Below, one piece after another: positions 1 through 64,000 of a stretch of 64,000 nt of DNA. Each line of letters starts with the position of its first letter. Position 1 is the stretch's first letter. The DNA comes from Loxodes magnus (Eukaryota > Ciliophora > Karyorelictea > Loxodida > Loxodidae), in NCBI GenBank assembly GCA_946699065.1, contig CAMPDV010001195.1, forward strand, positions 1 to 64,000, given 5' to 3'. A model generated the notes under the pieces. The model saw only the letters and a program-made list of their open reading frames with translations, was not told the origin of the DNA and did no database searches. Position numbers and translations under genes: made by a program.

Positions 1-2330
1 GCTAAAATTTAGTTAAGATATACCGTCTAGAAATATTTATTTTAGTATAAAGAGAAAAAATCTAAGCTAGCTTAGAATTTTCCAGGATCAAATTATGAGC
101 ATCTTGCTGATTTATTTTACCTGCTCTTTTAAATTAACATTTATATATAGATTTTTATTTTGTCCTTTTATTAGTTACTTGATTGTTAATAGTAAATTGC
201 ATCGAAAAATTTTAAGCTAAAAAATCTTAAAACTATGTTCCAAAATATCTTCAGTCCAAACTCTTAAAAACATTAGAAGTATTCTTTAAAACTAGTAGAT
301 AGTTAATACTTACACTAATTAAGATTAATGCATTTAGCCTTTTATCTCATTTTAAGTTTTTAATTTTCAACTGAGCAAGAGAAAGCTGCTATGTATGGTT
401 TATTCGAATGAGCCTGCTTAGTTTGAATTTTAACTTTGTAAAATAAATTAAATTTTTTACTTTTTAGCAATTAATGATAAATTGGAATATTTTAGGGCAA
501 AGATTCTAGTTGAAGTGTTTGCTCTTAGCTCTTATCTGACATGACAATTATATTTTGCTGATTTATTTCTGCAAAAGGAATACCACTTTTAAAAGAGATA
601 TATGATAATAAACTTCAATAAGCTACCAAAACTGATAATAACGCAAATATTTCCTTTCAAGATCTTGCATCAAAATAGGAGTCTCTCTAAGATATAGTGG
701 CTAATAAGATCTTTCAAAATCTTGCTTCAGCATTTCTTTTGATTCTTGCAATTTTTCCACTAATGTCTTCTTTAATTAAACAATAAACTCAAAAATATTT
801 AAAGGTATGATAATTATCAAAATTGAAGGAAATTTGTCAATGATTTAGACTAACCTCTTAATTCTCTTGGAACTAAAATTTATACTTATGAAAATAGAAA
901 TGTATTTATTTTGGCTATAACTATTAAGATTTGCATTAAGTCTATTATTTAATAAGTAGTTTTCAGTGTTCATTCTATTTTTCCTCTTAAAATTTTAAAA
1001 TAAAGGAAAAATAAGAAGTTTATAAGGCTTTTACATAGAAAGGTTAGCAATAGATATTTGCCTCATTCCTCATAAATGCTTAATTTAGAAAAATGAAGAA
1101 AGCCATTTATTAACTAAGACGTCTAGATTAAGAAAAATAATTTAATTAATGATTTTTATCTGAAAACTTTGATATAATTAATAATAGATAAAGAGATAGT
1201 ACAGATCAAAGATATAATCTTGCTTTTTAGCTTTACAAATTGAAAATATAATTAATTTATCTTAGATAACAGTATTAAACATTATTACTAAGAAATAGAT
1301 AACTATTTTCATAAAATCTAAACTTTAAATCCTTTATTAGAGCTTTATCACTTATACTAATTTAGTTAAATCCAATAAATTTCTAAGAAGCATAGTTATC
1401 TAAAATAATAATTTGATTTGTTTATATATTAAATTAAATAGCTTTCTAATTTTCAAATATAGTAACATTTATCTCTATTAACTATAAATTTATTTTATTA
1501 TTTTAAGTTTTAAGAAAAAAGTCTAACCTTCAATTTTAAAGCATTAAAAGATATAAGTATATGAAATCTCATAATTCTAATAACTAAGAAGGATTTGAGA
1601 AAATTCTGGCTTTATTTTAAAATTTAATTTCTATCTTTTTGTTATCTGAGTCAGCTTCTTTAGGCTTAGAAAGTTCTCCTTTCTCAAACTTGATTGAAGT
1701 TAAACTTTAACTTAATGATGCATTTCATTGATTATTACTAAAGTCTCCACTAATATTATTCCAGAGAACTATAAAAAGCCAATGCTGTAAGTTCAATTAT
1801 TAAATTAACTATAGTTTAATAGGCATTCCTAATTAAAGCAAGAATAAATGTCTTAAAAGTGGTAAGGGAAATTAAGTTATGCTTAATACTAAAAGAAGCT
1901 TTAAATCAGTGTTGCTGAAAATCTAAATTATTAGAACAAAATAAATTAAATGGTTTATGTATTTTAAGGCTAATAGATATTATTTTACCATTTTAAGATT
2001 TACAACTATAACATTTTATATTAAAACTTATACCTTTTATAAATTTAGTCAAATTAATATTGCTTAATTTGCATATCGTTGATATAATCTTAAACTCAAA
2101 CTTCAATAGTATTAATGGTTATAACTTAGGGCTATACATTTATAAAACAAAGCTTACATTATTACAATTTAAAGCTGATATTATAAATTTAAAAATTCTC
2201 TTTTACTAAAAATAAAGACCAAATTCAAAAAATATCGCTAATATAATTAGCACTAAAATTCTAATAATTTTAAGTATCTTTTCTTTCTCTTTTCTTCATT
2301 TATTGTTTTTTAAGTATTCAAATCTTTAAT
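1..2330. other. AT-rich stretch without recognised genes
   Basis: I see no tRNA, no family motif and no convincing ORF here. The sequence is low-complexity A/T with scattered short homopolymers. Confidence 0.5.
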
Positions 2331-2632
2331 TAATTTCAACTTAAAGAGTTTTGGACTGCAACTTCTTGCAGTTTAACGACCCCAGCACTCCCTTCATGGG
2401 ATAACGGAGATATCCTGTTGCTTTCGAAAAAGCAGCTGCCAGAGAGCTCCATCGCTATGGGCAGCCAGGCTTCAAGCCCCTACCAGGATTGGATAATCAA
2501 GAGGAAGGCGTTCCCTTGTAAAGGTTGACTTTGACCAGGGACTTTCTCAGCGACAGGAAAGGGAACTTGTTCCTAGCCATAAAACCAGAAAATATGATTC
2601 AGAAGGTCAATCTCAGCTTCCACCATCTTTTT
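2331..2632 (+). repeat. Structured dispersed repeat, copy 1 (SINE-like)
   Basis: A GC-richer block of about 300 bp that recurs at 14779-15062 and 50813-51113, all on the same strand. Shared landmarks are TTTTGGAC near the start, GATATCCTGTTG, GGCTTCAAG, CCAGGGACTTTCT, GTTCCTAG and a final ATCTTTTT. Copy 1 has a perfect 7-bp hairpin (ACTGCAA, CTTC loop, TTGCAGT at 2355-2372) and a second one (TGCTTT, CGAA, AAAGCA at 2419-2434). Both stems are kept with different bases in copy 3. GGCTTCAAGCCCC resembles a pol III box B with one mismatch, and the T-run would suit a pol III terminator. I do not recognise the RNA; a SINE or a small structured ncRNA are the best guesses. Confidence 0.7.
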
Positions 2633-2700
2633 AATTATTCAAGTATTCAAGTCTTCAGATTAAAATTTTATTTTATTATATATTTTTTTTAAAAACCGCC

Positions 2701-2975
2701 ATAGTTGTTCGAAGGTGAACAACAAGGTCATCTTCATCAGAGGTTGGGGAAGTTAAGTACCCATAATCGACTTTATGTCTTCCTCTGCTTTGGTTTGGCA
2801 TCGAGACATAAAATTCTTAGACCTTCGGCACTGACTTAGTTTATTTTTAATTCTGGAACGAAAAAGAAATAATATTGCGAACAGAGGTGGGGAATTTAAG
2901 TACCCATAATTGACACATGTCGTCCTCTGCTTTGGTGATGCAATGAGACACAATCCTGCCATGTCCTTGGATCTC
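2701..2975 (+). repeat. Tandem dimer of a hairpin-rich ~72-bp element
   Basis: Two similar copies lie at 2738-2810 and 2882-2952. Both hold the core TTAAGTACCCATAAT and the segment CCTCTGCTTTGGT. Each begins with CAGAGG and later has the complement CCTCTG. In copy 1 TTTATGTC pairs with GACATAAA; copy 2 keeps a shorter version (TGTC with GACA). Just upstream GTTGTTC and GAACAAC form a perfect 7-bp hairpin (2705-2723). The block is much richer in GC than its surroundings. No coding sense is seen on either strand. Confidence 0.55.
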
Positions 2976-3011
2976 CAACAAGTAGAAAAGATTACGAGTA
3001 TTCTAAAATTA

Positions 3012-3127
3012 TATCAGTATTGAACATTTTTATCATTACTGAATAATTATACCAGTATTGAACAAGGTTTATCAGTATCTGATAATTTTATCAGTAAGAA
3101 ACATTCTTGTCAGTATGAAACATTTTT
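3012..3127 (+). repeat. Minisatellite, six units of 19-20 bp
   Basis: Six degenerate units of the type ATCAGTATTGAACATTTTT follow each other (starts near 3012, 3031, 3050, 3070, 3089 and 3108). It sits between the dimer element and the conserved 3' motif that starts at 3133. Confidence 0.6.
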
Positions 3128-3132
3128 TTAAA

Positions 3133-3172
3133 GAGCCGCGCACCAATGAGAGTGCTACGCGCTCTATAATCA
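3133..3172 (+). repeat. Conserved 3'-end motif, copy 1
   Basis: AAAGAGC, a core CCAATGAGAGTGCTA, and CGCTCTATAAT, with GAGC/GCTC and GCAC/GTGC able to pair. A close relative is at 10408-10446. Looser relatives lie in the gag-like ORFs ending near 28.7 and 30.95 kb, where the same bases encode a TNE(V/I)L peptide. It may be an element 3' end or a remnant of that C-terminal coding motif. Confidence 0.45.
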
Positions 3173-3523
3173 AATTTATTTATTATTTTATTATTAAAGA
3201 TGTGAAACATTTAGAAAGATTAGCATAAGAAAACACCCTTAAAAATTAAAAAATAGTAAAAAATTTAGGGTTTTTATCATAAATTGTATAGCTCATAATA
3301 AAAAATTAGAATCCTAGTAAAAAACACTAAATTCATCTACTATTAAAAATTAAAAGCTGCAACAAATAAAATTTTAATTATGATTAAGAAAAAATAATAA
3401 AGAGAATCTAATGAAATAAGACCCCTATTATATTCAATCTTATAAAGATTTTGGATTAATAATCACTTAATTTCTCTTATATTATAAGCTGGATTTAAAA
3501 TTTTAAACATTAGAAGCTAATGA

Positions 3524-4207
3524 AGATAATAGTTTCTCTTATTATTATTATTTTAAGGTCTCAAGAAGGGTTTTTTGTAGGCTCCATAGATAAAGGAGCA
3601 AAAACCAGAGACTTCTAATTCTTCATCCATCACGTCTTCTTTAATAAAATAATAATCTTCTTAATCTTAATAACCTCTAATAGTTGAAAATTAAAGACAA
3701 TCTTTTAAGAACTTAAATAAGCCAGAATAAAACTAATAATAAAATATTGACTTTCTTCCTAAACCTAGACCAAGTAACTATAGGAAATAAGAGCGATGCA
3801 AAAACAGACAAATGAAGAATAATTATTTTGAAAGTCTTTTGAAATCGTGCGTATTCTTTAAGAAGAAGTAAAAATATTAAGATCTACTGAAGAAAGATTA
3901 GTCAAATAAGAATTCGAAGTATAGCAACTTGGACAAAAAAGAATAGAGCCTCTAATTTAAAAATGGAAGTAGAAGACGAACCAACTACTCAAGAGATGTT
4001 ACTGTGCTAATCAAGATTCTCAAGAGTTGCAAGATATACAAGGAAAAGATTCTGAAGAGAATTGAATTTACGTGACGATTGAAGGAAGAATTTACAGAAG
4101 AAGAATTTTCATTCGAGTTCCAGAACTTGGATGACCCGAATATTTTTACCGATCACTGGATGTCAGTCGAGGTGAAACACCTCAAAACCACAAACACTTT
4201 AATTAAG
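3524..4207 (+). CDS. Gag-like or unknown basic ORF (relaxed code)
   Basis: One frame is open from a TGA at 3521 through to the TAT/ATT microsatellite at about 4208, if TAA and TAG are Gln and the TGA at 4073 is Trp. The middle is Gln-rich and then strongly basic (YRKQERCKNRQMKNNYF), followed by a charged stretch RIEFT-W-RLKEEFTEEEF and DDPNIFTDHWMSVEVKHLK. The part after 4073 uses GC-richer codons than its surroundings, which supports coding. No clear start codon is in frame (an ATG at 3411 is in another frame), so the 5' end is open. I do not recognise the protein; by position and composition it could belong to the gag-like swarm of this window, but no zinc knuckle was found. Confidence 0.35.
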
Positions 4208-4374
4208 TATATTATTATTATTATTATTTTAACTAAATGTAAAATTAAAATTCCTGGGTTTGTTTCTGCTGACAAGTTTTTTCCGTGGTTGTTTCCACGA
4301 CCTTCTTTTAAAGTGGACGACTACCACGAAAGATTCTTTATTCATAGTTTCTATTTATATATTCAGTGATCCAA

Positions 4375-4999
4375 AGTTTGTTTAAATTTCTTCAGTCCTT
4401 TATCTTCATTATAGTTGAGTTATCTTCACTTCTTACAATTTCTTAGTAAATGATACCAAGATTAGCAGTACCAACAATTTTTATATCTTTTTTCTAATTT
4501 CTATTTTTTAAAAACTTTTTTCTCCAGCATCTCAATTCTTTTGTTTATATTTGTATCATTTTTTACTTAATTTTACTTTTCTTAATGTTGTATTTTGTGC
4601 TAATCTTCTTCTATGATAATTCTTTGTGATTAATTGAAGTTAGTTTACGACATTTCATAAAGTTAATTTTCTGTTAATACTGAGTTTTTAATCAGTTAAC
4701 TTTTGAGAATTAGAAGTTCGTTATTTTAATCTTCTATGTAATTCATTACTTCCCGGATTTTTTCTCCTTGATTAAAAAATATCTCTTCATATTTTGCAAT
4801 TTTTTTTTTCGATTTCGCTTTGGAGTAAATTGTTATTTTTGGTTTCAGGGTTTTATTATTCATTCGGACCAACCATTACTTTTCCCTCTGAAGACGAGCT
4901 AGATTCTCTATCCTGTCTTTGCTATTTTAGCTCCTCGTTCGTCACTTGTTTTCTTGTTTTTCTTTGTTATTTCTTTGAAAGACGAATGTTCTTCTCCAT
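4375..4999 (-). pseudogene. Gag-like ORF: coiled coil plus CCHC knuckle, frameshifted
   Basis: ATG at 4997-4999 opens a basic, Ser-rich N-terminus (MEKNIRLSKKQQRKTRK). One frameshift near 4795 leads into a long coiled-coil region, which ends in a perfect CCHC zinc knuckle, CWYCQSWYHLLRNC, at about 4440-4500. A TGA follows two residues after the last Cys, as in the relative at 61.5-62.4 kb. CCHC knuckles of this kind bind nucleic acid in retroelement Gag/ORF1 proteins. No reverse transcriptase follows. Reading needs TAA/TAG as Gln throughout. Either a decayed copy or a gene whose frame break is a short intron. Confidence 0.55.
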
Positions 5000-5063
5000 T
5001 TTTTTTAATTTAATAGTTTCTCTTATGAAATATCTTTTATTTATATTAAAAATAGAAAGATAA

Positions 5064-6300
5064 AAAAAATTATTTTTAACATACTTTTTTATCTTCATCA
5101 GATACTGTATAAATATAAAAAATGAAATAGGTAAGATAAAGAAAATAAAATAAATGTAAACATTTTATCTAAGCTATCGATAGTTAAGGTATATTCAGTT
5201 TATAAAAATTAGATGCTTCTAATTCAGAAACGAAAATGAAAGAAATGTTCTCTTAAATAATAAGAATCTGAAAGTTAAAATAAAAACATAGAAATTAGTC
5301 AATTAAATGAATTTTCAAGAACTTAATAGACTTAGATATTTAAGTAATTTAAATTCCTTATCATTGAATAGCCTAAATTATAAAAAAAGGGATTAAAGCA
5401 ATATTAGGTGGTTCTTGGAAACATTTTCAAGAAATTTTTATTCTATTTGTATAAATAGAATTTAAAGGTCTTATTCAAACTGTTTACTAAAGATCCATAA
5501 TATAATTAAATTAAATGTTTAATTTTATAAGAATTAAAATTGAGTTCTTTGTTTTAATGAAGCTTTTGACAAAATTTTATAGAATATTTTTCTAGAAACA
5601 CTAACTAATTTTAAAAATTTTAATCAATAAAAAAACAAAATTTGATGAATTGCTATTGATTACTATTTTTTTAATTTATTATGCTAAAATTATATTTTTC
5701 AAACTCATAATGAAATTAAATTATTACTTGATCATTTAATCATTAAGCAGTGAGTAAAAAATAAGTTTCTTTTCTTTCAATAACCTTAATAATGACTTTT
5801 AGTTTGTTTTTATAACTTTATTTATAGATTTATTGCTTTATTTATTTTAAGTTTTTTTCTAAACTAGCTACTAGTTTTGTTTTTCTTTGCTTAATACCTA
5901 ATTTAACTCCTTTTGGCATACCATTTTAATTATTGATTACAATAAAAAAAATTTCTTCTTTTTTGCTAATTTTTGTATAAACTTTTTTCATTTTTTATTT
6001 AGATAAAATTATCTTTTTCAAAATTAACTTTAACAGAAAGGAAATAGATTTAGAGGAGTAAATTGAAATTAAATTCTAAAGAACATATTACTATGATTTT
6101 AACTATGAATGTGAAAATTAGAGATAGTTATCTTGAATACATTAATATATACTTATTTTTATTCTTTAGGCAAACAATTAAAAAAGGAATTAAATCTTTT
6201 TATGAATTAAAATAGCTAAACTATTTTTCAAAATATTACGTTTATTAGATTTATTGCTAATTAATAATAATAGATAAAATTTTTTAGAGATCTTCTTGGA
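5064..6300. other. AT-rich stretch without recognised genes
   Basis: No tRNA, repeat copy or motif-bearing ORF was found. The sequence is A/T low complexity. Confidence 0.4.
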
Positions 6301-6301
6301 T

Positions 6302-7120
6302 TTTCACTAATTTCCCTCTTTCCAATCAGAATAGTCTGGTGAATAAAAAGAAAAGTTTATTGTTTCATTTCTATTTTTTCTTTTCTTAAATCTTGTATTT
6401 CTCTTCTCTCTCCATCTTTCATCCATCTACCTTGCTACTATTCTTTTGGCACTTGTCTCTTTAATTTGATAAATAGATTCTCTCTCAGTAATATGGATTC
6501 TTTCTGTCAGTCTCTTAACTCTCTAATTAAATTCATTCTTGAATACATAGAAATTTCTACACTATTTGTATTAGTGTCCTTTTTTTCTTGCAGTAATAGC
6601 ACTTTCTACTCTTCATTGTATTCTGATAAATTTTTGGTCTTTTTTCAATTTCCATTTGACAACCTTGCTAATTGTTTTAAAATTATTCTTAAATTTGATT
6701 TTGCCCCAATATCACAATTGGTTCTGTCTATTATGCACGTTCTGTTTATTTAATTAATTATGATTATGAGTATAATTTCATTTACTATATTTACTAAGAG
6801 CAGTCAGTTTGAATATTTCAATAGGCATCCATTTCTCTTTCTTATTTAATTAATCTATCTTCTACGTTTTCACGATTCTCTATCAATATTTAATTTTATT
6901 CCTTAAGCTTTTTTACCTCATTAAGCAAAATTTTTACTAATTCTGTAAGTTATTCAATGCTATTTCGATCCTCACCAAGATAAATTTCTGAAAGATCTTA
7001 GTCAACTGGAGTTTCTTATTACTTTGGAGGTGTGGACATTCTCTTCCTAGGTTTTGATTGTTTCTACTTTTTCTCTTCAGATTCTTATTAATTTTTACCT
7101 TTCTAATTTTATTTGGTAAA
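6302..7120 (-). CDS. Gag-like ORF: coiled coil plus degenerate zinc knuckle
   Basis: A single frame runs from about 7120 to 6302 when TAA/TAG are Gln and TGA is Trp. A likely start is ATG at 7037-7039 (MSTPPKQQETPVDQ). Residues 25-70 are a heptad-like coil (SIEQLTELVKILLNEVKKLK) that aligns with the ORFs at 7.3-8.2 and 11.0-11.9 kb. The TGA at 6818-6820 (MDAY-TGA-NIQ) aligns with Trp in the relatives (LNAF-W-NIS, IDTL-W-NYQ). A knuckle remnant CYYCKKKRTLIQIV keeps C-x2-C but has lost the His and last Cys. The tail is Lys/Glu-rich. The ORF lies head-to-head with the next one (starts at 7.04 and about 7.3 kb). The role is inferred from architecture only: RNA-binding Gag-like protein of a mobile element. 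Confidence 0.5.
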
Positions 7121-7320
7121 AAATCCAGGCTTAATTTTTTTAATTATTCTATTGCTAATTAGTTAATTTTATATTTATAGTCTATAAATTAAATTAAGAA
7201 TATTCATTTCTTTATGATTATGCTTTATTATTGACAGATCTTATAATAATTGTATTAAATAATCTTCCCGTAAAATTGCTAATTCAAATAAAAAATATAT
7301 CGGATTTCAAAAAGAAATTT

Positions 7321-8157
7321 TTTACTCTTAAGATTTAATAGGCTGGCACGTGGCAACAATAGGAGGAGCAGAAGCTGTTTAAGAAAGTCGCAAATGGACT
7401 AACGTCAACATCGGAAGAAAAGCCTAGGAAACAAGTTAAATCCGCTTTTCATTAAGAGATTACAGAGTTAAATCCCTCTTGTCAGATGAGTATGAAATAG
7501 CTCATCAAATTATTACTGAGTTTTTAGGAAGAGGTCAGGAAACTCAGAAATGAGAATGAGAAACCGACAGAAAAGATCCAACACAGACTTCAAGACACCT
7601 TAGACTTCAGAATGGCAAATTAAAAGAGGGAGATTGACACTCTTTGGAATTACTAACGAGAGAAATCCAGTTAGACGAACTCCCAAGTGGAGAGGATCCA
7701 AGCTTAGAATTCTTAGATTGAAAATCTTTCACAGAGTCAGAAGACACAGATTCAACTAGAACAGAACGATAAAATGGAGATTGAAAAGACTCTTCAAGAA
7801 ATAAAGAAAAAAGAAGAAAAAACAGATTAAGATTTAGAAACTATGCTATTATTGTAAAAGTAAATATCAACTGTGGAAGAATGTGCATAATTTTGTAAAG
7901 TTAAGGAAAAATAATGACAGAAATAAATTTAATAAAAATAATAAAAAGAAGGAAAATTAGATCTGATGCGTAGAGAATGGAGCGGTTTAAAGGTTGAAAA
8001 TGGATTCGGAAGCAGAAATAGAAGTTTTAAGATGAAGTACAGTAAGACAGTAATCTCGAGTGCTAGAGATCGTAAAAAACTAGACTCAAACTTCCAAATA
8101 TTTTTAAGCGGTGATATGTCTGACACCTCGAACATTTTAATAATAACTATTTGCTAA
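7321..8157 (+). CDS. Gag-like coiled-coil ORF with frame-displaced zinc knuckle
   Basis: One frame is open across this whole stretch if the TGA at 7915-7917 is read as Trp and TAA/TAG as Gln. It starts without a clear ATG (internal ATGs at 7486 and 7492, MSMKQLIKLLLSFQEEV). It aligns with the coil of the ORF at 11.0-11.9 kb (MSIEQLIKVVLNLQEEV). A zinc knuckle (CYYCKSKYQLW) is readable only in the +1 frame at about 7845-7880, while the main frame resumes with REWSGLKVENGFGSRNRSF. So two small indels appear to flank the knuckle. The C-terminal SNFQIFLSGDM resembles SQTFIFNSREH in the 11-kb relative. Codons are GC-richer than the flanks. Confidence 0.5.
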
Positions 8158-8361
8158 TCCATTCCATAATAATTATATAGCAACAATAATTGACAGCTTC
8201 TTAATCATAAGAATAACCTTTAAATAAACCAATTAGAAATTTAAATTATCATTAAGTAAAAAATTAAAATTAAAATTTCAGATTATTCTATTTTCTTCTA
8301 GTAATTTTATCTTAAGTTTTAGAAAGTATGTTTATAAATTAAGTATAAGATAAATAATAAT

Positions 8362-8428
8362 CTGGCAATTGATGGAAGAGCACCAGCCTGCAGAAATTCT
8401 GCAAATCAGTAGGTTCAAAGTTGCCCGA
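8362..8428 (+). pseudogene. tRNA-Tyr pseudogene
   Basis: Aligned with the intact tRNA-Tyr of the 35-40 kb array it keeps CTGGCAAT at the 5' end, TGGAAGAGCA of the D arm, the intron-region bases AGAAATT-TG-AAATC, GGTTCA of the T arm and TTGCCCGA followed by a T-run. It has lost several bases in the D and T arms. The 45 bases upstream (GTTTATAAAT, AAGATAAAT) also match the array unit, so this is a true homologue of the array's Tyr gene. It lies 52 bp before the intact tRNA-Ile. Confidence 0.75.
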
Positions 8429-8480
8429 TTTTTAAATAAAGAATTAAGTATAAAAGGAATAAGTACCAGTATATATAAGA

Positions 8481-8553
8481 GCTCTTGTAGCTTAGTGGTT
8501 AAAGCGCTGGTCTTATGAGCCAGAGATCGCGAGTTCGACCCTCGCCGAGAGCA
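8481..8553 (+). tRNA. tRNA-Ile(UAU)
   Basis: A full cloverleaf of 73 nt. Acceptor GCTCTTG pairs with CGAGAGC (one T-G), D stem GCTT/AAGC, anticodon stem CTGGT/GCCAG, loop CTTATGA with anticodon TAT, T stem GCGAG/CTCGC around TTCGACC, discriminator A. TTTT follows at once as a pol III stop, and TATATA lies 10 bp upstream. Position 37 is G, which is unusual for an anticodon ending in U. It is the only intact copy of this tRNA-Ile in the window and pairs with the decayed tRNA-Tyr just upstream. Confidence 0.9.
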
Positions 8554-8599
8554 TTTTAATTTATAATATTAAATAAGTTTGATTTATAATAATGCTTAA

Positions 8600-10040
8600 A
8601 TATAAGTAATTTAGTTGATGTATATGATATAAATTTAATTAAAATTTAAGATAAATAATTAAGAAATTGCAAGGTAATACATATAAAACTTCAGAAAAAA
8701 GTAAAAGTATCTTACTGTTTAAAAGTAGATGCTTATAATTATAGTGATATTAATGAAGTTATGAAATAACCAATAGATAGATAAACATTTAATATCTTTA
8801 TCAAATATTACAGTTCTAAAACGATTAATCATTTGAATCAGCATATCATGCTTATTCTCTTTTTAAATTGTTACTAGAATGTTTAAATTTCATCATCTAT
8901 TTAAAATTTCTCAATGAATGTATAAACCTTTTTTAACTTAGGTTTAATTATAAAAAGGTAGTAAATGATCTCTTAAGTATGCAATGAATGAAGTCTCTAG
9001 TTTTGTAATATTCCTTCAAATAATTTGGTTTTTTTATTGCTTTATTACTATTCTCTGCTTGCAACTATTATTCTACCATTTTTGTATAGCTATTTTAATA
9101 ATAGTAGAACGTTTAATTGATATAATTAAGACCTATAGCTTAGTTTCTAGGAAATATGGTTATTTCTATTGCTAGCTAGCTGCTTATAGAATTATTGCTT
9201 TATAAATTATTTATTATGCTTCAGCTCTCTTAGCTCCAACTAATTTTTATTCTTAATCATAGAAAAACGCACAAAATTCTTGCTGCGATAAAAGCTACAT
9301 TTATAGAAAATTCTTTAAGCAATTTAACTATAGTGGAGCTATAGATTATCTGAAATGTGGTAGCCTAAATAGTTAAGAAATGATAAATAAATCTAGATTT
9401 CCTAAAAGCATCTTTCATCAAAATAATTAGATTTAACTACTAAAGAATAATTAGTTCTTGCTTGCTTAAAGAAGCTTAGCGCCAATAACGTTTATCAATT
9501 TCTACTTTTACCTAAAAAATACTTGGCATTCTCAGAGAAAATTATTAGGAATGTAAGATTTAACAATTTTAAGCTTTACTAGAGAATTAAAAAATGCAAG
9601 ATTATTTTATACTTACATGCATTTTATTAAGGAATTTTAATTTTCCACTCTTCTTTTGTCTGCTATTTCTCAAAAGCTTTCTTTAGAAAATATTTTAAGT
9701 GAACATTTTAAGGCAAAAAGTTTGCAAAAATGATTTGACTAATAAAATAATAATAAAAGCATATCTTTATTTTAGATAATCAATCATTGCTAACTTATAG
9801 CTCAGATTATTTTAACTATATCAAAGAAAATCTAATTTAAGCAATTTTTTACTTTAAGCATTAATTTTAATTTCCCTCTAATCTACTTTTAATTGTTAGT
9901 ATCTAAACAAATAAGAAATTAAAATAAATGTTTATCTTTCCTTATTTAATTTAATTTTTATTTTAAGCAGAAAGGAGATATTATTTAGTATAACTTCAAC
10001 TAATATAGAATGTTTATAGTTGGATATTAAGTTTTTATTA
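8600..10040. other. AT-rich stretch; only chance-like open frames
   Basis: A plus-strand frame from 8984 is open to 10276 with one TGA, starting with two hydrophobic segments. It contains no recognisable motif, and a length like this is expected by chance when TAA/TAG count as sense. I do not call a gene. Confidence 0.35.
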
Positions 10041-10049
10041 TTCAAATAT

Positions 10050-10407
10050 AAAATGGATATCGGCCACGTCAGAAAAACTAGTAGGTAATCTGGTGCAGTG
10101 TATATTGCATTGCGAGTAATCTCACACTAGATGCCTCCAAGGTGAAGGGTGGATAAGCTTCATTGAGTCATGCCTAACTTACCCAGAGGGTTCTCTCTAG
10201 CAGTATGAAAGTTTAACTGACGAGCCTTAATGACTTAATAACAAATTCTTATTTGGACCTTATTCAAGAAGACTGAAGTATTTGACTCAAGATTTAAGAA
10301 TAAGTTTGAATAAGAAGATTCCCCATTTGGAGAAGCTGACATGACTCGTAGAACTTCTAGAATTTTTCAAGAAACACGAGAACATTTTTCTTAATATTAA
10401 ATTCTAA
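10050..10407 (+). repeat. GC-rich island, unrecognised, ends at conserved 3' motif
   Basis: A block of clearly higher GC content (10053-10260) with short words such as GATATCGGCCACGTC and CCTCCAAGGTGAAGGGTGG, running into the conserved motif at 10408. It is unlike the block at 2.7-3.0 kb except for that shared 3' motif. Possibly the body of a second non-autonomous element. Confidence 0.35.
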
Positions 10408-10446
10408 TTTTGAAAGAGCTGCAAGCCAATGAGGTGCTAACACGCT
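10408..10446 (+). repeat. Conserved 3'-end motif, copy 2
   Basis: AAAGAGCTGCAAGCCAATGA, then GGTGCTA and CGCTCTATAAT; the same layout as 3133-3172. Read as protein it gives ANEVL, like TNEVL and TNEIL near 30.95 and 28.7 kb. Confidence 0.45.
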
Positions 10447-10473
10447 CTATAATAATTTTTATTTATTTATATC

Positions 10474-11037
10474 ATGTAAATGCTTATACTAGAAGATATA
10501 AAGGAACTTTAAGTCTAGAATTAAAGTTTATTACGAATATAATCAAATAATCAAGTAGCAAAGGCAATTTAAGTCTAATTTAAAAAAATTGAGAAAAATT
10601 TAGAAAGCTTATAAAGGAAAGTAAAGAATAAGCAAAGTTTAATTTAAATAGAAATGTTATTTAAAAACAAAAAGCAATCGAAAGAAATTTCTTTAGTAGC
10701 TATAAACGAAAAACTAAGTAATACTAAATAAAATATGAGTCTTTCATAATAAATTTAATCAAATCCTAAAAAATAGAAAAAGAAGTTTCTTAGGATACGC
10801 ATATTGAAAAAATTAAAGCATAAATTAAAAAAAATTTGAAAAGTTATTCGTAGCTAAAAGTTTTTAGTTAAACACCAAAGTGAAATAAACGATCAGAATT
10901 AAAGTGTTGAGTGTGAAGACCAAACTAAAAGCAAAAAAGAGTTAAACTAAAAGAAAAGATAATAAAATATTAAGTCACAAATCATAGCAAAATCCATTAG
11001 TAATATTAATTTTGAGTTTTCCATTTTAGAGATTTCC
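10474..11037 (+). CDS. Possible coiled-coil ORF, unrecognised
   Basis: ATG at 10474 opens a frame with one TGA (10834-10836) up to the junction with the antisense gag-like ORF at about 11040. The translation is Lys/Gln/Glu/Ile-rich and coil-like (LEDIKELQVQNQSLLRIQ, KKIEKNLESLQRKVKNK). A-rich DNA gives such translations by chance, so support is weak. It lies tail-to-tail with the next ORF. Confidence 0.25.
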
Positions 11038-11044
11038 AATCCCG

Positions 11045-11971
11045 TCAGGAAGACAGCAGTTCATGCTCCCTGCTGTTAAATATAAATGTTTGGGACGTCC
11101 AATTTTAGTGAGGTTGGGAACTCGGGTTTCTCAAGGTTTTCCTTCCTTTTACTTGATATGGTTCCATCTTGATCTTATATATTGAACCATCCGGGTTGCA
11201 ATGCATTTTTTTCATTTTTTTCATTTTTTTCATTCTTGCTTCTTCTTTTTTCTTCTTTTGTTGTTCTTTTATCCAATAGTTTCTTTATTTCTATTAGAAT
11301 TTCTAACACTTCCGATAAAAAGATCATAAACTTCCACAGCAGAAACATTACTTTTTTATTTTTAATTATTTTCCTTTATTTGTTTGCTCTTTCTAGGCTT
11401 CGATTTCCATTTGTATAGCTCCAGTTTCGCTTTACTCTTTCTTAAAAGTTTACAACTTCTCTTCTACTTTTCCGATTCTGTTATCCAGTTCAATCTGTTT
11501 CGATAGCTAATTTTAGGATTCGTTAGTCTGACTTTGTGAGATATTCCAAAAGGCGTTAAGATCTCTTTCCTAGGATATAAGTCTTGACTTAATTCCTTCT
11601 GTTAGGTCTAGTTTTGCCATTAGCATATCATTGTCCTTCTTCAATCTCTTGACCTCTTCCTGGAGGTTCAATACCACTTTGATGAGCTACTCTATGCTCA
11701 TCTCTTCTGGTCAGAAGGGTTGAATTCTGATACCTTCTGGTGGAGAACAGACTTCATCTGTTTCCTCGGTTTCTCGCTTGAGGTTAGAGTTTCTGTGTGT
11801 ATATTCTTCAAGGTTGGCTTTTGTTCGTTTTGTTAGATTCCAGGCTGTTAGCTCAGTGTTGGTTAAGGTTGTGATAGAGAAGATTGTTGTAAATGTAAAT
11901 GTAAATTAAGTGTTAAGGAAGGGACTGTTATCTTAATAGATGCCTACCTGATGTGTGTTAAGTGCACATCA
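11045..11971 (-). CDS. Gag-like ORF: coiled coil plus zinc knuckle read through TGA
   Basis: One frame from just after a TGATGA at 11969-11974 down to TGA 11045-11047, reading TAA/TAG as Gln and two TGAs (11711-11713 and 11324-11326) as Trp. The ATG at 11699-11701 begins MSIEQLIKVVLNLQEEVKRL, the coil shared with the other copies; sequence upstream of it also looks coded (NLEEYTHRNSNLKRETEE), so the true start is uncertain. The knuckle is CFCCGSL-TGA-SFYRKC: with TGA as Trp the C-x2-C-x4-x-x4-C spacing is exact, though His is Ser. After it comes a run of KKM repeats and a C-terminal SQTFIFNSREH motif shared with the 7.3-8.2 kb ORF. GC content is well above the flanks. Likely RNA-binding Gag of a mobile element. 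Confidence 0.55.
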
Positions 11972-11989
11972 TCACTAATCTTTTCTTCT

Positions 11990-12430
11990 TTTGTATGTCT
12001 TTTGGGCTTTCCTATCGTCTCGCTTGGACCCATTTCTCGGCTTTATAGGCGAATATCGCCATCCAGTCCGTCTTCAACTGGCAGAAACCGCCGATCTGCC
12101 TAGGTAGCTCCTAAGAGGTGGAGAGATCACTCCAAGGCGGCACATCGGTCTGAGTTAGTAAGAGGTGTAATTGAGTCCCTTAGTTGGGAAGTCCAAGGAT
12201 GAATGCACAAGTTGTTGAGGGAAGGTATTTAAGCCTTTCTGCGGCTTATTGCATCTTCATCGCAAGTCCCTTTAAACTTGCTGAAGGTCCCCTGTGCATC
12301 TCAGGTCCCATTTCCACCCTCTTTAATTTCAATTATATAGAGAAGATTGTTAAGATTATTAAGACTTAGTTTCTTGCTTCCTCCCTTCCTTTTTGGCTTA
12401 GGAAGAGGTAGTATAGAAACCTGACTTGAA
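11990..12430 (-). promoter_or_regulatory. GC-rich leader upstream of gag-like ORF
   Basis: The stretch just upstream of the minus-strand gag-like ORF is close to balanced in base composition, unlike the rest of the window. It contains words such as GGCGATATTCGCC and CGGCGGTTTCTGCC. I see no long ORF in it. It may be the 5' leader or internal promoter of that element; this is inference from position and composition. Confidence 0.35.
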
Positions 12431-14778
12431 ACCTTCAACCATTTTATTATAATAATAGCAAAATAAAGAACCAAATAGCCAACCTTTACAAATAATTAAA
12501 AGGTTATTTAAAACTAAACCTTTATAGATGGTAAAAAGTTAAATCTAAGCTTTACTATAATTCACCAAAATTTCTCTAATCCTATTAAAGAATAAGATTA
12601 TTCATTCGATAGCTATCCGAATTTAGCTTTATTAAAAATAAATTAGAGATTATTAGTATTTTATCATTCTCCAAATAATCATGGAAAAATAACTTTTGGT
12701 TAATAATAAACATTTTTTGATTAAGAACCTTTATAGAAGCCTATTAAAATCAGATTAAATAATTGAACTCTTACAATCTTTGAACAGAATAATGAAGAGA
12801 ATTAAACGATAATAATCAAATTGAATCAGATAATATTGATGTTTCAAATTTCTTTTACGCTGAAATTTTCGGAGAAAAAACTTTTATTTAAGCTTCTAAG
12901 AGTTAATTAAAGAATCCTAACTAAATGATTAGCTTTTAAGGTTTAAAAAATGACAGCTATAGGAAGCAAGTGGATAAAAAAATTTGGTAAGCCTTCTTTT
13001 AGAAAAATGACTCGTTAAAGTGCAAACTTACAATTATTTTTATAAATCTTGTTGCTTGAGACAAAGGCTGTAATTTTTTAGTCAAGTTTAGAAATAAAAT
13101 AGGAAAATAAAATAATTACTGAAGGTACTTAAATTATTAATCAAGAGAAAGTGAATCAAGAAGTATCTTTTCAAAAATTAAATGATAGATAATTAGAGAA
13201 ATAGTAACTGGTATATATAAAAGCTTAGATATTGAAAACCTCAGTTAGGAAGTTTATAACTAATTTTAACTCATAATTTCGTAATATGCCTGAGAGTTTT
13301 AAATACTTGATAAAGCTGCTTTTTATTGAGAATTGTTCTAAGTGCTGTTTTGGTAATCTTTCTCCTTTCGAGAAATATAAAGGTAATAACTTCAAGGAAG
13401 TTTAAAATAATAAATAATACTTAATATAGAGAGGCTACACTTTTACTTATCTCATTCTTTCTATTCATAAATTTACTTTTTTAGAACTTTATTTTAAATT
13501 CCGAAGATAAAACAATTAGAAATTTGGATATAAACCATTTTGGTAGCAATTTCAAGTTTAATATAACTTTTAGTTTCATAAATTTTTGTATCTAAAAATA
13601 TTAAAAAGAGGAAAATCTTTAAATTTAACAAAGCTTTTATTAAGGGAAATGCTAGGAAAATGATAATGCAAGACTCTATTTCAGAGTAACTATGAAGGAG
13701 CATCTGAAAGCTTGTTTTCATAAATTTGCTTGAATTTCTTGTCTGCAAATTTGCATCAACAAATTTAATTACTGTAAGATAAATAGAGAGAAAATGTGGA
13801 GAGTTTATATAGCTACCTTGTTCATAATAACTAGAATTATGCTGATTAACTCTAAGTCTTTGATGGTAACTCCAATTATTCTTGAATAAGTTTATATTAT
13901 TAATTATTTGATATTTAAGTTTCCACTTAACTTTCAATACAATCAAAAATAAAGAGAAACTTAAATAGCTAAGCTTTAATAAATATCGCTCTCTAGCTTA
14001 CTTAATAATAAATATGACTTAGTGCTTTATTATTGTTTTTATTTAAAGCACTATTTCAGTTATACAGTTACTCTTAAACTGACTATAATAATTGCTTCAC
14101 TAAACTTAAATTAACTAATTAATATTTAAATAAATAAGCAAGTTAGTTTAGAAGCATAACTATTCATTTATTATTCTTCCTCATTTACAATAAGAAGATC
14201 AAAAAGCAGCTAAAATAACTAAACTACTAATAAGCCAATCCTTAGTTTTATGACTGTACTTTACTAATTTCTAATTCCTTCTAATTTAAGTAAAGAAGCA
14301 ATGTGAATACATTTTATCGATAAAGACTATTAATTGATGCTTACACTTAATTAGCCCTTGCTTCTATGATTTACTAGATATACCCTAAATAACAAAAATA
14401 TGCTTATATGTAATATTTTAGTTTAGTTCATAAGATAGTTAATCAAATATTTCCCTTTAATCAAGTATAAATAGCTATATTAAGTTGCTATATCACTAAA
14501 TACAAAATTATAAGCTAAAATTACATCAAATAGCTTTTACTTAAGTTAATTAGACTAAAAATTAAGTAAACATGTATTGCAAAGATTAGGCTCAAACAAG
14601 ATATTTGGTATTAAATTTGAGGATTAAATTATAGAAGAATATTGAACTAAATTAGTAAAAGCTTAACTTAAGTAAGATAGAGTTTCCTTTATCATTGTAA
14701 TAATAGAGCTATACTTATACATTATATGAAATAATAGACTTACTATTAAATTAGTATACTTATGATCAAATATTCATT
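12431..14778. other. AT-rich stretch; one long stop-free frame
   Basis: No repeat copy or RNA gene found. A minus-strand frame at 13494-13946 is open for 150 codons without any TAA, TAG or TGA, which is unusual here; it shows no motif I recognise and has no CCHC or coil. See the finding for that interval. Confidence 0.4.
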
Positions 14779-15062
14779 TATTTCACCTAAACTAGTTTTT
14801 GGACAGGAAACTCCTTTCCCATTGCACGACTTGACGCTCTTTTTTATGCAATAACGGGGATATCCTGTTGCTGCTAGGGAGCTCATCGCTATAAACAGCC
14901 AGGCTTCAAGTCCCTATCAAGAGCGGATAATCTCAAAGATAGTGTTCCCTTCAGAACATGACTCTTACCAGGGACTTTCTGAGCTACAGGAAATGAACTT
15001 GTTCCTAGACATAAAACCAGAAAGTTTAGTCACGAAGGTCATTCTAGCTCCGACCATCTTTT
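14779..15062 (+). repeat. Structured dispersed repeat, copy 2 (SINE-like)
   Basis: Matches copies at 2331 and 50813 over its length. The first hairpin is GGAAA-CTCC-TTTCC (14806-14819). The second hairpin present in the other two copies is deleted here (CCTGTTGCTGCTAGGGAGC). The terminal ATCTTTT is kept. Confidence 0.7.
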
Positions 15063-15703
15063 CAATGATGATGATAAAATATTAAAGTATATAACTATAA
15101 TTACTTAATAATGCTCATGTATGAAGGCTATTTATTCTTTTAGATCTACATTATAATTTCTAGGAAGTTAAAGAAAGACTTAATTACGCTTGATATAGTT
15201 TACACTTAGATATTGTAGCAGGTTTTAGTACTTCTAAAGGTCTTTGCAATGAGAAGGGTAGAAATTTAACAAATAAAAAAAAATGAAACTAACCTCACAT
15301 TTTCTTATTCTAATATGATGGTTGAAGAGATTCGAAATAATAGAAGATTCTAATATCTACAAAGATATTAAAGCATAAAACATTTACTTAAGCATTATAG
15401 TTAGTACTTTACATTTAAATAATTTATTACTTAATTACAACTAAAATAATGCAAATCACTAAATTTAGAGGCAGTATCAGTTCTAATATTTCCTCTTTTT
15501 CTTGATATAAATAAGCAAAGAAGAAAAATAATTAGTTTAAGATATCAAGGACTTATCATATTAAGACGAAAAATGGAAAAAAGGAATTTTTTCATTTAGT
15601 AGAAGTAAATATTTTAATAACTTACTAAAGTTAATTATTCCTTATATACTCCTAATCATATTTATACAGTGATAGTTTTATAAGGGAGGAGCTTATTTAA
15701 TGG
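15063..15703. other. AT-rich spacer between structured repeat and LINE 3' end
   Basis: No gene or repeat recognised. Confidence 0.4.
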
Positions 15704-15729
15704 AATTTAAATTTAAATTTAAATTTAAA
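15704..15729 (-). repeat. (AAATTT)n microsatellite tail of the LINE
   Basis: About four uninterrupted AAATTT units 100 nt downstream of the ORF stop, at the place expected for a LINE 3' tail. Confidence 0.6.
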
Positions 15730-15831
15730 CTAAAAGAGTTTTTTGACGTCTTTAATTGCAAGAATTGCTTCTTTCAATTATAGACGTTAGTAAATGTTTT
15801 TAAATAGTTTTTTAATCTTGTTTACATCTCA

Positions 15832-18800
15832 TCATTTTTCTTTAATTAGTTCTTCTTTCTATTCATCTTTAGCTTCTTCCTTTTTTGCTTTCTCCATTTC
15901 TAGAATCTCAAGTCTCCTTGTCATTAGCTTCTTATGAAATATTTTGATCTATAAGTCTAAATACTCCAATTTAGACCTTGAAAATGAGTTTAGATATTCT
16001 TGATCGTATAGTATAAGGCGCCTTAAGTCATAATTTCCGATATTTTCCGATAATAAATTCATTATATTAGAATAGTACACACATTTAAAGATATGCTCGA
16101 AAGTTTCATACTCTCCACACATACAATAGGGATTATCAATGGGGTAATGACGATCTTAAAGATCCTTACGGAAATTATAAGTTTAGGTTCTAAGTTTATA
16201 TATACTGATAATTTCTCGTCTATACTATTTGTTTAATTTAGTATAAGTAATTTGTGGAAATTGTTAAAGATTACCAAATTATTCAGTATATACTCTAGCT
16301 GTTTTCATCCTCATAAATTTTTTAGTAGCTACTTTGTAGAAATATTGTTGTATTTTTTCTCTTACATGTTTAGTAAAAGTTTTAAGATTGGTATTATTCT
16401 ATTAATTCTGCAGATCGATATTATAAAGGTCTGATAATTGCTACACTTAATCGTAGTATTGAAATCCTTTTTTCCATATATTAATGAAAAGAGAGCCTAT
16501 TGTTGATCTTGGAAAATCAGTACTTTCTTATTTAATTTTATGGTAGAATCTGAAGAATTTTATAGCCATAATGTGCTTAAAGGGTAATCAATTCAGGTCT
16601 ATATAACATGATTCATTAAATGTTGAAGATGCTACTTAAAAAGCTTTTCTTGAAATTAATCTCATGCTTGATTCTATTCTGTTCAGAACTCCAGTTACTC
16701 CTTTTTGAATACTTCATGGTACTAAGTCTCCTCCATATTCTGCTTTAGGTAATGTAAAAAGTCTACATAAAGTTTTAAAATGTCAAGGAGTTACATTCTT
16801 ATATCTCATCAGTTAAAAAACAGCTTTCTTCATTGCAGCTATATACTTGAATGCAGTTTCTTTGCAATGGGGATTTAAGTTCTTCTTCTAATGTAGAATA
16901 ACTCCTAAATATGTTACTTGTTCTTTTTAAGCAATTGGCTAATTTCCTAATTATAAATTTAAAATTTATTATTTCTGATTCTTCTTTAGAAATTAGATGC
17001 ATTCGGATTTGGTAACATTAATCTTTAAATGTGTTCATGCAAAAACTTTATTTGCTTCATTTATTAAATTCTACATCTACTTTGCAGATTTGGAAAGAAG
17101 AATAAGATCATCTGCCCATCCTCTACAAGCGAAGCTAATACTTGAATCCTGGCATTTAAATCCCAATTAGGTACTTTTACTTTCCAGATATCTAATTACT
17201 ATGTCATAATACAATAATGCTAAAACTGGTCCATGAGAACTTCCTTACATAACTCCATTGTTGAACTATAAAGTTCTGGTGCTCTTACCATCTATGATAA
17301 ATGAAGAATTTAGGTTTTTATAAAACGATTCTAAAGCTATTATTATTCCAAGTGGTAGTTTAACTCTCTTAAGTTAATCAAACAAGAGTCTTCTTTCTAT
17401 TGAGTCAAACATTTTTTCAACGTCTATCAGTGTTGCTATCAATTTAGTCTTACCTTTAGCACATTTCCGATAGTTATCAATTATTTGTTATATTATTCAA
17501 ATTTATTAAGTTGTTTATCTGTTTTTCATAAATCCCATTTATGAAGGGTGAATCAAATTTCTCTAATAAATCAGATTGTATAGTCTTTTTGTTAAAGCTT
17601 TATCATATAGTTTTAGAATAGTATTAATAAGAGAAATAGGTAGTCAGTTTTTCCAATCATCTTTATTTCCTTTTTTAAATATTGGAATTATCACCGATAT
17701 ATTTAATTCCTAAGGGATTCTTCCAAGTCTTAGCATATTATTCAGAAAAGAATGAAGAATTATTAATAAATATTATCCACCATATTTCAGAAGTTCGCCT
17801 TTTATTCCATCTGGACCAGCTGCTTTTCCATTCGGAATTTCTTTTATAATTTCTTATATTTCTTTTATGGTAAAAAGATCAAATCCTTACAAATACGAGA
17901 GTGGATAATCTTTAATTTCTTAAATATTATCGTATATTTTATCTATTTTTTAATTACTAAGATTTATCTATTCTTGAGTTAGATTATAATGCTTGTTAAA
18001 AACACAATTTTCCCATGATTCAATGAATTTATTTTTGATTTCTTAATTAAAGTTCATAGTATTTCTCTTCAAAGGATTTAGAATTTTCTTAGCCTGTGAA
18101 AAAATTTCCCTAGAATCTCCATTAAGAAGTAGAAATTTCTTTTTTGCTTTGTTTTTTTTAAATTTTCATAGATTATACTTGAAGTCTTTCCAAAGTCGTT
18201 TTGCTTCCTCATGAAGATTAGTTACTTGCTAGTTTATTCTTCCAAATCTTACGTGAGCTTCCTTATATTCTGAGTTAGTTCTTTTTGCCTCTATATATTT
18301 CTTTGTGAGAGCTCGAGGAAGTTTGTTATAATTTGAATCTGGAATAAACGAACCTAATGTTTGATCAGCATTGTCTTAAATATTACTTTTGATGCATTCA
18401 TATTAATCTTCAAGATTATCTTAATCTATTTAAAAGAATTCTAGATAAGTTTGTAGGAAAGATTCTTAATATTTTTATCTATCTATTGCATCTTATAACC
18501 TATTTATTTTATATTTTCTCTGAGTTATCTTTTCCCAATATACTATAGAATTATTGATAAAGTCGACAGTGATTGGAATATGATCAGAAAATAAACTATT
18601 ATTATGAGCAGTGAAATTTGCAAACTAATTAACGTTCAAATGGTTGCTTATAATGATATAATCATTACAATACGTTTTTCCTGTTCCTTTGTGAATACAT
18701 GTATTAATGTTGCTATCATTCACTATCTCAAGATCGTTTTATAGTAAGAATTCTTATAGTCTAATGTTATTATCATAAGCATTTTCAGGATTATCACCGA

Positions 18801-21747
18801 AGCCTTATAAAAGAGCATTGAAATCTCCCATTAGTATATGTGGATTATCATTATATAAATTCAGCAATGTATTTAGTTGTTCATAAGCTAAATCTTTAAC
18901 ATCTTAACTTTTTCCATTATCAGGCATGTAACAAGACGTGATTAAAATATTATCCAGTTTAATTGTTATGAATCTATTTATTTCTTTTTCAACTTATATA
19001 TGTATTTCTGTACTATTAAATTCTTCTCCTACAATTAAGCATACACCTCCTCCTTTTCCTGAGTTCTTAAAATATGTTTTAAATCCATTTATCAATATTG
19101 GAGGAAAGTCATCTTTTTATCAGGTTTCGTTTATTGATAAAATATCTATACTGTTATCTCTGATAAATTCTTCAATATTCAAGCACTTGCTCGCTATTCC
19201 ATTAATATTTATATGTCCCATCTTTATTTTTTAAATTTATTAGTCCTTTCTAATTTTTTCCGAGCCTGCAGATAGACCACTTTCGTAAATGCAAATGCTT
19301 TTCTATCCTTATTGGTTAATCTAAATATGTACTAATCTTTTTCCATACTCAGGATGTTAATGAAAATATTGTATCAAAATATATATTACTTACGTCGTAT
19401 ATTTTTTAAGTAGCTTTCTATCTATATCAATTTTACTTTTCACACTATCACATGTACCTTATTCTAAATCTTAAGTAACTGTGACATATCTACCTTATAT
19501 ATTGTGCATTTCGTACTATGGACGTCTTCAAGTTTCGGATTTAATAAACTTTTAAAGTTATAGACTAGTCAGATTGAAATAACATATTATTTAATCGCAC
19601 TCTTTTTTATTATTATGTTTACTCATACGTTTTGCTGGCGGAATTGTTTTATCTTCTTCTTCATGTTTCCTTTTAAGAATATTAAGATTAATATTGGAAG
19701 ATAAGGTTTAATTCTGATAAATAGCATCGATCGAATCTGTTTAGTTTTATTAATCTTTTTTTCATCTTTTAGTAGAATAATTAAATATATCTTTTTTCAA
19801 ATTTTAATTAAGTTTTTAAAACTCTTCTATTTTTATCTCAAGTGTCTACATATTTTGGGTACTTTAAATGAATTTTAAGTTGAGTTAGTGATATTAATGC
19901 TATAGTAAAACAAAATCTTCATCTGGCAATTTTATTTGACAGTATTAGTTATTATGTTATGTTATAATAGTATTAGTTTATGCTTCCTATTAATTATTTT
20001 AAGTTTACATTAACTTGTCTTGCTTGATTATATTTGTTTGAGTAAATTTTTGACACAAAAAAGCTGTTTATTATTTATTTATATTATCTGTTTAGATAAT
20101 ACTATCCTTTGTTTAAATATTTCCATATAATGTCTAAGTTTATGCATCTACAAATTACTTCTTCTAAAATTACTATTAATTACTGAATTCTTTTGTATGT
20201 TAGATTTAATTCTAAAATAATTCTTTATACATTTGAATTTCCTTATTTTTTAATAGAATTTAATTTTGAAAAGCTATATTTATTTCATATTTTTATTATC
20301 TTTACTTATCTAATTCGATTTTAAAAGTTAAAATTTCCATTTAAGCTTTCTATTCTTAATCTATAAATTACTTATTTTAGTTTTATAATTTTTAATATTA
20401 AGAATATAACTCTTGGAGTTAAATTTCGTTTATTATTTTTTATTAGGTAATTTGTTGAAGTAAATATTAGTTCTATTCTAATATAGTCTATTGATATCCT
20501 TGCTAAGTTTTATTTAGAAAGTTATCTATTTCAATTTAAGTAAAATTTTTAATTTTATTAAAGTTTTGGCATAGTGAATTATTTGCTCCTATCATTTAAG
20601 CTTAAGTAAAGCTTTAATTAGCATTGGCTTCAATTTGAATCTCTTAATTAGATTATATTTCATATTTTGAATTGACTTAATTCTCATAGTTTTTCTATTA
20701 TATCTAAATTTCTTGAAATATACTAATTATTTCATCTGTTTAAACTATTTAGTTACTGTAATAAGTGGAGAAGTTTGTTTAAGTAATTTTATGAACTAGT
20801 TATTTTGATAGCATTTTTTTGTGATATTGCTATATATCAGATTTGATTGACTAAAAATTGTTCTATAATTGTTTATATTTCTAATAAATTTTATTTATAT
20901 AAGTTTTATAATATATTTTGGATATTTCTTAGTTACTTATCAATGTTTCAATATCTCGTTCATATTTTGCTTTTATATTAATTAACATTTCATTTAATTA
21001 TTGGTTCTTATCTATAAGTCTTTATATATTATGTTTAAGTTCTTTTATTTCTAAGATAAATAAATTCTCATTAGACTAATTAATTATTTAATTTTATATT
21101 ATATTTCTTAAATCAGCAGTTTAATTTTAAGCTTGTTTGCTCTGAAGATCAGGTAAATAATGATTATTTGAATTATCAGGATTAGTAGTATTATTTTATT
21201 TCTGATTAATTTCGTTATTTGAAATTTAATAGAATTGTTAATTAGTATTATTCAAAAATGAATCTTAAGTTTATGTTATTTTTGACTACCATAAAAGGAT
21301 ATCTTTATTTGAATTTTAATTAGGATTTGAAGGTATATCTTTTGAATTCTAACTATCTAAGATAATATCTTATTTTTGGAAAGATTTCTTAGGTAATCGT
21401 TTCGTATCTTTCGCGGTATTATTTTAGGCGGTTAATCTGTTCATCTATTTATAGGTTGATTTCACTTTCATAATACGCTACAATTAATATCCACGTTGAA
21501 GAGAGTTCCTAAGTAGTTTTAATGGGACGCGTATGAATTTGTTTTCCGGTTTTTGACTACAATTTTTAAGTAGTTGTCTTAATAAATTCATTATTAGGTT
21601 TACTTATTTAATTTGTAGTTACTCCAAATCTTTCGTTTGGAGATTTTAATGCACCTGCCTATGCTTTTCCTATGAATTTGCAGCTTCTTTGAAATTAATT
21701 AAAGAAGAGTCACTATTAAAAACTAGTGAATTCTATATTTCGTCCAT
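15832..21747 (-). CDS. LINE polyprotein: gag-like, APE endonuclease, reverse transcriptase
   Basis: One frame of 1,971 codons from ATG 21745-21747 (MDEIQNSLVF) to a double TGA at 15834-15829. TAA/TAG must be Gln and ten internal TGAs must be sense. Residues 1-840 are Gln/Asn-rich with long coils. The APE endonuclease starts near 843 (MGHININGIASK), with INET-W near 872-876, GKGGGV, GDFNA at 974-978 and SDHIPI at 1054. Reverse transcriptase: KAAGPDGIKGEL near 1310, N-W-LPIS at 1368, QMGFMKNRQ, QGSSHGPVL, then GWADDLI with the catalytic WADD at 1544-1547, YLGV, and LN-W-LPF at 1720. Near the end is C-x-C-x7-H-x3-C (1875-1889). Four TGAs fall at strongly conserved Trp sites. If TGA is a stop, gag (ending at residue 739) and pol would be separate, in the same frame. 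It would nick target DNA and copy its own RNA. Confidence 0.85.
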
Positions 21748-21871
21748 TTTTTTGTTTTTTTGTTTTATTACCATTTATTTTATTTAATGGAATTTATGAA
21801 GTAATTAAGTTTAGATTTATTAGTTAAAAATTACTTTTAAAATCAAAGAATTAAATGAACAACAAAACAGT

Positions 21872-22293
21872 TCATTTGACTAAAGTTTTCCTGGCCTTAC
21901 TTTTTTGCCTTTTGTAATTTCTTTAGTAGCACCTAAGACATAGTTCTTTAGCATACATTAAGCTTTATTAATGCTCAGACTAATTGGGTTTTTTAGTCCT
22001 TCCATTGAAGTAGTAGTAATTACTACACATTGATTTGGCATAGTGGTTTCTATTTACGTGAGGACACTTTGTTATTTGTTTACATTTTTTAACTCTAGAC
22101 TTTCTTTCTTAATTTTTAGCATTTTAATCTTAGTTCCATTTAGGTATATTCCTTAATCAGTTTTCACTATTAACACTCTTCTAACTTTCTTTCTAATAAG
22201 ATTGTAAATTTCTATCTGTCAGGATTCTTAAAAATGTAAAATTTGATGAAGTAGACTAGGCATGCCTGTAAAAACACTAGGTATTTAATTTTT
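21872..22293 (-). pseudogene. Decayed double Cys/His finger gene (copy 1 of 3)
   Basis: Aligns with the genes at 42.2-42.7 and 53.1-53.6 kb. GMPSLL is kept near the N-terminus but the start codon is ATA, there is a frameshift before SEN-TGA-LRNIP, and finger cysteines are lost (CPHVNRNHYAKSMCSNYYYF where relatives have CNVCYH). The second finger keeps MYAKELCLRCYQ. The TGA at 22157-22159 is at the same aligned site as in both better copies. It ends at TGA 21872-21874, only 125 bp from the LINE start codon. Confidence 0.7.
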
Positions 22294-23330
22294 GAATTAT
22301 AAGTCAAAGGTCTATTACTTATGAGAATGAAAATTAGCAGTTTAAATTAAGAGTCTAAGAAACTTATTCAATTAAAGCTGTTTAATTGAATAAGCAAAAT
22401 AAGAAAAAAGCAAACAATATAAATTAAACTAGCACCATTAATTTAAATTTCTACCATATTTATAATTATCTTCTTGCTTCTTTTATATAGAACAATCATT
22501 CTAAATACTATAAAGATTTCTATTAACCATATCATAGTATAAAAACTATTAGAGATGATGGTATTCCTGTAGTAAAAGCCTAATAAATAAAATAAGGATA
22601 TGCATTATATCTATTTTAATACAAACTATTAATTTAGAACCTTATATTTAATCGGCTGCTAATACAAGTAAGCAGTTTTAATTATGCTGTGACAAGTTAT
22701 TAGAGGAATAAAAGCAAAATAATAAAATGATGTTAAGCAAATGAGCAAATTATGGAATTTAAACTATCTATATCCATTATATTAGCATAATAAATGATTA
22801 AAATAATTAAGAAATTTACTCATATCTTATGAGTTTCTTTTATAACTATTACTTTTAAAACTCTTTTTATTTACCCATCAAATTTCATTTAAGCATTATT
22901 TTAAAATGCAGATATGCTCTAAGATTAAGATTATATCAATGAAATACACTTAAGCTTAAGCATTTATGAAAATAACTTAAGCAATTATGTATAATAAATT
23001 ACTCTCTTTAAACCTTAGTCGTAGTAAACTATTATCTAAAAAATTTATTTAACCTCTTAGACAAACAACCTTAAACATAAGATATTCAAAAGAAATATAA
23101 CTACTATTAATAGAAAATAAGATCCTAAAATATTAAATCTCAGAATAAACCAAAAAATTACCACTCTCTTATAAGCACCAGGAAAGATACAATAAGAAAA
23201 TAACTAATTAAAAAAGGAATTTTCCAACTAATCATAAATACAAGAAATTAAGTTTTAGCTATACAAAATAAAAGAGAGATTCAATTAATTTACTGCATAT
23301 TAACAGTCTAGAAAAACTAAAATAATGGAA
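22294..23330. other. AT-rich stretch without recognised genes
   Basis: No RNA gene, repeat copy or motif found. Confidence 0.4.
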
Positions 23331-23333
23331 ATC

Positions 23334-23744
23334 CTATGGATATTGAAAAGGAATAAAATCTGATTACACCTATAAGTAAAGAAACATATTAAGATGTTGA
23401 TTCTGCAAGAGGAAAGGACATTCAATAAGGTAATATTTAAAGATTAAATAAAGAATAAAAGAAAAAGACTTTGGAGAAAACAAAATCAATTGTATTGCAT
23501 TCGAGAAGGCTAAATCTATAGAAAGAAATTTTATCAAGGAATGGAACTTCGTGAATCATTAGCAGAAGAGAACAATATATTAATAAGGAAATACTATAAG
23601 GAGCTACAGGAAATATAGAACTAAGAAGAGAAGAAGAGGAATGATCTTCAGAACTAGATGAAGATTGAAGAAAAAGAAGAACTAGAAATCTATGAACAGC
23701 TTCAAAGGATTCAGTAAAAATTTTATAAGTATAAATATAATTGA
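23334..23744 (+). pseudogene. Coiled-coil ORF, gag-like relic
   Basis: The 3' part (ATG 23541, stop TGA 23742) encodes a 67-residue acidic/basic coil (MELRESLAEENNILIRKYYK and LQNQMKIEEKEELEIYEQ). The preceding 200 bases read better in another frame (NPMDIEKEQNLITPISKE, then KKKTLEKTKSIVLHSRRLN), so one frame break is likely. The layout, basic N-terminus then coil, resembles the gag-like ORFs nearby, but no zinc knuckle was found. Coding support is from heptad-like composition only. Confidence 0.35.
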
Positions 23745-23999
23745 ATTTAAAGTGTTTAATTTAATAAAGATAGATTCATTATAATTAATTATTATTAACT
23801 AGTAACTCTTTAATTAGAAAATATCAATGCTTGATCTATTTAAAATACTCGCTTCTATTAAAGAAAAATACTTTTTAAATAGCTTCAAAAACTAAAACTA
23901 ACATTCTATTTTATAGAAGATTTTATCTTTTACAAAAGTATTTATTTATCATTTCTTTTAGATAGAATATAATTAAAATTAATCTATTATAAAAATGGA

Positions 24000-24670
24000 G
24001 TAATCAAAGGAAGTTTATATGGACCTGCTCCAGCTTTGTTATACTATAACAGAACAGTCAATTTCTCTCTATGAAAGGAGGCCCTAGTTTCCACTATACT
24101 CCTCTCTATTGCTCAAATTCCGAATCAAACACTTTTTATTATATATTTTTCCTTAGGAAGAGTAGTATATTTTTCTTAAAGTTTTATATAAGCTTCCTTT
24201 CTTGTCTGCGCTTCTCTCCCTATAGCTCTAAATTTTTTCTAGAATATTTAACACTGTTGATAAAGCCCTTTTATTTCGCAACAATAGATTTCCTAAAAAT
24301 TGGTTACTTTATTCTGTTATTTCTTCTATTTTCATTGAGCCATCTTTTATTCTTTTAGTTCCATTTAGATCTACAATTTTTACTATTTTTCTTCTATTTT
24401 CAATTATGTTTCCTAGTTATTGTCTACTTCTTTTTTAGTTTTAGAATTGACTATTTTGTTTTTGCGATATATTTTAGAAGTTGTTAAGATTTCTTTCCTG
24501 ACACAAATCTAGAAGCTATTTGCTCAGCTATTTCGAGCTTATCCATTAGTTTGCTATTGCCTTTTTTCAGCTTTTTAACCTCTTCCTAAAGGCCAGCCTC
24601 ACTTTAATTAATTAATCAAGCTTATTTGCTGATCATAATAAAATTAGAGACTTACAAGTGCAAATTATTT
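24000..24670 (-). pseudogene. Gag-like coiled-coil ORF, degraded
   Basis: The coil LQEEVKKLKKGNSKLMDKLE near 24585-24540 aligns with LQEEVKRLKKDNDMLMAKLD of the ORF at 11.0-11.9 kb, giving clear family membership. Upstream LIN is preceded by a TGA. Downstream frames break at least once, then continue as KIEEITEQSNQFLGNLLL and LYKTLRKIYYSSQGKIY. No intact CCHC was seen. Long plus-strand openness over 24071-24358 is an antisense shadow of this. Confidence 0.5.
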
Positions 24671-25850
24671 TTATCTATCTCCTAGATTCTTCAAGGTAAG
24701 AGTTTCGATATGGTGGGCTACATTCTTGTCGGTTTTTCTCTTATCCTTGAAATTCTAGGATTCTGCTTACTCCTACTTTTTGTCAACAAGAAAACCTTAT
24801 CTTATTCCTTCCATTTTTTAATAATAATTATTCGTTATTTAAAAAGTAAAGGTAATATTATAGGATTAAACTGATTAAACTCGATTACAGTATTGCTTGC
24901 AGATGATAAGGAAATAACATACTTCTACTATCTAAATCTAAAAAAGAGTAAAATTAAATAAATGAAGCAATAGAAATTTTCAAGTTAGCTTGTTTAAAAT
25001 AAAATGTTCTTATTATGAATAAATTTAATTATTTAAAAAGAAGTAAATTAATTTACAAACTGATAACATGCACAATCTCTCAGAAATTACAATATTCATA
25101 TTTGGGATTTTAAATACACTAAAAAAGAACCGGATAAACCACTGCTAGCAGTCTCTAATTATCTTGTTGCTTTGGCAAAAATAATTTTTAGTGTAAAAGA
25201 TATGTAAATGTTATACATTGGCTCTTCAAAACTTTTACAGACTTTTGCATTTCCCGTAGAAGAATATGGAGGTAATAAGCGGCATAAACTATTTAATAAG
25301 GAGTAACTTCTATAATAAGCAAAATTAAGGTAAGCATATTTTTTTGTTGTTCAAAGTAATTTTAAGTATTGGAAATCATTTAACGAGTCATGTAATATAG
25401 ACTTGAGCTAATTTACTTTTAAGCACATTATAGTTAAAAAAACCTTAAATTCTTTATACAATCACTAAAATAAGTAATAATGAACTTAGATCAATAATAG
25501 TACAATTTTGATTAATTGAAGAGGACTAAGTGAAATTAATGGGATTGCTATTAAAAAGGATAAACTTAAGAAGAAAAGAAGGTAGTATTAGTCCTTAAAC
25601 TTTCTATAAGCATTTTAAATTAAAAATATAAAATAAGTTTTATAAGTCTGCAACTTAAAGAATAAACAAAGTGGCTATTTCTTAGATTATACTTTATAAT
25701 TAAGAAGTATATAATAATTCTCAGTAATAGCATGTGTAAAATTTAAAAGAAAGAAGACACAAATTTATTAGTATATGCAATAAAAAATAATTTTTGTCAT
25801 ATTTAAAATTTGTTATAAGAAAGCTTAGAGGTTTAAGCCTTCATGAACAG
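24671..25850. other. AT-rich stretch without recognised genes
   Basis: Nothing recognised on either strand. Confidence 0.4.
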
Positions 25851-25861
25851 CTGTGACGATA

Positions 25862-26640
25862 ATCTTAATCCAACTTATTGAGGAAATTATTTTTTAAAAC
25901 TTTGAAGAGAAAACCAGAATAATCTCTTCCCCAGATCAAGTTTAGCTTCAATTAGAAAAATCTTCTTAACTAATACTAAAAGAGAAAAAAAGAAAAAATG
26001 CTAACCATGAAATTCTTTCATCTACTCCTCTAAGACAGATAGGGAATACTAGAACTTATCGATGACTTAAACTGAAATATCTTCAGAAAAAAATATTAAT
26101 GGAGGAAGGGATCAATGTAAGGAAACTATTATGAATAACGACTCGAGTGACCCGACAAAAGAACAAGTTTTTGGAGTGGAATAAAAGCAGAAATAAAAAG
26201 TGATTTTTATACTAATTAGAACTGTCATAAAACTGGAAAAGAAGTTGTAATAAATTCAAAAAAACATCGAATTTCACACTAAAGAAACTAAACATACATA
26301 AATCATTGAATAATTCCAAGGAGTAGCAAGAAACTAAGAAGGAAGAATTTTATCAAGATATATGGCAATGTAACAGCAAAGCGATAAAGACTTAATAAAA
26401 TAAGAAAAGATAAACCAAGATCAAGAAACAAAAAAAAAACAAGAACACGAGTGAAGAAAATAGAAACTGCTTTGGGCCAAATGACATAGCAACAAATCTA
26501 GATAATCAACTATGTGATCCAAATTAAAATAGAAGTGTAGATAAGAGTAAAAATTTTAAACAAGAAATTCTACTTCTGTAGTAGCCCAAGATATTTTTGG
26601 AGAAGTTAGAGGCAAAATAAAATAATCCGCAAGAAAATTT
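25862..26640 (+). pseudogene. Gag-like ORF with mutated zinc knuckle and one frameshift
   Basis: From about ATG 26131 (MNNDSSDPTKEQVFGVEQ) the frame carries a coil (VIFILIRTVIKLEKKLQQIQ) and continues as KDLIKQEKINQDQETKKK. At the A-run near 26431 the reading shifts to another frame (VKKIETALGQMTQQQIQ) which ends in FYFCSSPRYFWRSQ. That aligns with CYCCQKAGHFWRQC, so the first Cys, the His and the last Cys are lost. Upstream of 26131 the frame is open but unconvincing. A decayed RNA-binding Gag-like protein by family resemblance. Confidence 0.45.
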
Positions 26641-26999
26641 GAAAATACTTTATTAACTTTTGACCAATTTGTGATGGGAGAAAGGAAAAAGAAATTTAAT
26701 CAAAAACAGCATAAACTTAAAATTGAACTGATTTTTAACTAGAGAATCTTGAAACCTACTTGCTACTCAGGGTTTTTAAAGAAATATTTTATTTTCCTAG
26801 AAAGTCTTTTAATTAGATTTGATATTCAAAATTACATTTAATTTTCTTTATAAAGTAATTCCTTAAAAACTTGAGTTAGTTTAGTTTAAGGAGATTTAAT
26901 AATAATATAAATTATTATGTTTATACTATATTTTCATATAGGTAATAAATATAATTATTTACATTTCCTTCATCAATCCTACTTTACTTGCTGATCATA

Positions 27000-27992
27000 T
27001 TTGTCTTTTTCTGCTGCTTCAGTTTTTTCCAAATAATTCTATCATTGTAGTTCATCATTTCATTTCAGAATTCCAATTCTTTCTCTAAGTGGTTTTCGTA
27101 AAAGCTTTAAATTCTGAAACTGATTTCTTTTAATTCTTTTAACTGCTTTTAATTATGAAATAAATTAGAAAAAATCTTGCTTCATTATCAATATCTTCAA
27201 AGTAAAAATGTGCAGATTACATTAATCTCATCCTGTCTAAAGCATCTGAAAAGAACTTTTTTTTGATTTATCTTAAACTTTATTCAAGAACCTTTTAATT
27301 TTTTCAATATTCTATACATCTATTTCAAAATATTAGGTTAATTTCTCCAAGATTTTAAAATATCTCAAATTAGCAATCATTGTTTTGTTAAATAGAAAAT
27401 CAATATCAGAGTCAAGATTTGCTTTCGTTTATTATCATAATTTTAAATAAAACTTTAAATGTCTCATAGTATTCAAAAAATAGTAAATTCAAATCTATGA
27501 ACTATGATTTGTTAAATTTGAGTTTGGATTTTAGAGTGCACATCTTGGTACTTTTCTTTAACTAGTATACATATCTTTCTTTGGATTTTAATATTCGTTT
27601 TCATGAAAAGTATACTCCAAATAGCTTAGTTTCTTAGATTTCCTATTTGTTAATTGTTCAAACTGTGTTTTCATTAATGTCTTATTGTTTTTAATTCTTA
27701 GTTCTATATATACTCCCACTTACTCACATTGATACTAAAATTTACTGATCCAAACACTTTATATATTGCTTTAATCAATAAATTCATATGATCTTCATTT
27801 AAATAAATAACAATATTATCTGTAAAAGTTTTAGTGACAAATACATGCCAACAGATTTATAAGCCAAATCTTTTTTAATAAGTTTCTAAATACCTGATAG
27901 CAAGAAATAGACTATTTCAACTTTATTGCATTACTTCATTACTATATTATATATAAAAAAATGCCACTTAAGAATCAGTCCTCTTTTTGCTC
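27000..27992 (-). pseudogene. Reverse transcriptase relic of a second LINE
   Basis: Read on the minus strand the fragment starts with RGLILKWHFFIYNIVM, the RT block usually written RGxxLSPxLFxIYxxxL. After a frame shift comes FTDNIVIYL, where the catalytic block is normally (Y/F)xDD, then INVSKWEYI and, in yet another frame, ETKLFGVYFS, the YLGV-like block. The catalytic second Asp is Asn and there are at least two frame breaks, so it is inactive. It is not a copy of the 15.8-21.7 kb LINE at the sequence level. No endonuclease part was found upstream, which fits 5' truncation. Confidence 0.55.
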
Positions 27993-28229
27993 ATTCGTAA
28001 AAAACAAGAATAATAGTCTAATCTAATTGAATAAGAGCCTCAATAAGCTTAAGAAAAATAATCTAAGGAAGCATAGATATAATTGGTGCAATAGCGAACA
28101 ACAGCATATAATACTAATTAAAATAAAGGATAGTAAAACTAGAAAGCATGCTAGAAAATCTGATTGAATAACTAGACCTATAATTTCCATCCCTAGAAGA
28201 AACTTTATATAAGATTTAATCATAAATAG

Positions 28230-28770
28230 TAATCAAAATGGAAGAATTTTATTAATAATTCAATAGAGTCCCTCAAATGTTTTAATTCTAATTTCTAAAC
28301 TTTAAAAGCAAATAAAAGAACTGTAAGAGAAGTAAGAATAATAATAGTAGTAATTTTAAAACCATTAGATTATTAACCAAGTTCTCCAATGGAAATCGAA
28401 TATAAATATTAATAATAAGAGACAAATAGATAAATTTCTATCGTAGAAAAAACCGTTGCTACATATGTTAGAAAAATCACTGCTGAAAAAATGTTAAAAT
28501 AAAAAAGAAATTGAAAGAAATAAAGGAAATAAAGGAAATAAATCTTAGAAGAAATTTTCTACTTTTGACTAGAAAGGAAAGGATAAATATACAGAAAAGA
28601 TTCTATAACTAAGGAATAAAGAATAGAATAGCAATTGGAGAAAAAACTAGAAAACAAATGGATTTTGGGGGAGATAAATATGGTGTACTAATGAAATCCT
28701 ACAACATCTTCTAGTTCAAGATAGAGCGGGAACAAACATAAGTTAAGTATGAAGCTCTTTTCTAAAACTA
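28230..28770 (+). pseudogene. Gag-like C-terminal fragment with TNEIL motif
   Basis: An open frame rich in Lys/Gln/Asn (KELQEKQEQQQQQFQNHQ, then QNSNWRKNQKTNGFWG) ends with IWCTNEILQHLL at about 28680-28715. The same ending (WCTNEVLHLL) is at 30928-30957 in the next element. No zinc knuckle was seen in this copy. It is a relative of the 30.2-31.0 kb ORF. Confidence 0.35.
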
Positions 28771-29350
28771 TAAACTTAACTTTATCCTTTTTTATCTTTA
28801 AAAAATGATTATATAAGGATTACTTTCATTTGACATAATTTTAATTTTAATTAAATGAAAAGAAATTAGCTAAGAAAATATCTTTATCAACCTTTACTAG
28901 ATTTTTTAGCTACTTTATCAAATTGTAATTTAGATTATAGTTTAGTTATTTAATTCTACTTTCTAAAAGTTTATTTATCTGTTTAGAAGATATTTACATT
29001 TAGCAGCAAAGTTTTATAAAAAGTAAATGATAACTAATATTTTTAACTCTTATTGATAGAAAATTCTTAACTCAAAGATTTATAATTTATAAAAGCTATA
29101 AACATTTCATTGTTAAAATTAAAATACATCTTTTCATGTATAACAAATTACTTAATCAAACTTTACTTTTATTTGTTTTCATTACAAGTTTAATATAAAA
29201 ACTATGCATCTCTTTAGAATGTTCTTAAATATTTGCATTTAACTAATTTTGCAAAATAATTTTCTGTTTTTTATGATACTGATTTATTAATTAAGATGCT
29301 AACTCTGTATAAATATTTTAAATATAAAGGAGTATATTTATAATTAAAAA

Positions 29351-30316
29351 ATGGATGAAATATAGAATTCACTAGTTTTTAATAGTGACTCTTCTTTAAT
29401 TAATTTCAAAGAAGCTGCAAATTCATAGGAAAAGCATAGGCAGGTGCATTAAAATCTCCAAACGAAAGATTTGGAGTAACTACAAATTAAATAAGTAAAC
29501 CTAATAATTAATTTATTAAGACAAATACTTAAAAGTTGTAGTCAAAAACCGGAAAACAAATTCATACGCGTCCCATTAAAACTACTTAAGAACTCTCTTC
29601 AACGTGGATATTAATTGTAGCGTATTATGAAAGTAAAATCAACCTATAAATAGATGAACAGATTGACCGCCTAAAATAATACCGCAAAAGATACGAAACG
29701 ATTACCTAAGAAATCTTTCCAAAAATAAGATATTATCTTAGATAGTTAGAATTCTAAAGATATATCTTCAAATCCTAATTAAAATTCAAATAAAGATATC
29801 CTTTTATGGTAGTAAAAAATAACATAAACTTAAGATTAATTTTTGAATAATACTAATTAATAATTCTATTAAATTTCAAATAACGAAATTAGTCAGAAAT
29901 AAAATAATATTACTAATCCTGATAATTCAAATAATCATTATTTATCTGATCTTCAGAGTAAACAACCTTAAAATTAAACTGCTGATTTAAGAAATGCAAT
30001 ATAAAATCAAATAATTAATTAGTCTAATGAGAATTTATTTACCTTAGAAATAAAAGAACTTAAACATAATATATAAAGACTTATAGATAAGAACCAATAA
30101 TTAAATGAAATGCTAATTAATATAAAAGCAAAATATGAACGAGATATTGAAACATTGATAAGTAACTATGAAATATTCAAAATATATTATATATATTATA
30201 TAAAAATGGCTTCTAAGAAACAACAGAACTTTGAACAAAACATTTAAACAGGAAAATTCTCTAAAAAATAAAAAAGCAAAATAATTACAATGAGTGAAAG
30301 TGAGAAATATGATTGA
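29351..30316 (+). pseudogene. LINE gag 5' fragment fused to another gag-like ORF
   Basis: ATG 29351 opens a 321-codon frame to TGA 30314-30316 (TAA/TAG as Gln). Up to about 30195 it is a near copy of the first ~280 codons of the LINE ORF on the opposite strand (MDEIQNSLVF, KFIRVPLKLLKNSLQRGY, YERDIETLISNYE). Then homology stops abruptly, and from 30206 (MASKKQQNFEQNIQTGKF) the sequence belongs to the gag-like ORF described next, in the same frame. The 5' flank also differs from the LINE. This is either a template-switch chimera or an insertion. Confidence 0.7.
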
Positions 30317-31020
30317 TATGACGAACATTAACCACTTGGAAATCCAGAATTAAAAAACTTCTGACACAAACTCAAATAGAAATATTATCTAAGTCATTAA
30401 AAGAGTTTATGTTTAAAAATAGATACCTCACTGATAAAGTAGAAAAATTAGAAAAACTAATAACGTCTTTACTTGAGAAACAATATTAATCATCATAAGA
30501 AATAGAAAACAAACTGGAACTAAGAATTCTTTAAATTTAATAATAAATTCAGGTTACGCCATTTTCACTTTAACAGAATTAATCAGATCCTATTGAAATA
30601 GAAAATGAAGCCTCAAATTAAAATAAACAGTAAACTTTTATTTAAAATAAGTAGTAAATTTAAATTAAATAAGTGTTACAGGAATAATAGTTTAAAAGAA
30701 GAATAAAATGCTACGTGTGCAATAAATAACACCAATGAAAATACTGTTACTAACTAAGCGAAATTTAAAGAAAGAATAAATAAGATATTTTTAGAAAACT
30801 ATTTAGGATATATCCAACATAAAGCGGAAAAATTTATAGAAAAAAATTCTTTAATTCAAATCTTAATCCTTGGCGAAATAATTAGGAACACTAAGTGTAA
30901 GACCAAAACTATTCCGAATATTAAAGGATGGTGCACTAATGAAGTGCTACACCTCCTAATTAAGCCTAGTAGGAATTCAAGACAAACTAATAGAGACAAG
31001 CTGATAGAATAGGTCAGATG
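30206..31020 (+). pseudogene. Gag-like ORF with CCHC knuckle and TNEVL tail
   Basis: Starts in frame with the LINE fragment (ATG 30206). It shifts frame near 30340 into a coil (TQIEILSKSLKEFMFKNR, KVEKLEKLITSLLEKQ), then a Gln-rich part, then a knuckle CYVCNKQHQ-TGA-KYC at 30709-30747. With TGA (30736-30738) as Trp this matches H-x-W-x2-C of the best family member. Further on, in another frame, is WCTNEVLHLL at 30928-30957, shared with the 28.7-kb relic, whose DNA can also form a hairpin (GGTG-CACT-AATGA-AGTG-CTA-CACC). No RT follows. Confidence 0.5.
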
Positions 31021-31059
31021 GCTGACTACTAAGGCTTTAACAAAGCTTTTTAGCCTTTT

Positions 31060-32815
31060 TTTTTAATCTAATTTGCTGAAATTATTTTTATTAGTGATTA
31101 AATCTTAATTGTTTTAAGAAAAAATCTAAATACTCTTTAAATTTAATGATTCTATCTACCTAATAAATTATATCTATGCTATATAATTTTGTTTCTTGTT
31201 GAAATTAAGATAATATTTAAACTTTATCTTTTTTTAACAAGTTTTTGTTTCAAATAATTTTATTATGTTTTTCGTACTTTAAGGACAAACTTTTAATTTC
31301 TATATTTATATTTAAAGATTTAAATTTAGATTATTCTTAATCTTAAGGATTTTTTTCTGACTTTTCTTTTTTACTATAATTTTAGTTTTTAAGCATCTTC
31401 AAATGAATTTTTCTTTAACTTTTTGATTTGTAATTTTATTAAATTTAGTTTTAAAGGATTTTGCTGGATAAATATTGAAGAAGCAAGGAAATTATTATTG
31501 CTAATGTTAACTTTATCCCTTCAATACTTTGTGACTCTTTAGTTGATTTTCAATTTAATAATTTTAGTTTAATTCAGCGAAATGATGGTTCTCTGTTAAG
31601 ATATTTAAGAATCTCCCTTTAACCTTTCATCTTTTAAATTTACTAAAATAAGATTTGATGGACTGTTGTAAAATATTTCCATAAGAAAATAAATTAAAAA
31701 TAATATCCTAAAAAATATCTAACTTTATGATATCCATCTTCTGTTTTATCTAGTTTTAGATACTTATATCTTATTAATGTTTATAAATTTATATCTCTAA
31801 TTTTTAATTATTTTATCTATTTTTATTCTAATAGTTAATATTATCTCATTTAAATAACTTAAATTTACAAAATAATTAGCTTAGTGATGTATATTCTCGA
31901 ACCAGATTAAAATAAGAAAGTGCTAGATTTATCATAAAGTATTTTAATATTTTTTATTGTATATAACAGACTTTTTATAAATATAGGGAAAGCAGGGCAT
32001 TATAATAAACACTTTTCATTTTGTTTATATTTTTTAATGTTTTAGTCGTAAGTTTTAGAACAGGATTCACTTTAAGTGTAAATCTGAAATGTGTAATACA
32101 AATAGTTTATCTACTAAAGCTTAAATAAATTTTTAGAGCTTTTATATCCTTTTACAGTCAAAATAAAAAGGAAATTAGTGAAAGAATATCTAATAATTAG
32201 ATTCTACTTAGTGAAGAAAATAAGTTAAATAATTTACAACTATATAATCATCTAATTAATAGAAAAGCTAAGTTATTACTAAAGATAAAAGAATCATCTA
32301 TAATTAACTTAAGACTTTGATTCTAATATTACTAGAATTAAAATTTTTAAAGAGTATTTAACTTTTAAACATTCTAACTGCATAAGATCTATTTTCCATA
32401 TTATTCTTTTAGTTTAATGAAATTAATTATTATACAAGTTCAACTATAAAAATTACAATAACGCTATTTTATTTTTATAGAAGCGTAGAAAATCGTTTTT
32501 GTTAAAATAATAAAAGTAACTATTAATTAATAAAAAAGAGTATATCATAAATTTAAATGAATGACTTTTAAATTTAAGTATAGTAAGCAAATTAATTTAA
32601 GTTGCTAATTTACTTAAATTTCTTTAAAATTTATATAATCTATTATAAAATAAATGTCTTCTAGTTAGTTATTCAAAGCATCTATAATTTTAATTAGACT
32701 TATTAAAATTCTTTTAGTTTAGTAAAACATTTAAGTTTAACTTTAAGAGCTTTAAATCTTTAGTCCTAAGCTAAAGATAAGCTTTAATATGCTTTTATTC
32801 TTTTTATTTAAGGAA
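31060..32815. other. AT-rich stretch without recognised genes
   Basis: Only low-complexity A/T sequence was seen; no RNA gene, repeat copy or motif. Confidence 0.45.
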
Positions 32816-32819
32816 TAAG

Positions 32820-32892
32820 GCAGACATGGTCTAGTGGCTATGACGACTGCTCGATACGCAGTAGGTCGTAGGTTTGATCCCCGCTGTCTGTA
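32820..32892 (+). tRNA. tRNA-like gene, anticodon position GAT (Ile), non-canonical
   Basis: A 73-nt cloverleaf: acceptor GCAGACA/TGTCTGT with a terminal G-T, D stem GTC/GAC, anticodon stem ACTGC/GCAGT, loop TCGATAC, T stem GTAGG/CCCGC with an A-C mismatch, discriminator A, TTTT soon after. By position the anticodon is GAT, but base 33 is C instead of the near-universal T. One lost base in the loop could have changed an Arg(UCG) or other tRNA into this. Treat the identity as uncertain and a pseudogene as possible. Confidence 0.6.
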
Positions 32893-32899
32893 TAGTTTT

Positions 32900-35455
32900 A
32901 TGAAAAATATGAAAAATGGTATAATTATATTTGATACTAAGCTTAAATACGATTATTTTAAATTTTTTGTTTAAAACTATACTAAGCATTTCTAATTTTC
33001 ACTATATCGATATTAATACATTCTTTCTGTACTTTAAATAATTTCCTTACTTTTATAAATAACTTATATAGTAATTTTGATTCCTTTAAAGGGTAAAAAC
33101 ACATAAACTAAATGTAAAATAAATTTAACATAAGTAGATAATATTATAACTAAATAACTTCCATCAAATTAAATAAATCTTATAATTTTTTATTTTGCAA
33201 TAAAAATTAAATAGCTTTTATTTAATAATGCAAAAGAAGCAAAAATAACTCTTGTAGAATCAAACTCTTAAAGAAAAATAAGAATAATTTAAGTAATTTT
33301 AAAATTTAATTATTATAAAATAACTTCATAAAGCAGTTTATTTAGCTGAGTTGTATTATTTTTTATTGTTCTTATTTATAATTTTTGCATTTATTTCTAA
33401 CTTTAACTTTTATATTTTGCCCAATATCTTTAAATCTATCTATTTAATTAGTTCTTACAATTATTTAGTATATAAAAACCCTAGTTGATTCACAAAACTG
33501 CTTTTAACAAAAATTTATTTTTGCTTTTTTTTATAAATATTTTCATGTTTAGATAAATAAGATTTTAAAACTTAAACATACAATCAGCTTAGTAAGAATA
33601 TCAGCACTTCTAGAGTAAGTTTGCTGTAATTTTTTAATACAATAAATAAAATTTAGATTCTACAATTTTCACTTCGTGTTCTGGAAGCTTTCTTTTATAA
33701 TTAGTTTTCTAATATAAAAAATTACAATATGTATTCAATCTTTTAAGATGAAAACTTTAATCTAAACATTTGGATGTAAGATAATTAAAATTTAATCAAT
33801 TACTTATAAACTTCTCTTTAGTAAATTATTCAGAAATCTAAAATATTTTTATATTAAAGTTAGTTTTTCATTCAAAGTCTTTCTAATTTTCTATATTAAC
33901 CTTTTAATAATCTTTAATTAACAGTCTCTAACTATTACTCTCTTTATCTAATAAAATATCTTGGCAAATTAAAATAAATTAAATTTATTCAATTCAATCT
34001 ATCTTTTCATCATCTTGGAAGAAAAATTTTATTAGGCATTTCTAAAATTAAAAGTACCAAAATATATAACCATTCTAAAGCTTCTTTATATGCTTTAATT
34101 AATACTTTTAAAATTATACTAAAGATTTTAATTTTATTCAAATTAAAGAATCTTTAGGATTATATAAGTATAAAAATAAACTATCTATAGATATATCAGA
34201 TGCTTATTTAAGTAAGAGATTATAATCTTTAAATAATAGATATTTATTCTGCTTATTTACTATTATTTGATTCTTTTACGTCTTTTTTATTATATTTAAG
34301 TTTATAGAAATTTGCTTTAATTATAATTTCTTGTTCTTTTTCTTTTGATAATAGATTTGTCTCAGAAATTGTAGAGTGAATATAACTAAAATATTTTTTA
34401 TATGAATATCTTTTTAAATTAAAGATATTAATATTATTTTTTAGAAGTAAGAAAATCCAGAATACTAATAACTAATTATAATTAAATTGTTCACTGAGTC
34501 ATAATTAGAAAGAGTTTAAAAGTTTGTAATTTCAATTTGTAATGAAATTTGGTATTTTGATGTTTGGTTTACTTCCTGTTTGTTCTCTTCCATCTAATTA
34601 TTTTATTACTAACATTCTAGTATCAATCTATTTCTTAGATTCAATCTGAATACTAATTTTTTGTAAGATATAAATTTTTCCTTCTTAAAGCACAAAATCT
34701 AACTTTTGACATCTATTATCTGTTTTTTACTTAGGAATTCCATAATTATTTCTTAATTTTTTTAAAATAGCAATTTCCTGTACAAATGTTATTTGTTGTT
34801 TTAATAACAGCATGTTTCTATTTTTTCTTAGTTATATTTATTTTATTAATATTTCTTAAGTTTTTCAATCTCTATTTTTCCATTTAGGAATTTATTTTAT
34901 TCATATGTTTTTATATTTGTTCGGTCTTTTCAAGTATTTTTACCTATTATTAGATTTTAAACTAGAGCTAAAGAGTACTATCTCTGTAATTCTCTCTTTC
35001 ATAGTTAAAAATTCTGATTTAATCACTTTTTGGTTCCAATTAAATATTGAGCTTATCTTTTTATAGTTTGTTTACTTCGTTTGTTTATTTTTTATCCATC
35101 CTTGCAAATAGTTCTAAAATTATCAAGTTTTTCCAAAGTTAAATAATTTATCTTTTTGATGCATAATGAATTGTGCTTACTTTCGAGTATTCTCTTCCGT
35201 TTCTAGTGTTTGTATAGTATGATATTAACCTTTCAAATTAATTTTCCTTCTGTTGTGCAAATTAAATAATTGAAAGATCTTCTTAGTGAAAAGGTAAAAC
35301 CCTTTCGCATTTCTTTTATATTTTTCAGATTTTAAATGACAAATTTAAAAATTATAAATTGCATTATATGCAAAAATTTTATAGAATATAACAAATAAAA
35401 GTAGCTAGAGTCTTAATTTTCTTCTAAATAATTACAAAATCTTTAAATGTAACAT
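32900..35455. other. AT-rich stretch; weak antisense coil signal near 34.4-35.3 kb
   Basis: No clear gene. On the minus strand around 34700-35290 short coil-like pieces can be read in more than one frame (VKILEKTEQIQKHMNKIN), perhaps a very old gag-like relic, but without a knuckle or an alignable block. Confidence 0.3.
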
Positions 35456-35588
35456 CTAAAAATATTCTTTTACAGACATAATACTCTTTTTTCTTTTTAC
35501 ACTTCTATATCTCCTTTTCACTCACTTTTTCAAACTTACAACCAATATTTTCTCTTCAAATACCTCTTTTACTTCATATTTTAAAAAA

Positions 35589-35655
35589 TGCTCTCGGTGA
35601 GGGTCGAACTTACGATCTCTGGCTCATAAGACCAGCGCCACTAAGCTACAAAAGC
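35589..35655 (-). pseudogene. tRNA-Ile(UAU) pseudogene, array unit 1
   Basis: 67 nt instead of 73. Compared with the intact gene at 8481 it lacks TTAAAG of the D arm (TAGTGG joins CGCTGG), has an A-C mismatch in the middle of the T stem (GTAAG/CTCAC) and more G-T pairs in the acceptor (GCTTTTG). Anticodon loop CTTATGA, discriminator A and a T6 terminator are kept. Without a D stem it should not fold as a normal tRNA, but the T-run suggests it could still be transcribed. Confidence 0.8.
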
Positions 35656-35716
35656 TGCTGTATATACTTTTATTTCATCATTTTATATTCTTTTTTATTT
35701 CCTTTTCATAAAAAAA

Positions 35717-35800
35717 TCCGGCAACTCGGGATTGAACCGAGGACCCTGAGATTTCCACAATTTCTACAGTCTCATGCTCTTCCAGCTGAGCTATTGCCGG
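35717..35800 (-). tRNA. tRNA-Tyr(GUA) with 11-nt intron, array unit 1
   Basis: 84 nt. Acceptor CCGGCAA/TTGCCGG, D stem GCTC/GAGC, anticodon stem TGAGA/TCTCA and T stem CTCGG/CCGAG are all perfectly paired; loop CTGTAGA carries anticodon GTA; discriminator A. An 11-nt intron lies between positions 37 and 38, where eukaryotic tRNA-Tyr genes normally carry one. T7 follows as the pol III terminator. The start CCGGCAATAGCTCAG is typical of eukaryotic tRNA-Tyr. The matching gene at 8362 is broken, so the array may be the working source of this tRNA. Confidence 0.95.
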
Positions 35801-35959
35801 TTTATCATTTATCTTATTCTTTATTTATAAACATATTCTTTTACAGACATAATACTCTTTTTTCTTTTTACACTTCTATATCTCCTTTTCACTCACTTTT
35901 TCAAACTTACAACCAATATTTTCTCTTCAAATACCTCTTTTACTTCATATTTTAAAAAA

Positions 35960-36026
35960 TGCTCTCGGTGAGGGTCGAACTTACGATCTCTGGCTCATAA
36001 GACCAGCGCCACTAAGCTACAAAAGC
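35960..36026 (-). pseudogene. tRNA-Ile(UAU) pseudogene, array unit 2
   Basis: Same 67-nt D-arm-deleted form as at 35589. Confidence 0.8.
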
Positions 36027-36087
36027 TGCTGTATATACTTTTATTTCATCATTTTATATTCTTTTTTATTTCCTTTTCATAAAAAAA

Positions 36088-36171
36088 TCCGGCAACTCGG
36101 GATTGAACCGAGGACCCTGAGATTTCCACAATTTCTACAGTCTCATGCTCTTCCAGCTGAGCTATTGCCGG
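36088..36171 (-). tRNA. tRNA-Tyr(GUA) with intron, array unit 2
   Basis: Identical by eye to 35717-35800. Confidence 0.95.
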
Positions 36172-36330
36172 TTTATCATTTATCTTATTCTTTATTTATA
36201 AACATATTCTTTTACAGACATAATACTCTTTTTTCTTTTTACACTTCTATATCTCCTTTTCACTCACTTTTTCAAACTTACAACCAATATTTTCTCTTCA
36301 AATACCTCTTTTACTTCATATTTTAAAAAA

Positions 36331-36397
36331 TGCTCTCGGTGAGGGTCGAACTTACGATCTCTGGCTCATAAGACCAGCGCCACTAAGCTACAAAAGC
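36331..36397 (-). pseudogene. tRNA-Ile(UAU) pseudogene, array unit 3
   Basis: Same form as unit 1. Confidence 0.8.
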
Positions 36398-36458
36398 TGC
36401 TGTATATACTTTTATTTCATCATTTTATATTCTTTTTTATTTCCTTTTCATAAAAAAA

Positions 36459-36542
36459 TCCGGCAACTCGGGATTGAACCGAGGACCCTGAGATTTCCAC
36501 AATTTCTACAGTCTCATGCTCTTCCAGCTGAGCTATTGCCGG
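36459..36542 (-). tRNA. tRNA-Tyr(GUA) with intron, array unit 3
   Basis: Identical by eye to unit 1. Confidence 0.95.
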
Positions 36543-36701
36543 TTTATCATTTATCTTATTCTTTATTTATAAACATATTCTTTTACAGACATAATACTCT
36601 TTTTTCTTTTTACACTTCTATATCTCCTTTTCACTCACTTTTTCAAACTTACAACCAATATTTTCTCTTCAAATACCTCTTTTACTTCATATTTTAAAAA
36701 A

Positions 36702-36768
36702 TGCTCTCGGTGAGGGTCGAACTTACGATCTCTGGCTCATAAGACCAGCGCCACTAAGCTACAAAAGC
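36702..36768 (-). pseudogene. tRNA-Ile(UAU) pseudogene, array unit 4
   Basis: Same form as unit 1. Confidence 0.8.
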
Positions 36769-36829
36769 TGCTGTATATACTTTTATTTCATCATTTTATA
36801 TTCTTTTTTATTTCCTTTTCATAAAAAAA

Positions 36830-36913
36830 TCCGGCAACTCGGGATTGAACCGAGGACCCTGAGATTTCCACAATTTCTACAGTCTCATGCTCTTCCAGCT
36901 GAGCTATTGCCGG
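36830..36913 (-). tRNA. tRNA-Tyr(GUA) with intron, array unit 4
   Basis: Identical by eye to unit 1. Confidence 0.95.
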
Positions 36914-37072
36914 TTTATCATTTATCTTATTCTTTATTTATAAACATATTCTTTTACAGACATAATACTCTTTTTTCTTTTTACACTTCTATATCTCCTT
37001 TTCACTCACTTTTTCAAACTTACAACCAATATTTTCTCTTCAAATACCTCTTTTACTTCATATTTTAAAAAA

Positions 37073-37139
37073 TGCTCTCGGTGAGGGTCGAACTTACGAT
37101 CTCTGGCTCATAAGACCAGCGCCACTAAGCTACAAAAGC
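37073..37139 (-). pseudogene. tRNA-Ile(UAU) pseudogene, array unit 5
   Basis: Same form as unit 1. Confidence 0.8.
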
Positions 37140-37200
37140 TGCTGTATATACTTTTATTTCATCATTTTATATTCTTTTTTATTTCCTTTTCATAAAAAAA

Positions 37201-37284
37201 TCCGGCAACTCGGGATTGAACCGAGGACCCTGAGATTTCCACAATTTCTACAGTCTCATGCTCTTCCAGCTGAGCTATTGCCGG
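37201..37284 (-). tRNA. tRNA-Tyr(GUA) with intron, array unit 5
   Basis: Identical by eye to unit 1. Confidence 0.95.
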
Positions 37285-37443
37285 TTTATCATTTATCTTA
37301 TTCTTTATTTATAAACATATTCTTTTACAGACATAATACTCTTTTTTCTTTTTACACTTCTATATCTCCTTTTCACTCACTTTTTCAAACTTACAACCAA
37401 TATTTTCTCTTCAAATACCTCTTTTACTTCATATTTTAAAAAA

Positions 37444-37510
37444 TGCTCTCGGTGAGGGTCGAACTTACGATCTCTGGCTCATAAGACCAGCGCCACTAAG
37501 CTACAAAAGC
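37444..37510 (-). pseudogene. tRNA-Ile(UAU) pseudogene, array unit 6
   Basis: Same form as unit 1. Confidence 0.8.
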
Positions 37511-37571
37511 TGCTGTATATACTTTTATTTCATCATTTTATATTCTTTTTTATTTCCTTTTCATAAAAAAA

Positions 37572-37655
37572 TCCGGCAACTCGGGATTGAACCGAGGACC
37601 CTGAGATTTCCACAATTTCTACAGTCTCATGCTCTTCCAGCTGAGCTATTGCCGG
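37572..37655 (-). tRNA. tRNA-Tyr(GUA) with intron, array unit 6
   Basis: Identical by eye to unit 1. Confidence 0.95.
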
Positions 37656-37814
37656 TTTATCATTTATCTTATTCTTTATTTATAAACATATTCTTTTACA
37701 GACATAATACTCTTTTTTCTTTTTACACTTCTATATCTCCTTTTCACTCACTTTTTCAAACTTACAACCAATATTTTCTCTTCAAATACCTCTTTTACTT
37801 CATATTTTAAAAAA

Positions 37815-37881
37815 TGCTCTCGGTGAGGGTCGAACTTACGATCTCTGGCTCATAAGACCAGCGCCACTAAGCTACAAAAGC
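37815..37881 (-). pseudogene. tRNA-Ile(UAU) pseudogene, array unit 7
   Basis: Same form as unit 1. Confidence 0.8.
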
Positions 37882-37942
37882 TGCTGTATATACTTTTATT
37901 TCATCATTTTATATTCTTTTTTATTTCCTTTTCATAAAAAAA

Positions 37943-38026
37943 TCCGGCAACTCGGGATTGAACCGAGGACCCTGAGATTTCCACAATTTCTACAGTCTCA
38001 TGCTCTTCCAGCTGAGCTATTGCCGG
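37943..38026 (-). tRNA. tRNA-Tyr(GUA) with intron, array unit 7
   Basis: Identical by eye to unit 1. Confidence 0.95.
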
Positions 38027-38185
38027 TTTATCATTTATCTTATTCTTTATTTATAAACATATTCTTTTACAGACATAATACTCTTTTTTCTTTTTACACT
38101 TCTATATCTCCTTTTCACTCACTTTTTCAAACTTACAACCAATATTTTCTCTTCAAATACCTCTTTTACTTCATATTTTAAAAAA

Positions 38186-38252
38186 TGCTCTCGGTGAGGG
38201 TCGAACTTACGATCTCTGGCTCATAAGACCAGCGCCACTAAGCTACAAAAGC
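38186..38252 (-). pseudogene. tRNA-Ile(UAU) pseudogene, array unit 8
   Basis: Same form as unit 1. Confidence 0.8.
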
Positions 38253-38313
38253 TGCTGTATATACTTTTATTTCATCATTTTATATTCTTTTTTATTTCCT
38301 TTTCATAAAAAAA

Positions 38314-38397
38314 TCCGGCAACTCGGGATTGAACCGAGGACCCTGAGATTTCCACAATTTCTACAGTCTCATGCTCTTCCAGCTGAGCTATTGCCGG
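38314..38397 (-). tRNA. tRNA-Tyr(GUA) with intron, array unit 8
   Basis: Identical by eye to unit 1. Confidence 0.95.
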
Positions 38398-38556
38398 TTT
38401 ATCATTTATCTTATTCTTTATTTATAAACATATTCTTTTACAGACATAATACTCTTTTTTCTTTTTACACTTCTATATCTCCTTTTCACTCACTTTTTCA
38501 AACTTACAACCAATATTTTCTCTTCAAATACCTCTTTTACTTCATATTTTAAAAAA

Positions 38557-38623
38557 TGCTCTCGGTGAGGGTCGAACTTACGATCTCTGGCTCATAAGAC
38601 CAGCGCCACTAAGCTACAAAAGC
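38557..38623 (-). pseudogene. tRNA-Ile(UAU) pseudogene, array unit 9
   Basis: Same form as unit 1. Confidence 0.8.
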
Positions 38624-38684
38624 TGCTGTATATACTTTTATTTCATCATTTTATATTCTTTTTTATTTCCTTTTCATAAAAAAA

Positions 38685-38768
38685 TCCGGCAACTCGGGAT
38701 TGAACCGAGGACCCTGAGATTTCCACAATTTCTACAGTCTCATGCTCTTCCAGCTGAGCTATTGCCGG
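38685..38768 (-). tRNA. tRNA-Tyr(GUA) with intron, array unit 9
   Basis: Identical by eye to unit 1. Confidence 0.95.
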
Positions 38769-38927
38769 TTTATCATTTATCTTATTCTTTATTTATAAAC
38801 ATATTCTTTTACAGACATAATACTCTTTTTTCTTTTTACACTTCTATATCTCCTTTTCACTCACTTTTTCAAACTTACAACCAATATTTTCTCTTCAAAT
38901 ACCTCTTTTACTTCATATTTTAAAAAA

Positions 38928-38994
38928 TGCTCTCGGTGAGGGTCGAACTTACGATCTCTGGCTCATAAGACCAGCGCCACTAAGCTACAAAAGC
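38928..38994 (-). pseudogene. tRNA-Ile(UAU) pseudogene, array unit 10
   Basis: Same form as unit 1. Confidence 0.8.
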
Positions 38995-39055
38995 TGCTGT
39001 ATATACTTTTATTTCATCATTTTATATTCTTTTTTATTTCCTTTTCATAAAAAAA

Positions 39056-39139
39056 TCCGGCAACTCGGGATTGAACCGAGGACCCTGAGATTTCCACAAT
39101 TTCTACAGTCTCATGCTCTTCCAGCTGAGCTATTGCCGG
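39056..39139 (-). tRNA. tRNA-Tyr(GUA) with intron, array unit 10
   Basis: Identical by eye to unit 1. Confidence 0.95.
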
Positions 39140-39298
39140 TTTATCATTTATCTTATTCTTTATTTATAAACATATTCTTTTACAGACATAATACTCTTTT
39201 TTCTTTTTACACTTCTATATCTCCTTTTCACTCACTTTTTCAAACTTACAACCAATATTTTCTCTTCAAATACCTCTTTTACTTCATATTTTAAAAAA

Positions 39299-39365
39299 TG
39301 CTCTCGGTGAGGGTCGAACTTACGATCTCTGGCTCATAAGACCAGCGCCACTAAGCTACAAAAGC
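39299..39365 (-). pseudogene. tRNA-Ile(UAU) pseudogene, array unit 11
   Basis: Same form as unit 1. Confidence 0.8.
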
Positions 39366-39426
39366 TGCTGTATATACTTTTATTTCATCATTTTATATTC
39401 TTTTTTATTTCCTTTTCATAAAAAAA

Positions 39427-39510
39427 TCCGGCAACTCGGGATTGAACCGAGGACCCTGAGATTTCCACAATTTCTACAGTCTCATGCTCTTCCAGCTGAG
39501 CTATTGCCGG
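39427..39510 (-). tRNA. tRNA-Tyr(GUA) with intron, array unit 11
   Basis: Identical by eye to unit 1. Confidence 0.95.
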
Positions 39511-39669
39511 TTTATCATTTATCTTATTCTTTATTTATAAACATATTCTTTTACAGACATAATACTCTTTTTTCTTTTTACACTTCTATATCTCCTTTTC
39601 ACTCACTTTTTCAAACTTACAACCAATATTTTCTCTTCAAATACCTCTTTTACTTCATATTTTAAAAAA

Positions 39670-39736
39670 TGCTCTCGGTGAGGGTCGAACTTACGATCTC
39701 TGGCTCATAAGACCAGCGCCACTAAGCTACAAAAGC
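39670..39736 (-). pseudogene. tRNA-Ile(UAU) pseudogene, array unit 12
   Basis: Same form as unit 1. Confidence 0.8.
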
Positions 39737-39797
39737 TGCTGTATATACTTTTATTTCATCATTTTATATTCTTTTTTATTTCCTTTTCATAAAAAAA

Positions 39798-39881
39798 TCC
39801 GGCAACTCGGGATTGAACCGAGGACCCTGAGATTTCCACAATTTCTACAGTCTCATGCTCTTCCAGCTGAGCTATTGCCGG
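39798..39881 (-). tRNA. tRNA-Tyr(GUA) with intron, array unit 12
   Basis: Identical by eye to unit 1. Confidence 0.95.
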
Positions 39882-40040
39882 TTTATCATTTATCTTATTC
39901 TTTATTTATAAACATATTCTTTTACAGACATAATACTCTTTTTTCTTTTTACACTTCTATATCTCCTTTTCACTCACTTTTTCAAACTTACAACCAATAT
40001 TTTCTCTTCAAATACCTCTTTTACTTCATATTTTAAAAAA

Positions 40041-40107
40041 TGCTCTCGGTGAGGGTCGAACTTACGATCTCTGGCTCATAAGACCAGCGCCACTAAGCTA
40101 CAAAAGC
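40041..40107 (-). pseudogene. tRNA-Ile(UAU) pseudogene, array unit 13
   Basis: Same form as unit 1. Confidence 0.8.
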
Positions 40108-40168
40108 TGCTGTATATACTTTTATTTCATCATTTTATATTCTTTTTTATTTCCTTTTCATAAAAAAA

Positions 40169-40252
40169 TCCGGCAACTCGGGATTGAACCGAGGACCCTG
40201 AGATTTCCACAATTTCTACAGTCTCATGCTCTTCCAGCTGAGCTATTGCCGG
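40169..40252 (-). tRNA. tRNA-Tyr(GUA) with intron, array unit 13
   Basis: Identical by eye to unit 1. Confidence 0.95.
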
Positions 40253-40411
40253 TTTATCATTTATCTTATTCTTTATTTATAAACATATTCTTTTACAGAC
40301 ATAATACTCTTTTTTCTTTTTACACTTCTATATCTCCTTTTCACTCACTTTTTCAAACTTACAACCAATATTTTCTCTTCAAATACCTCTTTTACTTCAT
40401 ATTTTAAAAAA

Positions 40412-40478
40412 TGCTCTCGGTGAGGGTCGAACTTACGATCTCTGGCTCATAAGACCAGCGCCACTAAGCTACAAAAGC
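40412..40478 (-). pseudogene. tRNA-Ile(UAU) pseudogene, array unit 14
   Basis: Same form as unit 1; last complete unit. Confidence 0.8.
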
Positions 40479-40539
40479 TGCTGTATATACTTTTATTTCA
40501 TCATTTTATATTCTTTTTTATTTCCTTTTCATAAAAAAA

Positions 40540-40623
40540 TCCGGCAACTCGGGATTGAACCGAGGACCCTGAGATTTCCACAATTTCTACAGTCTCATGC
40601 TCTTCCAGCTGAGCTATTGCCGG
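40540..40623 (-). tRNA. tRNA-Tyr(GUA) with intron, array unit 14
   Basis: Identical by eye to unit 1. About 100 bp of further unit sequence follows before the array breaks off at 40723. Confidence 0.95.
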
Positions 40624-40723
40624 TTTATCATTTATCTTATTCTTTATTTATAAACATATTCTTTTACAGACATAATACTCTTTTTTCTTTTTACACTTCT
40701 ATATCTCCTTTTCACTCACTTTT

Positions 40724-42220
40724 CTTTTTTCAAATTATTTTATTTTCAATTTTTAATTCCTTTTTTTTCTTAAAATAAAAGTTTGAAAAAATTTTTTATT
40801 TAGCTATAATTTTTAAAATTAATAGGTTTATTTTTATCGTAAGGATAAAGTTATACTTCTCAATTTTTATAATAATTATTTTTTTTAATTATTTTATATT
40901 ATTTCTTTTAATTCAGATAATACTATTTAATCTTTTTAGAATTAGACTGCTTTCATTATTTTTGCATCTCACTTCCATCGTTAACTGATATTTTCTATTT
41001 TTGATTTAAAATTTCATATTAATTCAAAAATTTATTTAATTAAGTATAGGACTAAATATCTTTATCTTTGTTTGCAAGATAAAATTTTTTTTTTCATCAC
41101 TGTATATTGATGAAGTAATTTCTAAATCTTATAATTTAAGAAATTATCTTATTTTTTATTAAGCATCGATAATTAGAAATTGCTTCAATTTTTTTCTTTT
41201 TATTCAGTATTATTTTAACTATTCAAAGTCATAGATTGATTTCAAATAAAATTCAAGCTTAATTTTGTTTTTTAGTATGTCCTTAAATTTTTCAACTAAT
41301 TTCAATAACTTTGCTATTAAACCTTTGTTATGAAATTAAACTGAATTATTTCTTTTTGAAAGGAAAATGCAAAACTTGATATTTAAATTCTTTTATATTA
41401 ATTTAGTTTAATTTAGATTCTAGAATATTACAGTTGGTCAAAAAAGATCAGAAAATTGAAAAGTTAAAGTAGAGGTCAATTTTCAGATTTTTTTAGAAAA
41501 GGTATATATTTTAACATTTAATAGGAGATTAAATAATAAGATTTTTTATTCAATAAGATGTTAAGCTATTTAATATTAGAAAAGAGCAAAATGCATTAGA
41601 TAGGAACTACAGATTGAATTTAAAACTAATTTTCTTTTACTAAGCCAAAATTATTATTTGAATAATTGAAAGGAGATATGAGGAATAATTAAATCTTCAT
41701 TAAATCTTTTAAATCCAGAAAAATAATATTATTTGCAAAAAGTTCATAATGGTATATAGCTTTAATGAAATAGATTAATAATAGTAGGAAAAATTCTGAA
41801 AAGTTGCTTATTTCTTTAAAAAAAGGTTTATGGTTTAATATTAAAATCGTGGTAGCTACTTTAACTGTTGTATTATCTTTCAAAATTTTTTCCGAAATAA
41901 TAACTTAAATAGCTGTGCTTGATATAAATTATTTCATCTTTCACAACTTTAATTGTATATTAAGCATAGTAAGATAGAAATAAGATAGAGAATGTATTAA
42001 AGCTAATAAAAGAAACTGGCTAATTAATTAATATTTATAAGACTATTAAATATTAGGTGATAGTTATAATGTTATTATTTAGGATTTAGAACATCAAATT
42101 CATAATTTTACTTAAAGATCTCTTTATTATATATTTTTTACATTAGTACTCGCTAACTTGTCTCTTAAGTATCTACTATTTTATTAAGCTTATTAATACT
42201 AAGAAAAGCTAAATTTAATT
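40724..42220. other. AT-rich stretch without recognised genes
   Basis: Low-complexity A/T sequence right of the tRNA array; nothing recognised. Confidence 0.45.
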
Positions 42221-42223
42221 AAG

Positions 42224-42682
42224 TTATTAGAATGGATCACTAGCAATACCTTTTTGATTTTTCTTGCTCAACCTTTTTTGTTTCTTATACGTTTTTTAAT
42301 AGCATCTCAAACACATTCCTTTAGCATACATCATATTTTCTTTGTGTTCACAGAGAGATGCCTTTTTACTGCGAGCTTTGGCATGATAACAAACGTTGCA
42401 CATAAGTTTTGCATAATGCTTTCTATTCACATGAGGACATCGAGTTATCATTTTACTCTTCTTAATACGGTGTCTTTTTTATTAGTTTGGACTAGGCTGC
42501 TCTTAATCAGGAATAGCAAGATCAGGAATATTACTCAGTCATTCTTCACTTTTAATTCTTTTTTCAGGAGAAAGTTAGAGAGGAGGTAAGAATTTTACAA
42601 TCGGCCATTGAGCAGAAAAGGATTTCCACTGCGTTAACAAGCTTGGCATACCTGCAAGAATAGTTGTGGTAGGAAGCTTCAT
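42224..42682 (-). CDS. Double Cys/His finger protein (copy 2 of 3, best preserved)
   Basis: ATG 42680-42682 opens a 151-codon frame (MKLPTTTILAGMPSLLTQW) ending at a tandem TAATAA (42229-42224). One in-frame TGA (42539-42541, SEE-TGA-LSNIP) must be sense, probably Trp. Residues ~90-140 hold two linked fingers: CPHVNRKHYAKLMCNVCYH, then CEHKENMMYAKGMCLRCY, followed by a basic tail KKTYKKQKR-like. Paired C-x-H...YAK-x2-C-x2-CY motifs of this kind occur, as far as I remember, in predicted nucleic-acid-binding proteins of ciliates and other protists; the function is inferred. The copy at 53.1 kb matches from the first Met to the fingers. Beyond TAATAA the frame stays free of TGA for over 400 nt, so TAA is the likely stop. 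Confidence 0.75.
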
Positions 42683-42689
42683 TTATAAA

Positions 42690-45600
42690 TTAAACTAACG
42701 TATTAAAAACACCTTTTAAAGGAATTAAATTCATGATTATTAATTTCAACAAAGCTAATAAGCTTTATCTTTACTATAAAATTACTCATCTATATCTTTT
42801 TGTATAATTAATCTTGCTAATGGCCTCTTAGAAGGAGATATATATCAATATAATCATAAAAACCTTTAAGAATAAGGTGACTTAAATAATATTATGGCAT
42901 CCTAATACTTTTTATATAAAGAAATTTAGTTTTATTACTAATACTGTAAATTTAAGTTTGAAAAGAGCAGGGAGTATTAATTTTAAAGCTTATTAAGCTG
43001 TGGAAATATAATTATAATAAAATTTTACCTTTTTTTTAAATAAAGCAATGAACCTGGAGGTAAACATGTATAATAAACAGGTTAAAAAAGAAAGCTATAA
43101 TTATCTGAGATTGGTAAAAAGGTGAAAGCTTATGTAAATAAAGAAAGGTATATTTGATTTAATTTGAGTTTATGTACTAGACAAAGAAAATGTAGAAGAG
43201 GCTATTAGTAGCTTTAGTATGTTTTATTAGTTAATAAAGGAATTAAATCGTTCATTGTATATAAAGTGGATATTATAATTATTTTAACTATACTTGTGAG
43301 TGTTATAAATAGTAAGCAAAATTAATATTAAAAATAGCTAATTTCTATGTTTTTAGTGTAGGATGAGTAAGAAATTGGTTTATTATAGAAAGATACTTAT
43401 GAAATAATGAAGTTGAGTTTATATCGATTTAGTTGCTTCTTAATGTGAAAAGCTAAGTTTTAATTTAGTAAAATTGCTTAGAAAAGTTGACTTTGAGAAC
43501 TAAAGAAAAAGGTAAAATAAATCCAAATAAATTGAACTCTTATAAGCTAATTAATTATGTGTCTAATATTAGCTAAAAGTGTATTTCATAATATCGAATG
43601 AATTTATGTAAGTGTTTTGCTTTAAGAGTCTTTCATTAATAAAGTTTATTTAAATAAATAGGCTAGAAAATTAATTTAGCTATGATATGTTTATTTGTTT
43701 TTAAACTACCAAATAGCAAAATAGACTCCTTTTCTTTATTTTATATTCTAATTAGCCTGTTTGGATCTAAACTTCTCACTTCTAAATTTTATTCTAAATA
43801 AGCAGCTTTTAAATTTTCCATAGAAGAAAAGATAGAAAAGCTATAGAAGTAAAAAGTAACAAAGTGCTACTTTTTCTCTAAGGTAAAAGGATTTATATAT
43901 GTATAACTTTAATCTAACTAAAGGGTAGAGCTAAACTTTCTATCTAGGAACTATTTTAATTTATTACCCATAATATTTACAAGCCTTCAAACCTTCTATA
44001 ATAGAAAGGTTTTTAAAAATATAGCGCAACTTATCTCTAAATATTAAGATTAAATAGAAGTATAAGGACTTTTGGCAAAATAAATTACATTTCTATTTGT
44101 CATGAAGATACATACTAAAGCCTACTAAAGTAGAGCTAAATTAATATTATTCTGATCTAATCTGATTTCTATATAGCCAATATACTAACTTAAAATAAAC
44201 GAATCTCCTTTTATATAAAAGTATTAAAATACATCAAGATATATAAGCTATGTTTGATTGGTTGAAATTTCAAGCACCAGTTATCTTCATATTTTCAAAT
44301 AAAATAAATTCTATCAACTACTAAGATAAATTAGTTAATTGAAGTAATAAAGAGAGTTAATAAGTAATTCAGCAAGAGTTTGATAAACTAAATTTATGAG
44401 ATAATGAAAGATTTAATCCATTTATTAAATTAGTACTCATATGAATTGCAAGACTAAATATACTATCTAAAATTGGAATTATAAGAAGCAGGAATATTAT
44501 AAAATATCAATCCCTGCCAAATAAGTAAAAATAATCAAATTTGAGTCTTATAATACTTCCAAATAGTTGCTCATTCTAATCCATCTGGTTTTTTATTCAA
44601 TTAATAAAGAATTTATTTTTAGGGTCGTCTTAAATTAGATAAATTAGAGACAAAAGTTTAAATCTACAAAAAAATAGCTGAGAAACTAATAAGCCTATAC
44701 ACTTATATTTCTATAGCTTATTTTAATAAGAGAAAGAGTTGCCTATAATAGTAAAAAATTGATATTTATATGAGTTGATTCTCAGTTAAAAAGTATAAAT
44801 AAGGTTGTATCATGAATAAACAATCTAACTGTAAATGATATTAACATTAGCAAGTTGATATCTCAAAAAAGAAAAAATATTAGAAGAAAAGTCATTCTAT
44901 AAAACATTTTACGAAAAAAGCTAGAAGATGAGAAAATAATTAATTTTACTTTAGAATAAATTAAGAACTTTAATCATTTTAAAATTAGATAATAGCTTTA
45001 TAAATAATAAGCATTATCAAACTAATAAATTAATAATCTTAAAGTTAAAATCTATAATTATTAGCCACAATTTAGAAATTATCTAATAAAAAAAGATTTT
45101 TTAAAGCAAATCTTTTAAGAATTAATTTACTAATATAGACTATAAGATAAAAATTTCTGGAGAGTTTTAAAAAGAGGCAAAACCAATTTCTTAGCGTAAG
45201 CTTTATGTAAATTATTTATTAAAAAGCTTTATATAAAAAAAGTTATAAGAAATAAACATTAAGAGAAAAGGATTTTGTAAGCATAAAAACAATAGTAGGA
45301 ATATAAGATTAGATGGATATCCATGATAAATATCTTTTAAATTAATTATTCTATTAATTTCTTAATTTTTTAGCTTTAGTTTTCTTCATTAATATCTTTA
45401 TTCCTTTACTATAAAATGTAAAAACGATTCCATAGAAAGTATAATTAAGATAGAAATTTGATAATAGCTAAAAAAAGGAAGTTAAGGCTAAAGAGTTTAA
45501 ATATATGATAATAAAAATTTTCGAATCTTTTATGAATCTTTTGGAAAAAACAATGCTTAATTAGAAGAAAAGTTTACATTTTTGTGTTTTTTGGTAAATT

Positions 45601-47385
45601 TTTTTCTTTAAATCATCTTAAACTTTCAAGCTTTTATTTAAAAATAAAATTCTCTTTGTATTAAAAAAATTATAAATAACTAAAATTATTAATTTGCGAG
45701 TTAAATAGCATTTTCTCTCTTTATTTGAAAGCTTTCTAGTTATTAAAATAAGAAAATGATTTATTAATAGATTTATTCAGAAAATGTTGCTTATCTTAGT
45801 ATTTTACATATACTTAGGTGCTTATTCTATTAATTTAGCTTTTCTACTTTTGAAATTTGTATTAATTGATGTAATTAGCATTTAAAAATCAACCAAATTT
45901 AAAGGTAGGATTTGTATTATTTTTATGAGAGATTAGTTTATGGAATGAACGTATTATCATTACTACGGCTATGGTAATTTGTTTATCTATTAACCTTAAA
46001 TCAAATTAAATTTAGTAAATTTTTATTTTAATAAAATTATAGATTTAGATTCTCTAACTAAATATATGAGTTCGATAAAGACTTTAAAAATTAGATTAGA
46101 TAACAGAAAGAAAATAAAAAATATGGATCATTTATCTTATCCTAATATACAGACCTAAGATCTATTTACTCTTTTTTAGTTTAATTTCTGACTTATTTAC
46201 TCTTAATTTCACTAAGATATAATAATATCTTCTCATACTCAATTTTATTAAATAAAAATACGATTTAATTAAAAAATCGAAGAATTAGTCCTTAATCTAT
46301 TAATTTAAGTAATTCTAATATGAATTTATATACTTTTAATTATAATTTAAATCATTAAGAGTAATATAATTTAGAAATATTTTAGTATAACTGAATAGTT
46401 CAATATATTTACGTTCAAACTTGCTTATTAATTGTTTTTTATTTCCAAACCCGCTTTACATTTCCATATCTTTTAATTAGATTATGCTTAGTTTCTTCTT
46501 AATTAGAGATATTAATTTTATTATCTTTTTAAATTGAATATTCATATGATTTTTAGTTCAATTATTGTAAACAATTTTTAATTTATAGTTAAGAGCTAGT
46601 CGGAAAATCTTCCTTGGTATATTTTAGTATATGATCATATAGTATGTTACTTATATACGCTAAAGTTAATCTTTTTGAAGTTTATTCGAATTAATTAAAA
46701 GAAAAATGATTCTAAATAGTAATGAAATAGTAGGAATGAAATACTTTAAAAACAAAGCTTTGCTACACAAGCAAATTGATTGATTAAGTATATCTAGGCA
46801 TTGATTTGTATATTAAATGCTAATGACTGTTTTAATCTGTTTTTAGAACTAATTTCCTGATAAAAATTTTAATTTTAGTTTCGATTAATAAAATAAGACA
46901 TGTGTCTAATCTATCTTGGCTTTGTAAATTATTCTTTAACCACATCATTTCTGTAAGTTTATTAGATAGAGTTTGATTAAATTTACATCGTAAGAACTTT
47001 AAAATTTTAAATTTCAAGTTCTAATTACATCTAATTTTTCAATCTAATTCTACAGCTTAAATATATCTATTATAATTTAATTTTAAGAAAATTATGATGG
47101 TTTTAGTCAAATTTTAGAGATTAGATTCGAACATATAATGACCATATCAATCTGTTTAAAATAATTAGTAGCAAAGCATTAATCTTAATTTCTTAATCTA
47201 AGTTAAATATTCTATATAAATATTTAGTTTTGATAATTCTCAGTTAATATGTTTTTTATTTTTTTCTCTGTTTAAATTGCTTCTCCTTATAAGTAAATTA
47301 TTTAAGTTGTCCCTTTTAAATTAAATTTCCTGCGATTACTCCCTATCTAAGGGAAATATTCTATTTTTTAGCTTTATTTTTTTGC
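42690..47385. other. AT-rich stretch without recognised genes
   Basis: Nearly 5 kb with no RNA gene, no copy of the window's repeats and no motif-bearing ORF seen on either strand. Confidence 0.45.
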
Positions 47386-47387
47386 CT

Positions 47388-47576
47388 TATGATGAACTTG
47401 TAGATGAAGTTGATAATTGAGCAAACGATGGCAATTAAATTAAAATTAATAATAAATTTCTTAAATTAGAGAATCTGCTTAAGAATACAAAAGATATGAA
47501 ATAAATTAGAAAGGAAATTATAGAGCTTGAGTAATACTAACGAAAAGACATGAGCTATCTTAAAATAGTTTCATGA
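47388..47576 (+). CDS. Small acidic coil ORF, unrecognised, partial
   Basis: A frame ending at TGA 47574-47576 reads PYDELVDEVDN-TGA-ANDG, then NKFLKLENLLKNTKDMKQ and IRKEIIELEQYQRKDM. If the TGA at 47418-47420 is Trp it is one coil-like piece. No start codon is assigned, and the upstream sequence is T-rich. Acidic composition argues mildly for coding. I do not recognise it. Confidence 0.3.
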
Positions 47577-47579
47577 TAG

Positions 47580-50500
47580 AGATAATGAAATAAAATGAAT
47601 TTAGACCTACAAGGAAAGCAAAACTAATTTCATTTTCCAAATTTAATTCTATTTCACTTTTAGTTTTCAAAATTGGATAATGATTAAGTTACTTAGCAGT
47701 TTAAATATACCAAACATAGTTGATCTTTAGTAACTAGTTATAATACAAGCTAGAAGATATTTATTTATATATTACCTTCATATAATATTTTAATAAAGTT
47801 AATACTTCTTTTAATTAAAATCTAGAAAAAGATGGTAAATTCTAAGATCTTATTAACATGATTAATTATAAGATAATACTCATTTCACTAATAGTTTCTC
47901 TTAATTATGTGAATATACTTTTATGTGGAGTCTTATAAACTTAGTTACAAATTAATTATTTATTTTACTACATATAGGTATTTTAACCAAAAAATATCTT
48001 AATTAGTATAAAGTTATACTAAAGTTTATAACTTACAGTTGCGTAATAAACACTAAATATGATGTAATAAAGCTTTTAAAATCACTAATGATTTTCTATA
48101 ATTTTTTCATAATTATATATCGAATGATTAAACTGGTCCCTTTCAATAGATATCTTTTTTCGAAGTTTGATAAAAATTGCTTATGTAAAATAATATCCTT
48201 TTTTCATACATTCTTTCAATTATTATTAATTTGCATATAAATACACATAAATTATAGCTATAACATAAGGATATTTACAGGTATAAATACTTTTAATTCT
48301 TTGAATTTTAAACTTATCAATATCCATTTGTTAATTTCTCCTAAACAATTCAGCATTTTCTACTTAAAAAGCTTTAATCTTCCTTGATTATGTTTATATC
48401 ATAACTATCTTAATATAAGGAAAAAAATTTATTTCAGATTATAAATGTATACAGTTACTTATCTTTCTTCATCCTAATCAAAGTCAATTATACTTTTATT
48501 AGATAAAATTTCAAATATATCGTATAATACATTCTTCTCCTTATTGTTTTCATATCTTATATAGTAGTTAAAAAAATGTATACAACTAAAATAAAAGTTA
48601 TTTGTCTTTTTATTACAATTAAGAATTCAGTTATATTTCGATTCCGCCTTCCTTAATATTAAGGTAAGTTTATAAGTCTTATTGCACTTTAGTTATTTGT
48701 GGTTAATTTTGAACTAAGAAAGTATAATTTTTATTTGTTTGATACCTCTTCGACTATTATTCTATATATATTTCCTTAGAAATATAAATTTACTATCTGA
48801 AGCTAAGTTAATTTATTATCTAAAGTTTGGAATATTAAAGTATATGTAAAAGTTACTTCAAGTAAAATAAGAAAATTAAGATTATCTAATATAATGGCAA
48901 ATGCTTGCTGATAGCATTTATCCTAATCTTTACTTAAGACTTCTATATTATTTCAGCTCAAAGCTATAACTTTTATAAATCATACAATACCTTTGATGAT
49001 TAACAACTTAAATATTTATTCGGTTAGATGTAAAAGCTATCTAGAACTGCTTTTTCTAATATGTAAGTAGTCTAATATTTAGTTAATACTATATTTATTG
49101 GCTTCTGTTTTAATATTATGTCTCTAATTTTCTTTTCTTTGAAGATAATTATAACGAAGCCATCTTAATAATTTCCCTTTTCTATGAAAGATAATCTATA
49201 AATCCAAATATTTTTCCATTTCATTCTGACGAATTTTTCTTTCCTATCTTTCTTAAATAAATAAAAAATAGTCAGCTTATATATTTTAGGATTTCAAATT
49301 ATATAAAAAAAAGGTAAGTTGATCAGTAGATAGATCTTTAGCATTTATTTATAAAAATAATAGAAAAAAATCAATTTCTTTTCTAACTATTTAATTAGAT
49401 AATTCTATCTATTTATAGAAATAAAATATAAAGGAGAAAATAAAAAAATAGAATGCTTTGGGAATTTCGAAAGTAAAATAAACAGGAGAAAAAGAATAAA
49501 TAGATGGTAAAATTTTTACGCTAATTTTTGGATTTATTAGATCTAGCTCTAATATTCATTCGATAATTAAATCTTAGATCGAACTTCTTAAAATAAAATG
49601 TTAAACATTTAAATAATCTAAGATTTTATGAGTATAAGAGAAATTCTTTAAGTATTTACAAATGATAAAATTTATTTTAAAAGAGACTTATGTTTATATT
49701 TTTTCTTTAATTATCATACCTTACATTCTTTTTATCATTATTTAATTAAAAAAGTATCAAAATATAAAGTCTAAATGTTGGGAAATTAATTAAAAAAATA
49801 TTATTATTATCAATAAAATTTATAATATATTTGTTCTTCCTGATTTTAGCCTTTGTTCTGGTTGCTCATTTCCTATCATGGTTGGATTAATTATTCATTT
49901 TTTATGAGCATAATCATCTTCCCTCTTCTATCCTTATAATATTTATTTTGTCTCTTATTTAATAAACTCTTTAGTTCTTTTTATATAAATGTGAATTCAT
50001 AATAAATCTCTTAATTCTTTTATTTTTTAATTATTTTTTAAGCTAAAGCAGCATTTTATTAGATGGAGATAAATTAAAAATTATTATCTCCTTTTCATTT
50101 ATTTTGGAAGAATATATCTTCCAAACTTTTTTATTTAAATATTTTAAGTTTTTATTAAAAGTTTTTACTAATCAGTCGTGATTTCATTCTCAGCACTTCA
50201 ATTATACTTGAAATTTCTTCGAACAATTTTATCTAAAGATAAAAATAAAAAATTTTAATTTCAACTTGATATTATAAAATTTGATTGTGTAAGTATTTTG
50301 TTTCTAAATTAATTTATACGAAATGCTTTATAAACTTACATATTCACTCTTAAGCTACTATACATTGCTTATTTTACATGATTAGATTTATTTCATTTCT
50401 TTATTTATCGTGTTAAACTTCATTTTCCATTTTAAATATGGAAGTTTAAATTTAAATTCTTGTGAATGTTTACTTTGATATAATGTAAAAGTTTCCAGGC

Positions 50501-50810
50501 ACTTTAGTTTTATTTTATTTCTCTTCTTTTATGTATTTTCTCATAGTTTTCCTTATTTAACTTTTCGATACTTATTTTACTCTCCATTGTTCAGAAGTTA
50601 TTAATTTGTTGGATCTACTTTTATAAAAACTTTACAAGCAATCAAACAAAATTTATTCCTTTCATTAAAGAAAATTTACATACTTTTTATAATACCCACT
50701 AAATCTAATTTGGCTGATTCTAATTTTATGGAGAAAAGATTCATGAGTAATCTGTGTAAAGGATGCTCCAATTAAATTGAGAAATATAAGATTTTCTCTA
50801 GAGATTAACT
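47580..50810. other. AT-rich stretch without recognised genes
   Basis: Nothing recognised on either strand. Confidence 0.45.
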
Positions 50811-50812
50811 AA

Positions 50813-51113
50813 TTAATTTCAACTATAAGAGTTTTTGGACTGGAAACTCCTTTCCGATTGCATGACCGACGCTCTCCTTTTAAGGAATAACGGGGATATC
50901 CTGTTGTGCTCCAGGCACAGCTGCTAGGGAGCTCCATCGCTATGAGCAGACAGGCTTCAAGCCCCTACCAAGAGCGGATATCTCAAAGACAGCGTTGCCT
51001 TCAGAAAATGACTCTGACCAGAAACTTTCTCAGCGACAGGAAAGAAATTTGTTCCTAGTCATAAAACCAGAAAGTGTGATCAAGAAGGCCAATATCAGCT
51101 CCCGCCATCTTTT
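50813..51113 (+). repeat. Structured dispersed repeat, copy 3 (SINE-like)
   Basis: Full-length relative of 2331-2632. First hairpin GGAAA-CTCC-TTTCC (50842-50855); second hairpin TGTGC-TCCAG-GCACA (50905-50919), with bases different from copy 1 but the same pairing. GGCTTCAAGCC can fold on itself. Ends in ATCTTTT. The upstream 15 bases (TAATTTCAACT) also match copy 1. Confidence 0.7.
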
Positions 51114-51119
51114 CAATTA

Positions 51120-53110
51120 TATATTTCTTTAGAGATTATGAAGTTAATTTATCTTGGTTGATGAAATAAAAAATAATTTAATTAATGTATTCAAACTATT
51201 ATTTGAATTAATAGAATTATATCCAGATTTTGCGGATACCTTTGTTGATATTTTCTTTATATCCTTATGCTTTTACTATATAATATTCACTTTTTATATC
51301 TTTTCTATTACTTGAAAATTTTCTATCAAAGTATAAAAATTTAACAATAAAACCAAAACAGAGAATAAAGTTATGGTTCATATTTTAATTTTCTTTGCTT
51401 ACTATCTTTTAACTTATACCTTTTTAAGCAAAGTACTAGCAAATCTGAAGTTAAATTAAAACCAAAAATTTTTATTTTCTTTAGCTTTTTAAGATTTTAA
51501 ATAATTCGATTATTTTATACTTTTCAAATATAATGCTTAAGCTATAAAATTCAAATTTTCAAACCTCAAATTATCCTTAATATACAGCTTTAATTTATTA
51601 AAACGCTTATCTATTTTAAAAGCTTCTTTATTCATTATTTAACCTGAAAATATATCGTTTTCATGAATATAAGTCTATCTGATGAATTTTAAATTTTAGA
51701 ATCTTTTAGAATTTAAATTATATTCCTTATTTATCTCCTTTTTAAATCCTTTTTTCCTCTTAATCTACCATTGTTTAATCTAACCCTTATAATTTTTATA
51801 TTGTTATCTTTATAGTTTAAAATAAAGAAACATTCTCCCTTTTATCAAAGAACTTTCGAACTTAAACTTTAAATAAATAAAATCCTTCAAATTTTATTTT
51901 CCTGTTTCCTTAGCAACTAATCTAAACAACTGAATCTACTATTAATTTTTATTTATATACCAAAGTGCTTCAAATCCAATTTTTTAATACCAACGTAAAT
52001 TTTTTTAACGGAAAGATCATTTTGTCCTATACCTAAAAGACATAAATACATTAGACCGTATAAAAGCTAGTATATTAAAAACTAATACTAAGCCAATTAA
52101 GAATATACATATTTTGATTAAATTACAACTTTAAGACAATAAAATAGAAGTTTAGAAATGAATGGACAACTATATTTGATGGTTTAAGGTACTAAAAGGT
52201 ATTATAAGCATCTAATGAGTAAAATTTATAACTTCCTATTTATAAATTAATTATCTGAATTATTATTTATAGGTAGATATAATCATTTAATAGGTTTAAA
52301 AGCTACTATAAATGAATTTAAATGGAAGGGGTTAGTTTCGGAATTAATTAATTTTTGGTGATGGAAAATAATGATAAAAGTTCATATCATTTAATAGTAG
52401 ATTTAAGTAACTAAATCTTTATCAAATCAATAATAGTACAAAAATAAATTTCTTTAGTGAGGGATTAATTTGGTGATTTTTGTATACCAAACTTATTTAA
52501 AGGAATATATCCATTTATTAATATTATATATATTTTACTTTATCAATATAATTTTAGAGTTTACTGTGAAGGAGACTTTTCTTAATTGGGAAATGATAAA
52601 GTTTATATAGCAAAAGGCTTTTAATTTTACATCTTGTAACTTAATTTAAGTTTATAGTTAGTGAACAATTTATATGATTAGAGATGATTCATTCTTACAA
52701 TATCTTGTGCTTTCCATCTTTTCTTAGTCCAAAGTTTTAAAATGCAATTGATGCTTACCAAAATATTCTTGCTAAACAGTAACAAATTTATTAACCTTCA
52801 ACTCACTTAAAAATAATGATAGCATATAAAACTAACAGGCATTATAAGATTTGCTATATACTCCAGATCAAAAACATTTCCATACTAATAGAAAGAAAAA
52901 AAATTCAAATCAACTCTCCTAAAAAAATATTAATAAAGATAGCTAACCAAATTCGTCCACTAGTGGGAAAAAAGTTATGCTTGTACTTATTAACAATAAT
53001 AACCTTAATAATTTTTAAATTAAATAGCTAGGATCTAAAGTTATTTTAGCTCTTCCTAGGATTTATTTTTAATTAATCCAAAGCTAATTTAAAGTATTTA
53101 AAGAACATTT
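51120..53110. other. AT-rich stretch without recognised genes
   Basis: Nothing recognised; a plus-strand open frame near 52816 has no motif. Confidence 0.4.
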
Positions 53111-53118
53111 ATATAAAT

Positions 53119-53637
53119 ATGAAGACTCCAACTATTTTTCTTGGCATGCCTAGTTTGCTTGCTTAAGAAGAATAATTTTCTTATCAGTGGCCAATCGCAA
53201 GATTTCTACCACCTTTGGAAGCTCAGAAAGGTAATAACTTAGAATGTGAAGAGTGATTGAAAAATATTCCGAATCTTACTGTCCCTGAGGAAGTGAAAGA
53301 AGGATAAAAATTGTAAAAAAGACGTTAGAGTAAGAAAAATTAAAAGATAACTAAATGTCCTCATGTGGAAAGGAAACATTATGCAAAATCAATGTGTAAC
53401 GTCTGCTATCATATAAAAGCAAGGAATTAATTGGCTACTTAATGTGAGCATAAAGAGAGAATGATGTATGCTAAAGGATTGTGCCTTAGATGTTACCAAA
53501 AAGTTTACAAGAAACAAAAAAGAATGCAAGATAAGAGTACCAATAAGTAATCTTCCTCTATAATTATTTATAACTTATCTTAGCAATAAAATTAAAAGTA
53601 TTAAGATCATTTTAATTTTTAGGGTATAATACATTGA
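53119..53637 (+). CDS. Double Cys/His finger protein (copy 3 of 3)
   Basis: ATG 53119 (MKTPTIFLGMPSLLAQEEQF) opens a frame to TGA 53635-53637. One in-frame TGA at 53254-53256 (CEE-TGA-LKNIPNL) lies at the same aligned site as in the other two copies. Fingers: CPHVERKHYAKSMCNVCYH and CEHKERMMYAKGLCLRCY, then a basic tail (QKVYKKQKRMQ). By length of the 42-kb relative the true stop could be the TAA near 53549 instead of the TGA. Likely nucleic-acid binding. No neighbour is shared with the other copies, so it is a dispersed family; host gene or mobile cargo cannot be told from the sequence. Confidence 0.72.
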
Positions 53638-53639
53638 AA

Positions 53640-54710
53640 ATAGTACATTCTTATTTTTTAAAGTTAGTTTGGTATACAATAAAATAGAAGCTCACTAATG
53701 AAATATTAACTATAAAGATTAACTCTTATAATATGATATAGCTTTATTGTTTAAACTTCTGATTTAACACCCTTAAATTATTAGTATATCGAGTAGAAAT
53801 TTCTTTTTACCTCCTTACACAATTTTTTAATTTTCCTTAAAGACTAATAAGAGATATTTTTATTATTACTCAAAAAATAAATAAATTTTAATTCCTTTAT
53901 AAAGAAACTAAAGTTTTATTTTCAAAGTTTTAAAGATAGAAAATGAAAACTTTAAGTACTAAACAAAAATGAGATTTTTATGTATTTTTTAGTTATATCT
54001 TAAAGCCTGATTTATAAGTAGCAAATTTGATATTTTAACTTTACTATTAATAACCTTATAAAATGTTAGATTTACATCAAAGAGTAGAATCAAATTTCTT
54101 ATCCTTTATTATTCAAATTAATTTCATTTCTATCTTATTTATTTCTTATTTTGTATGAATATGATAAAGTTACTAATAATACTTAAATTAATTTTTTAAA
54201 CTTCTAGTCTAGCTAAAATTAATAGAAGGCTTACAAATCATAAAGATATATTTATTTAAATTAATTAACAAAGAGTTGAAAATGATAGTCATATAGATGT
54301 ATAAAGAGCTAACATAGATTTATTACCCAATTATCTAGTAGAAAAAGTAAAATTAAAACGTGGGATAATTACTCCATGTCATTTGCATAGCAATAGTATT
54401 CATATTCTTACTAGGGTTTCTAAATTATTTCCTTATAATCACATGATATATTGTAATCGAACTGTAATATATAAATCATATTGTCTTTGTTGTTTTTAAG
54501 TAATCGAATATGTGTAAATGTTATTTACTATATAGTAAATGAAAACTTTATAATAAGGGAAATTTTATTGTAAAATAAGAGTTTAAATAAGTATAAAATA
54601 TTTAATATTGCATAATAATAATGAATTATAGTGATTCCATATATCAATAAAGCTCATCACTGTTTTAAAGTCTAAAATTGTGCTAAGTATTATTCTATTT
54701 ACAGTCTTCT
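53640..54710. other. AT-rich stretch without recognised genes
   Basis: Nothing recognised on either strand. Confidence 0.4.
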
Positions 54711-54719
54711 TCTAAGAAT

Positions 54720-55351
54720 ACATACCTTCCAGTACTCTTATAACACTTTTTAATAATAGGTTTCTTGCTTCAATCGAGTTCGATTCCAAGCATATTCAAA
54801 TTTTTTCTTTATAGGGCAAATAAGATGTTTTTCAAAAATTAATTCCCTCTATACATCTTTTTTCTGTATATTAAACCTTCTGGAGTTGCCGTTTAGATTA
54901 CTTATGGATCTTAATAACTTAAAACTTTCAAATTTTTATTTTTATTATAATTTTCAGCAATATCTTAAAGTGTAACCATATTTCCTGCAATACCAGCATT
55001 ACTTTTTATTCTTTACTATCGAAACTTTTGCTAGTTGAAAATTCGTTTCCTTGTCCATGGTGTTATTTGTTTTCGTATTTTGAGAAATAAGCTTTCAGTC
55101 AAATCCGCTAATTGATTGAATTTGGATTCTATTTGTTAAATTCTCAGATTGACTGGTTGGAGATTTTCATCTTTTAGTATTTATGTGTTAGACATTAGGT
55201 ATGCGATTTTTTCTTATAGCTCTTATATGTTTCTTAAAATTTTAAAATTCTACTATTGCATAGCTTAGAATTCATAAATTACATTTTGCTAATCATAATT
55301 TGATTGGGATGGATCCTGTTTATAAGAGACTTATTGCAAGAAATTCTCCAT
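54720..55351 (-). pseudogene. Gag-like ORF: coiled coil plus CCHY knuckle, frameshifted
   Basis: ATG 55349-55351 starts MENFLQQVSYKQDPSQSNYD, followed by a long coil (NFKILRNIQELQEKIAYLMS, LRIQQIESKFNQLADLTES). One frameshift near 55090 leads to NKKQCWYCRKYGYTLRYC, a zinc knuckle with exact C-x2-C-x4-x-x4-C spacing but Tyr for His, close to CWYCQSWYHLLRNC of the 4.4-5.0 kb copy. A TGA follows the last Cys directly. Relaxed code is needed throughout. No RT downstream. Confidence 0.5.
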
Positions 55352-55354
55352 TTT

Positions 55355-57115
55355 TTATATTTTTATAAATAATAAAAAATCAAAAAGATTAAATTTCATT
55401 TTATAAGAATTTTATTTCCTTGCAAGTTAGATTAGAATCGAAAAAAGTAAAAAATAGGATAAATTAAAAGCATAAAAAATATTATATTTGCTAGAAAAAA
55501 TAAAATAGTAATTGAAGTCATTAAAGGAATTAAAAGAAATAAAACTATTTATGAAATGCTTAGTTAAAATATCACTAGATAAAGAAAATTTAAGTAATAA
55601 TTCGACTAAAATTTTATAATTAACTAAAAATAATTCATAGCTTGTAAAACTTTTTATGGGAATTAAACAACCTAAAATTAATAAAAAGCCTTACAATTTT
55701 CCTTTGAATCGATTTGATGTTAAAAATTAATCAATAAAATTATCAAAGATTTTTCTGCTTTTTAAATGCTAAATTAACCTTTATGGTTATTAGATAGGTG
55801 CTATAATTAATTCTTAATAATTAATCTTTTAAACTTTATAATTTTCTTATTTTCGACACATATTATTAGTTAGAAGCCTCTACAATCATTTAAGTTATAA
55901 TCTTTCTTTAATTACAATCTTTATTTTTTTGTTCTAAATTTACATTTTTTTCGATTTAGCGATATATTATTTCTATTGACTATATATATTTTAGTTTATT
56001 CACTTTTGAAAGTTAAAATTATAGCTTTTCTATCTTAAATTTTCTAAATAAAATATCTAAATAAATATTTAGGAATTTCTTCTTAAGATAGTTAGCATAA
56101 AGAGTTCTTCTTAGAAATTTTCATTAAATCTTCTCTCAGTTAAATTAACTTAACCTCTTTCATGGAAATTTTTGTTGTTAATTTGATTAGAATTCTAGTT
56201 ATGAAGATAGAGCAAAGGATAATTTATTCATCTGTAAAAGGAATTTATTTCGTTTTCATTAATCGATTGTAGAATTATATTAGCATCTAAATGGTTTTAC
56301 ACTACTAATATCTTTCATTTTATTTTATATCTATTACGTTTATAAACCTCATACATATATCTTCAATTTATTAGATATAAGAAGATATTATACTCTTTCT
56401 TAGTTTATAAATAAAACTTTTATCTTAAGAATACTTTTAAGAACCATACAAAATATTTTAAATGATTACAACTATAAAATTAAAATCAATTTTATTTAAT
56501 TTTATTTTATTTGTCTAGAAATAAAAAATATATCAAATCACTAAATTAAAAAAAGCCTTTGATTTGTAGAAATACTTTCATATCATTTGAATAAATATGA
56601 ATGCAGAATAAGCTTAAAGTAGTAAAATACCTTCTATGAGAAATTTATTATAAAATAAAAACTAAAAATTAAGCCAAAAAAATAAGAAATTATACCTTTA
56701 ATCTGACTTTCAAACTCTTAGGAAAGAAAATAAAGAATTAATATTTATCTGCGCTCGAAAATTTAAGAAATGGTTTTAAAAAATTATTGGATGATTATAA
56801 TATAAATATTAGATAGATTGACAGTAAAAAAATTAAAATTTAACAATAAAATGATAAAATTCTTAATAAAAATTGAGAAGTAACATGAAAATAAGAGATG
56901 GATTTATTATACTAAAAGAGCAAAAAATTAAGGACGAAAAATACAAAAGTCTTGAATAGATAAATCAAAAAATATAATAATTTTTCTTTTTAAGCTAAAT
57001 TTACGAAATTCCTCTCAAAAAGTACATTAAAAAATTATTTTTTGATAATGAAATACAGATATTAACCAAAAACCTTCAAACATCTAAATCGTTATCATTT
57101 AATAAAAATATCAAT
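55355..57115. other. AT-rich stretch without recognised genes
   Basis: Nothing recognised on either strand. Confidence 0.4.
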
Positions 57116-57118
57116 AAA

Positions 57119-57191
57119 GTTCTTGTATCTTAGAGGTTAATGTGCTGATCTAATTATCCAAAGAACTTGAACCCGATTCTTACTGAGAGTA
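57119..57191 (+). pseudogene. tRNA-Ile(UAU) relic
   Basis: 73 nt, the same length as the intact gene at 8481, and alignable without gaps: GTTCTTGTATCTTAGAGGTTAA at the 5' side, TGCTGATCT before the former anticodon, and CTGAGAGTA with TTTT at the 3' end. The anticodon loop, the D stem and the T stem (AACTT/GATTC) no longer pair well. No convincing tRNA-Tyr remnant lies upstream. Confidence 0.7.
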
Positions 57192-57199
57192 TTTTCTTA

Positions 57200-60100
57200 T
57201 ATTAAGTAAAATATTAAAGTACTCTTTTTTTGATGTAAAGAGATATAATTGAATTTTTTTATTAAGCTAGAAAAAATTTTTCTTAAAAAGTGTAACTTAA
57301 AAAAGCTATATAGTATAAAGATATTATAAAAAGGTATATATGATGATTTGAATATATGAAATAAATTTCTCTAATTACGACAATAATATAATATAGTAAC
57401 TATTTAAAAGATATATAATAAATCTATGATATATAGATCTTTATTAGAATTTTGATGTTTGATTAGCTTTTGTCCTTTTTTACAATTTTTAAGTATCATT
57501 GGATACTTTTTCTGTATTTTTTTAATTTTTTTGCTTTTTTTCGAGTTTTTATCAAATTTTTATTTTCTGTATATGAATTTTTTTAAATATTAAGTATGCT
57601 AAAAAGCTCAGAATTTTGAACTTCCAGAAGTTTGTAAGTGCAAACTACAATAATCTCACGAGAAGTTATGATTGAGGATTGATCTTGAATTTTTAAATCA
57701 TATGGAGTATATTTTTTATTTTCTTCTATGTTTTTCAGCAGAAGTTCGTAAACTAAGTTTTAGCTTTAGATCTTCATTTTAGTGATTCTTAAAAGATGCA
57801 TAGATAAGTATTATGCTCATATTAAAAATGTCTATTATACTAAGGTAATATTTATCTTAAATTTCAGCTTCTTTAGATTCCACACTTTTACTTCATATTT
57901 ATAATCATAAGTAGACAAGAAGAATAAATCTGATTTCTCTTATTTTTCAATGGATTTAAATGAATCCTAGTTCTTTTAAGGATTTAAAAGTCTAAAATGA
58001 AAGCTTCTCATGGATTTGATACAAATAAATGTCCTTTAACTTAGCTATATAGATGAAAATCCAAGGTGCATAGAAATATATCTTGTTTTTTTACCACTAA
58101 GCAATATTTTCTGTATTATATGCTATTTCTAAAGAATAAACCCTGAATAATAACATGCCGAAGTAAGGAGTTATTCGATAGATCCTAATTATCGAAAATT
58201 CAAACACATTGATGAGTTTAATGAATAGTATTTAATAGAAATCTATTAGCAAGTCAAACGATTAAATGACGAAGTTATTTCAGGATTCACTAACAAATCT
58301 TCGTTATCTAAGTTTATAGAACAATTCTTCTTTATCTTAATTAAAATATTCAAAGTAGTTGCAAAAATGCTTATTCATGGATCCACCACTCTTGTTATAT
58401 TAAATAGCCTCTGTAACAGAGAAAATTGAGTACTTATTAGCAAAAGTACTTACTTATGATTAAAATTTTCTGAAATTAGATAGAAAATTAAAGGAATAAT
58501 CGATATAATTAAGATAAAGCTATAAACTCATATATTAAACTAGTTCTTAGTCAAGTAAGCCATTAAATCTCTATTACTTCAGAAGTTATCATTCTATTTC
58601 TTAACTATTCTGTTTAGTATAACTTAGCAGGATATTATGCTAAATTAATGCGCATTTAACTTGTTGAAAACCGAATTATAGTAATGCCAATAATCCTCAA
58701 ACAGTTAGTGAAGTAGAGTGGTATATGGCTCTTTTTTTAGTAAAGAGTGATTTTTCAAGGTTGTTTAAACCAATAGCTTACTTCATAACTAGCAAAGGAC
58801 TGATAGAAAGGAAAAGCAATAAGTAAAAGGGATTATCTAATTCTAAAAAGGCTGAGATCTTCATCTTTATTTGATATGTTTATAAATACTACTAATGTAG
58901 ATAAATTTTGAAAGATTCATTACATTAATATTAGATCTCTGGAAATTATCTTAGTGAACGGTTTATTCTATACACATAATATATACAACACTAAGTAACG
59001 ATTTATAAATCAATATAAGTGCAACAACCCATAATTCCGTGTTAGATATAACTCCTTATAATATTTTTGTTTCTTAGGATTTAAAGAAAAAGTAAAAGAA
59101 TTGATAGAGAATCATATTAAAATAATGAACTATATGTAATAAAAGGATATAAAATGTGAAAGGCCAAAATAATTATTTATAAAATAAAAGGGAAGTATTA
59201 CAATATAGCTTTATGAAAAGAGGTATAATAAAATTAATAGAAATAACTTTTACCACTATATATTACTTCATAATTGACTAGCTTAATCAACATAACTATT
59301 ACATTAGATAAAGAATTAAAAGAAAGTTCAAAAATATAAGAAAGTTAAAGAGTCTTTGCAAATCAAACTGGATGATTTTTTTCAATAAGCCTTGCTATTT
59401 TGTCTCATATACTGTTAAGGAAGATTAGTTTAAAATTAAATTTTTTAATCAACTTCTAAAAAAAGAGTATAATCCTCATTTATAAGGCTAGTATGTTAAA
59501 CTAGATTGTCATAAAGCATTCTGAAGTATATTATCTCACTATTTTTTAATTTTTCAGACATAAACATAAATCATTCTTGATATTAAGTTTGTTCTTCATA
59601 AGGGGAATTGTAGAAAGAAATGTTAATTATAATAGATTAAAAAAGAATTTCTTATGGTTTAAATAAGCAATTTGCTTTTAATTAACTTTTAAAAGGAATT
59701 TATTTTCAAGATAATTATCAGATAAACATTCACTTGAACCAGAATCTCAATTCTTATCTACTCAAATTTGTTAACTCGATTTGAAGACATTATACACTGG
59801 AGTAATGACATAGAGGTAATTTTTTTTAAGCTTCTTACGTCCTAACTTCAACTGAAAAACTCTGCTTGAGTAAGATGATAATTATTCGTCAAAAGACTTA
59901 CAAGTAATTAAAGAGTTGAACTTTGGAAATAACTTGTAGGCCATCCTATAAAGAAAAGATGTAGGTAATGAAAGGTAAAAATTCAAACATGAATAAAACC
60001 CTTAAAAATAATAAAGAGATTCTATATCAAGATAAAAAAGATAAAATTTAAATACAAGCAAATAGAATAGATCAAGGACAAGTAAATAATAATCATATTA

Positions 60101-61475
60101 TAAAAAGAGCTTGCTAAAAAGAAAAAAACTTAGAGTAATAGTTCCAAATATGAAAAAGTATGTAGATACCTTATGATTAAAGATTAGATAGAAAATTAGG
60201 AAAGCTAATCTAAAACAGACAAACCCGAATCATATCAAGATTTTAATTGAAATTTTTTATTTATCTCAAACCATGATGATTCATTAAGAGGAAGAATCAC
60301 TCTGATTTATTATTATTATCTAATTTGAATCTTAAGTGTTTTTTAAGTTTGGTCTTAAATATCTAATATCAATATTTTAATACTTCAGTAATTTCTTTAA
60401 TTTAAAGATAAAACGAAAAAAATTTTAACTCCGACATTCATTTCTAAATAATACTTTTAGGATTCTATTATACATAATTTCTTCAATCTAGTTATCAAGA
60501 TAATAAAGTTTCTTATTCATTAATATTGAGTAATGACTTATTTATAAGAATAAAGATAAAATTATTTTTATCTTACTCTTATTGATTTATTATATTAACT
60601 AAGTCTATTTATTCTTTTTCTTAAATTTAGGGATCAAATTTAAGACTTTGTATCTAGTTATCCGGAATTGTCATTTAAATGTAGACTGAGGCTATTAATA
60701 TTGTCAATAATAACTAAATAACATTTACACTAAGATATACCTGCTAATAGAGATAACCACTTATGCTTTATTTCTCTTTAGACTACTTTAAGAGTGCTTA
60801 ATAATATCTAAGCATTATTATAATACAACTGTTGATGATTTGTCCATCTATCCATTAATAGCATATTACAATTTTGCCTGATGACACTATAATTTATATC
60901 ATATAGTTTAATCTTTAATCATCTTAATATTCTCATAACTAATTAAGTAGTCATAACTATTTGGGAACTATTTTCTTACTAGAGCAATAATTATCATAAG
61001 CAGCTTAGTTACATAATTTTGTTTCCCTTATTTACTATAAATTAGATTAAAAAAAGTTAACTTATTTAGAGACATTTGTTCACTAATGTAATCCTGATTT
61101 TATATGATAAAATGGATATCATACATTATGTAGTTCTCAACCTAAAAAATTTTCTGATCTTATAACTGAAGAAAATCTCGGATTTTCAATCAAAGTAAAG
61201 CTCTAATTCTAAGAGTAAATTTTGACTTCTAACATAGGAAATTAAACGACTTAACATTTTATTAAGAATAGCTCATAAATAAAAGCTAAGCAAAAGATAT
61301 AAGCTAAAAAGCCTTGATTTGTTTTATTACTACAAGGCTTTTAAGGTTTTTTATTTGTAGACGTTAAAGAATCTTTATGATTGTTAACTGTATACTTTTG
61401 CCTCAAAGTAATTTAATAAGTAGCTTATTTAGTTATATCTGACTCTTTAATTAATTAATTTTAACTATAAGGGTT
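57200..61475. other. AT-rich stretch; no confirmed gene
   Basis: A plus-strand frame from ATG 57455 to about 58960 is open in the relaxed code and partly hydrophobic, but several frames are equally readable over 58.3-58.7 kb and no motif is recognised. The rest is A/T filler. Confidence 0.35.
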
Positions 61476-61479
61476 AGGG

Positions 61480-62400
61480 TCATCTTTAATTAGAGGAAAT
61501 GTTTCCTCAAATTAAAGACAATAAAAGTTTTTATATTCAATACTCAACTGTACATGTCTTCATCTGAATCAATTTCAAACTGAGATAATTCCTTTCTCTT
61601 CAATAAGCTCATAGAATTGTTCTTCCATCTTCTTGTAATTTTTCTCCAGCTTTTCTAAGCAAATTCTAAATTCATTGTTGTCCTTTTAAAGTTATTTATT
61701 CTGCTACTATTAATTACTAAGATTTTGTTTGATTAATGTCACACTTGAATAATCTAATATCAGCTTCTTTCTGTAAATACCTCCAAAGTAGTTACAATAT
61801 AGCCTCCTCGATGTTCCAAATTATTTACGGTGCTGCTCAAGCACTCTTCATCACTTCGGACATTACCTCCAAAAATGTCCAGCTTTTTGGCAACAATAGC
61901 AATGTTTTATTAAGGACTTGAATTAAAATTTTAATTCTGTTTACATTTTTTCAATTTCCATTTTACCTGTTTGAGTCTAGTTTTTTTTTATTGATAATCG
62001 AGTTTTTTCTTTAATTTTCTATTGATTTGCTCCTAGGTTTTTTTCTAATATTTCAAATTAAGAAGTTAAGGCTTCAATTTAAAGCTAAACTTTACTTATC
62101 AAGACTTTATCTTCCTTTTTTCTATCTTAAAAAAGAAGCCGAAGATTCAAGTTTTCCACCTTCTGGATCTATATTTCGGTATTCATTTTCTCAATTAATA
62201 AATAAAGCTAAATAATGTCTTGCTCATGGGGTTTCTCAAGCTTTTTCAGTTTGCTAGGAAATTCCGTATTTCCCAATCCTTAACAGGAGTAGATTTATCT
62301 TTTTTGAATTCTTGGTTCTTGTTATTTAACTGAGACCTAAGATTGATCTTTAAGGTTAGAATTTAAATTTTAGATTCCCGGATTTTTTTCAATTTTTTGT
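61480..62400 (-). CDS. Gag-like ORF: coiled coil, perfect CCHC knuckle, second coil
   Basis: The best knuckle of the family. After an upstream part in another frame (QEFKKDKSTPVKDWEIRNF), the main frame reads KKLEKPHEQDIIQLYLLIEK, a long coil (LQIEALTSQFEILEKNLG), then CYCCQKAGHFWRQC at about 61890-61850. That is C-x2-C-x4-H-x4-C, the Gag-type zinc knuckle. PK and two TGAs follow; reading on gives a second convincing coil (CLEKLEKNYKKMEEQFYELI) to a TGA near 61580. So either the TGAs are Trp-Trp or two coding pieces abut. No RT or integrase is nearby. A single frame break near 62245 makes it uncertain whether the gene is intact. Confidence 0.55.
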
Positions 62401-62404
62401 TAAT

Positions 62405-63480
62405 ATCTGGCTCTTAACTCAATTAATTATACATAGTTAAATTTACAAAGAAGCAGATTTAATATATCATTATGATATTATTCAGGAATACTTAAAAAGA
62501 AGCATCGGTTGTAAAACCTAGTAGATAATATTACAAAAGCTCCACTATAAAGCAAATGTATAATTAACTATTTAGTAGTTCTAACTATTAGATTGCTTAT
62601 ATTATTCTAGATTGAAATGAGCTAACAATGGTAATCATCATATCCTAATTTCCTAGATAAAGCACTTGTATATTATTATTGTGATCGTAATGCTAAATAT
62701 CTGGTAGTTAACTCTTAAAAATTTAGTTTTTTAAATATGAAACTTAAAGTGTATAGCAAGACTCAAAAGACTCTATATAAAGTATAAATAATTCTTAAAA
62801 TAAGCTTTCATAAAGAAAAAATAATATCTGAGAAGCATTTTAGTGAAGGGATATTAAACTTAAAAAAGCCTATAAACTAAGCGAACATATATGATTAAAA
62901 GTAGCTATTCAGTTTAATAAATAAACCTTTAGGTATTTAGCTAGCTAATATTAAAGTTATTTCAAGACTTTTATAAAGAAATAATAAAGGGATTGATACT
63001 ACAATAGCTATTATGATAAAGCTACATGCTAAATCATAATCACAATGGATTAAAAAAATCTTTCTCTTTTGCAGTTTAGAAATAGCTTATTTATTCTGTT
63101 CAAAGGTATGATTAGACACTTCATTCGATTATGAAGTCGTTAAATTATAACGATAATAATTTAAATTAATTAAAGATTTTAAAGTTAGGAAAACTCGCTG
63201 TCAGTTAGTCTATATATCTTTAGTTAGGTGATTTATATGAACTATAAAAAAGCAACTATAGTAACATCATAAAATCAGTTATAACCAGGAATTATATGAA
63301 CTTAAGCTAATATTGTAAGTAGCTTATTAGTAGCCTAAATTAATAAAGTATATTACCTTACTTAAGAATTAAATGATTATTCATTTCTACTTTGAAAATT
63401 TATCTAGCAATTAAGGCTGGTTAAATAGAATATTTTAGATAAATATCTAATAAACTTTAAATTAACTTAAACATAGATTT
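62405..63480. other. AT-rich stretch without recognised genes
   Basis: Nothing recognised on either strand. Confidence 0.4.
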
Positions 63481-63559
63481 GTTTCCAATAAAAATGTAGA
63501 AATCATGAAAATCATTGTCTTAAATCCCTCCTTTAGTCTAGGAACAATATAGAGACCTT

Positions 63560-63844
63560 ATGAGTAAATTTACTGAATTCATATAAAAGAGCGGATTGCA
63601 AGTAGATGAGTTTGTAGATGAGCTTGATCCTGAAAGTAAAAGAGAAGTAGAAAAATAAGAAATAATTTAGAGGATAAACAGTCTAGGGTTGTAGATAGAT
63701 GAGGAAGAAACGCAACTATTTGAATAAATGCTAGGAAAGAAAGAACAATCTTCAATCATGATAAACGTGGATAGACTTTTTGATGACATAAATAGAACTT
63801 TTTATGCAGACTCTTCGAAGTTTCTAAAAACGATAAACTTCTGA
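63560..63844 (+). CDS. Small acidic protein, possibly EF-hand-like
   Basis: A clean 94-codon frame from ATG 63560 to TGA 63842, with GC-richer codons than its flanks. It starts MSKFTEFIQKSGLQVDEFVD and has RINSLGLQIDEEETQLFEQM followed by MINVDRLFDDINRTF. The helix-acidic turn-helix rhythm is reminiscent of degenerate EF-hands, but no canonical 12-residue calcium loop is visible, so this is only a suggestion. The frame is open upstream (PPLVQEQYRDL before the Met), so this may be the last exon or C-terminus of a longer gene. Confidence 0.5.
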
Positions 63845-64000
63845 TTTGTTTCGATAATTAAAGCAACAATAATACTTTTTAACTTCCTTATCTTTATGCA
63901 AATAAAATTACATTCTCTCTTATCATTTTAACCAAAATTAAATGTTATTATTTCTCATCTCATCATATTTAGCAATCAGTTTACTTTTAGAGTTATTAGA

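Follow-up and report, generated by a model that had tools for sequence, protein, structure and literature searches.

The nuclear code of karyorelict ciliates, NCBI translation table 27, has been described for Loxodes and Parduczia, and assigns UAR to glutamine and UGA to either tryptophan or stop (accessible sections of PMC11441545 and PMC4967479). For Loxodes magnus, the accessible sections of PMC11441545 report a MAC assembly of 706 Mbp under code table 27, and two families of LINEs with consensus lengths of 5–6 kbp and about 3,000 copies each. A candidate decoder of UGA has been described as well. Short-stem tRNA-Trp(CCA) is known from Blastocrithidia, Condylostoma and others (PMC13092985, PMC12153298, PMC12005148, in the parts available), and the available parts of PMC13092985 and PMC12005148 already report a 4-bp tRNA-Trp(CCA) in Loxodes, which they attribute to Swart et al.

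Here, the window, a stretch of 64,000 nucleotides of Loxodes magnus DNA (contig CAMPDV010001195.1, positions 1 to 64,000), holds a LINE that is almost certainly written in the code of its host, NCBI table 27. In the LINE protein, UAA and UAG would both be read as glutamine; UGA would be read as tryptophan within the gene and would act as a stop near the end of the message. The literature suggests how this could work: UGA would be near-cognate to a short-stem tRNA-Trp, which would decode it, and would terminate translation only near the 3' end of the message. The pairing of UGA as Trp with UAR as Gln had been proposed from the raw sequence of this stretch. That reading is supported, yet already published, and amounts to the blind recovery of a known variant code. 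It needs two corrections: UGA, Trp inside genes, is additionally a stop in this code (PMC11441545, accessible sections), and the tRNA found is of another form than tRNA-Trp(UCA).

A LINE and its copies in the Loxodes genome

The element belongs to the non-LTR retrotransposons (LINEs) of the Loxodes nuclear genome and is a young copy of full length. Its parts are as follows:

21780..21796, minus strand: target-site duplication, 5' copy, 17 bp
21748..21779, minus strand: A-rich leader, running from the duplication to the ATG
15832..21747, minus strand: open reading frame of 1,971 codons, closed by a TGA; full-length in the 24 genomic copies scored
18580..19209, minus strand: endonuclease domain (Exo_endo_phos, residues 847-1056; Pfam E 4.3e-09)
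16894..17664, minus strand: reverse transcriptase domain (RVT_1, residues 1362-1618; Pfam E 3e-27)
15829..15834, minus strand: doubled TGA that closes the frame (terminal TGA at 15832-15834, the second directly after), in 8/8 copies
15706..15729, minus strand: (TTTAAA)4, the element's 3' tail
15693..15709, minus strand: target-site duplication, 3' copy, 17 bp, overlapping the tail by 4 bases

With the terminal TGA included, the frame has 1,972 codons, among which are 10 internal TGA, 7 TGG, 124 TAA and 42 TAG (166 TAR), 43 CAA and 9 CAG. The original prediction had counted ten internal TGA and about seven TGG, and both numbers agree with ours, the eleventh TGA being the end codon. TGA is scarce in the LINE frame (11, versus 30 to 57 in each of the five remaining frames here) and TAR is not depleted (166, versus 105 to 173). 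The openness of the frame proves nothing by itself and was discarded as evidence, because no frame closes when UAR and UGA are all read as residues. Instead, the evidence for the frame rests on two things: the endonuclease and reverse transcriptase domains share it, and full-length copies with 10–12 TGA exist. The presence of both domains in a single frame, and so in one protein, is a trait of LINEs, and profile matches place L1 ORF2p and R2 among the solved-structure relatives of this protein. Elsewhere in the window, Pfam searches of three frames each at 5404-8405 (plus strand) and 9998-13999 (minus strand) gave no match up to E 0.01.

The LINE protein was used to search the assembly, which comprises 705,730,643 bases in 7,843 contigs. 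From the 22,961 first-look candidates 24 copies were scored, all located on different contigs, and all 24 align over residues 1-1971 with 10–12 TGA each. The window copy was then compared codon by codon with seven further copies (eight in all), which differ from it at 6–17 of 5,913 nt. All eight copies agree in the ten TGA columns and the seven TGG columns. Variation is confined to 29 codons, 12 of them synonymous under table 27 and 17 nonsynonymous. TAA and CAA are exchanged among copies at codons 220 and 1091, an extra TGA occurs in one copy each at codons 981 and 1599 (TAA in the other seven), and codon 1898 is TGA in seven copies and TTA in the window copy. Target-site duplications of 11–17 bp flank 7/8 copies, with the 11-bp one consisting of A and T only, and 8/8 copies carry a (TTTAAA)2-6 tail that starts 102 nt past the first end TGA; such duplications, a simple tail and dispersed copies are further LINE traits.

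These copies bear on a different account of the locus, in which UGA is only ever a stop and the LINE copy has decayed into a pseudogene that bears ten nonsense mutations. The same ten TGA in all eight nearly identical copies, and a full frame kept in all 24 that were scored, argue against such decay; what speaks for it came from the comparison with other LINEs below.

Which amino acid the internal TGA codons encode

The ten internal TGA codons, each present in 8/8 copies, and the residues facing them in other LINE proteins are:

19762..19764, minus strand: in-frame TGA, codon 662
19528..19530, minus strand: in-frame TGA, codon 740
19120..19122, minus strand: in-frame TGA, codon 876 (ET-W of the endonuclease); Gln in all 6 aligning rows of the other family
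18166..18168, minus strand: in-frame TGA, codon 1194; mostly Lys in the other family
17644..17646, minus strand: in-frame TGA, codon 1368 (N-W-LPIS of the reverse transcriptase); Tyr in 30/30 rows of other Loxodes families, Trp in R2, Phe in L1
17497..17499, minus strand: in-frame TGA, codon 1417; Phe in 29/30 rows of other families
17035..17037, minus strand: in-frame TGA, codon 1571; Lys in 29/30 rows of other families
16783..16785, minus strand: in-frame TGA, codon 1655; Tyr in 27/28 rows of other families
16714..16716, minus strand: in-frame TGA, codon 1678; Tyr in 25/27 rows of other families, 2 gaps
16588..16590, minus strand: in-frame TGA, codon 1720; Phe in 25/27 rows of other families

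Four of these codons (876, 1368, 1571 and 1720) had been placed exactly by the original prediction, which took them to be sites where LINE proteins normally have Trp. That view is borne out only in part: it holds at codon 1368 as far as R2 is concerned, but not for L1 or the other Loxodes family, and codons 876, 1571 and 1720 face Gln, mostly Lys and mostly Phe in other families. In the alignments with L1, R2 and the other families, no Trp was found opposite any TGA codon but 1368, and several of the TGA fall beyond those alignments.

The LINE-to-LINE set consisted of 30 loci from other LINE families, one row each, with E at most 1e-19 and about 23% identity to the window protein. Eight of the ten TGA columns could be scored, and their majority residue is Tyr in three, Phe in two, Lys in two and Gln in one. 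Thus, 5/8 are aromatic in the diverged families, versus 105 of 1,092 columns (P=4e-4), where the rows are not independent since 28 of the 30 come from one family. Trp is itself poorly conserved among these families, as the six scorable TGG columns have mixed majority residues (Pro in two; Trp, Tyr, Arg and Ser in one each). In the reverse direction, 17 columns are mostly TGA in the other families, and there the window protein has Phe in four and a non-aromatic residue in 13, the background share of aromatic residues being 11.6%. The alignment that was meant to bear out the Trp reading is therefore favorable one way (5/8) and not the other (4/17), and the argument drawn from it is weaker than had been stated; at the level of aligned residues it would back the Trp reading only moderately. 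It was dropped as a decisive test. Taken by itself, this mixed outcome favors the pseudogene account, as does a second LINE family in this genome, in which the frame is lost toward the 3' end in many of the 28 copies compared; a stop codon for this family was sought in the 3' ends of the same 28 copies and none could be named.

Given the mixed result from the LINEs, host kinases were used as the test instead. The set comprised the best 30 of 136 kinase matches in the genome and contains 21 TGA and 61 TGG, so these host genes do use internal TGA. Of the 21 TGA, 17 share a column with TGG, versus 168 of 7,549 other codons (Fisher P 1e-24, with related genes treated as independent), which supports UGA as Trp. 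Column 196, which we take to be the DxW site of kinases, holds 22 TGG, 7 TGA and 1 Tyr. A second Trp column holds 9 TGG, 5 TGA and 1 Phe, and a third 16 TGG, 1 TGA, 3 Phe and 1 Ile. Thirteen of the 21 TGA fall in columns with a Trp share of 70% or more, a measure that is partly circular because TGA itself is scored as Trp in it. The one-step codons CGA, AGA, GGA, TAA, TCA, TTA, TGT and TGC are absent from these columns. The fit is not complete: four of the 21 TGA are in columns without TGG (three in column 238, one in column 162), and 3–4 of the 17 sit where Trp is the minority residue (two in column 113, one each in 159 and 195).

The host kinases are a strong test of UGA as Trp and settle the point that the LINE alignment leaves weak. 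The presence of TGA in their Trp columns refutes in the main the pseudogene account, which we now consider very improbable. A further proposal is that UGA encodes another aromatic residue, or cysteine as in Euplotes, instead of tryptophan. Tyr or Phe in five of the eight columns of the diverged LINE family would fit an aromatic residue, but TGA occurs in kinase columns made up almost wholly of TGG, and no Cys codon lies in a kinase column with 70% Trp or more (TGT 0/101, TGC 0/68); this proposal has next to no chance of being correct.

TGA makes up 10 of 17 Trp codons in the LINE and 21 of 82 in the kinases. For glutamine, TAR exceeds CAR in both (166 versus 52 in the LINE, 185 versus 100 in the kinases). 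In the kinase columns TAR stands alongside Lys, Glu, Asn and Gln, a less clean pattern than that for Trp.

Decoding tRNA and release factor

A pattern search of the genome for tRNA-Trp yielded 136 matches (control, 2). Three genes, L071, L072 and L073, are tRNA-Trp(CCA) by ARAGORN and tRNA by Rfam. The anticodon stem of L071 is full, at 5 bp. In L072 and L073 the top pair of this stem is mismatched (the Rfam alignment marks it as not standard), which leaves a 4-bp stem with a CCA anticodon. The core of such a short-stem tRNA-Trp(CCA) has 124 matches in the genome (control, 0), and the 100 of these that were listed are all on contigs C148 and C67. L072 and L073, taken one each from the tandem arrays on these two contigs, are the two short-stem genes that were confirmed individually.

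The original prediction had looked to a tRNA-Trp(UCA) or a suppressor-type tRNA-Trp. A tRNA-Trp with a shortened stem does exist, although its anticodon is CCA and not UCA. Decoding of UGA by a cognate tRNA-Trp(UCA) under the same code would be the simplest arrangement, and this form is encoded by the sequenced ciliate mitochondria (PMC4967479, accessible sections). The genome search argues otherwise: with a pattern that permits either anticodon and up to one mismatch, UCA occurs in 2 of the 100 matches listed (of 136), and the one of these two that was examined is not a tRNA by ARAGORN or Rfam, while the short-stem CCA cores number 124. On the matches listed, a UCA decoder is unlikely. The candidate decoder is the tRNA-Trp(CCA) in which the top pair of the anticodon stem is left unpaired, and whose reading of UGA in the cell is putative.

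An altered eRF1 had also been anticipated. Three eRF1_1 matches are present in the genome, two of them on contig C196. The best match, L069, looks to us like Pelota and was set aside; for this reason L070, on contig C196, was chosen as the eRF1. L070 can be aligned with solved eRF1s and keeps NIKS. By a hand count on the alignment, its replacements in human numbering are Glu55 to Ala, Thr58 to Arg, Ser60 to Gln, Ser70 to Ala and Tyr125 to Phe (the 4crn chain has Tyr here). Its N domain differs from the solved eRF1s at several positions that read stops, in line with what was anticipated.

The 3' end and comparison with known systems

Host 3' untranslated parts have a published median of 41 nt, as given in the accessible literature. 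The LINE exceeds this: 102 nt follow its first end UGA, and then come UUUAAA repeats instead of poly(A). The doubled UGA might be the LINE's own answer to a code whose sole stop doubles as a sense codon, acting as a fail-safe where proximity to poly(A) is lacking; this is a speculative suggestion and we give it a low chance. Because the LINE is expected to obey the context-dependent stop rule of its host, its 3' end together with the doubled UGA may reveal the distance over which termination works, making the element a natural test of how far from the message end UGA can still terminate. The tandem UGA-UGA end, 102 nt before the (TTTAAA)n tail, is possibly unreported, and may stand in the supplement of PMC11441545. 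In a literature search of titles and abstracts, that Loxodes paper was the only one to deal directly with UGA and LINEs in this genome. The code, LINEs of this type and the short-stem tRNA are already known in print.

Compared to karyorelict table 27, no difference was found: the LINE ends in UGA, its internal UGA codons fit Trp, and UAR would be Gln. Like the published Loxodes LINEs, it is a 5–6 kb non-LTR element with RVT_1 and an endonuclease domain and has many copies of low divergence; the endonuclease is named Exo_endo_phos by Pfam here and Exo_endo_phos_2 in the accessible sections of PMC11441545. Finally, the Loxodes tRNAs share with the short-stem tRNA-Trp(CCA) of Blastocrithidia and Condylostoma the CCA anticodon and the unpaired top pair of the anticodon stem. 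They differ in that the unpaired bases in Loxodes are U-C or A-C, the genes form tandem arrays, and one gene, L071, has a 5-bp stem.

tRNA genes in the window and elsewhere in the genome

Transfer RNA genes occur in the window both singly and in a tandem array, the single genes being detected by ARAGORN and Rfam:

35457-40723, tandem repeat, 14.2 copies of a 371-bp unit
8481-8553, single gene called as tRNA-Ile(UAU), outside the array
32820-32892, single gene called as tRNA-Ile(GAU), outside the array

Each 371-bp unit carries two tRNA genes, both on the minus strand: a 67-nt gene, which ARAGORN identifies as tRNA-Ile(UAU), and an 84-nt gene matched by Rfam, which we read as a putative tRNA-Tyr(GUA) with an intron. 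Besides this array, tRNA-Trp(CCA) genes are also arranged in tandem on two contigs of the assembly:

C67, 482309 onward (fetched gene L073)
C148, 155450 onward (fetched gene L072)

Among the matches listed, the genes in the C67 and C148 arrays are spaced by ~187 and ~241 bp. Therefore, tRNA gene arrays seem to be common in the Loxodes magnus genome.

The 3' part of the second LINE family

In the second LINE family (L009-L038 without L011 and L014), the copies are >85% alike in the reverse transcriptase part. The 3' part closes with a G+C-rich, palindromic stretch followed by a TTTA-rich end, and it is here that many copies lose the reading frame.

A pair of eRF1-like genes

Contig C196 carries two eRF1-like genes, separated by ~35 kb:

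C196:19690-20100, L070, the match aligned with solved eRF1s
C196:54613-54981, second eRF1-like gene
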